A stretch of 57,124 nt of DNA from positions 1-57,124 of IMG/VR virus record IMGVR_UViG_3300025051_000002; one strand, written 5' to 3'. The DNA comes from a virus. The notes under the pieces were generated by a model that was given only the letters and a program-made list of their open reading frames with translations, was not told where the DNA came from and ran no database searches. Of the stretch, positions 1-57,124 are shown in pieces. Every line of letters begins with the position of its first letter. Positions within the stretch are counted from its first letter, which is position 1. Both the position numbers and the translations under genes were made by a program.

Positions 1-122
1 AAAACACGTTGCCGCCGTCAGCCAGGTTATTTTCCTTCATGATGGCTTCTAGTTGTTTTCTGCGCTTGGTAAGGATATCCTGTGCGCCGGACGCAGAAAA
101 CACGTTGCCGCCGTCAGCCAGG
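1..122 (-). repeat. Exact 26-bp direct repeat with 96-bp period in the tape-measure gene
   Basis: Positions 1-26 and 97-122 are identical and encode LADGGNVF in the same frame (96 bp is 32 codons). Exact identity at DNA level, unlike the diverged modules upstream, suggests a recent duplication. The left copy may extend beyond the window. Confidence 0.75.
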
Positions 123-3100
123 CCTGGCATAATACCTTTTTTATTTATATAGTCCAGGGTATCATAACCAAGTTTCTGGGCCGCATGGGCGCGTATTACG
201 TATTCTCCTGGACTAAGCATAGCCGGAACTTTATCCTCTCTTGGACCACCAGGACCTGTAATGTAACCCCCGCGAGCCTTAACAAGAGGTGTAGCAGCAT
301 CGACAGCAGTAGTCTCTGTCGGTTTATCCTTTAAAGCTTTATTTAACTCTTGTAGTTGAGTTGTATTATTATAAAGTGCCTCTATTTGTGCTTTAAAATA
401 AGCGTCATCCGCTAAGTGTAGGTTCTCCAAATCAGGCAAATTCAGCGAGGGTTTTTCAAATAAATCACCACGTGATGCAGCATCCTTCTCTGCCTTAGTT
501 AGTAGGTCATTGGTTTCTTTTAAAGACATGAGGTAGTCTGCTTTTGGGGCAGCAAAATTGTACCCTTCTACCCCAGCACCAACTGCTAATGGGGCCGCAG
601 TCAAAAGTGTTGCAGCCTGGGGCCCCATAAAAAATTCAGCAAGCAGGGCTATATCAGGTCCCATAGCAGCCAGAGCAGATGCACCTAAACTTAAAGTACC
701 TTTTGAAACAAAATCCTTAGTTGGGGTATCTGTAAAAACAGATGGTTTATTACGCGCATTTTGACGTTCTTGTTCACTAATAAACATGGCCTGTCCAGCT
801 GCAAATTGGTTTATCATTGCTTTTATTATTGGATCGTTAACATCAAAACCTTGTTGCTCAGCCATTTTTGTACCAATAAATGTAGCTTTTTCTTTAACAG
901 CTTTTTCTTGCGCTACACCAGGAGGAACTATATTAATATCCTTAATGGCAGCACCTACTGCCCTGCTGGTTAAATTAACAATAGCATTGCCTAATGCATT
1001 GTTATATTCTACAAACTTTGGTATAACTCTACCTAATTCTATAACCAAATTCCCCGTAGGCACAGAAAGAGCATCCAAGGCTTTGTTAGCGGCCACTAAA
1101 CCAGCCATAGAATTTTGTTCCACTTCACTTACATATTTTTGTACAGGCGATTGAAATTTTGCTGTTTCTAGGGTTGGAAGTAGTTTATCTGTTTCTCCAG
1201 GAGTTTTAAATAGCTGTCTTAACTCCGAGGAGGGAACGCCTAGTTTTTCAGCTAATGTTTCTAAGATCTTTTGTATGTTAATCAATTCTTTAACCACAGG
1301 ATCAGAGTTCATTAGAGTTTTTTCAAGGTCATGTTGTATTCTTGCAAAGCCCTCTTTTACTTCTGGTGTTATTGCCACCGCTCTGGTGCTTTCAGCCATA
1401 CCACCAAATTGAGACATGTATCTCTGGTATTCTATGGTTCCTTCCCCATACTGGGCTTTGGCTTTTTCTTTTACTGCTCCAATAGTAGTTTCTGATTTTA
1501 TGAAGGTCGCTTGAGAATTTTTAAGTTCCTCTAATTGTTTTAAAGACCCAGCATAGTAAGCTTTTGTGCCGGCATCTTCATTACCAAATGATATTCTTTC
1601 AATTAAAGTATCTTCCATGGAATTTATGGCATTAACCATAGTGTCTAAACCTTGAAATTGCTTAACCAAATCTTGTTCTTCACGTACCCTAGCCTTTTCC
1701 TGTGGCATATGGGTTATTTGGTCAATAACTTTCTGAAGATCATTACCTTTAAGATTGCCAGAAAATAGTTGTGTATATAAATCAGCTGTTCTTATTTCAA
1801 ATTCATCAGCAAATTTGCTTAAAGATATACCACCACCCATTAAAGCATCTATTTGCTGTGTAGGTGTGACCATTCTTTTAGCAAAAGGACCGCTAGCACC
1901 AACCAGGGAATCCATGGCCAATTTAAGATTTCTAGTACCTTCTAATCCGGCACTAAAACCCTGTACGCTTAAAGATTTAAAACTTTCATTAAATACGCGT
2001 AGACTTTTACCTGTATCAAACACGGTTTGCGTTATACTGCCTAAGGATTCCATACTATTTTTAAGGGTTTCGAAGTCTTCTGTTAAATCAGACGTCTCAT
2101 CACTTAATTTTAATATTTCATCTTTATATGCCTTAGTTTGATTGGTCTCTTTATCGCCGGCATCTAACAGCTTTAATCTGATATCTGTTATTAATTGCTC
2201 TCTATCTGCTATTTTTTTACTTACATTTTCTGTTAGAGCTTGTGCCGATTTTAGTTGATCTATCGTGTTTTTTGTAGTTCCTTGTGATGATTTAAAAAAG
2301 TATTCTTGATCACTTAATTCGGCGTCTTTACGTTTAAATTGCAAATCACCTCTAAAACCAGATAATTCAGGATTCATGGCAGCAGTCATTGACGTTTTAG
2401 ATTGAGAAATTGATCTAGTTATACTAGAAAAATCTTCAACTAATTCGGTATTAGCCCGTTCAGATCTAGCCTTCTTAAAGGTCCCTTCAATTATTACAGG
2501 CTCTAAATCTATTTTTATATTCTTTATTTTAGAAACTTGTCCTTTTATAGCATGTTCGTACTCGTCTATTAAAATATCCACATTTTTAAACCGCTTCTTT
2601 TCTTTACTACTTAACCCTACTGTTTTATCCAAAGCGTCTAATTCTTGTTTTTCAATATAGAGTTCAGTAAGCTTAGACTGCATAAGATCTGTTTTACTTT
2701 GGGCCTTTTCTAATGCTTTAAAAGAAGTTTCTGCCTTTTGGTATTTATTTATTGTAAATACTTTTTCAAGTTTAACACCTTTTCTAGGATCTTGTATAGA
2801 AGCCAAACTATTTATAAAGGTGGCCACTGATTCAAAATTAAGGCCCTTAGCAAAAAAATCTAGATCAGTGAAAAGTCTTCCTAGATTAGTAAAAAAGTTT
2901 TTACCTACCTCTGAAAGATTTTTAGCTTTTGATACCAGCTCCTTATCTTTAAATAGCAGATATTGTTCTGTTGTCATATCCCGTGTACTTCTAACACCTA
3001 AGTCAACTTGGGGTGGATTATACTTACCTCCTAATAAACCACCAGGTTGAGGTACAGCGAAATTACTGGACCAAAAAGATGGCCTAACAAAACTTTTTAC

Positions 3101-6100
3101 ACCGTAAGTCATGGACTCTTCCACTAATTTACTAAACCTATTTTTAGCATTTGCTGTTATTTCTACATTGGATATAGCGGCAGCCATATCATTTAATTCC
3201 TTTTCTAATTCTTCAGCCATTTCAAGTTTAAGCATCTGTTCTTGCATATCAGCGGCCTGTTTGTTTATGACTTGCGCCTGCTGTTTATAGACTTCTTTCA
3301 TATCTTTTATGGCTTGTTCCACTTTTTTCTTTTCAGCATCAACATCCAATACTTTGGATTTTACTTCTGTTCCTTGAAGTATTTTATCGGTTGTAGCATT
3401 TTTAATAGCCTGCTCATTAAGGGTATTAAATATTTTTTGTGCTGATGATGTGTTTTTCTGTATCAAATCCGCTATAAGGGTGGACTCAGCGGCAGATTTT
3501 TTAGAAGCTGTTGCTATCTCAGTAAGTTTTTCATTACTTTCGGCTAGATAACCTGCCATAGTAGCCGCAGCTGCTGTGGCTAGTACTTGTGCAGGTCTAT
3601 TAATGTCTGGGTCTGTTATTGGGCCAGCAACAGCACCGCCTGTGGCGAAAGTTGGTAATTTGCCATATTCATTAATGTAGTCTAGCTTACTTTGACCCAA
3701 ATGTTTGGCAGAGTCGGCCTTGATTATATATTCACCGTTACTCACCCTAGCTAATATATCGTCTGATGTACCAGTACCTTCGCCCGCTATTGGACCGCCA
3801 GTAGCCATTTTAAAATTAACAGCATCTAATAATTTTTTTAAATCATCTGGTAAATTTAAAGTGGCCTCTTCACCCTTGCCTACTTTAATTTTAGACAAAG
3901 TAGTTACAGCTTTATGTACCTCAGGATATTTTTCCTTTAATACATCCAAAGCCATTTCCTCGGACCCTTTAAGTACATCAGATAACTCAGGGTAATCTTT
4001 AAGTATATCATTAACTTTACGTAATAAATCGGCTTTGTTTTTAAGTTCGTCTTTGCTTTCTATCAAACTGTTTTTAACGGCACCACCAGTAGCAAAACCT
4101 GTTAAATCTTCTGGATTATGTGTTTTACTGAATTTATCCAATCTGGCATAACCAGCGCGTCTAGCAGTTGCAGCATCTAGTACATACTCGTCTTTACTTA
4201 ATTTTGCATTAATACTATCAGAAGTAGGAGTACCTTCACCAAACACTCTGCCGCCATCAGCGAAACCGTACTGTGTTTTATTTTTTTCATAGTCTTCATA
4301 AAAGTTTTTTTCAGCCCGTTTAAGTTTTATGGCCTGTGATAAAGAGGGTGCCTCACCAGTGTTTGCTACACCAGTGGCTACATCTTTTAACACTTTACCA
4401 TAATTTTTAGTGGCCTCTGAAAGATCTGTTCCCAATAGTTTACTAAAAACTAATAAAGCAGCATAAGTGGCTACGGTACCTGCACCTAGTTTCTTTATAG
4501 TGTCGTCCGCAAAGCCAAGACTTTTAGCAAATTCCATAATTGCTGTTTTTGACGCAGTCATAGTAGTAACAGCGCCATATAAAGTAGCTTTTGCTGCGGT
4601 ATCTTCTCTGGATGTAGTAAGTGTTTTTTCTTGTGTTTTTAGGTCTTCTATTAACCCTTTATTTTGATTAACAGCGGGCTTGGCTTCTTCTGCCGCGAGT
4701 TGTGCCCTTAATACTTGAAGCTGTTCATCTAATTTCTTAACTGTTGCGTTTTCGCCAGCTTTTTGAAAAGCGGAAGCAACACTGGCTGCGGCAGTGGCTT
4801 TCATTACAGTTTTATCATCAATAAACTGTGTTTGTTGATTTGCTGTTTGTAATTTATTTATGGCTTCCACATCTGCAGTGAACGTTGGTTTGTTTGGAAC
4901 AGTTTTTAAACCAAACCACTTACTTTCTTCTGGTACGACATCCTTCATTTGTGTTACAAAATCACGGAAATCTAGACCAGAAAACATTCGTTGAGAAGCT
5001 TCTGTTGCTGTGTAGTTTTTAGCACCAAAAACATTCTGGCTACCTATTTCTTTAAGTGTTCTATCTACCCCTAATTGAGATGTTAAATTTTTAGTCATAA
5101 CATCTAGAACTTTATTGGCTTCTATCACCATATCGGAATTGCCGGTGGCTGACGCTCTATCGCGCATTTCAGCTACACGCTCTAGTCCAGTTAGTAAATC
5201 TTGTGGTGAACTAGCAGACATATATTTTTCTAACTGTTTATCAAGTTCCCCTGGACTACCTAAAGCCATTAAAATGTCTTCAAGCTTAGTAACAGTATCC
5301 GCAGTATTAGTAGCTACCCTAGAGGTTTCTATTTTTAATTCAGCGTACCCTGTGTCACCTGTTCTAGCAACAGTTTCAGTAAAGTTTTGCATTTCGTCCT
5401 TAGTTAGCACAGAACCAAAGCCTTTTGATACAGCAGCTATGCTATCAAGTGCCACAAGAGCTTTATCGGAGGAGTACATGCCCTCTGACGCACCTTGTTT
5501 TTGTATATCTAATTCTTTTAGTTGAGCGGCTAAGTTTCTGTAATCCTCTGAGCCTATTAAAGTACGTTGTTGAACAGTCAGGTCTTTATACTTAGGCCCG
5601 CCCGTATCAAAAGTGTCTAATCCCTCAGATATACCTTTTAAATAACCTGTGGTGCCTTTAAATACTTCTTGACGGCTACGTTCAACAGCTATGTTTTCTT
5701 CAATTGCTCTTTTGCCAGATTCAAATGTTTTAGTTAAATCGGCCAATACAGCTCTATATTGCATTACCACTTGATTATTTTTTAATATAGTAGTTAGGTT
5801 TTCTAACTCTTTATATAAGTCATTAGCTATGGTAACACTGCCTTCATCCAAACCTTCTACTTTTAATTTATCTAAGTCCTCCATGTAACTTCTAAATTTA
5901 ATCATAGGTTTAGCGTAATACTCTTCAAAATCTTTTTTCCATGATTTTTGGAATGGAGATTCACCAAAACCTTTGCCTGTAGAAGCGGTAGGAGTAAACC
6001 CTTTACCAGATTGTAGCAGAGTGGTTGTTGCTATGTCACTAAAAAAGCGCTCCCCTAAATCAAATTCCTTTTTGAAATCTTTTGCAGATATGGCCCTAAT

Positions 6101-9100
6101 ACCCGCGCCGGCGCCGGCTACAAATTCATTAAGTATCTCTATTTTGTCTGTGATCTCATCTTGTATATGATTGGCAGGAAAGATGTTTTCAACTAATTGC
6201 TGCATGTCTTTATCAAAAGCACGCTCTTCCACTTTTAGTGTTTTTGTATTAAAGTATTGTGCAACCCACTCAAATACACCATCCGAGGTTTCTTTGAGTT
6301 TAACTATTGCTTGTTTGCCCGCCATATTATACTTTGCAGCCACGTCATCCATAAATAGTACTATATCGTTATTAAGCACTTTACCTTGGCGTTCAAAAAG
6401 ACCTGCGGACTCTAATTTACCCTTAGTTAATTCTTTTGTAAAATCTAATGATTTAGCAGAGGGCAGGGCACGCTGCATAACAGTTTGCCCTAAAACATCC
6501 TGCCAATTAATTTTACCTTTAAGGCCGGCTATATTTAGTCTGGGTTCCATGTTAAGTATAACATCATACCCTTCTTTTAATCTGGGGTCAGCAAATATTT
6601 TAGCAATCTCATTTGGATCTAATCCCTTAGTATTAATGTTGCCTAATACATTACTAAATTCCTTATAAGTAGCCGCGTAATCATTTCTAAGCGCCTTTAA
6701 TGTCTCTTGATATTTTTTAATATCTTTATCCACAGCAGAAGACATAGGCGATTTTGCTTTTATTGATAGCAAATTGTTTAACTGTGCGGTTACTTCAGCA
6801 ATAGCTTTGGCGGGGGCCACTTTAATACCCTTAGCAAGCATTTCTCCTATAATAGGCACCTCACTCGCTATATCTTTAATCATTTTTTTAGTGTTTTCAG
6901 ACCCACCTGTTTTGGTTAAATCCTCTATAAATTTGGAAGCCACGTCTACTTCCGATTCCGCCAGTTGTTTAGTTCTGGATTTATCCAGTACTTTAAAATA
7001 CTCGTCAAAATTAGTGCTGGCTTTAAGCACCGCATTGCCTACTTTATCATAACCTAACACCAGGTTACTATTAGATTCTGCTAATTGATTTGCTAAACTT
7101 ATTACATCTTCTTGTGCTCTACCTAATGTAATTATAGGAGCTTCATAAGTGTTTAAAGATTTTCTACGTTCTTTGGTGGCGGGATCATTTAATTTATTTA
7201 AATCCTCTATTTTGCTTTGTAAAACATCATAGGAAGCCGCCATATTTTTAATATTAGTAAGATTATCTTCTTGAATACTACGCATACTATACATAGCATT
7301 TGCGTAATCTTGTGCAGATTGAGTCATCCTACCATATTGATCCCCTAGTACTTTTATTGCCGGTACTAATGCTGCTATTGTGGTTAGTAATGGGGCAACC
7401 GCGGCTATAAAGGAAGTATCGTCCGTAGCTAAATTTTCAGTTAACTTTTTGCCTATATCACCGAGTGAATCACCAAAACCTTTTACAGCCATACCTCCTA
7501 AATAGGAACCCATACCAGCTACTTCGGCGCCCATGGCCAAACCACCAGAAACTAATTTCTTTAGTGCTTGATGTATACCCAGCTCTTTAACTGTTTTTTC
7601 TATGTCTTCTTTGGTCATACTATTACGTTTTCTAATAGTTTCAATAGTCTCCCCTATACCAGCGGTACTACTAAGTTTAGTCCCTACTGTTTTTCCGGCA
7701 GCCCCGAATGAGGCTATTCCTTTACCTGTGGTAGAAACACTATCAGCAACAAAACTATTAAATACTTTACCTACTTCTTGTAGTTTAAAGGACAACCTGC
7801 CAAAAGAGGAATGAAAATCTGATAATTTAGTCCCTCTGGTTACGTCAGTCTTTCCGCCACTAGCATCCGTAGTAGTAAATTTACCTAATGTTTTAAGACC
7901 GGCAGTGGCTAATTTACCGCCGCCTAAACCAAATAATTCATATTTAGTTTTAGCTAACTCTTTAGTAAATTGTTCTCCGGCCCCAGATATACCTAGAAAG
8001 TCCTTACCTCCAGCAAGCATGTCACCTAAGGATTCGGCTAGTTGCTGTCCCTTAGTCATATAGGTCAGTAAGGCCACAAAAGCAGCGCCGGCCGCTTTGA
8101 TAGGATCAGGTATAGCAGACAGTGTTTCTAAAAATGTTTTAACTCCACTTAAACCTATTTTAAATGCCGGCAAAGCTACTTTACCGATAGACATCTGTAG
8201 TTCTACTAAAGCAACTTTGGTTTGTTCGAGCTGTTTTCTATAAGTACCCATTAATTCAGCATTACGTCTTTCTGCGGAGCCTTTGGAATTCATACTCTCT
8301 TTGGTGGCACGTAAAGCTTGATCCCAGTTATCCATTAAAGCTATGAGAGAGTTATATTGTCTGGTACCACCAAGTGCTTGGGAGGTAGCCAATTTTTGGG
8401 CGTTACTAAGGTCTTTCCATTTTTTGCTTAGATCATCTAAAACACTAAAACCAGATCTTAACTGTCCAGTAGATTCCATGACAGGAATACCTAATTTACC
8501 CAGCTGCTCTGGCCCTTTTTCGGCAGAAAGTCTACGTAAAATAAATCTAAGAGAAGTACCTACTTCTTTACCTGATTGTCTTGTAGTTGAACCGATAGCG
8601 GCAACAATACCATTTAATTGATCAAAAGTAACACCAGCAATTTTGGCTGCCGAGGCGGACTTTTGAATAGCATTGGCTAAGTCACCAGCAGTAATAGCGC
8701 TCTTGGCTTCAACCTCACTCCAAGCATCTAAAAAGCGCATAGCACTATTACCTTCTTCTTGGTAAATTTTCATGGCTGATGTTAAAGCTTCAGTAGCTTC
8801 TGATGCTTTTAATGTAGTAACATTAGCAGCTAAGGTAGATACCTTAGTTCTATCTATTATTTCTGCTTGTGTTAAACCTTGCTGTGCAAAAACATTCATA
8901 GATTGTAATACATCTGTTATACCAACACCATATTGTTTGGCGAAGGTAACCGCGGCCGCTGATAAACCATTTATATCAGAAGACAGAGGATTTAACATCA
9001 TTTTAAGTGTGGCTAAACTATACTCTATTTCAGCTAAGGTACTAATAGCTTGTTTGAGTTGCGCAAAACCTCCGTACACTACGGTAGAAGCAGCACCCCA

Positions 9101-12100
9101 TTTAACAGCACGCCCTATTGCACCTCTAAATCCGCTATTAGATCCTTGCATAGCGGAGGCTAAATCTCTTTCTTTTATTGTTATGTCACTTAGTGATTTA
9201 CCATACTTAGCAAAGTCCACCACAACATTACGAACAACCTGCCCAGTCTGATCCAGAACTTTGATAGGATAAGATCTAACCTCACCTACACGTGCACCAC
9301 CAGATTCTTGAGGCTTCTCAAAATACTCTTTTACTTTTTCTACATTACTTGTGTGCATAGCCAGTTGCTCTTTCGGCGCTAACCATTTTGGAACTGGCAC
9401 TGTGCCTGCCTCACCCCAGTCTTTATTGGCAGACTGGTTAATCATGGTGTATGAGTTCTCTACGGATTTTAAATACTTTATGACAGTCTCTAAATTCTTC
9501 TTTTGAGCTGCTCCAAAATCGTCCGTTAGATTATACTTCATGTAACGTTCAAGAGAAGCGCGGAGCCTACTTAATTTTTCAGCCAAAAGATCAAAATCCC
9601 AAGCATGCATAACATCAGAGCCCATCCTAGTTAGCATCTCGGCATTTTGCATCATGTCTATCATTTCTCTTTTAACATTGGAACCAGTAATTGTAGATAC
9701 AGCTGTACGTGCTTTTTCAACAGCAGGGGTCATCACACTGTCTTTTTGTAAATCACTTACTATATTTTCAAACATTGATTGTAGTTGTTTATCATCACCT
9801 AATGGTGTTGTAGCCTTAGTAGCCAACTCACCTGGTGTTTGATAAACATTTAGTCTACGTGCCATTTCCGGCATTACAAATTTTTTATCTTCTGTGTAAA
9901 TGTCTGTTCTAGAACCAGCTACCCTACTAACAAACTTTCGCATTCTTGATATAGCGGATTGTGCCTTACCATAACTTGCGGTTTCCGCCTCAAAATCTTT
10001 TGAGGAGCTAGCCGCTTCGTAGGCCCTTTTTGCCTCCTTGGCTTGAGATAAGTAGTAATCTCCTTCCGCCATTCTATACAATTTCCAAGCTTTATTTAAT
10101 TGCGCTCCTGCTCTACGTTCACCTTCAGGTCCACCTTGATCAGTGGCTAGCTGTTTAAATTTATCTGTTGCTTTTCTAAATCTATCCATATCTGGGCCAG
10201 TTTTACCTGTGCCTCTAATTATGTCGGATAAATCTTTACTTACTTTTTCGAGACTATTAAGCTCTTCTTCATAGTTGATGTTACGAACTTGCCGTTGGAA
10301 TTCTTTGGCGGCTGTATGGAATGTGGTGAAGTTCTCTAAATCGGCCCATACATCCTTACCAGCGGCTATTTTAGGGCTATATAATTTGTCTATATCACTA
10401 ATTGAATCGGTTTCGTCAAGTTTAAAACCCTTAATTTTCTCTTCACTCTCTTTAGGTGTCATCGGTCTGTAAGAAGCAGCCCTTTGTCTACCGCCGCCAG
10501 CAGTTTTAACAGATTCAAAATGTTTTGAAGATTCATCTAACATTCTCTTTAAATCAGAAGCACTTATATTTAAAGGACTAGCCTTCTTTGCGGCCTCCGT
10601 TTGTTCCTCTAAACTACCTGTGGTTCTAAATTTACCAGCAAACCTTCTAGCTTTAGCTACGGCATCCACATCTTTAGCTAATAAGGCTGGGTCTTGTTTA
10701 AATTTCACAACTTCAGGGGTATCTTCACCCTTACCCGTGCTACTATAATACTTAGCCTCGCCTTTAGTTGCACCAATGGCTGTCATATAAACATTTAACT
10801 GTGATGCCACATCCAGTAATTTATATGCGGCCGCTAGACTGGGTTTGTCCCCTTTCTCAATGAGTTTGGCGTAAACTTCTGGGAAATCAGATGTACCGGA
10901 AGTTTGTATGGCTTCTCCAATAGCTTTTTTAACCCCCTCACCTACTGTCTTTATATCCATAGGATATTTTTCACCAGTAGTTTCATCTTTCATTACAACA
11001 TCTATATGCCCGGTTATAGGGCCAGACTTTGTGGTTAAAGCCACAAATTGTTCTATGGCAGCTGTGGGGTCCATAGATATTATATCTTTTTGTATTTTAG
11101 CATGTATGGCTTGACCAACAAGAGCAGAGGCTTCTAAGAAGTCATTAGGAATGTTGTCACTTTCTCCACGCATTGCTGACACTATGGCAGCTATCTGACG
11201 ACTATTTAATTCTTTTTCAGAGAAGTCTTCTTTTTTAAACCCACTCTTATAGGAACCGCCGCCGGCTAAAGCACTGGCTCTATATATTGTTGCATATGTT
11301 GCACCGCTAAGCTCATTGTGGCCACCTGTTATTTGGGCAGACCATTTTTTAAGCTGTTCTACATCGATAGCAGGCTCAGTAGTTGTCTGAGTTTTAGCTT
11401 GTGGGGTGTCTCCTACAAATAAACCTATACCAGCAGCAATGCTTTGTAGATGAACATTTAAAGCACCGCCAGTAAAAGTAAATGGTCCCCCTGGAACACC
11501 AGCACCCGGTGTTGTTATACCAGGGGTAGCCGGGGGCGGGGGCCCTCCTGCAGACCCGTAAATACCGGCTTCCATTATAGGAGAAGATACTTTAGCCGCC
11601 TCTATACCTGCGGTGGAACGATATGTTGTTCCCCTAACTTTACCTGAGGAGACAGGGGGTAACATAGTAGCCACATCCATACCAGAGGCACTAGAAGTTT
11701 TAAATACTTTTAAAGCTCTATCTAGTGAATATAAGGCCTTCATTTTTTCTGAAAATACGTCTACATATGCATCTACTTTGGTTTGTAGTTCTTCGGGAGT
11801 TAAGCCTTGATCTTTAAATTTAGTTTCAGCCATCTTACTAAGTTCGCTTTTACCTAGTAGCTCTATTTCTTGTAGCACTGACGGCTCTACTACTGGCAGC
11901 CCCGCTAGTGTAGTATAATAGTCTACAACATCACGCATACGCATTAAATCTTTAGCTGAGGATCTATCTTTAAATACTTGCGTATGTATTGGAGACATTG
12001 TGGCTAAGTCACCCGTGGTTAATTCAGTAAGCTTACCAATACTATCTTGTATTGATTTAATATCCAGAGGTTCGTAATTAGCAATAGCTGCAGTTACAGC

Positions 12101-15100
12101 TTGCACGTCTTTCTGTGAATTTTTTAATCTATCGGCAGAAGTCTTTACCAATTCACCGTAAGCACCAGAACCAGATACCTCATATAACTGATTAAGCTCA
12201 TCTTCCAAATTAGATGCGGTAGCTACTGCCTTTGCCATACTAGACGAGTATCTAGCTTCTTCTTTTTTACCATAAGCACCTGGCTGTAATTTAGATATAC
12301 CCACATCTAAATCTAACGCGCCTTTACCATGCTTACTGATATAAGCACCCATTTGGCTTTCTGTACTAGCGCCGGCGGTTCTAAATTTATATAATGGTGC
12401 TTCTTTACTAGTTATTAGGCTTGAAGCTACCGCAGATGGACTTGATTCTTTTAATCTTCTGGCATATTCTTCTTTGGCTGCCGCTTTAAGGGTGTCAGGA
12501 GACATTCCTTGGCCCTTATTAGCGGCTATTTGTTTCTGTAATGTATCCAGAGCCGAATTTATAATAGACTGCTCTAAACGCGTTAGAAAGCCTCTAAAAC
12601 CCATCTTGTCTACCATCTCAGCAGTAAATTTATCTATATCAGATAAGTCAGCAGTTACACCATAAGCGGTTGCCATACTTTTAACATCATCCGCCATCCC
12701 TTTGGACAACATGCTATGTATTCTATCTGTTATAGCTTGAGCATCTGCCTTAACAAAATCTTTAAGATCTTCGTAGTCTTTATTATTTAAAATGTTTTTA
12801 TATACTTTTTCTCCGCCACCAGGTTCCATTATATCTCTGGTTATATCCGAGGACACAGAAGCGGCGCCGGCATGTTTAACGTCCATACCTTTCTGTAAGC
12901 TAAATCGGGTTAGCTCATTCATTCTAGCTTGTTCGTCCCTAGAGAATTTCTGATCGCCCTTAGCACCTATTAAGCTGGATTCCCCAGATACATCTTTATT
13001 GTAAGAAAGACTTAAGCGTGTAAAAGCCTCTGTTTCAGGGCCTGTATGAATTTTAAATAACTGCGCGGCCACAGCTGACTTAGTTCTCTCATTTGCCAAA
13101 GAGGCACCTGTTTGAAATTTAAATGATTTTTTAAATTTATCATCTAAGGTCTCTATTACTGCCGCAACTTTATCTGCGTTATTTTTTAATTCGTCCGCAT
13201 TACTAAGATCTTTTATGTTAGTCACAGCCGCTTCTAACTTGTCAGCATCTGTTTTATCGAGTAAGTTGCTTATTTGTTCAAGTACTTTATTTAAATCCTT
13301 GGAATCTCCGGCTAAAGCCTGCATCTGTTCGGATAAAGATAAGAAACCCATATCTTCCGTAGCAAAAGGTTTCTGCATAAAACTGAAACCTTTTTCTGTT
13401 GGAAATTTTTTAGCAAAAGACTCTCCCATCTCTGCTAAGGTATATTCCGATGCTGGGGGCTGCACCGCGCCATAAGTAAACTGATCTCTAAATACTGATG
13501 CTGTATCAGATAAATCCTGAGTTAAGGTATCATAATGTTTTTTAATATCCCCTCTGGCTTTAACATTAATAGCAGAGTGAATTTCTATGGCGTCACCGTC
13601 AAAATCTAGTTTTTGTTGATGTGCTATATACTTAGGTAATAAATTGGATATAGCGGCATTAAGCTTATCAATTAAATCTGTTAATTTTTCTAGCTTCTCT
13701 GGTGAGGCTGCGGCGCCTTTACTTAACTCACCGGCACGTTTGGTGGATAGATCTTCCCGCTGTTTAGTCATTCTTTGAATAACGCCAGATAAAGCATCCA
13801 TCGGTAGATTGGGCATACCAGGAACAGCCAATACATTACTAGCCATACCTCCTTTACCTTCATCTAGTAGTCTAGCTTTATAGGGCTGTATTGAAGATGT
13901 ACCTGTAAAAGGATAACGAAGGCTCTCTATATAAGGAGCTAGCTCTTCTTCTATGTATTTTTTTATAGTGGCTTTTTCTTCCGCTGTGCTCCCTTTACCC
14001 TGCAGATCTTGGGTGTAACGCAGCATGTCTAATAGAGTACCTTCTACCTTAGTAGCTGGAGCAGCCTCGCCTTCTTTTGTAAATTTCTTGGTGAAGGACA
14101 CAGGTATCTTTCTGGCTATTTCCGCAGGGACACCGATCTCATGCTGACCCAATACTGGAAGACCTAACTCACTTGTACGTTTTAGACGCTTGCTATGTTT
14201 TTCTTTTATAGATTGTGTTTGTTCCTGCAGTGATTTTAAAGATTTAATACTTTTTTCTGATATCCCCATCTCTTGTTGCATTTCTGGTGATAGGCCCTCT
14301 AGATCACCTATGATGGCGGACATCTGTGTATCAAATGTTTCTAGATCTTTTGTCTTATCAACAGTAGCAGAAACAGCCTTAGCCATGACAGCTGGTATTT
14401 TTCTAGTAAATAAAGTTTCTGCAACAGAACCACTTTTACCTAAGGTAGTTTCAGCCAAAGTCTCTAAATAATTTATTTTAGCTTTTTGGACAGCAGCAAG
14501 TTTATTATTCATCTCTTGTTCTAACATGCCCTTACCGCCAGAAAAATCTTTACTAATGGTATTTAGTTGCTCAAGTAAGTTACCTTTTGGATCTACTTTA
14601 AATGGTACTTTACCTTCGCTCAATTGTCCTGAAACTGTGGCGCCGGCATGTCTAAGAGCTTTAAGTATGGCGTTGTATCTTTTTTCGGCATAGTTAGCTT
14701 GGGATTGAACAACACCTTCCATAGAACTAGCGTAGGACTTATCCATAGATGCGGACAAATCATCGTTTATATTCTTTTTAAATGTTATCCACATTTGTTC
14801 TAATTCTTTTACATATTTAGGATCATAGGTGGATAGCCTGCCCCCTTTCACTCTTATGTCACTAGTGGTGGACAACACAGAAGATTTAAGCATTCCCGCA
14901 GCAGCTTCTTTCATAACTGCTTCCGCTGTTTTACGTGAATCTACATTTTTAGCCATATAGTACTGTTCAGTGTTGGTTACAAAATCTTGGTAGTCCTTAG
15001 CGGAGTTTATTAAGTTTTGTAATACACGTGTAGGCTCTTCGGGACCAAATTCCCCGGCTACTAAGGGCTCAGGATAAACACCGCGGCCAGCAGGGGACGG

Positions 15101-18100
15101 GACATAGAAGTCCTCAAACGCTGTGGGCTTTTGACCAAGTTTGGCTTTAGAAGCATCAGATGATGGTAATTGTAGCATAAAGGGCTTGTTGAATTTCTCA
15201 ACATCCATAACAGTTCCCAACATACTACGCTTACCTTTATCCAGTGTTCCTGTAGAATAGTCAAAAGATTTTAATTCATCTACCGATACTTTTTCTAACT
15301 TATTTCTTAAAGCTCCTAAAACCTCAGAGTCTTTATTAGTATTGGCTATTAGGGTCTTTATGTATTCCCAATGTTTTTTATCGGTATCACTTAGCTGTTC
15401 TACAAGTTCTGCTTGACTACCAGCACCCTGAATTGGTGTCTGGTTTATTTCCTTCATCAATTCCGAATCTTTACCAAAAACATTTAGATAGGCTGTATAA
15501 GCTGGGACATTAAGCTTTGCACCTTTTATACGTTTACGCACATCAGTGGTAGACCATGCCTCGGTAGCGGTAGGCTCCTCCACTACCTGTAAGAATTTTT
15601 GACCGACAAGACTCTTACGTTTTTCTCCAAACTCGTCTATAATTTCTGTATAAAAATTAGACATCTCCTCAAGAGCGGCGCCACGTTTTGCCATTACAGC
15701 TGCTTGATCAGACTTCTTACCACGTTGCATAAAGATTTTTGTTAAAGCTTCCTCTGCCTTTCCTGGGTCGGTACCCTTAAAACCCAAAGCGGAACTGTAT
15801 GTAGATAAGGATTCTTTACCACTACCGAGTAATTTTTTATACATATCGGGGGCGAACTTATCCCGTAACGTTGTGTAGGCCTCATCTTTTTCTGATGCTT
15901 TTTGGACATTAGCAACGTTATTAAGTATGGTCTCTAATACCTCTGTCTGTAAACCACGTTTACCAGCACCTAAGGAACTTATTCTAACATCAATTGGTTT
16001 TAGTTCATACAAACCACCTTCTTTAATCATACTACTATATGTTTGTTTCAGGTTATTTATACCATCAACACCATCGGTTATGGCTATACCAATTGAACTA
16101 AATAGCTCCTTGGCTTTATTATAGATATCTTGTTGGACAGAAGCCTCTTCTGGAATAGTTAAACCTGATGTAGCATCTTTAAAATACTCTATCATAAACT
16201 TATTACCAGAGTTTATGAGTTGTGATTTTAGCCCTTCTACTTCTGATTGAGAAGCACCTGCTGCTGTAAGCCCTTCTATTTGACTATCTAACAATTCAGC
16301 TGCTAACTGCCCCATACTTTTAGGCATTTTGGCAGTACCTAAACCAGCGTTTACCTGCTCTTCACTAGTAAGTACTTTTATGTTTTTATCACCCCAAGTT
16401 TTAAGAATGTCTGACATTTTAGATGTGTCAGTAGAGGTCATAGACACACCCTTCGATCCAAAACGTGTGGTAAACTTTCTACCAAAGTGATTCATAAAAA
16501 CTTCGGCAACTTTCGCTGCTTGCACTTCTACATTCTCAGAACGTACTGTTGCCATGGCTTTTTGTACTTCTGTAATAAAAGCTTTGTCTGCGCGTCCTTT
16601 ATAGGTATTACTAACTCCTAACATATCCTGAAACTGGCTATATACTTTATTAATAGCCTCAGGAGAATCTACATCTTTTAACACCCCAGGCTTAACATCT
16701 GATACCGCCTCTGTGCCTTTACCCGAACTTAACTCTTTTCCCAGCATCCTACCGCCGGCTGCGGGTAAAACTAATGTTTTTGTTAAAGAGGTAACAGCAT
16801 CAGCAAGTTTACCAGATACAAGTATTTGATCTTCAAACGTGCCGGCAGTGTGGCGTAATTCAGCAGTGACGTTAAAACCATAACCTTTCTCACCGTAACG
16901 GCCACCTTCGATTAAAGATTTTTCACGCTCTGTTCTTAATGTTGGTGTTGTAGTACCAATCCCTTTTACACGGGCTACATCAAATTTATCTGTAAGGCCG
17001 TTTATTTCATCAATAGAAGAGGACATAGCGTTAGTAACACCCGCTATATTACGTCCTAATTGTTGAAATTCACCAAAAGGGGCCATGCTTGTTAAGTCAT
17101 CAACAAACATCTTTATATTAGTTCCACCAAGTGCTTTTAAGTAAGATAGCCCTTCTTCGTAATCTTTATTATCCTCGTCGGCTCCTCTTACTTTATTAGA
17201 TTTAAGGTAAGCTATGGAACTAGCCTGAGACTCGGGTATACCTAAGGAGGATAGTTTTCTTCCTTGTGTAGGCAGTTCTTGTAACCGTTTAACAATAGGA
17301 CCAGATTCCGGAGATTCTGCCGCCAATTTAGCGAGCATGTCCCTTTCAGCGTACATTTCCTTAAAACGTAGGTTTAAATCTTTAATATAATTTTTATGTT
17401 CTTCAGGTTTTAATTCATAATCCCTTTCAGTAGGATATAAACCTGGTGTACCTCTGGAAAGAAGATTAACCACATTAGATTGCTGTAAACCACGACGTGG
17501 TTTACCGGGCTCTATTAGCGGCATCAGTTGTTCTACTTGTTTTGTAGCTGATTCAAAGCCCCTGGCACCACTCTGGTATGCTGGTTTTTCTACCAACTTT
17601 TTTAGCGGGTCTGCTAAGACCTTACCATAGATATCATATATGTTTTTAAATTCTACTTTATCTAAGGCCTTTGCAAAATCATATGCTGACACTTGTGCGG
17701 TGTTCATCATATTAACAAAAGACATGATCTGCGTTTTAAGATCTTTGTTGGGGTCAAGGGTAAACTGATCTATCTGATTAGTAATGTTGGTTAATGCAGG
17801 TAATATGTCTAAATCAGGATCTATACGTTTTTTCTGCACCATTTTGGAAACAGTGGCTGCTTTGTACCCTTCTTTGATGCCGGAGAATTCTTTAATAACA
17901 CGTGCATATTCAGTTGATGCAGGTGCACCCTGTTTAAAAGTGCTTATATCAGCTAGCAATTTAGTTACTAAATCTGATACAGCATTTTGTTCTAAGCGTG
18001 TTTGGGGATTAACACCAATAGTTTGTATTTTAGAAGCATAGTCTTCTTCGCGGCTTAATGTGCCGGCCTGTAGTGCCTTACTGTACAGCTTTTCCAGCCC

Positions 18101-21043
18101 TGTTTCAAACATTGCAAATTTAGATAAAGCACGTTCTGAGCCATGAGCGGTTTCCAAAATAGGGGTACCGGAAGGAGTCATCCTAGCCGCAGGTAGTGCC
18201 ACATTACGGATATAAGGGGCTGGATGTTCTTTTCTTGTAGTGTCCACATCAGATAAACTTCTGTTGACCTCAGCTACCGCGTATGTTTGTCTAGTAAGTT
18301 GTGTTAGTGGCCCTAATTGACTACCAACAGCTTTTTTTACACCTTCAACTAAATTAACAGTGCCTTTGGATGTTTCATAAGCCGTTTTAAGATCAAGAAG
18401 TGCTTTTTTAATTTCAGGATCTGCCACGGTTGTCCAACCAGCTATATTTTCTTTCGACGCGGACTTCATCCACGTAGCTACTTTACTAGCCAGTAACTCC
18501 GCATTTTCATCAGCACTACCGCCATGAGTTACATTTGCCATTAACTTATCTAACTGCAGCTCTTTAAAGGCAGAAACTATTTGATTTGGATCACCCGTAG
18601 CAGTTCTTTTGTTTTTTGTAAGTTCTCTTTGCATAGATTTTACATCCGCTATCTGCATGGTCCACATTTTAGCGTTTGTTTGATTTAAGCTATTACTTAC
18701 ATTTGTAAAATATTTGCTACTTTCAGGAGCTCCGGGCATTTCTAAAGGCTTCCAATCAGATTTACCTAATTGCTCAGTAACCGTGTTAGTAATATCTTTT
18801 AGTAATGCATTTAATGAGCTGGAAAGCTGTCTCTCCATAGCATGGACGTCGAGGGAAGCTCTGGAAGCGGAGATACCTTTAAGAATACCTTGCACAGAAT
18901 CAGCCATCTGATCTTTTGCGGTAGCTACTTTATCGAACTCCTGTTTTATATTATCAGCACTATAACCACCTACTGCTGGTTTTATTACTTTAGATCCATA
19001 AACAGCTTTTTGTTCTGATGTACTACCGATCGCTTTAATTCTGCTAATATTTGCTGCCGGTGTGGTAGGAGCTTTGGCGCCGACATTAGTAGCAACTTTT
19101 GTAGTTGGTGCAGCCAACACAGTGTGTTTAGTACTATCAGCTAATTTAGTTAAAGACGCAGCTACTTCGGCTACATTACGCTCTAAGGCTTCAAACTTGC
19201 TACTTAAATCTTCTGTTTTTATAGCCCTAACCTTAGTTACTAAATTATCAGCAATTTGAGATCCGGCCTTGGCTTGACTTACCATTGAGGCCTCAGTTGT
19301 ATTTTGTAGCTCATCAATCAAAGATCGCAGGGCGGCAATCTCACTGGATGCTTTTTTTACTTCTGGGCTATTAAAAGAACTCGTCCTTAAGGTCTTATTT
19401 ATAGATTCAGTTTTAACACTTAAAGATTCTGTAAGAACCCCTTTTAATGATTCTAAATTCTTTTTTAAAGTAGATATAGCTTGTTTATAATTATTAAAAT
19501 AGCCACTTAAAGCTTTGGCAGCCTCGTCGGCGTTTAAATCAAGCAGCACGTCTAATTTAACGTTATCTGGAAATTTAGAAGTTATTAAACGTTCAATGTT
19601 TTCTAACTTAGGGGCTATTACTATCTCAGCAGCACCTGATGAAATTTCCTTAATTACAGAATTAAGTTCTTTTTTAACATCCGCAGTGTCTATTGTAACA
19701 TCTAGGGTGGCGGCTTTATCTATAATATCAAGTAGTGTAGTTATTTCCTTAAGTTTTTTATTAAGTGTTGTAGCTACACCTATCTTAATATCTCTATCTT
19801 TTACTAGAGTATCTATGTCTTTTTCAGCTAATTTAGTATCGGCAGAAACTTGGACAGTTACTTTACTGTTAGAAGCATTTATTATAGAATCAATTGTTTT
19901 TCTAAATGCTTTATCATCAACATCTACTGATAGTACCAACTTTTCAGAAAGTTTATTGAGTCTAGTAATTATTTCTTTATCATTAAGGGCTACATCTATT
20001 TGTTGCTTAGACTTTTTAGTAGCTGTTTCTAGATATTTTATGTTGCTGGTAGATCCACCAGATTTTAAAAGTTTAGGTAAGTCTTCTAGTGCTTTACTTA
20101 CAGCACGTAACTCAGAAAGTGTACTAACTAAAACTTTATCTGTTTGTTTAGAAGGCTCTTTACTAATTATACTTGTTTTCTTTGCAGCGGATAAAGTAAC
20201 CAAACCTTTTTCTACTGATTTAGATATGGCTGAGGCCAACGCATACGTATCGATACCGCTAGCAGCAGAAGAGCGTTGTTTTGTAGTTTCTTCTTTTACG
20301 GCTTTTTTTATTTGATCTAGTTCTTTTATAATGTCAGAACTAGCAGCTGGTGAAGCCTCTACTGCTTTGGATAATTTTGTTAGTCCGGAAGTAAGTTGTT
20401 TAATCTCTGAATATAATTTTGATAGTCCAGCACTTACTTCTTTTACATTTGATGTATCTTTGGTTGTTGTAACAGTAGTTTTGTAGGAATTATCTACGCT
20501 CTTGGCTAACCCTTCTATGGCTGTTTGTAACTTAGTTAATTTACCAAAGTCAGTTGATGCAGGATCTTTTTTAATGGCAGTAAGGATAGAGGTATTGAGA
20601 TCTTTTATACTTTTGTCTATGGCAGTTTTATCTGATTTACCTGATATGGCGCCTAATACTTTTGTTAGCGCACCTAATTCTTTTGTTATAATTGATTCTA
20701 ATGCCTTAGTATCTAATGTAGTTGTAGGTTTACCCGAAGACGTGGTTCCGCCTGCAGTGATACTTCGTTGAAATTCTTTGGCTATTGTTTTGGAAATATT
20801 ATCTGCAAGGATCTTTGCTTGCTGGGCAGTATCTTTTGTAGCAGTGCTTGACTGAGCTTTACCATACGCATCATTTAGCCCATCCTTTATTGCTTTTTTA
20901 ACAGAAGACGCTAATCTATCGGTTAACCCATTAAATGCTTTTGCTAATGTGCTATCTAAGGTAGAAGCTATATTGTCGGCCTTATTGCTTCCTGAACTTG
21001 ATCCACTTATTATATGAGATACTGTGATGTCGTGCTTAGCCAA
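1..21043 (-). CDS. Giant tape measure protein with embedded RNA polymerase and nuclease (partial at C-terminus)
   Basis: One minus-strand frame stays open from a TTG at 21043 to the left edge: 7,014 codons with no stop, so the true protein is longer. The start is TTG because AGGAGG lies 7 nt upstream (21051-21056) and MAKHDITV follows. Layout: helical, Ser/Thr/Lys-rich N-terminus (about 1-1100); RNA polymerase beta-like motifs (about 1380-1600); beta'-like motifs (about 2290-2760); a Pro/Gly-rich linker (about 3155-3195); a PD-(D/E)XK nuclease (about 3230-3430); a TP901-type tape-measure core (about 3955-4330); long helical stretches; and three GG...GEYV modules (from about 5593). The family sets tail length, fills the tube lumen and is ejected during infection. 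The gene follows the two chaperones, the usual place for a tape measure. The enzyme cargo is what is odd. Family assignment is firm; cargo function is inferred from motifs. Confidence 0.95.
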   Translation of the reverse strand, partial: MAKHDITVSHIISGSSSGSNKADNIASTLDSTLAKAFNGLTDRLASSVKKAIKDGLNDAYGKAQSSTATKDTAQQAKILADNISKTIAKEFQRSITAGGTTSSGKPTTTLDTKALESIITKELGALTKVLGAISGKSDKTAIDKSIKDLNTSILTAIKKDPASTDFGKLTKLQTAIEGLAKSVDNSYKTTVTTTKDTSNVKEVSAGLSKLYSEIKQLTSGLTKLSKAVEASPAASSDIIKELDQIKKAVKEETTKQRSSAASGIDTYALASAISKSVEKGLVTLSAAKKTSIISKEPSKQTDKVLVSTLSELRAVSKALEDLPKLLKSGGSTSNIKYLETATKKSKQQIDVALNDKEIITRLNKLSEKLVLSVDVDDKAFRKTIDSIINASNSKVTVQVSADTKLAEKDIDTLVKDRDIKIGVATTLNKKLKEITTLLDIIDKAATLDVTIDTADVKKELNSVIKEISSGAAEIVIAPKLENIERLITSKFPDNVKLDVLLDLNADEAAKALSGYFNNYKQAISTLKKNLESLKGVLTESLSVKTESINKTLRTSSFNSPEVKKASSEIAALRSLIDELQNTTEASMVSQAKAGSQIADNLVTKVRAIKTEDLSSKFEALERNVAEVAASLTKLADSTKHTVLAAPTTKVATNVGAKAPTTPAANISRIKAIGSTSEQKAVYGSKVIKPAVGGYSADNIKQEFDKVATAKDQMADSVQGILKGISASRASLDVHAMERQLSSSLNALLKDITNTVTEQLGKSDWKPLEMPGAPESSKYFTNVSNSLNQTNAKMWTMQIADVKSMQRELTKNKRTATGDPNQIVSAFKELQLDKLMANVTHGGSADENAELLASKVATWMKSASKENIAGWTTVADPEIKKALLDLKTAYETSKGTVNLVEGVKKAVGSQLGPLTQLTRQTYAVAEVNRSLSDVDTTRKEHPAPYIRNVALPAARMTPSGTPILETAHGSERALSKFAMFETGLEKLYSKALQAGTLSREEDYASKIQTIGVNPQTRLEQNAVSDLVTKLLADISTFKQGAPASTEYARVIKEFSGIKEGYKAATVSKMVQKKRIDPDLDILPALTNITNQIDQFTLDPNKDLKTQIMSFVNMMNTAQVSAYDFAKALDKVEFKNIYDIYGKVLADPLKKLVEKPAYQSGARGFESATKQVEQLMPLIEPGKPRRGLQQSNVVNLLSRGTPGLYPTERDYELKPEEHKNYIKDLNLRFKEMYAERDMLAKLAAESPESGPIVKRLQELPTQGRKLSSLGIPESQASSIAYLKSNKVRGADEDNKDYEEGLSYLKALGGTNIKMFVDDLTSMAPFGEFQQLGRNIAGVTNAMSSSIDEINGLTDKFDVARVKGIGTTTPTLRTEREKSLIEGGRYGEKGYGFNVTAELRHTAGTFEDQILVSGKLADAVTSLTKTLVLPAAGGRMLGKELSSGKGTEAVSDVKPGVLKDVDSPEAINKVYSQFQDMLGVSNTYKGRADKAFITEVQKAMATVRSENVEVQAAKVAEVFMNHFGRKFTTRFGSKGVSMTSTDTSKMSDILKTWGDKNIKVLTSEEQVNAGLGTAKMPKSMGQLAAELLDSQIEGLTAAGASQSEVEGLKSQLINSGNKFMIEYFKDATSGLTIPEEASVQQDIYNKAKELFSSIGIAITDGVDGINNLKQTYSSMIKEGGLYELKPIDVRISSLGAGKRGLQTEVLETILNNVANVQKASEKDEAYTTLRDKFAPDMYKKLLGSGKESLSTYSSALGFKGTDPGKAEEALTKIFMQRGKKSDQAAVMAKRGAALEEMSNFYTEIIDEFGEKRKSLVGQKFLQVVEEPTATEAWSTTDVRKRIKGAKLNVPAYTAYLNVFGKDSELMKEINQTPIQGAGSQAELVEQLSDTDKKHWEYIKTLIANTNKDSEVLGALRNKLEKVSVDELKSFDYSTGTLDKGKRSMLGTVMDVEKFNKPFMLQLPSSDASKAKLGQKPTAFEDFYVPSPAGRGVYPEPLVAGEFGPEEPTRVLQNLINSAKDYQDFVTNTEQYYMAKNVDSRKTAEAVMKEAAAGMLKSSVLSTTSDIRVKGGRLSTYDPKYVKELEQMWITFKKNINDDLSASMDKSYASSMEGVVQSQANYAEKRYNAILKALRHAGATVSGQLSEGKVPFKVDPKGNLLEQLNTISKDFSGGKGMLEQEMNNKLAAVQKAKINYLETLAETTLGKSGSVAETLFTRKIPAVMAKAVSATVDKTKDLETFDTQMSAIIGDLEGLSPEMQQEMGISEKSIKSLKSLQEQTQSIKEKHSKRLKRTSELGLPVLGQHEIGVPAEIARKIPVSFTKKFTKEGEAAPATKVEGTLLDMLRYTQDLQGKGSTAEEKATIKKYIEEELAPYIESLRYPFTGTSSIQPYKARLLDEGKGGMASNVLAVPGMPNLPMDALSGVIQRMTKQREDLSTKRAGELSKGAAASPEKLEKLTDLIDKLNAAISNLLPKYIAHQQKLDFDGDAIEIHSAINVKARGDIKKHYDTLTQDLSDTASVFRDQFTYGAVQPPASEYTLAEMGESFAKKFPTEKGFSFMQKPFATEDMGFLSLSEQMQALAGDSKDLNKVLEQISNLLDKTDADKLEAAVTNIKDLSNADELKNNADKVAAVIETLDDKFKKSFKFQTGASLANERTKSAVAAQLFKIHTGPETEAFTRLSLSYNKDVSGESSLIGAKGDQKFSRDEQARMNELTRFSLQKGMDVKHAGAASVSSDITRDIMEPGGGEKVYKNILNNKDYEDLKDFVKADAQAITDRIHSMLSKGMADDVKSMATAYGVTADLSDIDKFTAEMVDKMGFRGFLTRLEQSIINSALDTLQKQIAANKGQGMSPDTLKAAAKEEYARRLKESSPSAVASSLITSKEAPLYKFRTAGASTESQMGAYISKHGKGALDLDVGISKLQPGAYGKKEEARYSSSMAKAVATASNLEDELNQLYEVSGSGAYGELVKTSADRLKNSQKDVQAVTAAIANYEPLDIKSIQDSIGKLTELTTGDLATMSPIHTQVFKDRSSAKDLMRMRDVVDYYTTLAGLPVVEPSVLQEIELLGKSELSKMAETKFKDQGLTPEELQTKVDAYVDVFSEKMKALYSLDRALKVFKTSSASGMDVATMLPPVSSGKVRGTTYRSTAGIEAAKVSSPIMEAGIYGSAGGPPPPATPGITTPGAGVPGGPFTFTGGALNVHLQSIAAGIGLFVGDTPQAKTQTTTEPAIDVEQLKKWSAQITGGHNELSGATYATIYRASALAGGGSYKSGFKKEDFSEKELNSRQIAAIVSAMRGESDNIPNDFLEASALVGQAIHAKIQKDIISMDPTAAIEQFVALTTKSGPITGHIDVVMKDETTGEKYPMDIKTVGEGVKKAIGEAIQTSGTSDFPEVYAKLIEKGDKPSLAAAYKLLDVASQLNVYMTAIGATKGEAKYYSSTGKGEDTPEVVKFKQDPALLAKDVDAVAKARRFAGKFRTTGSLEEQTEAAKKASPLNISASDLKRMLDESSKHFESVKTAGGGRQRAASYRPMTPKESEEKIKGFKLDETDSISDIDKLYSPKIAAGKDVWADLENFTTFHTAAKEFQRQVRNINYEEELNSLEKVSKDLSDIIRGTGKTGPDMDRFRKATDKFKQLATDQGGPEGERRAGAQLNKAWKLYRMAEGDYYLSQAKEAKRAYEAASSSKDFEAETASYGKAQSAISRMRKFVSRVAGSRTDIYTEDKKFVMPEMARRLNVYQTPGELATKATTPLGDDKQLQSMFENIVSDLQKDSVMTPAVEKARTAVSTITGSNVKREMIDMMQNAEMLTRMGSDVMHAWDFDLLAEKLSRLRASLERYMKYNLTDDFGAAQKKNLETVIKYLKSVENSYTMINQSANKDWGEAGTVPVPKWLAPKEQLAMHTSNVEKVKEYFEKPQESGGARVGEVRSYPIKVLDQTGQVVRNVVVDFAKYGKSLSDITIKERDLASAMQGSNSGFRGAIGRAVKWGAASTVVYGGFAQLKQAISTLAEIEYSLATLKMMLNPLSSDINGLSAAAVTFAKQYGVGITDVLQSMNVFAQQGLTQAEIIDRTKVSTLAANVTTLKASEATEALTSAMKIYQEEGNSAMRFLDAWSEVEAKSAITAGDLANAIQKSASAAKIAGVTFDQLNGIVAAIGSTTRQSGKEVGTSLRFILRRLSAEKGPEQLGKLGIPVMESTGQLRSGFSVLDDLSKKWKDLSNAQKLATSQALGGTRQYNSLIALMDNWDQALRATKESMNSKGSAERRNAELMGTYRKQLEQTKVALVELQMSIGKVALPAFKIGLSGVKTFLETLSAIPDPIKAAGAAFVALLTYMTKGQQLAESLGDMLAGGKDFLGISGAGEQFTKELAKTKYELFGLGGGKLATAGLKTLGKFTTTDASGGKTDVTRGTKLSDFHSSFGRLSFKLQEVGKVFNSFVADSVSTTGKGIASFGAAGKTVGTKLSSTAGIGETIETIRKRNSMTKEDIEKTVKELGIHQALKKLVSGGLAMGAEVAGMGSYLGGMAVKGFGDSLGDIGKKLTENLATDDTSFIAAVAPLLTTIAALVPAIKVLGDQYGRMTQSAQDYANAMYSMRSIQEDNLTNIKNMAASYDVLQSKIEDLNKLNDPATKERRKSLNTYEAPIITLGRAQEDVISLANQLAESNSNLVLGYDKVGNAVLKASTNFDEYFKVLDKSRTKQLAESEVDVASKFIEDLTKTGGSENTKKMIKDIASEVPIIGEMLAKGIKVAPAKAIAEVTAQLNNLLSIKAKSPMSSAVDKDIKKYQETLKALRNDYAATYKEFSNVLGNINTKGLDPNEIAKIFADPRLKEGYDVILNMEPRLNIAGLKGKINWQDVLGQTVMQRALPSAKSLDFTKELTKGKLESAGLFERQGKVLNNDIVLFMDDVAAKYNMAGKQAIVKLKETSDGVFEWVAQYFNTKTLKVEERAFDKDMQQLVENIFPANHIQDEITDKIEILNEFVAGAGAGIRAISAKDFKKEFDLGERFFSDIATTTLLQSGKGFTPTASTGKGFGESPFQKSWKKDFEEYYAKPMIKFRSYMEDLDKLKVEGLDEGSVTIANDLYKELENLTTILKNNQVVMQYRAVLADLTKTFESGKRAIEENIAVERSRQEVFKGTTGYLKGISEGLDTFDTGGPKYKDLTVQQRTLIGSEDYRNLAAQLKELDIQKQGASEGMYSSDKALVALDSIAAVSKGFGSVLTKDEMQNFTETVARTGDTGYAELKIETSRVATNTADTVTKLEDILMALGSPGELDKQLEKYMSASSPQDLLTGLERVAEMRDRASATGNSDMVIEANKVLDVMTKNLTSQLGVDRTLKEIGSQNVFGAKNYTATEASQRMFSGLDFRDFVTQMKDVVPEESKWFGLKTVPNKPTFTADVEAINKLQTANQQTQFIDDKTVMKATAAASVASAFQKAGENATVKKLDEQLQVLRAQLAAEEAKPAVNQNKGLIEDLKTQEKTLTTSREDTAAKATLYGAVTTMTASKTAIMEFAKSLGFADDTIKKLGAGTVATYAALLVFSKLLGTDLSEATKNYGKVLKDVATGVANTGEAPSLSQAIKLKRAEKNFYEDYEKNKTQYGFADGGRVFGEGTPTSDSINAKLSKDEYVLDAATARRAGYARLDKFSKTHNPEDLTGFATGGAVKNSLIESKDELKNKADLLRKVNDILKDYPELSDVLKGSEEMALDVLKEKYPEVHKAVTTLSKIKVGKGEEATLNLPDDLKKLLDAVNFKMATGGPIAGEGTGTSDDILARVSNGEYIIKADSAKHLGQSKLDYINEYGKLPTFATGGAVAGPITDPDINRPAQVLATAAAATMAGYLAESNEKLTEIATASKKSAAESTLIADLIQKNTSSAQKIFNTLNEQAIKNATTDKILQGTEVKSKVLDVDAEKKKVEQAIKDMKEVYKQQAQVINKQAADMQEQMLKLEMAEELEKELNDMAAAISNVEITANAKNRFSKLVEESMTYGVKSFVRPSFWSSNFAVPQPGGLLGGKYNPPQVDLGVRSTRDMTTEQYLLFKDKELVSKAKNLSEVGKNFFTNLGRLFTDLDFFAKGLNFESVATFINSLASIQDPRKGVKLEKVFTINKYQKAETSFKALEKAQSKTDLMQSKLTELYIEKQELDALDKTVGLSSKEKKRFKNVDILIDEYEHAIKGQVSKIKNIKIDLEPVIIEGTFKKARSERANTELVEDFSSITRSISQSKTSMTAAMNPELSGFRGDLQFKRKDAELSDQEYFFKSSQGTTKNTIDQLKSAQALTENVSKKIADREQLITDIRLKLLDAGDKETNQTKAYKDEILKLSDETSDLTEDFETLKNSMESLGSITQTVFDTGKSLRVFNESFKSLSVQGFSAGLEGTRNLKLAMDSLVGASGPFAKRMVTPTQQIDALMGGGISLSKFADEFEIRTADLYTQLFSGNLKGNDLQKVIDQITHMPQEKARVREEQDLVKQFQGLDTMVNAINSMEDTLIERISFGNEDAGTKAYYAGSLKQLEELKNSQATFIKSETTIGAVKEKAKAQYGEGTIEYQRYMSQFGGMAESTRAVAITPEVKEGFARIQHDLEKTLMNSDPVVKELINIQKILETLAEKLGVPSSELRQLFKTPGETDKLLPTLETAKFQSPVQKYVSEVEQNSMAGLVAANKALDALSVPTGNLVIELGRVIPKFVEYNNALGNAIVNLTSRAVGAAIKDINIVPPGVAQEKAVKEKATFIGTKMAEQQGFDVNDPIIKAMINQFAAGQAMFISEQERQNARNKPSVFTDTPTKDFVSKGTLSLGASALAAMGPDIALLAEFFMGPQAATLLTAAPLAVGAGVEGYNFAAPKADYLMSLKETNDLLTKAEKDAASRGDLFEKPSLNLPDLENLHLADDAYFKAQIEALYNNTTQLQELNKALKDKPTETTAVDAATPLVKARGGYITGPGGPREDKVPAMLSPGEYVIRAHAAQKLGYDTLDYINKKGIMPGLADGGNVFSASGAQDILTKRRKQLEAIMKENNLADGGNVF
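134..271 (-). repeat. GG...GEYV tape-measure module, third copy
   Basis: Residues about 6925-6970 carry GGYITGPGGPREDKVPAM then LSPGEYVIRAHA then LGYDTLDYINKKG, the best match to the family consensus. It leads into LADGGNVF, and a second LADGGNVF 32 codons later runs to the window edge, so a fourth module may begin just outside. Confidence 0.8.
3655..3808 (-). repeat. GG...GEYV tape-measure module, second copy
   Basis: Residues about 5746-5796 repeat the module with ATGGPIAGEGTGTSDDI, then RVSNGEYII, then LDYINEYGKLP, again followed by FATGGAV. It lies about 150 residues after the first copy and differs enough at DNA level to be an old duplication. Confidence 0.8.
4129..4267 (-). repeat. GG...GEYV tape-measure module, first copy
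   Basis: Residues about 5593-5638 read as a GG-x-V-x-G-x-GT-x-TSD-x-I-x-A-x-LS-x-(D/G)-EYV module, containing ADGGRVFGEGTPTSDSI then KLSKDEYVL. This short element is common near the C-terminal part of phage tape measures. It is followed by a separate FATGGAV. Function is not established; it may contact the tail tip or initiator complex. Confidence 0.8.
8050..9180 (-). other. TP901-type tape-measure core region
   Basis: Residues about 3955-4330 match the conserved core of phage tail tape measure proteins (TP901 family). It begins with alternating small and hydrophobic helices containing YSLATLKMML, followed by EATEALTSAMKIYQ, DAWSEVEAKSAITAGDLA, SAAKIAGVTFDQLNG and GTSLRFILRRLS, and ends with the hydrophobic AGAAFVALLTYM. 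This is the firmest evidence that the whole frame is a tape measure. It lies more than halfway down the visible protein, so roughly 3,950 residues of other material precede it. Confidence 0.9.
10754..11356 (-). other. PD-(D/E)XK nuclease domain (RecB/Cas4-like) inside the tape measure
   Basis: Residues about 3230-3430 show the signature of the restriction-endonuclease-like fold in its RecB/Cas4-type form. LVGQAIHAKIQ carries an N-terminal His (H3314). GHIDVVM carries the metal-binding Asp (D3348). A short strand later, MDIKT carries the D-x-K pair (D3363, K3365). ASQLNVYMTA supplies the Q...Y motif (Q3415, Y3419) typical of RecB-family nucleases. All catalytic residues are present, so it is probably active. 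It follows a Pro/Gly-rich linker after the polymerase region and precedes the tape-measure core. The substrate (host DNA, phage DNA ends or an R-loop) cannot be read from sequence. Confidence 0.82.
12764..14176 (-). other. RNA polymerase beta'-like catalytic barrel with bridge-helix and trigger-loop-like segments inside the tape measure
   Basis: Residues about 2290-2760 carry beta'-type motifs in family order. HEIGVPAEIARKIP (2301-2314) matches the (H/D)-x-x-G-(V/L)-P-x-x-(I/M)-A element before the active site. RYP (R2376) sits where NRxP binds substrate. DFDGDAIEIH supplies the metal-binding aspartates D2480, D2482 and D2484, compared with NADFDGDQMAVH. A helix with HTG at 2666-2668 fits the bridge helix. 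HAGAASVSSDITR (2724-2736) matches the segment after the trigger loop, FHTGGVAGSDIT. About 100 extra residues, partly coiled, separate RYP from DFDGD. With the beta-like barrel this makes a single-chain polymerase in beta-to-beta' order, as in rpoB-rpoC fusions and crAss-like virion polymerases. Confidence 0.87.
16244..16906 (-). other. RNA polymerase beta-like catalytic barrel inside the tape measure
   Basis: Residues about 1380-1600 carry the ordered signatures of the beta-subunit double-psi beta-barrel. First is FEDQILVS at 1403-1410, matching bacterial beta NFEDSILVS with its acidic ED pair (E1404, D1405). About 120 residues later is KFTTRFGSKGV, matching KMAGRHGNKGV. The two catalytic lysines (K1523, K1531) keep the family spacing of eight and the arginine between them is present (R1527). 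Next, PKSMGQL at 1574-1580 resembles beta PSRMNIGQ. Several separate motifs in the right order with the right spacing make chance unlikely. The ED-to-lysine segment is shorter than in E. coli beta. The role in RNA synthesis is inferred. Confidence 0.85.
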
Positions 21044-21056
21044 AGCGGTGCCTCCT
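21044..21056 (-). promoter_or_regulatory. Ribosome binding site that fixes the TTG start of the tape measure
   Basis: The minus strand reads AGGAGG at 21056-21051, then 7 nt, then TTG GCT AAG. No ATG or GTG in this frame has comparable spacing, so TTG is the best start. A perfect Shine-Dalgarno with a weak start codon may set the dose of a very large, low-copy virion protein. Confidence 0.8.
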
Positions 21057-21082
21057 AGATGATGTTGCTTTAATCAATTAAA

Positions 21083-21109
21083 CATTCTTTTATTCTTAAT
21101 AATAGAATG
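21083..21109 (-). terminator. AT-rich hairpin between the second chaperone and the tape measure
   Basis: An inverted repeat (CATTCT...AGAATG, then TTATT...AATAA, loop AAG) lies between the chaperone stop and the tape-measure ribosome site. On the minus strand it is followed by TTTAATTGATT. It is GC-poor, so it is a weak terminator at best and could instead tune translation of the giant gene. Confidence 0.4.
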
Positions 21110-21122
21110 GTTACCTTATTAC

Positions 21123-22145
21123 TTAACTCCGGCGAGTGCGCTTTTTAATGTCCGTCCTATCTTTTATTTTTTGTGCTTCTTTGGGTTTATCATACTTTAT
21201 ATCTTGGTATAAATCATTAGATTGCGTTATTATGACCTCTTCTTTACTAAAAGCGGACATTTTGCCTTTATTAAACTTATTACTTTTTTTAGCCGCGTTT
21301 TCTTTGGTACGCTCATTATAGTAATCAGTCATGTAAGCATCTAGTGCATCATCGTCCTCTATTATACTATCTGGTGGTCTATCTTCAGGCATCATTTCGT
21401 ATATGTTAGAATAATAACTTGACCAATATATTAAATTAAGCTGATCATTAGAGTACTCAACTGTCGGTATACCAAATAAAGACTCAGTAACTTTTTGGCT
21501 ATGTACATAACGTATACGCCATAAATTGTGTCTTGCAATAAATCTAATTGTCTTCATTGGGATGCCATGATAAAAATGTAGAAAAGCATTCATAACTTTA
21601 ATTTTAAAATTTATATTTTTTTCTAAAACTAAACTATCTACATTATCCCAATAATGCTTATCGCCTTGTTCTGTGTATGCACAAGCCCAACATAAATAAT
21701 GATGTCTTTCTTCATCTGCCTTTGTTTCGGCGGACATGATTAACCTAGAATTCTTTTTATACTCTATTTCATTTATCTGATCTTTAATTTTATTGATAAG
21801 CTTTTTAATTCTATCTGCATTAGCTTTTACTTTGGTAGTTTTAGACAGAAGCGCTTCTTGGGCCTCTAATTGTGATTTTAGTTTGGCAACTTTTGTTATA
21901 TCTTCTTCTGTATATAAACCACGCTCGCTTAGTAATTTTTCTAATTCGGTTATAGAGTATAAGCCTTCATTGATTGCTTGCTTATAAGATCTCTCATAAA
22001 CCAGTGTAGCTCTAAGACGTATTTCAGAAGTTGGTTGCTTAAATATTAAGTATACCTCTTCTGAACCTTTAGTAATGTTTACTATTTCCTTTCCTGTGAA
22101 AACCTTAAGTAGATAACTATCCACCTCTTCATAAGATAGTTCCAT
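21123..22145 (-). CDS. Tail assembly chaperone, downstream paralogue
   Basis: A 340-residue protein directly before the tape measure, the canonical position of tail assembly chaperones, which coat the tape measure before tube polymerisation. Its middle matches the upstream neighbour: a Y...(I/V)-x-EG segment, a helix ending RRG/ERG plus I/L-(G/Y), a long Glu/Lys coiled coil (about 85-130), then YWDNVDSL against VWENYDAF. The C-terminus is highly charged and Lys-rich (ends KKRTRRS). It has its own ATG with AAAGG upstream. Chaperone pairs in phages usually arise by ribosomal frameshift; here the second is an independent gene. The chaperone role is inferred from position and paralogy. Confidence 0.7.
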   Translation of the reverse strand: MELSYEEVDSYLLKVFTGKEIVNITKGSEEVYLIFKQPTSEIRLRATLVYERSYKQAINEGLYSITELEKLLSERGLYTEEDITKVAKLKSQLEAQEALLSKTTKVKANADRIKKLINKIKDQINEIEYKKNSRLIMSAETKADEERHHYLCWACAYTEQGDKHYWDNVDSLVLEKNINFKIKVMNAFLHFYHGIPMKTIRFIARHNLWRIRYVHSQKVTESLFGIPTVEYSNDQLNLIYWSSYYSNIYEMMPEDRPPDSIIEDDDALDAYMTDYYNERTKENAAKKSNKFNKGKMSAFSKEEVIITQSNDLYQDIKYDKPKEAQKIKDRTDIKKRTRRS

Positions 22146-22168
22146 GCGTGGCCTTTATATATAGTTAT

Positions 22169-22190
22169 GGGGCTGCTTTTATACAGCCCC
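22169..22190 (-). terminator. Hairpin between the two chaperone genes
   Basis: A perfect 7-bp GC-rich stem (GGGGCTG / CAGCCCC) with an 8-nt AU-rich loop sits in the 62-nt gap between the chaperones. The minus-strand sequence after it is ATAACTATATATA rather than a U run, so it may attenuate transcription or stabilise the RNA end, lowering expression of the downstream gene. Confidence 0.5.
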
Positions 22191-22207
22191 TTATAACAAG
22201 CAATTCT

Positions 22208-22966
22208 TTATTTTGTTTTTTTACGATTTGTTTTTGGCTTTACAACTTCAGACTCAACAGAAGTATTGTGCTCTTCGGTAACCAGTTGTTCTTCTTTAAG
22301 TTCGTCAACAAGTTCTTCTTCTGCTGCTGCTTTAGCTGCCTCTAAGGCAGCCCTAGCTCTGGTCATGAGATCTTCTTCTACCTCTTTCATAGCCATAGCT
22401 TCCGGAGACTTTTCCATAAAGTTTGAATCAAGTCCTTGCAGGAACAACATTACTTCGAAACGTGCTCTCATTGCTAGATCTTTATTCTTTGACTTTAAAA
22501 AAGCATCGTAGTTTTCCCACACCCTTTTACCATTAGCGTCTTTGGTAATACTTGAAGTTAGATGTTCCAGTCTGGAATCATCAGCCATCTGTTCACAGGT
22601 ATTTGATAACGGCCCGTTTAAACGTTGGTTCCATTGGAAGAGTTCTTCTCTGGCTATGGATACTTCTACCGCCAAGTTTCTTTTGTCTTCCATTGTTTCT
22701 GCTGAGTCAAGTTGGTCTATCTTGGAGCGTAGGTCTGCAATAAGCTCTTGGGCTCTTTGTTCGAACTCAGGACCAATAATGCCTCTACGCATAAGAATGT
22801 CTTGCATTTCTGCAGCAGTTGTTATGCCCTCTACCAAACATTTAGTGTATGTTTTGCTGTATTGCCAGTCGGCGCCGCGGATGTCTTCTGCGGTGGGGGA
22901 TGAGATAAAATATTCGGTGGTGCCATCAGCACCCTTGAAGTTACGATCTATGGTGTTATCGCTCAT
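22208..22966 (-). CDS. Tail assembly chaperone, upstream paralogue
   Basis: A 252-residue acidic protein between tail tube and tape measure. An N-terminal beta-rich segment is followed by a helix (EGITTAAEMQDILMRRGI), a coiled coil (about 70-115), a conserved VWENYDAFL, and an Ala/Glu-rich tail ending in a Lys-rich patch. AAAGGAG lies before the ATG. Position and similarity to the next gene indicate a lambda gpG-like chaperone role. A run of seven adenines near its 3' end looks slippery, but both shifted frames stop before reaching the next gene. Confidence 0.72.
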   Translation of the reverse strand: MSDNTIDRNFKGADGTTEYFISSPTAEDIRGADWQYSKTYTKCLVEGITTAAEMQDILMRRGIIGPEFEQRAQELIADLRSKIDQLDSAETMEDKRNLAVEVSIAREELFQWNQRLNGPLSNTCEQMADDSRLEHLTSSITKDANGKRVWENYDAFLKSKNKDLAMRARFEVMLFLQGLDSNFMEKSPEAMAMKEVEEDLMTRARAALEAAKAAAEEELVDELKEEQLVTEEHNTSVESEVVKPKTNRKKTK

Positions 22967-23007
22967 AATAAATACTCCTTTACCTTTAAATTAAAAACCT
23001 TAGCCTT

Positions 23008-23259
23008 TTACTTCCTATTATTTGAAACTTCTATAACATCCTCTGAATTGATTTTTAATACCATCTCGTATTGGTCTGATTTGTTTTTCAGATTCCTAAT
23101 ACAGTTATTACCAACTCTGAGGATTTTGGCTCTAAGTGCTTTGAACGTCCCTTGATGTTCACAAGCCACCTGAGCAAAGTCTAAAGCAGATTCAAATAGT
23201 CTTGTCACTTCTTTTTCTATTTCTCTTTTGAATCTATCCCTGCTCTTTAAATTATCCAT
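23008..23259 (-). CDS. Small helical protein between tail tube and chaperones
   Basis: An 83-residue, charged, mostly helical protein (MDNLKSRDRFKREIEKEV...). A longer frame exists upstream, but the ATG at 23259 is chosen because GGAGG and AAAGGA lie just before it, and the extra codons overlap the hairpin after the tail tube gene. No recognised domain. Position suggests a tail assembly factor. Confidence 0.6.
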   Translation of the reverse strand: MDNLKSRDRFKREIEKEVTRLFESALDFAQVACEHQGTFKALRAKILRVGNNCIRNLKNKSDQYEMVLKINSEDVIEVSNNRK

Positions 23260-23283
23260 TCCTTTAATCCTCCAAATATATAA

Positions 23284-23307
23284 GGGGTGAGGTATTACCC
23301 CCACCCC
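23284..23307 (-). terminator. Terminator-like hairpin after the tail tube gene
   Basis: The stem GGGGTG/CACCCC extends with GGT/ACC around a short bulge and an ATTA loop, followed on the minus strand by TTATATATTT. It fits a partial terminator below the abundant tail tube message. Confidence 0.5.
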
Positions 23308-23324
23308 TCCCAGTTAATTAAAAA

Positions 23325-24938
23325 TTAACCATTACGTCTTACTTTATAGTCGCCGGTAATATGTGTAATATCGATATCACCTTTAACTACATAAAGGTCA
23401 TTGGTTGATCTGAAACCAAAAGTCTGAGTCATATTAGCACCCATATCAAGTGTTGAGCCCTCATCAGTAATCTTAAGGTGTTCAACGATAATGGTTTTAA
23501 GTGCATACTCACGGTCGCCCGCAGCATATGTACCCATAACACCGTTATTCCAGTAATTCTGACCAATAAGATCGGAGCCGGCTCTAACAGTTCTAACATA
23601 ACCTGTACCCTTAGCTTCCTCATCGGTTTGAGCATAAACTTTAACAACAAGTTTAAGATCTTCAGAGGCCATAAGGTCAGCTAAATTGATGTCTTCCAAA
23701 GAGTCCGCATCAAACTCCGCAAGACGGTTGGCTACTTTTGACCAGTTCTCCAAGTCACCGGCTGTAGAATCTACAGTTACAGTGATAGGAATAGGCAGCG
23801 TAAGGGGTCTATCATAAGGCCCTAAATGACCAAGCTCTGATAGAGGCTCACGTGTAAGGTCAGAAGAAATAGTACAACCAGTCAAACGCCAAGCAATATC
23901 CCACTCAGCGGCATCATTGGCTACGATATAAACTGCAACCTGACCCTGACGAAGAGCGCCCAGAAAATCAGGCCTTGATGTAGCGTCAAGTACTTGGAAA
24001 TAAGTATTTTCGGTTGTATTGCCATAGCCATTGGCGGCGTACAACATTTCTAATCTGTCCCCAGCACCAAATGTAGTGCCTGTCGGAAAAGTAATTACAT
24101 GTCCTGTACTGTTATATACAAACTTAGACGCTCTAGCAGCTGCTTCTTCAGCCGCAGCTAAGGCAGCTACCTGTGCTTCAGTCATAACAGCTACATTTAC
24201 CATCTCGTTGGCGCTAGCATCGTACCAAGTTACCGCTGGAGAACCGTTATCATCTTTACGTAAGAACCCAGGGTTTGCCGATGAAAGCTCGGCTACTGCA
24301 TAAGCTCCAGCAGATAAAGTTGTGGAGGTCTCTGAACCGGTTGTAAAAGTGAAAGTATCCATGTTTACAAAGCGACCGGCATTCAGAAGCCACATCTTGT
24401 TATCGGTTTCAGCGCCGTAGTTCTCAGTAGCGTTAGCACCGGTGGTGTAACTAAATTCGAGGCTATTAACATAAACTTCGTCCATAAACAGAGTCTGATC
24501 TATGTTATTAGCAAGTGTACCAATAGAGCACTCGTCCTGAACAGGAGCCCAAATTGTAACACCGGGTAAGTTACCACATACGATTGAAAAGTCAGCCAGA
24601 GAAACACCATGTAGATAGGTGCTTGTTTCTGCAAGCTGAGTACCACTTACAACAACTAAATTACCATTTGTACTTGTAGCAGTAGCAGACATTGCTGCTT
24701 TTGCAGGTGAAACCTGTGCTAGTGTAGCCAGTGTTTTGACATCACCGAAGTCATTTGTGTTCAAGGTCACTGCCACTGCTGGAACGTCATCGACAACGTC
24801 AATGATATCCAGATGACCGAGTTCAAAAATATCTTCACTGGTAAATGTCGTGGTGCTTCCTAAAGATTGTACACGGTAAAGAACCTCACCGTTACACCAC
24901 ACCGATTGGCTCGCATAAATTATTCTATTCCTTGCCAT
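23325..24938 (-). CDS. Major tail tube protein
   Basis: A 537-residue, beta-rich, Ala/Thr/Gly-rich protein with GGAGG before its ATG. It starts MARNRIIYASQSVWCNGEVL, with recurring ELGHL/FELGHLD phrases near residues 40 and 360 that look like two copies of one tube-type domain. It sits immediately before the chaperones and tape measure, as major tail proteins do. No partner sheath or tube gene is nearby, so I read it as a siphovirus tube rather than a contractile sheath. Length exceeds a minimal tube protein, consistent with a duplicated or decorated domain. Confidence 0.72.
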   Translation of the reverse strand: MARNRIIYASQSVWCNGEVLYRVQSLGSTTTFTSEDIFELGHLDIIDVVDDVPAVAVTLNTNDFGDVKTLATLAQVSPAKAAMSATATSTNGNLVVVSGTQLAETSTYLHGVSLADFSIVCGNLPGVTIWAPVQDECSIGTLANNIDQTLFMDEVYVNSLEFSYTTGANATENYGAETDNKMWLLNAGRFVNMDTFTFTTGSETSTTLSAGAYAVAELSSANPGFLRKDDNGSPAVTWYDASANEMVNVAVMTEAQVAALAAAEEAAARASKFVYNSTGHVITFPTGTTFGAGDRLEMLYAANGYGNTTENTYFQVLDATSRPDFLGALRQGQVAVYIVANDAAEWDIAWRLTGCTISSDLTREPLSELGHLGPYDRPLTLPIPITVTVDSTAGDLENWSKVANRLAEFDADSLEDINLADLMASEDLKLVVKVYAQTDEEAKGTGYVRTVRAGSDLIGQNYWNNGVMGTYAAGDREYALKTIIVEHLKITDEGSTLDMGANMTQTFGFRSTNDLYVVKGDIDITHITGDYKVRRNG

Positions 24939-25165
24939 ATCGTTTTTTCCTCCTAGAAAATTAATTTTTTTGAAGACTTACTTTTAAATAAAGTGTAATT
25001 CTATAAATTTTTGGTTGGTATGTTTACTACTTCCTTTGTGTTTAATAAGAGCTGAGGCGGCCCTATGTTAAACCAAAGCCGTGTCCTCCCACATCCTGTG
25101 GGAAATTTAAAACTTCTACTATATCTTAATAGGTTAGTTAATTAGTATGTATATATAATTATTTA
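24939..25165 (-). other. Non-coding leader upstream of the tail tube gene
   Basis: A 227-nt gap with no open frame. It holds a short perfect hairpin (TCCCACA / TGTGGGA, about 25091-25107) and an AT-rich stretch before the tail tube ribosome site. The gap size and the high copy of tail tube protein make this a plausible promoter region, but I see no confident -35/-10 pair. Confidence 0.4.
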
Positions 25166-26044
25166 CTAACTACCATCAAGGTAAGAATACATATCTAACG
25201 ATATCTTACTCCGGTACGCATTTAAGTCACTCAACATTACTTGATCAACACCTCTTGACATTACTAATGGCAGATTAACGTGTCTTGATGTTACGTTATC
25301 AAAATATAAATTACTTACTCCTAATACTACTGATCTATCAAATAAATTAGTATCTTTATTAAGGTTGTATTTCCTATTATAGAATGTGCCATCGTAATCT
25401 AGTACAGACCCATCTGGAAAATCCATTAATGGTATACTTTTTAAATACAATGCGTTGTAAATAACTTCTACTATGTCATTACGTTCAGATGTGGATGAAG
25501 CAAAAACATGTATATCCACTTTTCTAGCATCTTTATGACCGCCACCTAATTGATAGCCAGTTTTATCTGTACCATTAATGTCAATGACAACTACTGGCGG
25601 ATCTTCTGCTTGTATAGCTGCCCACTCATCAACTATACCGGCGTAGTGCCAATAGTAGTCTACAGAATGAGGGGTCACGGTGCCTGACGTTACTATTCTA
25701 CCATCAACATAGTCTACTATATAGCTGTTTTCATCTATTATATTACCATTAATGTCATACACCACAACCCGCTCTGATTGTTCTCTAGTTGGGAGTCCTC
25801 TATAACAGTAAGGACTTGTACCGGATACAGTATCGAAATAAAGCCATCCTCGCCCGCGGGCGGTAGGTTTAGGTATCATCTCAGTCAACGCTTCGTACAC
25901 AAAACTGGTAGCTGAGGATATTTCTGGTATATATTCGAGAGGAATATTTTCTTCACGTTCAATAAAATCTACTAACACTATTTCTTTAAGATAGTGATAT
26001 AAACTTAGATCTTCTTTACGTAGCTTGGTCATTTCTGAACTCAT
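25166..26044 (-). CDS. Neck protein, tail terminator candidate
   Basis: A 292-residue protein whose ATG overlaps the preceding stop (TAAATGAG), with AGGAG upstream. Residues about 165-215 (KVDIHVFASSTSERNDIVEVI) resemble the alpha/beta core of tail terminators of the lambda gpU type, which cap the tube and join it to the head. The N-terminal half is beta-rich with Ig-like character (VVVYDINGNII). Its place two genes before the tube supports a neck role; the exact assignment is tentative. Confidence 0.5.
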   Translation of the reverse strand: MSSEMTKLRKEDLSLYHYLKEIVLVDFIEREENIPLEYIPEISSATSFVYEALTEMIPKPTARGRGWLYFDTVSGTSPYCYRGLPTREQSERVVVYDINGNIIDENSYIVDYVDGRIVTSGTVTPHSVDYYWHYAGIVDEWAAIQAEDPPVVVIDINGTDKTGYQLGGGHKDARKVDIHVFASSTSERNDIVEVIYNALYLKSIPLMDFPDGSVLDYDGTFYNRKYNLNKDTNLFDRSVVLGVSNLYFDNVTSRHVNLPLVMSRGVDQVMLSDLNAYRSKISLDMYSYLDGS

Positions 26045-26683
26045 TTAATAAACCTCTCCTAGCTTTAATTGCGCATCTATTACTGCTTCTTTTATCCACA
26101 GAGGTAATTGTATAGCAACATAATCATTTACATCTTTAAATATATCCATAGGTCCAGCGTTAGAAAAAGGGTACATAACAAAATTAGTTTTTAACTCTTT
26201 TTCTTTACTTCTAATAAAAGCATTATATTTTAATAAATATATCTTTTCCTTAGCGGACAAAGAACTATCGGCTACGTGCTCTGTTACACCACTTTTGCCG
26301 AATATTTTAGCATATTGATCACCATTAACTTCAACATATTGTCCTACTATACCTTCTAATATATTTTCTATAACCCTTAATTTACCACTAAAATCAAAGT
26401 TGGACATATCAGGAACAGTAAAAGATACCTGTCCATTGGTAACTGTTACGTATTCAAAGTTATCTAATCGGGCTATAAAATCTTCAATATAATCTTCAGG
26501 CCTAGTTTTACTACGCTTATCTGTAACCACATTAGTTAGCTGTTGAGAGTAAGAGTCCACAATAACATCTTTAACCTCATCTATCCTAGAAGTCAGTTTA
26601 AAGAACAGTTCTTTTTCTATAATATTCTCAAATTTATACGCTATTTCATGTGCGGATTTAATTACTTTTAATGGTGCTGCCAT
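26045..26683 (-). CDS. Neck or tail-completion protein of unknown family
   Basis: A 212-residue helical protein (MAAPLKVIKSAHEIAYKFENI). Its ATG overlaps the previous stop as TAATG, showing tight coupling within a neck operon. No diagnostic motif is visible. Position between a Cys-rich connector and the terminator candidate suggests a head-tail joining role. Confidence 0.5.
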   Translation of the reverse strand: MAAPLKVIKSAHEIAYKFENIIEKELFFKLTSRIDEVKDVIVDSYSQQLTNVVTDKRSKTRPEDYIEDFIARLDNFEYVTVTNGQVSFTVPDMSNFDFSGKLRVIENILEGIVGQYVEVNGDQYAKIFGKSGVTEHVADSSLSAKEKIYLLKYNAFIRSKEKELKTNFVMYPFSNAGPMDIFKDVNDYVAIQLPLWIKEAVIDAQLKLGEVY

Positions 26684-27282
26684 TATGTGTAGTCCTTAAT
26701 TATCTCAGTAGTGTCTACTTTGGGCTTGTCAGTAGTAAAAGCAGTAATGATTAATAAAGATTGATTACCCAAGCCTCTTAATAACGGAGGTTTTGATAAT
26801 TTACAGTCTACTCCATCTACTATAATTTTAACACAATTTTTAAATAAATCAAAGTATTTAGGATCTGTTTTTAGTTGTACTATCGTAGACCCTTCTGTGC
26901 CCGCTGGGGTGTATGTCATCGTATTACCAAAACCGCTAGCGGATGGGTCCCAAGTAATTAAGCAGTCTGCCCAAGCCCTACGTTGTGTTTCCAAAAATCC
27001 TTTACCAGTACAAACTGGACACCTACCACGTAAAAAGTATTTATAGTGTATGGTGACATTACCAGCAGCTTCCCACTCTGCTTGTTTAGCCAAAGCTTCT
27101 AAGGGTGTCCAAGAGCACTTGCCAGTACTTGAATCAGTCATTTTATCATAGTAGCAATTTGTACATTCTGATTTTATTGGCTGTTTATACACCTGTACTT
27201 TACGTGATAAGCCTTTAATTACATTACGTATTGCTTTCTGGTACCTATCTTTTGTAAAGGATTTAATGCGGTTATCTTTCAT
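26683..27282 (-). CDS. Cys-rich neck protein, probable zinc binder
   Basis: A 199-residue protein with CTNCYYD, GKCSW and CPVCTGKGFLE between residues about 40 and 100, giving two CxxC knuckles plus an extra Cys suited to zinc. Proteins with a CxNCYYD...CPVCxGKG pattern recur in head-tail connector regions of large phages. The C-terminus is beta-rich (VIVDGVDCKL). It overlaps the next gene by one base. I propose a connector role from context only. Confidence 0.55.
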   Translation of the reverse strand: MKDNRIKSFTKDRYQKAIRNVIKGLSRKVQVYKQPIKSECTNCYYDKMTDSSTGKCSWTPLEALAKQAEWEAAGNVTIHYKYFLRGRCPVCTGKGFLETQRRAWADCLITWDPSASGFGNTMTYTPAGTEGSTIVQLKTDPKYFDLFKNCVKIIVDGVDCKLSKPPLLRGLGNQSLLIITAFTTDKPKVDTTEIIKDYT

Positions 27283-27328
27283 TACTTAATTTCCCAAAAG
27301 TTTAAGTATGTAGTATTAATGTTTGTCA

Positions 27329-28291
27329 TTAATCGATCCTTACTCCACCAATACCTAACATTCTTACTGAATGTATGGCGTCATCTAAACGTTTTCTTAT
27401 TGCATCCAATAATTCTTTTCTAGCCCGTATACCAGGTGATGGGTCATACTTAGAATTTTCATCAGTTATTATTGCACCATCCTCACTTACGTAATCCCAG
27501 GTTTCTGACATTAGTAAATCATAAGCACAAGCCAGCATGTATATTTCCGCATTAGCGTTGGCTGCTGTTAACGGAGGAGGCGGGGGTGTGTTATCATAGG
27601 CTTCCATAATTTCTCTGTCTGACCATCTAAATGTGTAATACCAGATGTCTACCCCGCTTTGAATCATACGCCCACCTGATATAACAGTAACAGGAGTGTC
27701 AATATAACCATTAAATCTTAAATACCTATAACCATTTATGGAGGGATTGGCAGTTTCTGTATATTGCACCCCGTTCATATTTACAAAAGCGGGCCAGCCT
27801 TTTTCATCCAGCACGTAAGTCCGGCCATCCGGCATTATAGAGGATTCTGCCTCATCACCATATTCCCTGTCTAAACCTATGGGGTCACCTATAAGTAAAC
27901 GTATACGTTTTATTATTAACTGATCTGCTGTACCATATTCGATCTCAGGAGGATAGGCCGGGTCGTAGTATAAATCTTGTGCCTCTCCAAGTATAGGGTC
28001 TGTCCAACCACTTACTGACCCGGTAGATGAGCTATAGTATCTAGATGTATACCAATCCGCAGCTGCTCCACTTGGGTCCATAAAGTAGTATTGACTATAT
28101 TGTGGTAGTAATATAATCTCATCTGTATCAGTAATATTACTTATCTGGTCTGTACCAGATACAGCAGTGTAGTATGTAACATCAACAGGCGTCTGTGGTA
28201 TGCCTATACCAGAGTAACGCATTAGCTGTATTCTATCAAATACTGATAATATTGTGGCTATGGAATCTAGCGTAAAGGTGAGATTGATCAT
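27329..28291 (-). CDS. Head-tail connector-like structural protein
   Basis: A 320-residue protein starting with ATG behind GGAGG embedded in the end of the preceding homing-endonuclease gene. The middle contains IIKRIRLLIGDP, resembling the helical opening of adaptor proteins. A beta region around residues 200-225 and a long C-terminal helical segment rich in Asp/Arg follow. A run of five prolines near residue 240 separates them. It opens the neck gene block. Function is inferred from order. Confidence 0.5.
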   Translation of the reverse strand: MINLTFTLDSIATILSVFDRIQLMRYSGIGIPQTPVDVTYYTAVSGTDQISNITDTDEIILLPQYSQYYFMDPSGAAADWYTSRYYSSSTGSVSGWTDPILGEAQDLYYDPAYPPEIEYGTADQLIIKRIRLLIGDPIGLDREYGDEAESSIMPDGRTYVLDEKGWPAFVNMNGVQYTETANPSINGYRYLRFNGYIDTPVTVISGGRMIQSGVDIWYYTFRWSDREIMEAYDNTPPPPPLTAANANAEIYMLACAYDLLMSETWDYVSEDGAIITDENSKYDPSPGIRARKELLDAIRKRLDDAIHSVRMLGIGGVRID

Positions 28292-29035
28292 TTAATCCTC
28301 CAAATAACTACATTTATAATTCTTATGTTGGTTTCTGTTACCCTTGGCGCATGACACCATATGGGCCGGGTTAAGTTTATGCTCCCTACAAAAAGACGCT
28401 AAACAGTCTATAAGTATAATTTCGCCTGTAGGTGTCTCTATACTGTATTTCTTGGCATTTGGATTTAAAGCCCCAATAAATCTACCTTTTAATGTAGTAG
28501 CTATTTTACTTTTAGTTTCATTATGTCTTGGTTTACCATAATTAGGGTTGTTAGCCCCAACATACATCCCAGAGTTCTTCCTTGTTTCTGACATCTTTCT
28601 TTTGGCGGACTCTGTATGTTTTCTGCCTTTTTTAGACGCACTAATCTTTTGTCTGGCTTCTTCTGATAGAATGTTACCGTAAGCGGGATGATCGGAGCCT
28701 TTTAATCCGTACATTGCATTTAACTCGCCTACAGCCCCTATACTATTAGTTCCACCTTCAGTCATATTGTACCCTTTGTTAAAACTATTATACTCATTTA
28801 TATAGTATATTTCCTTTTCATTCAGCGCTTCTTTATTATAAGCACTATCTAACTTAGACCAAATAAAATTGGCCGGGCCGTGTTTTAATAAAGCTTGATA
28901 CAGTTTATACGATTTACGTTTCATGGCATTTAAATGTTGTGTTTTACGTCTTGCCAAAGTATGCGTAGTTTGACCTATATATACTTTACCATTAATTACA
29001 TTAGTTACTTTATATATTATACCGTAAATATTCAT
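28292..29035 (-). CDS. GIY-YIG homing endonuclease with NUMOD motifs
   Basis: A 247-residue free-standing endonuclease. The GIY-YIG domain is complete: GIIYKVTNVINGKVYIGQT at 5-23, ARRKTQH with the catalytic Arg, and NEKEIYYINEY with the catalytic Glu. Several DNA-binding NUMOD3-like repeats follow (NAMYG, HPAYG, EEARQKISASKKG, NPNYGKPRHNETKSKI), then a C-terminal module with LASFCREHKL. It sits between an adhesin and a neck gene and supplies the ribosome site of the next gene, so it inserted without breaking it. Such genes spread by cutting unoccupied sites and carry no virion function. Confidence 0.93.
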   Translation of the reverse strand: MNIYGIIYKVTNVINGKVYIGQTTHTLARRKTQHLNAMKRKSYKLYQALLKHGPANFIWSKLDSAYNKEALNEKEIYYINEYNSFNKGYNMTEGGTNSIGAVGELNAMYGLKGSDHPAYGNILSEEARQKISASKKGRKHTESAKRKMSETRKNSGMYVGANNPNYGKPRHNETKSKIATTLKGRFIGALNPNAKKYSIETPTGEIILIDCLASFCREHKLNPAHMVSCAKGNRNQHKNYKCSYLED

Positions 29036-29042
29036 AATATAC

Positions 29043-31262
29043 CTATAAATTTGTAGGCCATGGAAACACTACATTAGTTTTTTGTACACGCATACTAGGT
29101 TTAATTTCTATTGCTTGCGTTGACTTTTCACCAACCTCATGAGCATGTGTCTCAGGATCTTTTACGGCAACAACCCTGGTTATTACAGAACCTATACCCA
29201 TTATCACGTCATCTAAATAGATACTTAAAGGCCTGGTGGCTTTAAATTCTATCTCATCTATATACACCTCGGTCATATTAAAAGAATCAAACGGTATATA
29301 GATTCTTTGCCATTCTTCTATCAAACTACTGTTTAAATAATGCCTTAAACTTACGGCATTACCATTAATACTGCCTACACTTTTTAAAGTAACTTCTATG
29401 TCCGCAGCTGCTGACCATTCTTGTAGGTTTAATTGCACCGCTATTAAGTCATACTCCTCAGTACTTATTGGGGGACCTATACGTATAAAACTAAATGAAC
29501 TATTGGTTAACATACCAGAAGCGTCTAAACCATTTGTTCCTGATTTCATGGCATCCGGTGATTCTACACCAAAACCACTATGCAACCAGTCGCCCCCTAT
29601 ATCTGCTACGCCAGTACCATTCCAAATATAGTAGTAGGCCTCTGTTGGACAAACAACATCAATTTCTTGTAATAAACTGTCATTAGTTGTTGTGCCTGTA
29701 CCATGTACATAGCCTATTATTCTATAAGAGCCTAATGAGGTAAAACATACCTTTTTTTCTTTTTGCTCTAAGCCTACAGGGCTCTCCCATGTTAGTTCCC
29801 AAGAACCCTCATTATCTTTATACACTTCCCAATGATAGCCTGTCGTTGTTCCATCAGAAGAAGTACCAGTTATTTCTAATAAATAGTAGCATTCTACTGT
29901 GGTAATAGTAACATTTGTAGTAAATACCACATCATAACTTATAGTAGTGGTTTGGTTGTACCAACCATCATTCCAATAGGCTGTTAATGTCACAATACCA
30001 GAATCTATCTGCGGGGTGTATTCAAAAACGTAGTCATGAGTGACATTGGTCGCTGTTGTTAAGTCCCCATCTTCATTATATATCCAAGTATATCTATAAC
30101 CATTTGGAGTATAAGTACCTACCCTATCGTAAGAAGTAGTTGTGTTAAGAAACTGCGCTTCTTCCGCAACTGTAACTTGGGCGGGAAACTGTGTAAAATC
30201 TACTAAGGGTCCGCCGAATAATCCTTGCTCTATTGGTATACTATAACTTATTACATGATCTTCAAAGTAGTCATTCCAATGTATATCTATACTTATTGTG
30301 TGTGTTCCTGGATTAGTAAAAGCACCTAATACGTTTGATTGTCCATACCAAGAAGTACCTAACCCCTCTGTATGGCTTATCACATCGTCTCTATTAGCAG
30401 AAACCAAAGTAGTTGTTGAACCAAAGGCCCCTGTGTCAATTATAGCCCAGTCTATACTAATTATTCTATTGTCTACATCAGTACCTGTATATTCAAATGT
30501 TACTGGTGTATTTGGGTCCAATACAACACCTGATACTGCCTGATGACATGTTATAGCTGGAACAGGGGCATGATATAATATCTGTATACTTTTGGTGTCA
30601 CTTGTTACTGTGGCACATTCATCTTCTATATTTATATCTACATTATATATACCAGCAGTAGCCCATTGGTGTGTGGAGGATGCTACACCAGAAAGGTCTA
30701 ATGTACTTGCTGTGTCGCCCCAAAAATAATCAGTATTTGTTATGGTATTTACTAATTGTATGTTTTCTCCATAACGGGTTCGCCAATGATTCATAGTGAC
30801 GCCATTAAAATCCCAACTATGCACGTCATAAGAAGTGTTGGTAGTGGTATAATTAGTATTAACTAAACCCGTGGTTGGTAAACTCCATACAAGATTAGGT
30901 GCTATATTACTTTTTACTTGTATATCTAACGTATACACTGAACTACCATCTAAGGTAATTTCTGTTGCGCTCCATTGTTCTAGTAAAGAGCAGTCAGCAT
31001 TTCTATCAGTAGTTGTGCCTTTCCAAAAAACTATTATTACTTTTGCATTATTTAGTGCCGCACCTTCTTGCCCTAAAAAAGCTTGATCTCCTAAATTAAA
31101 ACTCCAATAAGAAGTAGATTCACAAATTCTAACATCATTCCACGTGGAAGCTGATGAAGCGGTACCATTGTTATAAAAGTATGCTTGGTATTTTATGGTA
31201 GCCCCTGATAAAGTAGCGTCCTCTAAGTAGGAAAAACCATTTATAGTAATGTTTAAAGCCAT
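29043..31262 (-). CDS. Large adhesin with PKD/Ig-like domains
   Basis: A 739-residue, Thr/Ser/Asn-rich beta protein. Repeated PKD-type phrases are visible, for example HQWATAGIYNVDINIED around residues 205-221 and related stretches near 330 and 430, each with a W-x-F or G-x-Y-x-V core. The C-terminal third resembles a carbohydrate-binding jelly roll (a YLDDVIMG strand). It is part of the virion fibre block and probably binds surface glycans. The last residues end in PWPTNL. Confidence 0.65.
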   Translation of the reverse strand: MALNITINGFSYLEDATLSGATIKYQAYFYNNGTASSASTWNDVRICESTSYWSFNLGDQAFLGQEGAALNNAKVIIVFWKGTTTDRNADCSLLEQWSATEITLDGSSVYTLDIQVKSNIAPNLVWSLPTTGLVNTNYTTTNTSYDVHSWDFNGVTMNHWRTRYGENIQLVNTITNTDYFWGDTASTLDLSGVASSTHQWATAGIYNVDINIEDECATVTSDTKSIQILYHAPVPAITCHQAVSGVVLDPNTPVTFEYTGTDVDNRIISIDWAIIDTGAFGSTTTLVSANRDDVISHTEGLGTSWYGQSNVLGAFTNPGTHTISIDIHWNDYFEDHVISYSIPIEQGLFGGPLVDFTQFPAQVTVAEEAQFLNTTTSYDRVGTYTPNGYRYTWIYNEDGDLTTATNVTHDYVFEYTPQIDSGIVTLTAYWNDGWYNQTTTISYDVVFTTNVTITTVECYYLLEITGTSSDGTTTGYHWEVYKDNEGSWELTWESPVGLEQKEKKVCFTSLGSYRIIGYVHGTGTTTNDSLLQEIDVVCPTEAYYYIWNGTGVADIGGDWLHSGFGVESPDAMKSGTNGLDASGMLTNSSFSFIRIGPPISTEEYDLIAVQLNLQEWSAAADIEVTLKSVGSINGNAVSLRHYLNSSLIEEWQRIYIPFDSFNMTEVYIDEIEFKATRPLSIYLDDVIMGIGSVITRVVAVKDPETHAHEVGEKSTQAIEIKPSMRVQKTNVVFPWPTNL

Positions 31263-31681
31263 TATTCACCCCAAACTATTTCCATAGAAATAGTATTCAA
31301 TGACTTTATCCAAAAACCAGAAATCTCCTCGTTATCTCCATCCACAGTTACTAATTGAAAATTATGCGGACTACTTTCTGGAGTAACGCCTACAATATAT
31401 GAATAGAATGCCTGCACATCCCCTATATAAGTATTACATACTTCTACTTTATTAGCACCATAAAGATCAATAATCTGATCTATTACATAATTTTTAATTT
31501 TGGCCGTAGTAATCCCATCATGAATGTGTTTATGCTCAGCAACCGACCAGTAACCTTGGCGAACAGGGATAGATATGAGTTGCCACCCTGGCTCTAGCTC
31601 AATCGTGCCGTGCCCTACACTTGATATACTTTCTGCCGGAGCTAGCTGGTAACCGGCCCAAGATTGGTACCGCATATCCAT
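31262..31681 (-). CDS. Small structural protein of the fibre block
   Basis: A 139-residue beta-rich protein (MDMRYQSWAGYQLAPAESI) with GGAGGG upstream; its stop overlaps the start of the adhesin gene (TAATG). It contains WQLISIPVRQGYW, typical of beta-sandwich phage fibre accessory domains. Probably a fibre or adhesin partner. Confidence 0.5.
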   Translation of the reverse strand: MDMRYQSWAGYQLAPAESISSVGHGTIELEPGWQLISIPVRQGYWSVAEHKHIHDGITTAKIKNYVIDQIIDLYGANKVEVCNTYIGDVQAFYSYIVGVTPESSPHNFQLVTVDGDNEEISGFWIKSLNTISMEIVWGE

Positions 31682-32212
31682 TTAGAACGGCCCTCCCATA
31701 AGATAAGGCACTGTATCAGTAGATGTTCTGTAATGCGCATGTACTGTGCCGGAAGCCACTGGGCTGCTCCAATCTGAGGCGTCATCAGATTTAATTTTAG
31801 TTATTACATAGTCTGTTTTATTTAATGGGACATTGCGTGCTGTTTGTGATGCGGTAGGTGTAGCATTCAATCTTAGGACATCTTCTACTGATATGTTGTA
31901 ATGTCTTGTGTTATTTACAATATTATATATGTTTTGTTCGTTTACTAATATTTCTTCACTCGATGTTAGAAAACCAGAACACGTAGCATAGCATATAAAT
32001 ATGCCCGCCTCATCTATGGAAACGGCTGTTTTATATAAACCAGCTTCTACCGTAGATTCAATCAGTGTACCATTTATAGGAGGTATTAAGGCACTATCAT
32101 CAATGCGACGCACGTCATAGTACACAGTTTCGCCTGATGCCAAACTGCTGTCTTCCTCATTAAATAAAGATACTAATATAGGAAAGTTTTCGCCAACATT
32201 AGCCCTGATCAT
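31682..32212 (-). CDS. Beta-sandwich virion protein
   Basis: A 176-residue protein whose N-terminal ~95 residues read as an Ig-like sandwich (ETVYYDVRRID, GLYKTAVSIDEAGIFICYA). A helical C-terminus ends in VPYLMGGPF. AAGGA precedes the ATG. Such small Ig-type proteins decorate fibres or capsids. No specific family recognised. Confidence 0.5.
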   Translation of the reverse strand: MIRANVGENFPILVSLFNEEDSSLASGETVYYDVRRIDDSALIPPINGTLIESTVEAGLYKTAVSIDEAGIFICYATCSGFLTSSEEILVNEQNIYNIVNNTRHYNISVEDVLRLNATPTASQTARNVPLNKTDYVITKIKSDDASDWSSPVASGTVHAHYRTSTDTVPYLMGGPF

Positions 32213-32221
32213 TTAAAGTCC

Positions 32222-32788
32222 TTAGTCCTTTTTCCAAACCACTTCAAATATAGATTCTAATAAGTCATCTGGTAATATAAGTTTATCGATTGGTTTACTT
32301 GAGTATTTTGGATGCTCATAACATGTGTCAATAAATTCTGTGCATGACATCTCTTTTTCATCATTAAAATTAAATTCATAATCATACCCTATATCTTTAT
32401 ATAGACAGTTAAATGCGTTTTTAATTGCGGTTACTGCTTTATTATTGTCAGGACAACGTAATATACATATGTCGTCACAGCGTAAAAAAGTTAATATATC
32501 TTCCTTGTTTATGCCTTGCCCCAACATGTGGATAACATAGCCATCTCCAACATACAGGGCCGCGTGAGACCAGTATCCTGGAATTAAGATACTACCTAAG
32601 TAGTGATCATACCTTCTTAAAAGAACATCTCCTGGTTCAAGTACATTTAATACATAACGTGTATCTGGTCCTTTTATACTGTAAGAAGAATTACCAAAAA
32701 GTACAAACCCTCCTGCATATACACGTATATCAGAAAACCAAGCAATCAATGTGTTTTTAATTTTGTAAAAAATAGTTGAAAGTGTCAT
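32222..32788 (-). CDS. Permuted papain-fold (YiiX/YebB-like, NlpC/P60-related) cysteine hydrolase
   Basis: A 188-residue enzyme candidate. PGDVLLRR begins the core; GYWSHAALYVGDGYVI carries the catalytic His (H75); MSCTEFI carries the catalytic Cys (C148). The His-before-Cys order is the circularly permuted papain arrangement of the YiiX/YebB group. A hydrophobic N-terminal helix (TLIAWF) may anchor it. The ATG at 32788 is preferred over the in-frame GTG nine bases upstream because AGGTGA is correctly spaced for it. Within a fibre cluster it most likely trims peptidoglycan peptides or amides during entry; lipid amidase activity is also possible. Confidence 0.75.
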   Translation of the reverse strand: MTLSTIFYKIKNTLIAWFSDIRVYAGGFVLFGNSSYSIKGPDTRYVLNVLEPGDVLLRRYDHYLGSILIPGYWSHAALYVGDGYVIHMLGQGINKEDILTFLRCDDICILRCPDNNKAVTAIKNAFNCLYKDIGYDYEFNFNDEKEMSCTEFIDTCYEHPKYSSKPIDKLILPDDLLESIFEVVWKKD

Positions 32789-32803
32789 ACTTATCACCTT
32801 TTA

Positions 32804-33790
32804 TTATATGGAGCGTGCTCTATGCATACATAATATACTTGCCATTGACCAGTTATGATCTCCTGATATAGCCATATTAGTGTCGGCTGTTACTTTTAAT
32901 CTCATACCACTACCTACTTGATCAGTATCTGAGGAATTTAAAGCTATAAAACCATTTGATAATAGTGGTACTTTATTTATAAATCTGGCTAAGGTTACTT
33001 CTACTGTAAACATATTGTACCTACCATTACCATAAGGGGCGGGGGTGATGTTTTCGTAACGTTTGGTTACAGTATTCCAAGTAGCATCCCAGAAAGCTAC
33101 TGGGGCGTTGTGTTGGTCATCGTCTGGTACATAAACTAAACCACCTGTGTGTGTGGTTATATCTGATGTAATTGCTACTGTACCATTACCGGCGGCGGGG
33201 ACTATTAAATAACCACCATATAAATTATAGTTAGTATTTGTTCCAACAGTGGTTGTTGTAACTCTTGGTACCACTTCCAGTGTTATTGTATCTAATAAAG
33301 CATCTTTCCATGTAATATAACCTTCATGTAACCATGTTTCATTTTCTACAATATTGAAATCTACATAAATAGGATCAGGGTCTGGATCACCAACAATATG
33401 ATTAACAACTATTGGTGTACCGCCACCAACAAGTCGTGGATTTGTTGTATCATCACCTTCCCCAGTCCAATAAATGGCTGTACCTAATTTTCTTGAAGTT
33501 TGATGCACCCTTAATTTACCGGATAGGTCTCTATACTCATCTACTATACTTACATTAGAAAATTCTCCTAAACAATACTTTATACCTTCAGTAGTAGGGA
33601 AAGTAGTCACACCGTTACTTACAGCAATGTCACCAACAGCTACTTTGGCCACCAATACTTCTGATTGTGCTACCTCACGATCTGTTAAATAATCTGTAAT
33701 AGTGGTAGTACTAGATGCTGGTATATTAAATCCACGTACATCTAATTCTATATCTTCTGTTGTAGTATTAGTTAATATTATAGTAGTCAT
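32804..33790 (-). CDS. Virion fibre or baseplate-type structural protein
   Basis: A 328-residue beta-rich protein, starting in an ATGA overlap with the upstream stop. The N-terminus (TTIILTNTTTEDIELDVRG) looks like a short beta barrel followed by an Asp/Thr-rich body. No catalytic motif. Its place in the fibre block suggests a structural or receptor-contacting role. Confidence 0.55.
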   Translation of the reverse strand: MTTIILTNTTTEDIELDVRGFNIPASSTTTITDYLTDREVAQSEVLVAKVAVGDIAVSNGVTTFPTTEGIKYCLGEFSNVSIVDEYRDLSGKLRVHQTSRKLGTAIYWTGEGDDTTNPRLVGGGTPIVVNHIVGDPDPDPIYVDFNIVENETWLHEGYITWKDALLDTITLEVVPRVTTTTVGTNTNYNLYGGYLIVPAAGNGTVAITSDITTHTGGLVYVPDDDQHNAPVAFWDATWNTVTKRYENITPAPYGNGRYNMFTVEVTLARFINKVPLLSNGFIALNSSDTDQVGSGMRLKVTADTNMAISGDHNWSMASILCMHRARSI

Positions 33791-34287
33791 ATATCATATC
33801 TCCAAGCAGTTTCTACACGACATACAGTGTTAATAATAGCTGATGAACTTTTAGAAACATACACTTGTATTTTGTCGGTCGGTTCTATATTTAAATTCAA
33901 ATCATTAATTAAAAATGTCCTATCAGCATTACCGTTATAACTAAAAGTATATATAGTAGCAGTATTTTTCTTTAACGCAAATTCTGTATAAGCATCTCCG
34001 GACTTACTTCTACAAAATATACCAAGTACAGTTGATGGCCTATTTGGCATGTACACATCATCTGTGTCATCTAAATCACCTAATAAAGGTAAGTAAACAC
34101 CTTTTGCGGCGCCTTTTCTTGCGTACTCAAATACCGGCTTTTCAGCAGATAACCATTTAGTTCTAACCACATCATAACAATAAGTTATATTTGTGATTGG
34201 ATCAATCCATAACATATCTCCTATTAAAGGCTGCCCCCCATAGGCTACCAGGCCTTTTGTATGCCTTTGGAAAATACCCTTAGCCAT
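33787..34287 (-). CDS. Small virion structural protein
   Basis: A 166-residue protein with GGAGG before its ATG. The N-terminal segment QRHTKGLVAYGGQPLIGDM is followed by a beta-sheet body. Translationally coupled to the next gene. Family unknown; probable fibre accessory. Confidence 0.5.
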   Translation of the reverse strand: MAKGIFQRHTKGLVAYGGQPLIGDMLWIDPITNITYCYDVVRTKWLSAEKPVFEYARKGAAKGVYLPLLGDLDDTDDVYMPNRPSTVLGIFCRSKSGDAYTEFALKKNTATIYTFSYNGNADRTFLINDLNLNIEPTDKIQVYVSKSSSAIINTVCRVETAWRYDI

Positions 34288-34288
34288 T

Positions 34289-36235
34289 CTATATTACCTC
34301 CGTCAATATATCGAATGTTAGTAACAGTAAAATAGCGTCATTAACCATAGTATCAGCAGCGTCTGTGCTATCCCTGTATATTCTAAAACTAACTGCGGCG
34401 TCTCTACTCAAAGGGCTATTAGCATCATTATAAGGTATATAAGAGACACATTTTAAAAAAGTGTCGGCCGAAGCATTGTCAGGTAGAGGCTTGTTTAGTA
34501 CAACTGTTGAAATGGGTTTATTTTCTACTACATCTAAATCATTAAATACTTGGTACTCTAATGCCCATCTACAAGATGTTGCACCTGTCTGAGAGTAGTC
34601 ATTAAAAAAGCTTATTTTCATTAATATATCGGTGTTCCTTTTCCAATTAGACGGTATTTCAAAAGAACCATACATAGACTCTTCTACGGTATCATCATAA
34701 GCTAATCCTGTTATAGGACATCCAGAGGCAGTAGTCTTATGTGGGAAATTGGTTATCCCTTCTGTTAAACTTCCGGCTCTAAATATCAGACTATACATAT
34801 TATCCGCCGTGGATTTGGATATGCAACATGTTTCCGCGCCGGAAGAAAAATCTAACACTAATTTACCAAAATCAAGGTATCTTAGGTACATATCATTATC
34901 AACATTGTTTAATTGTACTGAAGGTGAAGCACTCCACTCTCTACCTAAGCCTTCTGTTTTAGGTCTATTCCAGTAAGTTACAGCAGCAGAATTAGCACCA
35001 TAGTAAACATCAGAAGTTCCGAAAGCATCAAGATTCCACATCATAGCAGAAACAAAGCCGAAATTAAACAATTCTTGCCCATTACTATTACTGTTATCTA
35101 TAATACCTACGGCCGCCATATTGACCCCGTATTCATATCTTTTTATGTTGGCTTTTGAACCTCTTGCTGCCCAATCAGTTTTAGATTCATAACCAGCAGT
35201 AGAGGTATAAGAAGCGGTGTTTATAGGAAAGCTTTCTAGAAGACACCAATCACTGGATGTAAGATTAGAGGTACCAGAAGTAGTATTATAGATAGTATTA
35301 GGATAGTTTGGATCATTATCGATACCTAAAATATGATCTAAGTTCCAAGTATTTACAAAACATAATTTAGAGTAGGTTTTATTATGAACATAGTCTATTC
35401 TGGTGTTCAACGCATCTCTGGTTACACCGTAGTCATACCCGGCCTCATCTATGAATATACCATCAATATTTAATAAATCCCAATTATCTGTTTTGGTTTG
35501 AAATACAGAAAGATCTTGGTTAGCCGTCACATAACCAAAAATTTGAATCCTTGGATTTAATGCTTTAACTCTTGGTATTATTATTTGGGTATTTGAATAG
35601 TCACCATGGGTGGGGGTTTGTATTCCATCTCCTAAAACAATATAATTGTATTTAGCTATATCCTGGGCCACTTTTTCGTTTGTCCAAGAATTGGCGGCAG
35701 AGTTAAATGAACTTAACCACCCGTAGTATACAAGTAAATCCATAGGACTAGGATAAGTCCAGCTTTTTATGTATTCAGTATACCAACCATCTTCTGACAA
35801 GGCAGTATTAAGAGAGGATAGATTATCAGCGTGATCTTGTAATATACCATTAGGGCCTAAAATGGGTTGATGCTCTGCCACATATAAAGGACTGTCTGTA
35901 TCATTGTATAAATCTCTTCTATTGATCAGTACTTGCATAGGAATAAAAGTACCAGATACACCAGTATAGGGATCTACCACGATGGCGGTATCGGTTACAA
36001 AATATTCTAAGTCGCCTATAAATTCTACTATTGGTTGCCCCAGGTGGTTATCAACCACAGTGTCTAAAACAGTCTTACTAGCAGTGGATAAAGCTTCTTG
36101 ATAGCATATATGTAAATCAGTGGGTTCATTAAATGAAAGACAGTCTAATGTACCACTAATATTAGTAGCTTGAGATAACTCGTAATGAAGAGCGCCTAAA
36201 TCTACCGGTGATTTTGTATAAGAATACTCTTGCAT
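34289..36235 (-). CDS. Virion glycosidase with GH114-like TIM barrel
   Basis: A 648-residue protein. Residues about 165-400 follow the GH114 pattern: LLVYYGWLSSF, YNYIVLGDGIQ, PRIQIFGYVTAN, then LLNIDGIFIDEAGYDYG with acidic catalytic candidates at a strand end, then KLCFVNTWN. GH114 enzymes cleave alpha-1,4-galactosaminoglycans. Beta-rich flanks at both ends look like fibre attachment and carbohydrate-binding parts. The ATG at 36235 overlaps the upstream stop (TAATG) and has GGAGAG 7 nt upstream; an earlier in-frame TTG lies on the ribosome site itself. Likely a depolymerase clearing surface polysaccharide. Substrate unknown. Confidence 0.72.
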   Translation of the reverse strand: MQEYSYTKSPVDLGALHYELSQATNISGTLDCLSFNEPTDLHICYQEALSTASKTVLDTVVDNHLGQPIVEFIGDLEYFVTDTAIVVDPYTGVSGTFIPMQVLINRRDLYNDTDSPLYVAEHQPILGPNGILQDHADNLSSLNTALSEDGWYTEYIKSWTYPSPMDLLVYYGWLSSFNSAANSWTNEKVAQDIAKYNYIVLGDGIQTPTHGDYSNTQIIIPRVKALNPRIQIFGYVTANQDLSVFQTKTDNWDLLNIDGIFIDEAGYDYGVTRDALNTRIDYVHNKTYSKLCFVNTWNLDHILGIDNDPNYPNTIYNTTSGTSNLTSSDWCLLESFPINTASYTSTAGYESKTDWAARGSKANIKRYEYGVNMAAVGIIDNSNSNGQELFNFGFVSAMMWNLDAFGTSDVYYGANSAAVTYWNRPKTEGLGREWSASPSVQLNNVDNDMYLRYLDFGKLVLDFSSGAETCCISKSTADNMYSLIFRAGSLTEGITNFPHKTTASGCPITGLAYDDTVEESMYGSFEIPSNWKRNTDILMKISFFNDYSQTGATSCRWALEYQVFNDLDVVENKPISTVVLNKPLPDNASADTFLKCVSYIPYNDANSPLSRDAAVSFRIYRDSTDAADTMVNDAILLLLTFDILTEVI

Positions 36236-36879
36236 TAACTTACTCTCCAAATGTCAATCATCGCGTTTTTTATATAAGCAACCGTAGATCCCACAGTACT
36301 TCTATAATTTATGGCTATTGTTAAAGCTTGTGTTGTGGGTAAATTACCATACATAAAACCAGAAACAAGTCCATAGTAATTTTGTTTTATCGGGGATTGG
36401 GCTTGATCAAATATTACCTGATTTATGCTTGTGCCTGTTACAGTTACTTGTGCATTGTATTCAGTGGAAGTTTTATTTTGAGCCCATTGATAACTAAAAC
36501 CTACTCTATAATCACCTGCGGGCAAAGTTTCAGTGGTTAGAGTAAGTTTGTTTTGCCAAGCAGTGCTGGTAGTCGAACTAACAGCGTCAGATATAGCATC
36601 GCTAAAATTTGAACCGAAATTTATGTTATTAATATCTGTATATTCTAAACCAGTTTCATCGGATTTTACTACAAGATATTTGCCTGCTTGATTTGTATAA
36701 GTTGCTGGAGTGTCTATAAGACTTATAAAAGACATGTTGTCAATTCTTTCAGTTAATTCTCCAGAAACTGTGGTTATTTTATTATGTATTGTTCCTGATA
36801 CTACATCATTAGCAAATTCTTGCTCAGATAAAAAGTCATAGTCATCTACTTGTTCTTCTCTTATCTTACTCCTGGCCAT
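36235..36879 (-). CDS. Fibre protein with N-terminal attachment helix
   Basis: A 214-residue protein. MARSKIREEQVDDYDFLSEQE is a typical fibre N-terminus, followed by LIDTPATYTNQAGKYLVV, a phrase common to phage fibres, and a C-terminal beta sandwich (about 95-214). Overlaps both neighbours. Probably part of a multi-subunit head or neck fibre. Confidence 0.65.
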   Translation of the reverse strand: MARSKIREEQVDDYDFLSEQEFANDVVSGTIHNKITTVSGELTERIDNMSFISLIDTPATYTNQAGKYLVVKSDETGLEYTDINNINFGSNFSDAISDAVSSTTSTAWQNKLTLTTETLPAGDYRVGFSYQWAQNKTSTEYNAQVTVTGTSINQVIFDQAQSPIKQNYYGLVSGFMYGNLPTTQALTIAINYRSTVGSTVAYIKNAMIDIWRVS

Positions 36880-37136
36880 TATTGATAAACCTCATAATGT
36901 GCTTTTAACACGTCAGTTACGTCAGGAACAATGACTGTGAAAGTTATTTGTGTGTCTGTATTTTCTACAAAATCGTCTGGGCTATACAATGATTGTCCAT
37001 TGTAATCTATTATTATCTTACCAGCTTTAAAAGAGGAGGGTGTGCTAAAAGTTTTATTAATGCCGTTCTGAGCACCTATAAGTAGTTCAGCAAGCTTAAT
37101 ATAAGAAGTCTTTTTTACTTTTCTAAGAACTATCAT
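36879..37136 (-). CDS. Small fibre-associated beta protein
   Basis: An 85-residue protein. The core IGAQNGINKTFSTPSSF...IIIDYNGQSLY...DTQITFTV matches a small domain seen in many phage fibre and adhesin proteins. The in-frame TTG 12 bases earlier overlaps GGAG, so I chose the ATG at 37136, which has that GGAG 6 nt upstream. Its stop overlaps the next ATG. Confidence 0.65.
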   Translation of the reverse strand: MIVLRKVKKTSYIKLAELLIGAQNGINKTFSTPSSFKAGKIIIDYNGQSLYSPDDFVENTDTQITFTVIVPDVTDVLKAHYEVYQ

Positions 37137-37157
37137 AGTAAACTCCAATTAATAGAA

Positions 37158-37184
37158 GGGGTTAAAATAGCACATTTTAACCCC
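37158..37184 (-). terminator. Intrinsic terminator-like hairpin
   Basis: A perfect 11-bp stem (GGGGTTAAAAT / ATTTTAACCCC) with a 5-nt loop, followed on the minus strand by TTCTATTAATT. Lies between the coiled-coil gene and the small fibre gene. Confidence 0.65.
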
Positions 37185-37210
37185 AACATAATAAGAACCA
37201 TGGATAAGCA

Positions 37211-37597
37211 TTATTCGCCAGAATTATCTAATTCTTCTTCGTACATAATGTCATCAACATTTTTAGATATAGTAGACTCTGGTACTGTATCAATATTGTC
37301 TTCTATAACTACTCCGCGCAATTTAAGCATAGTAGCTTGACGTGCTTTATCTCGTTCGGCGGCGCGTATAATACTATCCACCAGGTCAACAATTATTTTT
37401 TCGTTAGCTCTTAGCTGTCCAAGCTCACCTTGTAGCAAACTGAGCTGTCTTTGTTTCTTTTCAATTTCTTGCCTAAAACGTTCAATCAAAGTTACTACAA
37501 AACCAGCCTCAGATCGTGACATCAGTTTTTCTTCTTCTGCTTTCATCATAACTTTACGAAGTCTGTTTCTCTCATCTCTATCCTGTACACCTTCCAT
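37211..37597 (-). CDS. Coiled-coil protein of the fibre block
   Basis: A 128-residue, highly charged helical protein with a long heptad pattern across about residues 20-85 (IERFRQEIEKKQRQLSLLQG) and an acidic tail. AAAGGAG precedes the ATG. It could be an oligomerising linker, an assembly chaperone for fibres or a scaffold. Flanked by terminators on both sides, so it may be a separate transcription unit. Confidence 0.5.
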   Translation of the reverse strand: MEGVQDRDERNRLRKVMMKAEEEKLMSRSEAGFVVTLIERFRQEIEKKQRQLSLLQGELGQLRANEKIIVDLVDSIIRAAERDKARQATMLKLRGVVIEDNIDTVPESTISKNVDDIMYEEELDNSGE

Positions 37598-37635
37598 AAT
37601 AAATCTCCTTTATTCCGTTTGTATTAATTATGAAA

Positions 37636-37653
37636 GAGGGGCTTACGCCCCTC
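37636..37653 (-). terminator. Intrinsic terminator-like hairpin
   Basis: Stem GAGGGGC / GCCCCTC with a 4-nt loop, followed on the minus strand by TTTCATAATT. It lies just below the 501-residue fibre-type gene. Confidence 0.6.
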
Positions 37654-37667
37654 CTTATTTTACACTA

Positions 37668-39173
37668 TTACTGTTTAACTACATAAGTAATATTTCTACC
37701 TGGTTGTATATTAAATCTGAAAGTTATACTTGTAGTAGAAGTCTCAGCATAGTCACGATCGGCATTAACACCAGCAGCGCCAGTGTCTGCGGCGAGCAAC
37801 TGACCGTCAACATATACATCCATATTAGCACCTTCCTGGCCGGCAGTAGACACCGGTGTGTAGGTTATACTATAAGGCAGGGCGTGTGCTGTATTAGAAT
37901 CAATTTGTGTACCAACAGATTCTACGTATTTAGCACCTGATGTAGCATCAAGAGACCCTTGGATAGTATTGATGGCGTCATCTAATGTGCTGATAGCATC
38001 CACCAGATTAGAACCATCTGCTACGTAATAATTGTTAGCGAAGTCAACTGTACCTGAAGAGGTAGCACCAACAGCACCCTGTAGATCTGATATGTCACCA
38101 TTAATAGTAGATATAGAGGTATTAATACCACCAATATCTGATACGATGCCTGAAATATCACCATCATTGGATATAATAGCTTCACTCAAAGCGTCCAAAG
38201 AAACTGTAATATCCTCACCGTCAGTAAGGTAAGTAGCTGACGTATAAGTTGCATCACCGATACCTGTATTTAAAGCATCAATAGCTGATTTTAAACTGGT
38301 GGGTGAGGCATTTAACAGATAGTTACCTGTAATGCTATCCCAAGGTGTAGCACTACCATCATTATCCGTGGCGCCGGTGAATGTCCAAATATTGTGAATG
38401 TCTTCAACCAGCTCAACATCGCCTTCCCAAGAGCTAACAAAGTCTGTACGCAGCCACTCATACTCCGACATTTCTGACATTAGTTTACGGTAAGGATACA
38501 CGAAAGCTACAGCTGCGGGAACAGCCCCTTCCAAAGTAGATAGGTCTGTAGCAACACCGTTAGCATAAAATTTGGCATAAACATCAGTACCGGTACCTGT
38601 ACCGCCGAAATCAGCACCATCATGGAACTTAGCATAAATAGTATTACCGCTAGCATCCTTCATTTCATTGCCGGTATCCAGATTAATAACGTCAACTCTA
38701 ACTACTCTGTCAAGACCACCCTCGTCAAAGTAACTACCAGTATTAGCTGTACTAGCAAAAATAGGTAGACCACGTCTGTCAGTAGGCGTAGCGTAGGCTG
38801 TAGTTGCGGAGATAAGTGCGCCGGCAGTAGTGCCTGATACGGTGTAACCAGCACCAGAATTGTCATCTGATACGGCTAAAATTACTGTCTTAGCATCTAG
38901 GGTGTTGTTTTTGATATTGGTAAGGTTAAGATCTTTATTGGCAGCGCTTCCAGCGTCGGTATTAGACGGGTCAAAGTAGTTGCCCAAATCACCAAACCAA
39001 TCCGAAGTACCTTTTAGTTCTTTTACCAAGGTACGCATAACGTTTAAATCTTGTTCCAGTGAACCTGATACAGTGGGCTCGGCAACACCCGATGTATACA
39101 CACTGGCTACAGCATCATCATAAGTCGCTGAACGTCGAATTTGTTCTAATTGTCTAAGTAAACTTCTAGCCAT
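37668..39173 (-). CDS. Large virion fibre protein
   Basis: A 501-residue protein rich in Asp/Thr/Gly/Ala. The helical N-terminus (MARSLLRQLEQIRRSATYDDAV) resembles other attachment helices in this block. The body is beta-rich; residues about 330-420 show Ile-spaced trimeric coil repeats (ISTINGDISDLQGAV). The C-terminus ends in a compact beta domain (VDGQLLAADTGAAG). GGAGG precedes the ATG. Position just after the capsid genes suggests a head or neck fibre. Confidence 0.6.
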   Translation of the reverse strand: MARSLLRQLEQIRRSATYDDAVASVYTSGVAEPTVSGSLEQDLNVMRTLVKELKGTSDWFGDLGNYFDPSNTDAGSAANKDLNLTNIKNNTLDAKTVILAVSDDNSGAGYTVSGTTAGALISATTAYATPTDRRGLPIFASTANTGSYFDEGGLDRVVRVDVINLDTGNEMKDASGNTIYAKFHDGADFGGTGTGTDVYAKFYANGVATDLSTLEGAVPAAVAFVYPYRKLMSEMSEYEWLRTDFVSSWEGDVELVEDIHNIWTFTGATDNDGSATPWDSITGNYLLNASPTSLKSAIDALNTGIGDATYTSATYLTDGEDITVSLDALSEAIISNDGDISGIVSDIGGINTSISTINGDISDLQGAVGATSSGTVDFANNYYVADGSNLVDAISTLDDAINTIQGSLDATSGAKYVESVGTQIDSNTAHALPYSITYTPVSTAGQEGANMDVYVDGQLLAADTGAAGVNADRDYAETSTTSITFRFNIQPGRNITYVVKQ

Positions 39174-39249
39174 AATAGGTTTCCTCCAAAATTGTGTAAA
39201 TTGTTAGACGCCAGCGTAGATTAGTTCAAAAACCTAGTAGAATTTTATG

Positions 39250-39756
39250 CTACCTGGCTATTTTTAGTTCTGTAATGCGCTTTCTCAAAATACGACAAAG
39301 ACTGTCTTTGTTTGATAAAGAAGAAGCTTGTTGAAGAGCATACTGTAAAAGTTTTACATCTGTTAGTTGTGGCATCATATCTCTTGCCTTTCTAACTGGA
39401 AGTCCTACTAAGTCAGAGACCGATATCCCTTTGGGCACTATTGGAGTTACATGGTCTGTTTTTCTACTACTAACTTTACTTTCTTCATTTTTTGCTGCAC
39501 CTTCCACAGTATTGTTTACTTCAACCGCTACTTCTGGGGTGACTCTTGTTCCGTCATCATAAACTATTTTCCATCTGTTAGGATCACGTAATTTTATAGA
39601 TTTAAGCCACTCTATAAAAGGCGCACCTTCCTCTATTGCATGCTTCTTGCCGTACTGTATGTACAGCTCGTCCAATTCAATCTTACCACCAGGCCTAATA
39701 GCACGCTTCATAGCGTGGGCCCACCCAGATGTAATGTTTTGTATATAACCAATCAT
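39250..39756 (-). CDS. Conserved-type phage protein after the capsid genes, unknown function
   Basis: A 168-residue basic protein with AAAGGAG upstream. The N-terminal half (GKIELDELYIQYGKKH, FIEWLKSIKLRDPNRWKIVY) looks like a compact helical domain. A disordered Glu/Ser/Lys linker is followed by a C-terminal helical segment. No catalytic motif. Could be a capsid vertex or neck factor. Confidence 0.5.
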   Translation of the reverse strand: MIGYIQNITSGWAHAMKRAIRPGGKIELDELYIQYGKKHAIEEGAPFIEWLKSIKLRDPNRWKIVYDDGTRVTPEVAVEVNNTVEGAAKNEESKVSSRKTDHVTPIVPKGISVSDLVGLPVRKARDMMPQLTDVKLLQYALQQASSLSNKDSLCRILRKRITELKIAR

Positions 39757-39822
39757 AATAATCTCCTTTTCTTTTTTAGTTTACCTTTTCCTGTAGTTTA
39801 CCTTAATGCTAATTGTACTTAT

Positions 39823-40146
39823 TTACTTCACTCCCCACAGCCTATCTATACTAAAATGTATTATGTTTGATAGCCTATGAAAAATTAAAATCGTTGGTAA
39901 TATTAAAAGTATACTTGGTAAATACCCATATAAAACCAAATAAAAAAATAGTGTAGAAAACATACTTACCCAAACCGACAAACAATAAGGGCAATCAAGG
40001 ACAGAGTGTATAAAATTAAAAACTTTTTTACTTTTCTTATTAAAAACCCATTCTCTTACAGGAGAAAAAAATTCTGATTTACTTACTAATTCAGTAGTTG
40101 CTTCTATCGATAATGGTATAAGTATAAAAAATAGTATATAATACAC
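39823..40146 (-). CDS. DUF1360-like small membrane protein
   Basis: A 107-residue protein with three hydrophobic segments (about 1-16, 53-72, 74-92) and the CPYCLSVWVS motif that marks the DUF1360 family, common in phages and their hosts. It begins with GTG and has no strong ribosome site. Function is unknown; a holin-like or membrane-remodelling role is possible but not shown. Confidence 0.65.
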   Translation of the reverse strand: MYYILFFILIPLSIEATTELVSKSEFFSPVREWVFNKKSKKVFNFIHSVLDCPYCLSVWVSMFSTLFFYLVLYGYLPSILLILPTILIFHRLSNIIHFSIDRLWGVK

Positions 40147-40401
40147 AAGGCCACATATAAGTATAAGGTTAATTAAAGTTATTTATATTCTATATATAGA
40201 TAGGTTACTTAATTGTACAGATATAAGATGTAAAACATTGTATTTTAACATATTACTAATTTTATAACCAACCACTTACAATTATTACATGCTTTTTGTT
40301 TGGAACTTTTGAGATAAAATGTATGCTTATACATAAAATAAAAATACCCTACACAGCACTAGTTAATGGCTGTGTAGGGTGTGTAAAACAATTATAGCAT
40401 A
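40147..40401 (-). other. Intergenic region below the major capsid gene
   Basis: A 255-nt gap. The upper end holds the capsid terminator. The rest is AT-rich with no open frame, no tRNA fold and no convincing promoter, though a new transcript for the membrane protein would have to start here. Confidence 0.5.
40346..40380 (-). terminator. Strong intrinsic terminator after the major capsid gene
   Basis: A perfect 12-bp stem (ACCCTACACAGC / GCTGTGTAGGGT) with an 11-nt loop, followed on the minus strand by a T-rich tail (ATTTTTATTTTATG). It lies about 20 bases below the capsid stop and is the best terminator in the window. Confidence 0.88.
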
Positions 40402-41472
40402 TTACAGGGAACGGTCAATTATACCCATGCCCAACATACGGCTATCGAGACACGCGAATCCAAGCTCTGCCCAACCAAAAAAGCCTTGTTTTTGCTGGCG
40501 AAGTAAAACAGGATCTTCAATTGCCTCAAACTCTTTTCTAACAGGCATTACAAGAGAATCATTTACAGACATATCAAAGCCATAAATCTGAGTCTCTCCA
40601 AGAGTAGCTATTGTACCATCAGCTGCGGTAATATTACCGTGCTCTAATGTGTAGGAATTGTACTGGTTGCTGCTATCAGCAGTAAACTTGCCGTAAGCAG
40701 ACGTATTGTCGTTGATATTGTAAAGACCGGTAGCGCCAAGATGTTGAATTTCATGCATTACAACACCCCAAATCTGACCCATACCAGCTACCTGGAAGAT
40801 TTCTCTTCGGGTTATCGGATCAATATCGGTATCAGTCCATTCACGGATATCAGCTGCATCTTCTGGGCTGATATAAAGGTCTGTGAGTTTACGACCAGTA
40901 CGTTTAAAACCAGTAATCATTTTATTGATAAGTTCTTTTGATAGATAACCAGCACCAGTTGACCCAGGGGATATCTCGTAAATAGGTGCCGGTCTAGAAC
41001 CAAGCAGACCCTTACCTGAAAAAGAAGATGTTGCTGCAGGTACTATTACCCGCCAACCACTTTCTTCTTCATAGTTAGCTAAGTCTTTAGCTACACGTGC
41101 AGCAGCACGTTGCGGAATATCTATACGTGAGTCTCTGGCATAGGTGATTTTCCAATCAGCCGAAGAGGCGATAGTAAAAGTAGGTATGTTTACTTCTTCA
41201 CCGATACCTTCGATGAAGTTTTGGGCAACATAACCAAGACCTGGGAGAACCCAAACAGGTATCTCAAAATCTTCAGCTACTGGGTATACAGCCTGTGCAC
41301 CTGGCCCGAGGCGTTCAACAGTAAATAACTGTCGCATAACCGACTCCAACTCAATCTTTTGCAAAATAGGTACAGTCAAAGCGGCGGCGAATGCCCTATA
41401 AGCGGCCAAACCTTCTGGGGTCTGCACATTAGCTGTGGCCTTAAAAAGTTCTTGCATTTCATGTTTTTCCAT
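40402..41472 (-). CDS. Major capsid protein (HK97 fold)
   Basis: A 356-residue protein following scaffold and decoration genes and preceding a strong terminator, the usual pattern for the most abundant virion protein. An N-terminal helix (MQELFKATANVQTPEGLAAY) is followed by an E-loop-like region, then VPAATSSFSGKGLLG, FKRTGRKLTDLYISPED (spine helix and P-domain) and QIWGVVMHEIQHL. Sequence style fits capsids of SPO1-like and other large phages. AAAGGAG lies 10 nt before ATG. A prohead protease is encoded nearby, so N-terminal trimming is possible. Confidence 0.85.
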   Translation of the reverse strand: MEKHEMQELFKATANVQTPEGLAAYRAFAAALTVPILQKIELESVMRQLFTVERLGPGAQAVYPVAEDFEIPVWVLPGLGYVAQNFIEGIGEEVNIPTFTIASSADWKITYARDSRIDIPQRAAARVAKDLANYEEESGWRVIVPAATSSFSGKGLLGSRPAPIYEISPGSTGAGYLSKELINKMITGFKRTGRKLTDLYISPEDAADIREWTDTDIDPITRREIFQVAGMGQIWGVVMHEIQHLGATGLYNINDNTSAYGKFTADSSNQYNSYTLEHGNITAADGTIATLGETQIYGFDMSVNDSLVMPVRKEFEAIEDPVLLRQQKQGFFGWAELGFACLDSRMLGMGIIDRSL

Positions 41473-41538
41473 GATTTATTTGCTCCTTTAAATATTTATT
41501 TTCGGAAGTATTAATTTACTTTAATCCGATTTAACTTA

Positions 41539-42174
41539 CTAAATTAACAGCTTTACTCTAATAGGGTATAAAACAGTATTATCAATATTAGCTTGGCACT
41601 TAGCAACACTGGCGCCCTTAACTACACGGGCTACAACAGTAGTATTACCAGTACATCTAGCACCGGTAGCTGCATCAGTTGCACCATCTGAATTAGTAGT
41701 ACTGTTTGTTAATTTTGCCTCATCGGCGGCGGCAAACAGAGCTAAACCAGGGGTCATAGCGGTCTGTACAACACTAGCTAACATGGTACATGTATAATGT
41801 ACTGTATCCCAAATACCGAGATGGGCTACACCGACCGGCGCTTCTTTTGTACCAGTAATAACACCAGCAGAACTATAAGTAGGCTGCGCAATAACATCAC
41901 TTGAACCCAGGTCACCAGGCATAACGTAACCAGCAGGATGAACCTGATGATAACCTGTTTTGACTTTTTGCATGATAAAACCAAAAGGTACTTCAGCAGC
42001 GGCGGCGTGTGACATCTTAATGACTTCTGCTTCCTGATTTACAGCAGCAGAGTTCAAATATACAATAGAACCTGCATAAGCAACTACACCACCAACACCA
42101 GCGGAACCGGTTGCTGTTTGAGCTGCATATTTACAGAATTGATTTTCTACTACAGAGTGTCTTGGTATAAACAT
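41539..42174 (-). CDS. Capsid decoration or head-stabilising protein
   Basis: A 211-residue Ala/Thr/Val-rich beta protein with GGAGG before ATG, placed between scaffold and major capsid protein. FGFIMQKVKTGYHQVHPAGYVMPGD resembles a decoration beta-sandwich. Decoration proteins bind the expanded capsid and stabilise it. Role inferred from composition and position. Confidence 0.6.
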   Translation of the reverse strand: MFIPRHSVVENQFCKYAAQTATGSAGVGGVVAYAGSIVYLNSAAVNQEAEVIKMSHAAAAEVPFGFIMQKVKTGYHQVHPAGYVMPGDLGSSDVIAQPTYSSAGVITGTKEAPVGVAHLGIWDTVHYTCTMLASVVQTAMTPGLALFAAADEAKLTNSTTNSDGATDAATGARCTGNTTVVARVVKGASVAKCQANIDNTVLYPIRVKLLI

Positions 42175-42198
42175 ATCTGTTTTCCTCCTTACCTCTAA

Positions 42199-42921
42199 TT
42201 ATTCAGATTTTTTAAACATATCTGCCATTGCCTGGCCTAGTTTACTGTATTTAGCCTTCACATCATCTGAAGGAACCCCCTCCAAGTTTAAAGCAGCTGA
42301 TACAGCCTTATTAGGATCTATATTAGCAGGAGGTACAGCCCCAAGATTTTGATTTGTACTATTTGCAGCGGCGGCGGCTTTATTAGCTTCATCTTCTTTG
42401 ATTTTTGCTTCAGCAGCGGCGGCTGCTTTTTCATCTGCTTCTTTTTTAGCTGCTTCCATTTCGGCCATCACAGCCTCTCTAATAGAGACTAGCTCGTCTT
42501 TATAAGCGGCAAATTCCTCATCAGACATTTCTCTAACTTTGGCAATCTGAGATTCTTTGTCCTTACGAAGGATGCCTGCCGTTTCTAATGCAAGCATTCT
42601 AACTTCAGCAGCTTTGTCTTTCCGCATCTTTTCTATTTCGGCCTCTACACCAGCTAATTTCTCAGCAACAGTTGATTTCTCAAGTTTAGCTGCCTCAAGC
42701 TCACTTTTGAGTTCTTCAACGGTTTTATTCAAAGTAGCTACAGTCTCTTCTTTTACAAGAATCTCGGCGCTTTTTTCTTCCAAAGCGGTAGCTAATTCGT
42801 CAATAGTGTTAGCAGAGGTTTGAAGAGCTTCTTCCGTTTTCTGCTTCATTGCGGCCTCTTCTTTTTCTGAAAAGATTGCCTTTATTAAAACTTCGACATC
42901 TTTTTTGAATTTATCTTCCAT
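42199..42921 (-). CDS. Capsid scaffolding protein
   Basis: A 240-residue protein that is nearly all coiled coil from about 20 to 185 (Glu/Lys/Ala heptads such as KTVEELKSELEAAKLEK), then an Ala-rich linker (about 185-205) and a short C-terminal helical domain ending MADMFKKSE, which probably binds the capsid protein. AGGAGG precedes the ATG. Position between prohead protease and major capsid protein is canonical for scaffold. Confidence 0.85.
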   Translation of the reverse strand: MEDKFKKDVEVLIKAIFSEKEEAAMKQKTEEALQTSANTIDELATALEEKSAEILVKEETVATLNKTVEELKSELEAAKLEKSTVAEKLAGVEAEIEKMRKDKAAEVRMLALETAGILRKDKESQIAKVREMSDEEFAAYKDELVSIREAVMAEMEAAKKEADEKAAAAAEAKIKEDEANKAAAAANSTNQNLGAVPPANIDPNKAVSAALNLEGVPSDDVKAKYSKLGQAMADMFKKSE

Positions 42922-43020
42922 TTATAAACCTCCTAATGTTCTTTAAATATATAAAGTTAAACTTATTTTTTTTAATACCAACCTTTAATCCTTTTCCAAA
43001 CCAACTAGTTTAAAATAAAA

Positions 43021-43443
43021 CTACGGCAACATCTGAGAAGCGCCGGTATTACCGCGACAACTCATATTTGTTAAGTCAGGATTTACACCTAACTGTGCAT
43101 GTACAACCACAACTGTGTCACTGGCGGCAGCAGTAGAACATACCACAGTAACAACATTGTTTACTTTATCTTTTGAGATGTAGCAGCTGCCTACATCACC
43201 TTCTGGAGTAGCTACAAATTTACCGTATGAAGCTAAGTCGTAACCATGGAATTTAATTCCACTAGCAACAACGGCTGTTGTTGCACCACTAATTACAGTG
43301 ATTTCATCAGCCCATAAATAAGGGGCTGAATGGTTATTACCTAAATTACGATAAACCATAGTAGCTCTATCATCACCCATTATTTTACATACTTTAGGTG
43401 TGCTGGCTCTTTCGCCAGTCAACGGTTGTCCGATAGAACCCAT
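43021..43443 (-). CDS. Small head decoration protein
   Basis: A 140-residue beta-rich protein (MGSIGQPLTGERASTPKVC, then VISGATTAVVASGIKFHGY) with AAGGAGG upstream. It lies between protease and scaffold, where lambda gpD-type decoration proteins are usually encoded. No further motif. Confidence 0.55.
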   Translation of the reverse strand: MGSIGQPLTGERASTPKVCKIMGDDRATMVYRNLGNNHSAPYLWADEITVISGATTAVVASGIKFHGYDLASYGKFVATPEGDVGSCYISKDKVNNVVTVVCSTAAASDTVVVVHAQLGVNPDLTNMSCRGNTGASQMLP

Positions 43444-43469
43444 AATTTAATCCTCCTTAACTTATTTTA

Positions 43470-44609
43470 TTAATATAAACCTTGTTTAGCCTTGTTAACT
43501 TTCTTTAATAAGTCATCAATTAATTGGCTGCGTTTAGCTTCTGCTTCTTTCTTATTTAATAAATCATTTACACACGCGGTGGCAAGCGCGGGTATTTGAT
43601 GTCTTAAACAATCTGGATCAGAAGTATCCCTAGAAAAAGAAGTACATTGCTGATCATAAGCTGTACACCAATTTTCTTTTAAAACATTACTATTTTGATC
43701 TTGTGTTATACTATCTATAAGTCTTTTTTTATAATTTACACATATACCTATTGTATCTGTGTAAACTAACTCTGATTTTTCTTTAACATCTTCTATTGTT
43801 TTTTCATCCTCTATATTAGAGGAGGTTACATTATTAGCTATTTCAGTTACTTTGTCATAGTCTAGTATTAGGGGCTCGTCTTGATTTGTAACAGCATTGT
43901 CTTTTTGTGTTGCAGTTTCTAATATTACAGAGGGAGGATTAGCTGGATTTTTAACAATACCCACACCAGAAAAGCATATCCCTCTTAATACCCTCGCAGC
44001 TTTACCACTGGCTATCTCAACACCCTTTTTTACTACTTTAACCATAGTACCAAAAGCAGTTGATTTTTCTGTGGGGAAGCCCAATAAATCTGCTTCTTTT
44101 TTATCTAAGATAAGATTACCTATTTTTACATCATAGCTTTGGTAATATGCTTCCATACTAACTTTCCATTGATTATCGGAAACTTCCTTAGCTATATTTG
44201 GAAATCTACTTTTATAGATAATGCCAGCTATTAATATGTGCATATCAGAGGTATCTAATGATGCTTTTTCCATACTGGCTAATTCTTGAACATCCAGTTT
44301 ATTGCCGTCTGCATCTACAAAAGCGTAGTCATAAATATGACCGATGATATCTGCTTCTTCGTGTTCAACATCGACAGCTTTGCTGGTGATTGATCCAGAA
44401 GCCAAAACTAACTCTGATGGTAGAAAATGCGCTAAATTTAAATTAGTACCACTACTTACAAACAAAGCACTAAAATATTGAAGATCTGGTTGTTTATTGC
44501 TTTTATCTGGAAGTTTAATTACAGAAGAGACTTCTTTTCTGAGAGCCTCTGTTTCTTCCACCAAATCTATTTTGGCTTCCATATAAAATTTATTATTAAT
44601 TTCTTTCAC
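43470..44609 (-). CDS. Prohead maturation protease
   Basis: A 379-residue protein with a GTG start, GGAGG seven bases upstream. Residues about 70-230 match the herpes/phage prohead serine protease pattern: VDVEHEEADIIGHI with catalytic His (H83), WKVSMEAYY with catalytic Ser (S151), and GVGIVKNPANPPSVIL, the usual end of the domain. It cleaves scaffold and capsid N-termini during maturation. The C-terminal ~140 residues are a separate helical extension with several Cys (WCTAYDQQC, DCLRHQ, ACVND), unusual for the family; it may itself act as scaffold. It sits between portal and scaffold, as expected. Confidence 0.85.
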   Translation of the reverse strand: MKEINNKFYMEAKIDLVEETEALRKEVSSVIKLPDKSNKQPDLQYFSALFVSSGTNLNLAHFLPSELVLASGSITSKAVDVEHEEADIIGHIYDYAFVDADGNKLDVQELASMEKASLDTSDMHILIAGIIYKSRFPNIAKEVSDNQWKVSMEAYYQSYDVKIGNLILDKKEADLLGFPTEKSTAFGTMVKVVKKGVEIASGKAARVLRGICFSGVGIVKNPANPPSVILETATQKDNAVTNQDEPLILDYDKVTEIANNVTSSNIEDEKTIEDVKEKSELVYTDTIGICVNYKKRLIDSITQDQNSNVLKENWCTAYDQQCTSFSRDTSDPDCLRHQIPALATACVNDLLNKKEAEAKRSQLIDDLLKKVNKAKQGLY

Positions 44610-44683
44610 AATTAAACCTCCGGATAATTATGTAATGACTTCTTATTTAAATACTTAAACTTTATACTTACTTAGTAAGTTAG

Positions 44684-46486
44684 TTAATTACTGTTTCTAA
44701 TAGAATCCAATTGCTGTAAAAAAGTACTATATTCTTCTTCTGATAAATCTTTTACTATGTATTCTATTGTATTTAACGACGCTTCTGACTTAGGTGCCTT
44801 TGCAGGTTTTTTAGTTAGTTTCTGTGGATCTGTTTCTTTTTTATTAGTGGGTGATGTAACTTTACCTGAAGGTCTACCATTAGAAGGTGTTCCAACAGGA
44901 GCCCCTTGAACGTCCTGTGTTTTAGCCTGCTGCCATGGACTACCAGCAATCCCAAATATACCATCCTGAACTAATTGAAATTCATTAGTCATATTATTAA
45001 GTTCATTAGGATAATCAAAACCTAATAATTCTAAGGCTGTTTGATAGCTAAGCATCCTTCTATCTACTAACTGTGATATAGTACTCATATATAGAATGAT
45101 ATCCTTTAATATACTATTATCCCATCTAACTTTCGGAAATCTTTCAAAACCCATAGCCTCAGCTATCTGCCTAAATTCTTTGTACAGCCACCTACTTACT
45201 TGGCGGCGGGCATATTCAATTTCTTCCAATACCCCCTTAATAACCATATTAACACTATCAGCACTGAAATTACCAACACCGTCTATAAGGGCCCTAGTCA
45301 TACCTAAACCACCAGTAATGTCCTCATTCACTTGTTCATATTTAGTTTTGCCTAAAATAGATGAAATTTCAGGGCTAACTATTTTTTCTACTTTTAATGT
45401 GTGGTTCCATACAACATCGAAGGATTTACTTGGGGTATTAAATAACGCGGCTACTGCTTCTAATTCTGCTTGTGACGTTACTGGATATTCGTCATTACCC
45501 ACAGTGATTTTTAGTATATAGTTAGATATACCATCTAGTGTACTTAAATCAGCCTCACGTAATGCTTTTTTATAGTTTAAGGAATCGAACACCCTAGTAA
45601 GTTTAGGTCTTGCATAACGTTCATAAGGTTGTTTTCTATAAGTAATAGTGCTTACTAACCTAGAATCCAGTTGTAACTCTTTACCACTTTCTGCGGCGGC
45701 CCTTAAATCACTGGGAAGGGATTTAATCAGTATTTTCTCTTCTTCGGTCAAAGTGCTGGAAGGCTTTTTAAGTAGATCTTTTAATTCTGTGGGTGTTGTG
45801 AGTTTAACTGACACACTGTCGAAGAGTAAATTGCCGTCTATGGTTACCAATGCTGGATTTAATACTGTGTAGGCTATGGGAAGATGCCCTTTTGACCATA
45901 TTTTTTTAGCCGCGGCTGTTTCTAAATTAGCTGTCTTTTTTAATGATTTTCCTGGTGCAGGTGAAAGAGTAGATACTCTTGGTTCATATTTTGCTACTAC
46001 TTTGTAAGTAGTTACCTGCCCTACTTTAAAAAAGTCTAAAAATATCCATTCTAAAACTTCATCCATAGCGATATCAAATATCCAAGTGTCATAAAAATTC
46101 TTAATATTCTCATCATCTATATCTAATTCAAACCCCTTTACTGCTAAGGAAGCCATTAAGTTTGTTGTGGTACCTACAATTGGATCTGTGTAGTAATACC
46201 TAATAGCCTTTTTATAAGCATCTTGCGGGGTCTCATCATAAGGATCTTTGGCCAAACCAATATCTAATAAAGATCTGCTTATAGCATCTCTTGTTATTGT
46301 GGAGGCTGTTGCCTGATGTATCCTAGGTGTTACAGCGTCACCTGGTTTTTCCAGAAAAGCCAAGGACTTTTTAGTTGGCTGTAAGTAGAACATAGATTTA
46401 CCATTAGCTTCATCCAGCTCTATACTTCTTATACCCACATCAGGATATTTTTCTTGTAGTTCACTTGTTAGTTTATTTAAATCCAT
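44684..46486 (-). CDS. Portal protein
   Basis: A 600-residue protein between terminase-side genes and the protease. AIRYYYTDPIVGTTTNLMA and a WIFLDFFKVGQVTTY strand-helix are typical of the portal wing and stem; the middle holds the crown/clip-like helical stretch (YARRQVSRWLYKEFRQIAEAM). The C-terminus is a disordered Gly/Lys/Pro-rich tail (about 525-575) and a short helix. It forms the dodecameric DNA channel and binds terminase and neck proteins. Confidence 0.85.
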   Translation of the reverse strand: MDLNKLTSELQEKYPDVGIRSIELDEANGKSMFYLQPTKKSLAFLEKPGDAVTPRIHQATASTITRDAISRSLLDIGLAKDPYDETPQDAYKKAIRYYYTDPIVGTTTNLMASLAVKGFELDIDDENIKNFYDTWIFDIAMDEVLEWIFLDFFKVGQVTTYKVVAKYEPRVSTLSPAPGKSLKKTANLETAAAKKIWSKGHLPIAYTVLNPALVTIDGNLLFDSVSVKLTTPTELKDLLKKPSSTLTEEEKILIKSLPSDLRAAAESGKELQLDSRLVSTITYRKQPYERYARPKLTRVFDSLNYKKALREADLSTLDGISNYILKITVGNDEYPVTSQAELEAVAALFNTPSKSFDVVWNHTLKVEKIVSPEISSILGKTKYEQVNEDITGGLGMTRALIDGVGNFSADSVNMVIKGVLEEIEYARRQVSRWLYKEFRQIAEAMGFERFPKVRWDNSILKDIILYMSTISQLVDRRMLSYQTALELLGFDYPNELNNMTNEFQLVQDGIFGIAGSPWQQAKTQDVQGAPVGTPSNGRPSGKVTSPTNKKETDPQKLTKKPAKAPKSEASLNTIEYIVKDLSEEEYSTFLQQLDSIRNSN

Positions 46487-46504
46487 TATTTAAGCCCCTT
46501 AGTA

Positions 46505-46870
46505 TTAAACTCTTGTGTATCTTTCATAAACCCTTACTTCGGAATCTAGTCCTGTACTTACTATATATAGTGGTGCATTTGTTACATCTTCCCATTCACC
46601 CCCAGAACCGGCTACTAATATACCATCAGCAGCCGACACACCAGAGGCAGTTATAATAGACACATCAACAGTGCCTATATTTATAACCTTTACATAATTT
46701 CTATTATGTAAAGGAGTTGCAGGTAGCAGTGTGGGTGTGCCACTAACAGTTATAGTAGAAGTAACTATTTTATCATAATTATCTCTACGCCCTATAATGT
46801 CTTCTATTTCATATGGCGGCGGAACGCCAACTGCTCTTGATCTTGTGTAATCATCTGTCCATGAAGCCAT
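46505..46870 (-). CDS. Small beta-rich virion protein upstream of portal
   Basis: A 121-residue protein with AAGGAG upstream. A polar N-terminus (about 1-35) is followed by a beta sandwich (ATPLHNRNYVKVINIG...VYERYTRV) like those used for virion decoration. Function unknown. Confidence 0.5.
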   Translation of the reverse strand: MASWTDDYTRSRAVGVPPPYEIEDIIGRRDNYDKIVTSTITVSGTPTLLPATPLHNRNYVKVINIGTVDVSIITASGVSAADGILVAGSGGEWEDVTNAPLYIVSTGLDSEVRVYERYTRV

Positions 46871-46883
46871 AAGCTGTCTCTCC

Positions 46884-47843
46884 TTAAAATAAAGTGCTTA
46901 TAGATACACCAGCACTGTAATTGGAATCTTTGTCTAAATAAATTGTTGGTCCTATGAATAAGTTTTCCATCAAAGGAAGCGGTTTACCTACATTATATTT
47001 AACTGGGGTAAAATACATAATTTCGGTATCAGAAGCTTTGGCAGCACCAAAGGCTATGAACTGCCAGTCACTGTCAGCTTTTGTTTTACCATAACTAAAT
47101 AAACCTAAATCTAAACCTACCGCAGTAGCTGTACCAAATATACCAGAAAAACCTATTCTTGGGCTGTACCAAAATTTCTTTTCTTTTTCTTCACGTTTTG
47201 CCCAATTGTCGATAGTAAGGGCTACTGGAAATTTTTTATATGTACCATCCTCATTTTTACCAAGTGACGACCAGTGATTTTCTACCCATGCTTCGGCATA
47301 CCTTTTAGGGTTACCGTCATCATCTGTTGTTTCCACTATATCGGTTTTTATTTCTAATTTATGTGGTTCGACCGACCAACGTTCTTCACCTTGTATATTT
47401 GGACTTAATCGTACTACGGCTACTGGATACGGCTTTCCGGTGGCATCATTTAAATTAACTGTAACCTCTTCTAAGTCTCTTTTAGGATTTTCTGGGTCTT
47501 TATAAACAGTTTCTTTTGCTAGCCAATCTACTTTTCCAGAAAGTGTGGCAGTAGTTCTACCTATTTCATCTACACGTTCTTTATTTTCTTTTATAGTTTT
47601 TAATAGCACACTATTTTGGGCAACAAGTTGCTCAGTTAACTTTTTAATATCCGCATTGTTTGCGGCTACGGTAGCCACAGCAGCATTAACAGCAATATTC
47701 TCTATTGTGGTTACATCCACGGGATTTTTATCATTACCAGCGAAGCTACTTATTATTTTTGGTATCTCCATGAACAGAAACACTACAAAAGCTATTAAAG
47801 CTATTGATTTAGTTATATCAAATATATTTGAATCTATTTTCAT
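46884..47843 (-). CDS. Membrane-anchored envelope protein with beta-rich C-terminus
   Basis: A 319-residue protein. A transmembrane helix (about residues 13-33) is followed by an Asn/Ala/Lys coiled coil (about 45-105), a Pro/Glu-rich soluble segment, and a C-terminal ~100 residues of alternating aromatic strands (FWYSPRIGFSGIFG, VGLDLGLFSYG, YSAGVSISTLF) ending in Phe, as many outer-membrane barrels do. It could bridge inner and outer membranes in a spanin-like or superinfection-blocking role. Its ATG overlaps the HNH gene stop (ATGA), so it depends on that gene for translation or was displaced by its insertion. Confidence 0.5.
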   Translation of the reverse strand: MKIDSNIFDITKSIALIAFVVFLFMEIPKIISSFAGNDKNPVDVTTIENIAVNAAVATVAANNADIKKLTEQLVAQNSVLLKTIKENKERVDEIGRTTATLSGKVDWLAKETVYKDPENPKRDLEEVTVNLNDATGKPYPVAVVRLSPNIQGEERWSVEPHKLEIKTDIVETTDDDGNPKRYAEAWVENHWSSLGKNEDGTYKKFPVALTIDNWAKREEKEKKFWYSPRIGFSGIFGTATAVGLDLGLFSYGKTKADSDWQFIAFGAAKASDTEIMYFTPVKYNVGKPLPLMENLFIGPTIYLDKDSNYSAGVSISTLF

Positions 47844-48646
47844 ACTTTGAAACCAATTAGTTTGTGTATGTCTTTATGACAAGTTTTACATAAAGTTACC
47901 CCATTGTTTACATCGTATAGTATTGATGTTAAGTTGTTATCCATAATATAATTAAAAGGTATTATGTGGTGTGCTACAAGCCTACCCCCTTTTTTATCAC
48001 AATTCTGACAAGTATAATTATTATTTATAAAAACCTCTGAACGCCATTGTCTATATTCCATGCTTTTACGTACAGTTTCATTAATAGTAGATACACCCCC
48101 TTTCCAGCCAGGTGCATTTTCTCCTGAAAAATTAGGCCTCTTAACACCTTTTAATGGGTGTCCTGTATGGTTATACGGTAATCTATTAGCTTTAAGATAA
48201 TTACGCAAACCCTCATTCATAGCACTTGTATCAATTTTTTTACCATAAGCTGGATGTGCGTTGCCAGTGCGTCCATACATAGGGTTTTTACTACCAAGTT
48301 TAGATAATGAGTATCTTTTTAACATATGCGCAGATCTTACTTTACCAAGATTTCCTTTACGTGTTTTTTCAGTTGCCTCTTGTGATTTTTTTGTGCCTAA
48401 TAATGGAGATGGCTTACCCGTCTGTTTAGCAGAGACACCACAAGACTTACTACAATACATATTTTTATTGTGTAACAATCCTAAAAATGAGTCACCACAC
48501 CAACAGCACTTATCTATAAATGTATACTTATGAACAATCTTTTGTAAAGATTTACGGCCTTTTCTGGCATAAAAAATAGTGTTCAGCCATAATCCAGTGG
48601 TGATGTCATAGCTTAGTTTATTTATATTGTCCCAACATAATTTCAT
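47840..48646 (-). CDS. HNH homing endonuclease
   Basis: A 268-residue free-standing endonuclease. The N-terminal part has a Cys-pair module (CCWCGDSF, YCSKSCG), then NUMOD3-type repeats (GSKNPMYGRTGNAHPAYGKK), then a C-terminal HNH domain with CQNC, VAHHIIPF and GVTLCKTCHKDIH holding the His and zinc Cys pairs. It is wedged between two genes with ATGA overlaps on both sides, in the terminase-portal interval, a common homing location in large phages. Confidence 0.92.
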   Translation of the reverse strand: MKLCWDNINKLSYDITTGLWLNTIFYARKGRKSLQKIVHKYTFIDKCCWCGDSFLGLLHNKNMYCSKSCGVSAKQTGKPSPLLGTKKSQEATEKTRKGNLGKVRSAHMLKRYSLSKLGSKNPMYGRTGNAHPAYGKKIDTSAMNEGLRNYLKANRLPYNHTGHPLKGVKRPNFSGENAPGWKGGVSTINETVRKSMEYRQWRSEVFINNNYTCQNCDKKGGRLVAHHIIPFNYIMDNNLTSILYDVNNGVTLCKTCHKDIHKLIGFKV

Positions 48647-48927
48647 TTATCGGTATTAAAGCCCCCTTCGTCTTTATCAACAAGCTTTGTGTTTATTATG
48701 ATTCTGCTAGTTGCTAAGGTTATAAAACCACCACCAAGAAAACTGAGCCCCAAGGCGGCGGATATCCAAGGTTCTTTTGTTCCTGGATTGATATGAAACA
48801 TACCCCACACTATTGGAATATAAATAAATAACAACCACTGATATTTTACAGAAGCTATATTTCTAAAACATTTCATAAGAAACAAATCCCAGAAATCTTT
48901 TCTAAAAATAGATATATCCATAAACAT
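48643..48927 (-). CDS. Small two-helix membrane protein
   Basis: A 94-residue protein with two hydrophobic segments (YQWLLFIYIPIVWGMFHI and ISAALGLSFLGGGFITLA) and a charged C-terminus. Two starts are possible: ATG at 48927 with GGAG four bases upstream, or ATG two codons later with better spacing. Size and topology fit a holin or a membrane partner of the envelope protein two genes on; neither is proven. Confidence 0.55.
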   Translation of the reverse strand: MFMDISIFRKDFWDLFLMKCFRNIASVKYQWLLFIYIPIVWGMFHINPGTKEPWISAALGLSFLGGGFITLATSRIIINTKLVDKDEGGFNTDK

Positions 48928-48970
48928 TTATCTCCACAATTTATTAATAAAGTATTATCCATATAAGAGG

Positions 48971-50701
48971 TTACTTTATTTTTTTCTTTAATATGGCCAT
49001 AGACATATTAGCATTACTTGCCACATTAGTGATGGACTTTGCTATTTCTCTAAAAGAAGAGTTGGGTGCCCTCTCTCTGATCATACCACCACTGCTATGT
49101 AGTACAGGATCTAAAACAGTATCCACAGGTTTACTAAGTTCTTTTGCGCCGAAGCCGGCCAGTATTAATGAGGAGTATAGATCTTTGTTTTGCCCTTTTT
49201 TGGGTGTATCAAAGTGTAGCACACCGCTGCCTGTTTGTGTTAGTATGATACTTAGTAGTTGTTTTTTAAGTTCATATATGGCTGCGTATTGTTCATCTAA
49301 TTGATCAGACCCGTCCGGCATGCGCTCTGGAAATAGTAAAAGTCTGTCTTCAAATAATGATAACGTTGAATAGTTAGCTTCTTGTATCCACTGTGGAGTA
49401 AAATTTATTAACTCTAATATATGTTTACCTTTCCAGTGAGAATGATCTGGATTAGTTCTATCTATAATCGGTGTTGCACCATTATAACCTTCTTCTAACA
49501 AGTCACATATAGCTTTACCACCGCCGGCCTTATCCATATATATACGAATAACGTTATACGTTTTGCAAACACTCTGTAAAGTAGTTACCATACCTTGTGT
49601 CGTGCCATTCTTTACTTCTAACATATTTACTATTCTATTTGGTTGCCCTAATTTAACTATGGACACACCACAGCTTGCTGAGCCACCTTGATTAGGGTCT
49701 ACCCCAATGACATATTCAGCCTTACTATCTCCACTTAGTTCTAAGTAGTGCCCACTGTTACTTGTACATGCTTCTAGCATAGAAGCTTTAAAAAAGCCTT
49801 CGGAATCAGACACCATTTCTGCTTCATATTCCATACGAAATTCATGGTCAGACATTACCCGGCGGGCCTCTTCAATGTTGTTCTCGTCCAAGAAACCTTT
49901 TGGTAAAAACCAGTGAGGTATCTGATGCACCATAACATTAGACTCTTCTTCACCTTCTTGTATGATTTTATCCCAATAGGCACGCATACGCCTATACATA
50001 TGGTTGAATTTATAGAAGCCGGAAGAGGTCATTACCATCTTATTAACTTGATCATCATCAAAATCGTCTTCTGTGGCTAACCCGGATTCGATCAACAGCC
50101 TCATCTGTTCAAGGCGTCTAACATTAGCCATAGGATCTTGTTTAGTGGCGCCCATAGGTCGAAGAACCATATCAAGTATCTTATCTGGAACTTGTGCTAA
50201 CTCATCAATACATATTAAATAAAAACGTGAACCACGAATTTTAGCACCGTCATTACCTAGTGGTATGGCTTCAATGAATGAACCGTTACTAGAACCAACG
50301 GATTTAAATTTAAGATAGGCTGTATCAGAGCCTCTAATAGGTTTCTTTTCTGTGGCTTCTCTGAGAATGGCTGATTTTGTATAGTGTTTTTCTACTTCTG
50401 AAAAAATCATTTTTGATTGTCTAAAAGAGGGGCCTACTAAACCAACCCTGTACCCTGGATATAGCATAGCACGCAATGCAGCAAGTGTTCCAAGTAAAAA
50501 GCTTTTTCCAAAACCACGGCCGGCGACAGTGATTGTGTAGTCCCTAAACCACATATCCTCGAATACTATACGTTGTATAGGGGCTAAGTCTACACCTAAT
50601 AAATCGTAGGCTGCTATACAGGGATTATTTCGATAGAACTCTATTAGCATAGGCCCTTGTCCCATTACAGCATCCATCATTCTACCTTTCTTACGAGCCA
50701 T
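48971..50701 (-). CDS. Terminase large subunit
   Basis: A 576-residue packaging motor. The ATPase domain has Walker A GRGFGKS (about 61-67) and Walker B FYLICIDELA (about 160-170). The C-terminal RNase H-like nuclease has EYVIGVDPNQGG with a catalytic Asp, then YMDKAGGGKAI, then DLYSSLILAG near the end. It cuts concatemers and pumps DNA into proheads. The ATG overlaps the small-subunit stop (TAATG), so the two are coupled. Confidence 0.95.
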   Translation of the reverse strand: MARKKGRMMDAVMGQGPMLIEFYRNNPCIAAYDLLGVDLAPIQRIVFEDMWFRDYTITVAGRGFGKSFLLGTLAALRAMLYPGYRVGLVGPSFRQSKMIFSEVEKHYTKSAILREATEKKPIRGSDTAYLKFKSVGSSNGSFIEAIPLGNDGAKIRGSRFYLICIDELAQVPDKILDMVLRPMGATKQDPMANVRRLEQMRLLIESGLATEDDFDDDQVNKMVMTSSGFYKFNHMYRRMRAYWDKIIQEGEEESNVMVHQIPHWFLPKGFLDENNIEEARRVMSDHEFRMEYEAEMVSDSEGFFKASMLEACTSNSGHYLELSGDSKAEYVIGVDPNQGGSASCGVSIVKLGQPNRIVNMLEVKNGTTQGMVTTLQSVCKTYNVIRIYMDKAGGGKAICDLLEEGYNGATPIIDRTNPDHSHWKGKHILELINFTPQWIQEANYSTLSLFEDRLLLFPERMPDGSDQLDEQYAAIYELKKQLLSIILTQTGSGVLHFDTPKKGQNKDLYSSLILAGFGAKELSKPVDTVLDPVLHSSGGMIRERAPNSSFREIAKSITNVASNANMSMAILKKKIK

Positions 50702-51225
50702 TATTCGTCATTACCTTTTTTAATATGTCCATCTACATCATATTTATTACCTGGATGTTCTCTCACTAATTTTTTAGATGCCTCATCCTCTTCTTTAAGC
50801 TGCCTAACTTTACTTTCCAGTGTACCACGCTTGGTCTGATCATAGGCAAAAGCTAAGTCCACAATAGAGAATCCTTTGTGCTCGTTAGGATTAATTCGAT
50901 CCTTTCGTCTAGAAGATAAGCTTTCTTTAATCTTTTCTGTTTGTTTGCGTAATTTCTCTACACTGGCTGTTATGTCTAATTGACGATTAGCATCCCCTTT
51001 ACTGGTGCGTAGTAGCCTGATTTCTAAAACCTTATTGGTGGCCAGGGTCATTACATCATCTAAATCGCTTGCGGATAATTCATCATCATCAAAGTCTTTT
51101 ATGTAGATGTCTACTAGGGATGTGTAGATATTAAGCTCGTCTTCGGCGAATAATTCGCCAATAGGCATAATTTCGGTTAGGAGTTGTCTAACACTTGGTG
51201 GGTTTTTTGGTCTTCCAGCTGCCAT
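50701..51225 (-). CDS. Probable terminase small subunit
   Basis: A 174-residue protein directly upstream of and overlapping the large subunit. It begins MAAGRPKNPPSVRQLLTEIM, then has an acidic helical segment, a central coiled coil (DITASVEKLRKQTEKIKESL) suited to ring oligomerisation, and a charged tail. Small subunits bind packaging sites. Sequence alone is weak; the assignment rests on position and helical build. Confidence 0.65.
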   Translation of the reverse strand: MAAGRPKNPPSVRQLLTEIMPIGELFAEDELNIYTSLVDIYIKDFDDDELSASDLDDVMTLATNKVLEIRLLRTSKGDANRQLDITASVEKLRKQTEKIKESLSSRRKDRINPNEHKGFSIVDLAFAYDQTKRGTLESKVRQLKEEDEASKKLVREHPGNKYDVDGHIKKGNDE

Positions 51226-51226
51226 A

Positions 51227-51640
51227 TTATAAATCCATATAATCGTTTATATCAATACCTAATTCCGCACAACGCTCTTTAAGTAATAATATGGTTTCTG
51301 GTGTTAAATCATGGCTGAAATAGTCTATATTGTCTCCATAAACTAATTCTGTTTTACGTGTATTACGCATAGATCTATCAGTTAATATATCTTCAAATTC
51401 GTCTAGTTCTTCTCTAATATCAGTAATCCAAGAACATAAGCTGTCATCATCAGATCTACAATATCTGTTAATTAGCTCTGTTGACAGTGGATTAAGACGT
51501 CTAAAATAAATCATTAGCGTTCTTGATATTTTATTTTTAGTTTCTTGTGTGTGCAACTGCCCTTTTTTAGATTCGCTTATTGCCATTTTACTAGTGTCAC
51601 TTAACCTATATCCAGTAGGACGACCTCTTTTTTTAGTCAT
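51227..51640 (-). CDS. NUMOD-like DNA-binding protein of unknown role
   Basis: A 137-residue protein. The N-terminus (RGRPTGYRLSDTSKMAIS then GQLHTQETKNKIS) matches NUMOD3-type helix-turn DNA-binding modules of homing endonucleases, but no nuclease domain follows; the rest is helical and acidic. Next to terminase it might be a domesticated homing fragment acting in packaging-site recognition. Starts in an overlap with the upstream gene. Confidence 0.5.
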   Translation of the reverse strand: MTKKRGRPTGYRLSDTSKMAISESKKGQLHTQETKNKISRTLMIYFRRLNPLSTELINRYCRSDDDSLCSWITDIREELDEFEDILTDRSMRNTRKTELVYGDNIDYFSHDLTPETILLLKERCAELGIDINDYMDL

Positions 51641-51962
51641 TATCTACCTCCTGAATAGCCGCGTATGTTTTACAATTTGAACATATAATGCCCACAGTGT
51701 TCTTGTTCACATACTTAGTTACCCCACAATTTGTACATTTAACTAGCTTGTGTCTACCATCTTTCTTGGGTTTGGAAAATGTAAAAGGTAATTTACCGTA
51801 AGTATCCATTAACTTACTTTCGTCATGTATGCGTTTGTTGTGACGCGTAATACCACCAACAGGCTCATAACGTCTACCAGTGGACCCAGGAGATAATTCC
51901 TGTTTACCAACATTTGCGTTGGCTATTCCCTTAGATAAAGCTTTAATAAACTCACTATTCAT
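51633..51962 (-). CDS. Small zinc-ribbon protein
   Basis: A 109-residue protein. A basic N-terminus is followed by a C-terminal zinc ribbon (CTNCGVTKYV then ICSNCKTY: CxxC, 16-residue gap, CxxC). Probably binds nucleic acid or regulates transcription. Overlaps the next gene by 8 bases. Confidence 0.6.
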   Translation of the reverse strand: MNSEFIKALSKGIANANVGKQELSPGSTGRRYEPVGGITRHNKRIHDESKLMDTYGKLPFTFSKPKKDGRHKLVKCTNCGVTKYVNKNTVGIICSNCKTYAAIQEVDND

Positions 51963-51998
51963 TATATATCACCATAAGTTTTAATAAACGTCATATAG

Positions 51999-52562
51999 TT
52001 ATCTTTTGTAATAAACTTCTATTGTTTTCTTAGACGCTATGTAGTCAGACATATACACACATAACTCCTCAGGGGTGTAGTCACTTAGAGGTTTTAACCA
52101 TTCACCAGTAGACCAAGGACCATAATGGTATCCCACAGACTTTCTAATTATATTAAATGAATCTTCCTCTAATATCTGTGTGGCTTCTTGAACTTCTGCT
52201 GTTAAATCAGCACCAAGTTTAGGATGGGCCTTGGATGTATGTCCTGACTTTACCAATCCTTGCTTTCTTAAATCATGGATGATACATGCCGATAAGATCT
52301 CGTCCCTTCTATCTTCACAACCCAGACCACGACATAAGTCATATGCTACTGTAAATACTTTCTTTGTATGCAGTATAGTACCATCAGGCCCCAACTCAGA
52401 AATTGGATGAAATTTACCAGTACTAGAAGCTGGACAATCTAAAAAAACGTAGTCGGGTGCTGACATAATACATAAACGTGTAAATTCTCTCACAGAAGGA
52501 TCGAATATTAATGCTAGTTCTTGTTCAAATACTGCTGCTTTTTCCTCTGGTGTAATACTCAT
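51999..52562 (-). CDS. HD-domain phosphohydrolase
   Basis: A 187-residue protein with metal-binding residues of the HD fold in order: H65 in LHTKKV, H96-D97 in ACIIHDLRKQG, further His residues in KSGHTSKAH, and Asp in YMSDYIAS. HD enzymes hydrolyse nucleotides or signalling nucleotides; phage versions are often dNTP/dNMP hydrolases or counter-defence enzymes. It lies near the dNMP kinase, so nucleotide metabolism is plausible. GAGG precedes the ATG. Confidence 0.8.
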   Translation of the reverse strand: MSITPEEKAAVFEQELALIFDPSVREFTRLCIMSAPDYVFLDCPASSTGKFHPISELGPDGTILHTKKVFTVAYDLCRGLGCEDRRDEILSACIIHDLRKQGLVKSGHTSKAHPKLGADLTAEVQEATQILEEDSFNIIRKSVGYHYGPWSTGEWLKPLSDYTPEELCVYMSDYIASKKTIEVYYKR

Positions 52563-52570
52563 TTAAATCC

Positions 52571-52801
52571 TCACCTTGGTTTTAGAGTAAAATCATCACT
52601 CTCTAAATTAATTTTTTCTGGTTTTGTTGCTTGGTGGTGAGGGTTATAACCCGGTTGTGGAAAGCTACCACCTTCACCCCTATAATTTCTTGGGTAAGCA
52701 TCAAATTTAATAAATCTGTCTTTCTTATCAGTACTTAGTGGGTAACGCTCTTGAAATTTTGTAAATGTAGGTTCTCTAAATTCACTAATATCTATCGGCA
52801 T
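52571..52801 (-). CDS. Small hypothetical protein
   Basis: A 76-residue protein (MPIDISEFREPTFTKFQERY) rich in Pro, Gly and aromatic residues and probably largely unstructured. ATG at 52801 is chosen over an in-frame TTG six bases upstream because GGAGGG is nine bases before the ATG. No family recognised. Confidence 0.55.
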   Translation of the reverse strand: MPIDISEFREPTFTKFQERYPLSTDKKDRFIKFDAYPRNYRGEGGSFPQPGYNPHHQATKPEKINLESDDFTLKPR

Positions 52802-52828
52802 GATCAATAACCCTCCAAACTAAATTTA

Positions 52829-52882
52829 TTAACAGCCACCCTTACCGCCCTTACCACCTTTCTTAGTATCTTTCTTAGCCAT
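52829..52882 (-). CDS. Lys/Gly-rich micro-protein ending in Cys
   Basis: A 17-codon frame, MAKKDTKKGGKGGKGGC, ending with tandem TAA stops. It lies in a gap between genes and has a low-complexity Lys/Gly body and terminal Cys, unlike a random frame. Similar tiny Lys/Gly/Cys peptides occur in phages. The ribosome site is weak, so expression is uncertain. Confidence 0.4.
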   Translation of the reverse strand: MAKKDTKKGGKGGKGGC

Positions 52883-52904
52883 GTTAGCACCCAACTATTG
52901 TATG

Positions 52905-53174
52905 TTATTTATTTTTAACAAACTCATCATATTCCTGCGTGTATGATGCAACAGCTTTATTAATAGACTCTTTATTGGATTGAATGAAGCCCATTAAGTC
53001 AAAAGCAAAATCAGGAATTACATTACCTTTCCATTCGTAGTTAATAGAGATATATTCCCCTTCACCTTTCTTAGCCACTACTGAAGCATAGTTGTAACCT
53101 TCTTTGCTCTTTGAGATGCTTGTATGCATAACCTCATCAGGATTAATTGAAAGTGTCATTGTTTTGCTTGCCAT
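52905..53174 (-). CDS. Small hypothetical protein
   Basis: An 89-residue protein with GGAGA before ATG. The N-terminal two thirds form beta strands (YASVVAKKGEGEYISINYEWKG) and the C-terminus a helix. No family recognised. Its start overlaps the end of the kinase gene. Confidence 0.55.
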   Translation of the reverse strand: MASKTMTLSINPDEVMHTSISKSKEGYNYASVVAKKGEGEYISINYEWKGNVIPDFAFDLMGFIQSNKESINKAVASYTQEYDEFVKNK

Positions 53175-53776
53175 GTTCGTGTCTCCTTTATGTTTAGTGT
53201 GTTTTCTAAAAAATAATCTAATTTTTTATACAAATCTTCTGTGGTTCCATCATTAGCAACTGTATAATGGATAGTTAGCTTGTTATCATCTAAGGCAGTC
53301 TCAGTCTCATGATCTTGTCCTTGAATCCTGGGCCTTTCTTTTCTTGTAATCCTTATATGATAACCACCTCTGTCTAAGATGGCCTTTACTTCATTGGGTT
53401 GTCTTACGTCTGTAATAATTGTGTTACTTTTACTAAAATCCTGTATATTACGAAACAAAGCTTTAACCCAATAGTCTTTATCAAAAGATCTCATAAACTG
53501 CCCATAAGATTGCATCATCTCTCTTGGAGTCCAAAAACCACCTTCTTGTTTGGGGTAACGCTCATCAGGTTGTTCTTTTAAATTACCATATAGTTGATTA
53601 TGGCTTAAATCAAATTTCTCTAGCAACTCTTGCTTTAACATGTTGGCAAAAGCGGTTATAGATGTATTGTAATAAACCGCGCCTATCTTGTTATATAAGT
53701 AAGTACCAGCTGTGTCTTTACCTGATCTAGCCTTTCCTGAAATACCTATTAAAATGTTTCCTTTAATACTTTCCAT
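53156..53776 (-). CDS. Deoxynucleoside monophosphate kinase
   Basis: A 206-residue P-loop kinase similar to T4 gp1. GISGKARSGKDT (about 12-23) is the nucleotide-binding loop; a lid-type segment with RYPKQEGGFWTPREMMQSYG follows, then NTIITDVRQPNEV, the strand and switch typical of dNMP kinases, and a C-terminal IRITRKERP. It phosphorylates dNMPs for phage DNA synthesis. I chose the ATG at 53776; an upstream TTG would add 11 residues overlapping the previous gene and lacks a good ribosome site. Confidence 0.85.
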   Translation of the reverse strand: MESIKGNILIGISGKARSGKDTAGTYLYNKIGAVYYNTSITAFANMLKQELLEKFDLSHNQLYGNLKEQPDERYPKQEGGFWTPREMMQSYGQFMRSFDKDYWVKALFRNIQDFSKSNTIITDVRQPNEVKAILDRGGYHIRITRKERPRIQGQDHETETALDDNKLTIHYTVANDGTTEDLYKKLDYFLENTLNIKETRTWQAKQ

Positions 53777-53790
53777 TTGTGTAAATAACC

Positions 53791-54072
53791 TTACGTGAGT
53801 GTTAAGCAAAAAGAGTTACCTTGCCTTTTTATTCTGCCTGATGAGAAATTGTCTTGCCTAACCTGAGTATCGTAGTGATATTCAGGTTTTATTACTTTGT
53901 TATTATAGCAGATACATTCTATATTGTCAAGTATATTTTTTTCAAGGGTTGTATTATCAACAACACAATTAACAATTACCGGCATATCATGTATAAGCAA
54001 TAAAATAACTTTATATCTGATATTTAAACAAATTTTATTTATCTTTTTAAAAAGTGTATTTACTAAGTTCAT
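53791..54072 (-). CDS. Small hypothetical protein
   Basis: A 93-residue protein with a hydrophobic beta/helix N-terminus (VILLIHDMPVIVNCVV) and a basic tail. AAGGATTT precedes ATG, which overlaps the upstream stop. No family recognised. Confidence 0.45.
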   Translation of the reverse strand: MNLVNTLFKKINKICLNIRYKVILLLIHDMPVIVNCVVDNTTLEKNILDNIECICYNNKVIKPEYHYDTQVRQDNFSSGRIKRQGNSFCLTLT

Positions 54073-54326
54073 AATTTAAATCCTTTTAACTTTTTAATGC
54101 TTTTGCTTAACTCGTCGGTTTCTTTTTTTATAGTAGTAAATAGTTTATTAATAGATTTGTCCCAATCATCCATTGAATTATCTTGTCTATCTATTTCTAG
54201 CAATTTAACTAAGTACTCCTTGCACATAGTATTATCAATGCAATGTTTGTCTTTGCAAACGCATCTAATATCAAAATCTTCTAATTTTACCCAATATCTA
54301 TCAACCAACTTCGGTACTCCAATCAT
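54069..54326 (-). CDS. Small Cys-containing helical protein
   Basis: An 85-residue protein with a Cys cluster (CVCKDKHCIDNTMCKEYL) followed by two helices. The cluster could hold a metal or be a small knuckle. It overlaps its upstream neighbour by 26 bases. Function unknown. Confidence 0.45.
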   Translation of the reverse strand: MIGVPKLVDRYWVKLEDFDIRCVCKDKHCIDNTMCKEYLVKLLEIDRQDNSMDDWDKSINKLFTTIKKETDELSKSIKKLKGFKL

Positions 54327-54726
54327 TAGCTTTTATGTAACGAATTAATTTTAAGTAGTCTTCTAATAAACTAGCCCTGTCTTTCATTATAGATAATATA
54401 TCAATGTGCATAGTATCACTATTTATTAAAGTAGTGTATAAATTTAACCTACTTTCCAAAGTAGCTGCTATTTCTAAAGCATCAGTTATATTAATTTTAT
54501 TACTGTCAACAATTATATGGTTATCAGTATTACATTTCTTTAATACAACTTTTTGGCTTTGTAATTGATCGTATAAATTAAATAACTTTATAATACATTC
54601 TTTATACATCTTGGACAGACTGTCTCTGTCACCAGTAATATTTTGTAGCCTACTTATGTAGTTCTCTAACTCTTTAATCTCATCTTGTGTTTGTAATTTA
54701 CGTAAAACTAATTCAGCCACCAGCAT
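54301..54726 (-). CDS. Helical hypothetical protein
   Basis: A 141-residue, mostly coiled-coil protein (LRKLQTQDEIKELENYISRL) with TGAGG before ATG. No motif; possibly a small regulator or structural adaptor. Confidence 0.5.
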   Translation of the reverse strand: MLVAELVLRKLQTQDEIKELENYISRLQNITGDRDSLSKMYKECIIKLFNLYDQLQSQKVVLKKCNTDNHIIVDSNKINITDALEIAATLESRLNLYTTLINSDTMHIDILSIMKDRASLLEDYLKLIRYIKANDWSTEVG

Positions 54727-54738
54727 ATGTAAACCTCA

Positions 54739-55422
54739 TTATAGGAATGTACCACAACTACCACAGTATTTTATGTAAGACTTCCAACGTTTTCCACAGG
54801 AAGGACATTGTTTTTTGGTCTTAGTCATTATAGGTGTTTTTACTTCACGTTTAAACTCATCACATCCTTGTAATTTAAGTGTAATAACATATGACTGTGT
54901 CTCTAAAATACCCGTATGTGTTGTTATAAAATCTTGTTTTGTTGGGGTTCCTTTTACAGTTATACCAGATGAACTATATGTATTAGAAGCACCAGCTACA
55001 CCTGCTCTATAACCTATCACGTCATAGCTTGATTTAAAGCCCGACAACTCTTTAATAAAATCTCTATAAGGTATCGATGGTTTTTCAAAAGTATACTCTA
55101 CCCTAACTATGCCATCATCTAGCCTGTCTCCTCTAAAATCTGATATAGCCTTAGTCTTCTGTATAAATCTAAATTTATTATTTACACTTAAATTGTCTAA
55201 GGCACCTTGTAATTCTACTATATCATTAGCCGGAACAACTATCTGGTTACCATTTAGTACAGATAGGCCATCAATATCCACAGATACCACCGCTCTACGT
55301 GAATCATAGTTTTTTAGTACAATGGTGTAGTCTGAACCAAAAGGAACAGTAACTACACCATCTATTTCTCTAAGTACTTTACCATTGTGTTTTAATATAA
55401 CTAAAAAATTGTTTTTATACAT
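54739..55422 (-). CDS. Beta-rich protein with C-terminal zinc ribbon
   Basis: A 227-residue protein. The N-terminal domain (about 1-115) has LKNYDSRRAVVSVDIDGLSVL, a pattern I associate with a phage/plasmid family of unknown function. The C-terminus is a complete zinc ribbon (CPSCGKRW then YCGSCGTFL). AAAGGAG precedes ATG. May be a nucleic-acid-binding or capsid-associated accessory protein; function not known. Confidence 0.6.
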   Translation of the reverse strand: MYKNNFLVILKHNGKVLREIDGVVTVPFGSDYTIVLKNYDSRRAVVSVDIDGLSVLNGNQIVVPANDIVELQGALDNLSVNNKFRFIQKTKAISDFRGDRLDDGIVRVEYTFEKPSIPYRDFIKELSGFKSSYDVIGYRAGVAGASNTYSSSGITVKGTPTKQDFITTHTGILETQSYVITLKLQGCDEFKREVKTPIMTKTKKQCPSCGKRWKSYIKYCGSCGTFL

Positions 55423-55483
55423 AATGTTCTCCTTTAAAGACCCCCAGCAACGGTCTTGGTTTATACTGGATGGATAATTGTTA

Positions 55484-55965
55484 TTATAAAAGCTTTACTT
55501 CTGTTGCCTGAATACCCTTTTCTGTATTCTTTAAAATAAAACTTACTGGTTGGCCGGCTTTAAGTGTTTTATAGCCGTCCATATCAATACTTGTAAAGTG
55601 GATAAAATACTCTGCGTCTGGATTACCATCAATCAACACAAAGCCGTATCCGCGGTCATTACTAACATTTTTTTCGAGTTAGTTCGTTACACTAACCCCG
55701 CCTATGCAGGCTGCTTTATGTTTCCATAAAGAAAAGACTATATCAAAATCCTGTTAAGGATTCTCCCCATTTCGGACCACTTGGTCCTACGAGCCTTCGC
55801 TCTAGTCGTTGAACCTTCCTCTTACGAGGCTTGGCTGCTGATTATCTTCGACATTATTCGCTAAGATTTTCCAGCAATTAAAGGAGTTTCGATACATTGT
55901 TACCAATGTAAAGGGCTCTACATAATGAACCATTTAACTGTTCCGTTAATTCTTTCTTCACTCAT
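55484..55965 (-). CDS. Cold-shock-like protein, split by a group I intron
   Basis: Two exons (55965-55929 and 55665-55484) join to give a 72-residue cold-shock domain protein, the normal family length. Exon 1 encodes MSEERINGTVKW plus the first base of a Phe codon; exon 2 completes Phe and continues SNDRGYGFVLIDG. The joint restores KWFSNDRGYGFV, equivalent to CspA KWFNADKGFGFI, with RNP1-like GYGFV and RNP2-like YFIHF. AAAGGAG lies before ATG. Unspliced, translation stops after 15 codons. Members bind single-stranded RNA/DNA and melt RNA structure. The exon join is my inference from reading frame and pairing. Confidence 0.85.
55666..55928 (-). ncRNA. Group I self-splicing intron (no internal gene)
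   Basis: A 263-nt insertion with group I landmarks in order on the minus strand. P1 pairs exon TAAATGGT with intron GCCCTTTA, ending in the required U-G at the 5' splice site. P4 pairs TTGCTG with CAGCAG and P5 pairs ATCTT with AAGAT. P6 is CCTC-GTAA-GAGG, P7 pairs GACTA with TAGTC, and P8 is GAGC-GAAG-GCTC. Conserved strings AATCAGCAGCCAAG, GTTCAACGACTAGA and GATATAGTC mark the Q/R/S elements. Further hairpins (GGACC/GGTCC, AATCC/GGATT, GTTAGT/ACTAAC) lie around P7-P9. The intron ends in G before exon 2. Confidence 0.88.
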
Positions 55966-56005
55966 AATTCAAACTCCTTTGGTTTTTATTTGTATAAAGG
56001 TAATT

Positions 56006-56026
56006 TTAATTTACCCGGTAAATTAA
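56006..56026. repeat. AT-rich palindrome at the lysozyme stop
   Basis: A perfect 9-bp inverted repeat (TTAATTTAC / GTAAATTAA around CCG) overlaps the endolysin stop codon. Could be a weak terminator or a protein-binding site; too AT-rich to call. Confidence 0.35.
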
Positions 56027-56466
56027 CTTAAAAATACTTTTTTCTCTGCCTCTCTTCTATTTACCAAACCAGCAACTACCTTACCGCCGGCTTTTCTCCA
56101 CAACAAGAAACTACTTGCTGCCCCTTCATAATCACCTATATTTAGTTTCCTTAATACAGTTGATTTTGAAAAATTACCTAAACCAATGTTATAAGCTAAA
56201 CTAACCAAAGCATTAAATTGGTTTTGTGTTACTTTAATTTTTACAAACTCGTTAACACTTTCAGCAAAAGTCGCTACTACATGATTTAGTATTTCAGTAG
56301 CACGTTCTTTAGTTATAGGGGCGTCTGTTAACTTAACTTTTGTACCATCCTCGTAGTAAGTATTACCATAACCTATGGTAGGAATACCTGCTGGACATAG
56401 ATAAGGCTTTGAACTAAATCCTTCAAATTTTTTTATTAAATCTAAACCTACTGTATCTATTTTCAT
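56023..56466 (-). CDS. Endolysin, GH24 (T4/P1-type) lysozyme
   Basis: A 147-residue muramidase. The catalytic set is E15 (KKFEGF), C24 and T30 (PTIGYGN), spaced E-8-C-5-T exactly as in lambdoid and P1-type lysozymes, where Cys can replace Asp. FNALVSLAYNIG and VNRREAEKKVF complete the fold. No signal or anchor segment, so it needs a holin or other exit route. GGGAGG lies before ATG. Confidence 0.93.
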   Translation of the reverse strand: MKIDTVGLDLIKKFEGFSSKPYLCPAGIPTIGYGNTYYEDGTKVKLTDAPITKERATEILNHVVATFAESVNEFVKIKVTQNQFNALVSLAYNIGLGNFSKSTVLRKLNIGDYEGAASSFLLWRKAGGKVVAGLVNRREAEKKVFLS

Positions 56467-56512
56467 TAATGTAACCTCCCTATTACTGTTTATTACAGAG
56501 GGTAGTTAATTA

Positions 56513-57124
56513 TTATAGTTGAGATGCCATTAAACAACCGGCAGCTACACAAGTCATAGGTGAGGCAGCCCTTCTAATTTCACTAATCTTCATAGGTAAT
56601 GTAATACCTGATAACCGCTCCTCAAACATTCTGGTAAAACCCTCCGCCAACGTTAATCCACCTGAAACTATAATAGGCACAGGTTCTCTAAAAATGGGTA
56701 GCCTCTTTTCTTGCTTTTTAAGCTCAAAAGAAATATTTTGCAATACATAATTTATTACAGATGAGTAGTAAACTGCTATAGCCTCTGCTATCTTATCCTT
56801 AGGATTATACAAATCAATTCCTGACTCTTTTTCTAACTGAATCAATGATGGGGACATATCTAAGGCGGTGCCTACGGAATGGTCAATAAAATCTCCTGAT
56901 CTTGTAACAGAGAATTCAACCAACGGATCACCTTGATGAATTACAGATATGTTAGCCATACCTGCGCCGAGCGATAAAGCAATGCCAGTTAAACCATCAT
57001 CTAGTAATTCTGATAGTCCAATGGCAAATGCCTCATTGATAGGTTGAGGGGAATATCCCTGATCCCTAAAAAACATATTTAACATCTCTTGATGGTACAC
57101 AATATCAAACACAGCATCTACTGG
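56513..57124 (-). CDS. Actin-like ATPase (partial, N-terminus outside the window)
   Basis: The C-terminal 203 residues of an actin/Hsp70-fold protein; the frame is open through the right edge. Visible elements: YSPQPINEAFAIG (the connecting segment), LSLGAGMANISVIHQG (phosphate-2 loop), GDFIDHSVG, then PIIVSGGLTLAEGF (adenosine motif) and CVAAGCLMAS at the end. Phage and plasmid relatives (ParM/AlpC type) form filaments that move or segregate DNA. It lies next to the lysis gene. Family is firm; polymerisation is inferred. Confidence 0.78.
   Translation of the reverse strand, partial: PVDAVFDIVYHQEMLNMFFRDQGYSPQPINEAFAIGLSELLDDGLTGIALSLGAGMANISVIHQGDPLVEFSVTRSGDFIDHSVGTALDMSPSLIQLEKESGIDLYNPKDKIAEAIAVYYSSVINYVLQNISFELKKQEKRLPIFREPVPIIVSGGLTLAEGFTRMFEERLSGITLPMKISEIRRAASPMTCVAAGCLMASQL

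Follow-up and report, generated by a model that had tools for sequence, protein, structure and literature searches.

Programmed frameshifting in the genes of tail assembly chaperones is a textbook case of recoding. In phage lambda, according to the accessible part of the source, G binds the tape measure protein and T binds the tail tube protein, in a ratio of 30:1 (PMC5009743). Adjacent chaperone gene pairs tend to be taken as probable missed frameshifts, and the T4-like phages are described as having a short gene and a separate longer gene that repeats the short form, with frameshift not used; both statements come from the accessible part of one study (PMC10885494). In our own comparison T4 gp26 and gp51 are paralogous (BLASTP 2e-6) and have PF12322 in common, and genes 26 and 51 are divergently oriented with equal Shine-Dalgarno (SD) energies of -7.9 each. 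The chaperone pair of the T4-like phages, which we take to be gp26 and gp51, was reportedly described by Vladimirov, Gautam and Davidson in 2022. A two-gene solution is already known in outline from these phages, and in the literature covered here, which consists mostly of papers outside subscription, the T4-like case is the only precedent found for the chaperones of the present group or for other two-gene systems.

In the current analysis we have identified two genes of this kind in a window that comprises the whole of a 57,124-nt virus record. The open reading frames of both were found on the minus strand with ATG starts: gene A (22208-22966, 252 aa) is a candidate short tail assembly chaperone (TAC-N, gpG-like) and gene B (21123-22145, 340 aa) a candidate long one (TAC-NC, gpGT-like). 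In the minus-strand order a probable major tail (tube) protein gene (23325-24938), assigned from position and conservation and without a match in the family scans, is followed by the 98-codon gene p98 (23008-23304) immediately 5' of A, then by A, B and the tape measure gene, which has a TTG start at 21043 and extends over 7,014 codons to position 2 and off the end of the window. The pair lies directly 5' of the confirmed tape measure gene, and its relatives keep the same position. We consider it quite probable that A and B are two tail assembly chaperones derived from an old gene duplication, with a ratio that is proposed to be set by initiation of translation.

The locus shares with lambda gpG/gpGT and with HK97 gp13 the position before the tape measure gene and the combination of a short form and a C-terminally extended long form, but the long form has its own gene here, whereas in lambda and HK97 it is a frameshift product. 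Like the T4-like pair, it consists of separate short and long paralogous genes; unlike T4, where the genes are divergent and their SD sites equal, A and B are on one strand, often abutting, with unequal SD sites. The window pair would work like both the lambda frameshift pair and the two-gene pair of the T4-like phages. Comparison of A and B with T4 gp26 and gp51 by hhalign, a weak test with single T4 sequences, found nothing, and PF12322 was absent both from the Pfam results for A and B as single sequences and from the families listed for a set of 24 B sequences.

The initial annotation had proposed that two paralogous chaperone genes with a shared helix-coil-WEN/WDN architecture occupy the place where a frameshift pair is usual, and this is borne out. 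Pairwise BLASTP aligns A with B at E 5e-9 (21% identity over 173 aa), and when 24 sequences of each family are compared as profiles with hhalign the probability is 97.3% (E 2e-11) over 164 columns, spanning residues 19-182 of A and 33-198 of B (21552-22049, minus strand). L018 and L026, the latter nearly a copy of L024, were excluded from the first alignments of A, and the truncated L005 from those of B. By sequence comparison A and B are true paralogues. The tryptophan of the WEN/WDN stretch is invariant within each family (W150 in A and W166 in B). The AF2 models, with mean pLDDT of 84 for A and 81 for B, have the same order of elements, namely a strand pair, helices of about 20, 10, 22, 29 and 17 residues, a short strand pair, the W-E/D-N stretch and one more helix.

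B comprises the domain of A and a C-terminal extension, and it is the longer protein in all 63 pairs scored. Its model has extra helices at 197-290 that are absent from A, and the B-only helical region (residues 199-290; 21276-21551, minus strand), delimited from the AF2 model and conservation, is highly conserved, including W209, W241, D264 and D265. This region is proposed to be a T-like domain that would recruit the tail tube protein. The model of A ends in a charged, Glu/Lys-rich C-terminal tail of low confidence.

Among contigs of uncultured phages the searches have identified 64 distinct A/B pairs, of which 49 have A first and 15 have B first. IMG/VR yielded 34 loci in the search with A and 79 in that with the B profile, and the GTDB genomes yielded one, located in a gammaproteobacterial MAG on a contig of 20 kb. 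When named relatives were sought by tblastn, the 15 records obtained with A were all insignificant (best E 4), and there were no hits with B, with two distant B proteins or with the tail protein. In a tree of the shared domain with 126 sequences, built by a quick method and containing some rows that are long branches, a single branch (SH-aLRT 99) parts 63 A from 63 B. Since one branch splits all A from all B, the tree places the duplication before the split into A-first and B-first orders; the duplication is older than the change of gene order.

Some of these loci carry features of their own. L018, left out of the tree and of the frame counts, has its A gene cut by a single in-frame TAG (6493-6495; L103 is the same contig) where the relatives have a Glu codon. 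The rest of the frame is intact, and the TAG may be a sequencing error, a mutation or a case of recoding. In L096 an ORF of 258 codons (4181-4957) sits between A and B. An ORF of about 115 codons, p98-like by position only, precedes A in most of the B-first relatives listed. Two group I introns (RF00028, E 2.5e-19 and 1.2e-12) at 3608-3866 and 3934-4155 of L026 separate the first 41 codons of the major tail protein gene from the remainder, and the gene is broken in the same way in L010 and L027. The structural operon of the window itself contains two probable homing endonuclease genes, a GIY-YIG-like ORF at 28292-29035 (motif recognised by eye) and an HNH ORF at 47840-48646 (phrog_8446, E 1e-15).

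The strength of the SD site was used as a proxy for initiation, with energies calculated against an E. coli-type anti-SD that may not be the host's. On this scale, with the same reservation about the host, gene A of the window has a strong site, AAAGGAG (-8.2 kcal/mol), and gene B a weak one (-3.2 kcal/mol). The SD of A is stronger than that of B in 47 of the 49 A-first pairs and in all 15 B-first pairs (62/64 in total), the exceptions being L093 and L101, the latter with strong sites on both genes; in L015 an upstream ATG of A has a strong SD site. The median of the best sites is -9.3 for A and -3.2 for B in the A-first pairs, and -8.5 and -4.2 respectively in the B-first pairs. Control genes of the same loci have values of -7.9 (n=235) in the A-first and -5.8 (n=88) in the B-first set, and the B sites are weaker than these controls (Mann-Whitney p 3e-15 and 0.001 respectively, uncorrected for relatedness). 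This conserved contrast of a strong A site and a weak B site, in both gene orders, is new here.

The SD asymmetry, as read from the sequences, points to an excess of the short form A, and differential initiation is the best candidate for the setting of the A:B ratio. B starts at most 19 nt from the stop of A in 36 of the 49 A-first pairs, a spacing that fits termination-reinitiation as described in the accessible part of the source (PMC6728339), and in most A-first phages initiation at B is probably a stop-start re-initiation. As a second sign of expression level, adaptation of codon usage to that of the tail protein gene was considered. It sets A barely apart from B, with A scoring above B in 17 of 23 cases; neither gene is separated from the tape measure gene, and the measure was dropped because this control does not differ.

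The independent start of B, to which the initial annotation had ascribed the setting of its level together with a hairpin in place of the frameshift, is upheld in part, the conserved signal being the SD contrast and not the hairpin. In the window the 62-nt gap between A and B (22146-22207) contains, between the A stop and the B start, the hairpin GGGGCTG-TATAAAAG-CAGCCCC (22169-22190, minus strand), with dG -18.9 and z -2.4 against shuffles. Hairpins are carried by all 12 of the A-first pairs with gaps of 44-89 nt, a count that leaves out L096 with its ORF in the gap and the rows L088 and L092; their sequences differ, dG ranges from -9.5 to -27.3 and z from -1.7 to -5.8, and in L020 and L023 the stem is kept with bases changed on both sides. 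One may suppose from this regularity that the hairpin, rather than the start site, sets the ratio, either by ending or stabilising part of the transcript after A or by blocking re-initiation at B, and a hairpin with a T-run is also found behind the major head protein gene (assigned by phrog_2522) at 40147-40401. We regard this as unlikely. The hairpin occurs in 12 of the 49 A-first pairs, only those with gaps of at least 44 nt, whereas 36 of the 49 are too tightly spaced to hold one; the T-run is missing from most of the hairpins listed; three gaps of the late operon of the window (40147-40401, 37598-37667 and 37149-37210) hold comparable hairpins with the chaperone genes not near; and in most pairs the SD of B is weak with or without a hairpin. 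As a general ratio device the hairpin was rejected, being absent where the genes abut and matched by similar hairpins elsewhere in the window. Since hairpins occur in other gaps too, it is an intergenic element that recurs in the operon, and in some lineages an add-on, where it may affect mRNA stability or cause partial termination.

Two further readings deny either the separateness of the two products or their identity as chaperones. A hidden programmed -1 shift or stop readthrough could make an A-B fusion as the active long form, and some of the loci would permit it: the B frame is open 4-25 nt into A in 18 of 48 A-first pairs, so that a late -1 shift could fuse A and B in those 18, B is in frame after the stop of A in 13 of 49 pairs, and A-rich codons stand at the end of A. 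In the window, however, B is in the -1 frame relative to A, and the B frame is interrupted by stops after A ends and before B starts, so a single frameshift cannot fuse the two, in agreement with the earlier claim that the window has no frameshift pair. The frame relation also varies over the A-first pairs (-1 in 30, 0 in 13 and +1 in 6), the late overlaps have no conserved feature, the +1 frame beyond the stop of A is never open for more than 44 codons, a fusion would carry the shared domain twice, and in the 15 B-first pairs the order of the genes excludes an A-to-B fusion by frameshift. Such a fusion is very improbable, and the pair is not a member of the lambda/HK97-type frameshift class. 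That A and B might be paralogous tail proteins of another role, structural or in head-tail joining, is improbable, though somewhat less so. Scans of A and B against Pfam and PHROGs matched no family above noise, named chaperone families included, no solved relative of B was found by sequence or by fold, and tail chaperones were not found among the PDB matches listed for B, a result that still leaves room for membership of the family. Against this role stand the position just 5' of the tape measure gene, the short/long architecture and the match of the A model to the HK97 tail assembly chaperone 2ob9_A (VIA-align, rank 4, rmsd 3.1, 94/107 residues), the Z of 8.1 being in the range that the tool marks as unsafe where folds are helical; the match is favoured because nearly the whole target is covered and the protein is the one expected from the gene position. 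Tail assembly chaperones are also named in 2 of the 50 viral fold matches listed for A and in 6 of the 50 listed for B, the latter all with weak E-values. With A and B taken as chaperones, the analysis names two genes that none of the family libraries used recognises.

By analogy with lambda gpG/gpGT, many copies of A would coat the tape measure protein. A few copies of B would use the shared domain as their anchor and the extension to recruit the tail tube protein, and A and B would both depart during polymerisation of the tube. Initiation would encode the excess of A over B, through the strong ribosome-binding site of A and the weak one of B. In most A-first phages the weak site would be supplied by ribosomes that finish translating A and re-initiate no more than 19 nt away; in some A-first phages a gap with a hairpin would be found instead. 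On balance we lean towards the view that a large uncultured group has fixed the stoichiometry of its chaperones by initiation, the strong/weak pair having persisted while the gene order was reversed and the length of the tape measure changed several-fold, and that this is a separately evolved, one-operon counterpart of the ratio that lambda sets by frameshift. The group is a clear exception to the reading of such pairs as missed frameshifts, with a testable rule in its place. With separate genes the ratio and each of the domains can vary independently, a freedom that a frameshift pair lacks.

The tape measure gene of the window was identified by PF10145 (E 2e-28) and phrog_4211, tail length tape measure protein (E 1e-75). 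Its frame has 7,660 codons in a near-identical phage (the record holding L001) and 7,488-8,053 codons in five complete near relatives, a sixth, L075, with an incomplete frame, being outside this range. The initial annotation had suggested that the two chaperone genes were needed for an exceptionally long tape measure. The same A/B pair accompanies frames of 1,703-3,632 codons in five B-first genomes, of 3,591 codons in the L096 genome and of 13,617 codons, with a DYDGD motif, in the L101 genome (IMGVR_UViG_3300005077_000489; L134+L135+L145). As the pair occurs with tape measures of 1,703-13,617 codons, length does not explain the two genes, and the long tape measure was rejected as their cause; the need for two genes does not come from a giant tape measure.

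A giant tape measure fused to RNA polymerase is described for the Thermus phage P23-45 in the accessible part of the source (PMC10770324). The window and its nearest relatives resemble P23-45 in having a giant tape measure with a DFDGD motif, which in the window lies at about residue 2480. They differ from it in the chaperone region, since P23-45, whose tape measure has 5,002 residues, has a single gene of 164 codons, gp95, that separates gp94 from the tape measure gene; similarity between gp95 and A was not detectable. The DFDGD/DYDGD motif is also present in the tape measures of genomes G001, G002, G003, G007, G008, G010 and G013, and DxDGD is invariant in 7/7 aligned tape measure segments, which were picked by the motif. 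Alignment of the tape measure with P23-45 gp96 by hhalign falls at the motif but is not significant (E 0.029, probability 1.7%), and the PDB matches included no polymerase. About 865 residues past DFDGD, the stretch encoded at 10112-11911 matches phrog_1706 (CRISPR/Cas system associated; E 2e-8). We take this stretch to read like a PD-(D/E)XK nuclease, and one tape measure protein would then carry putative signatures of both a polymerase and a nuclease.
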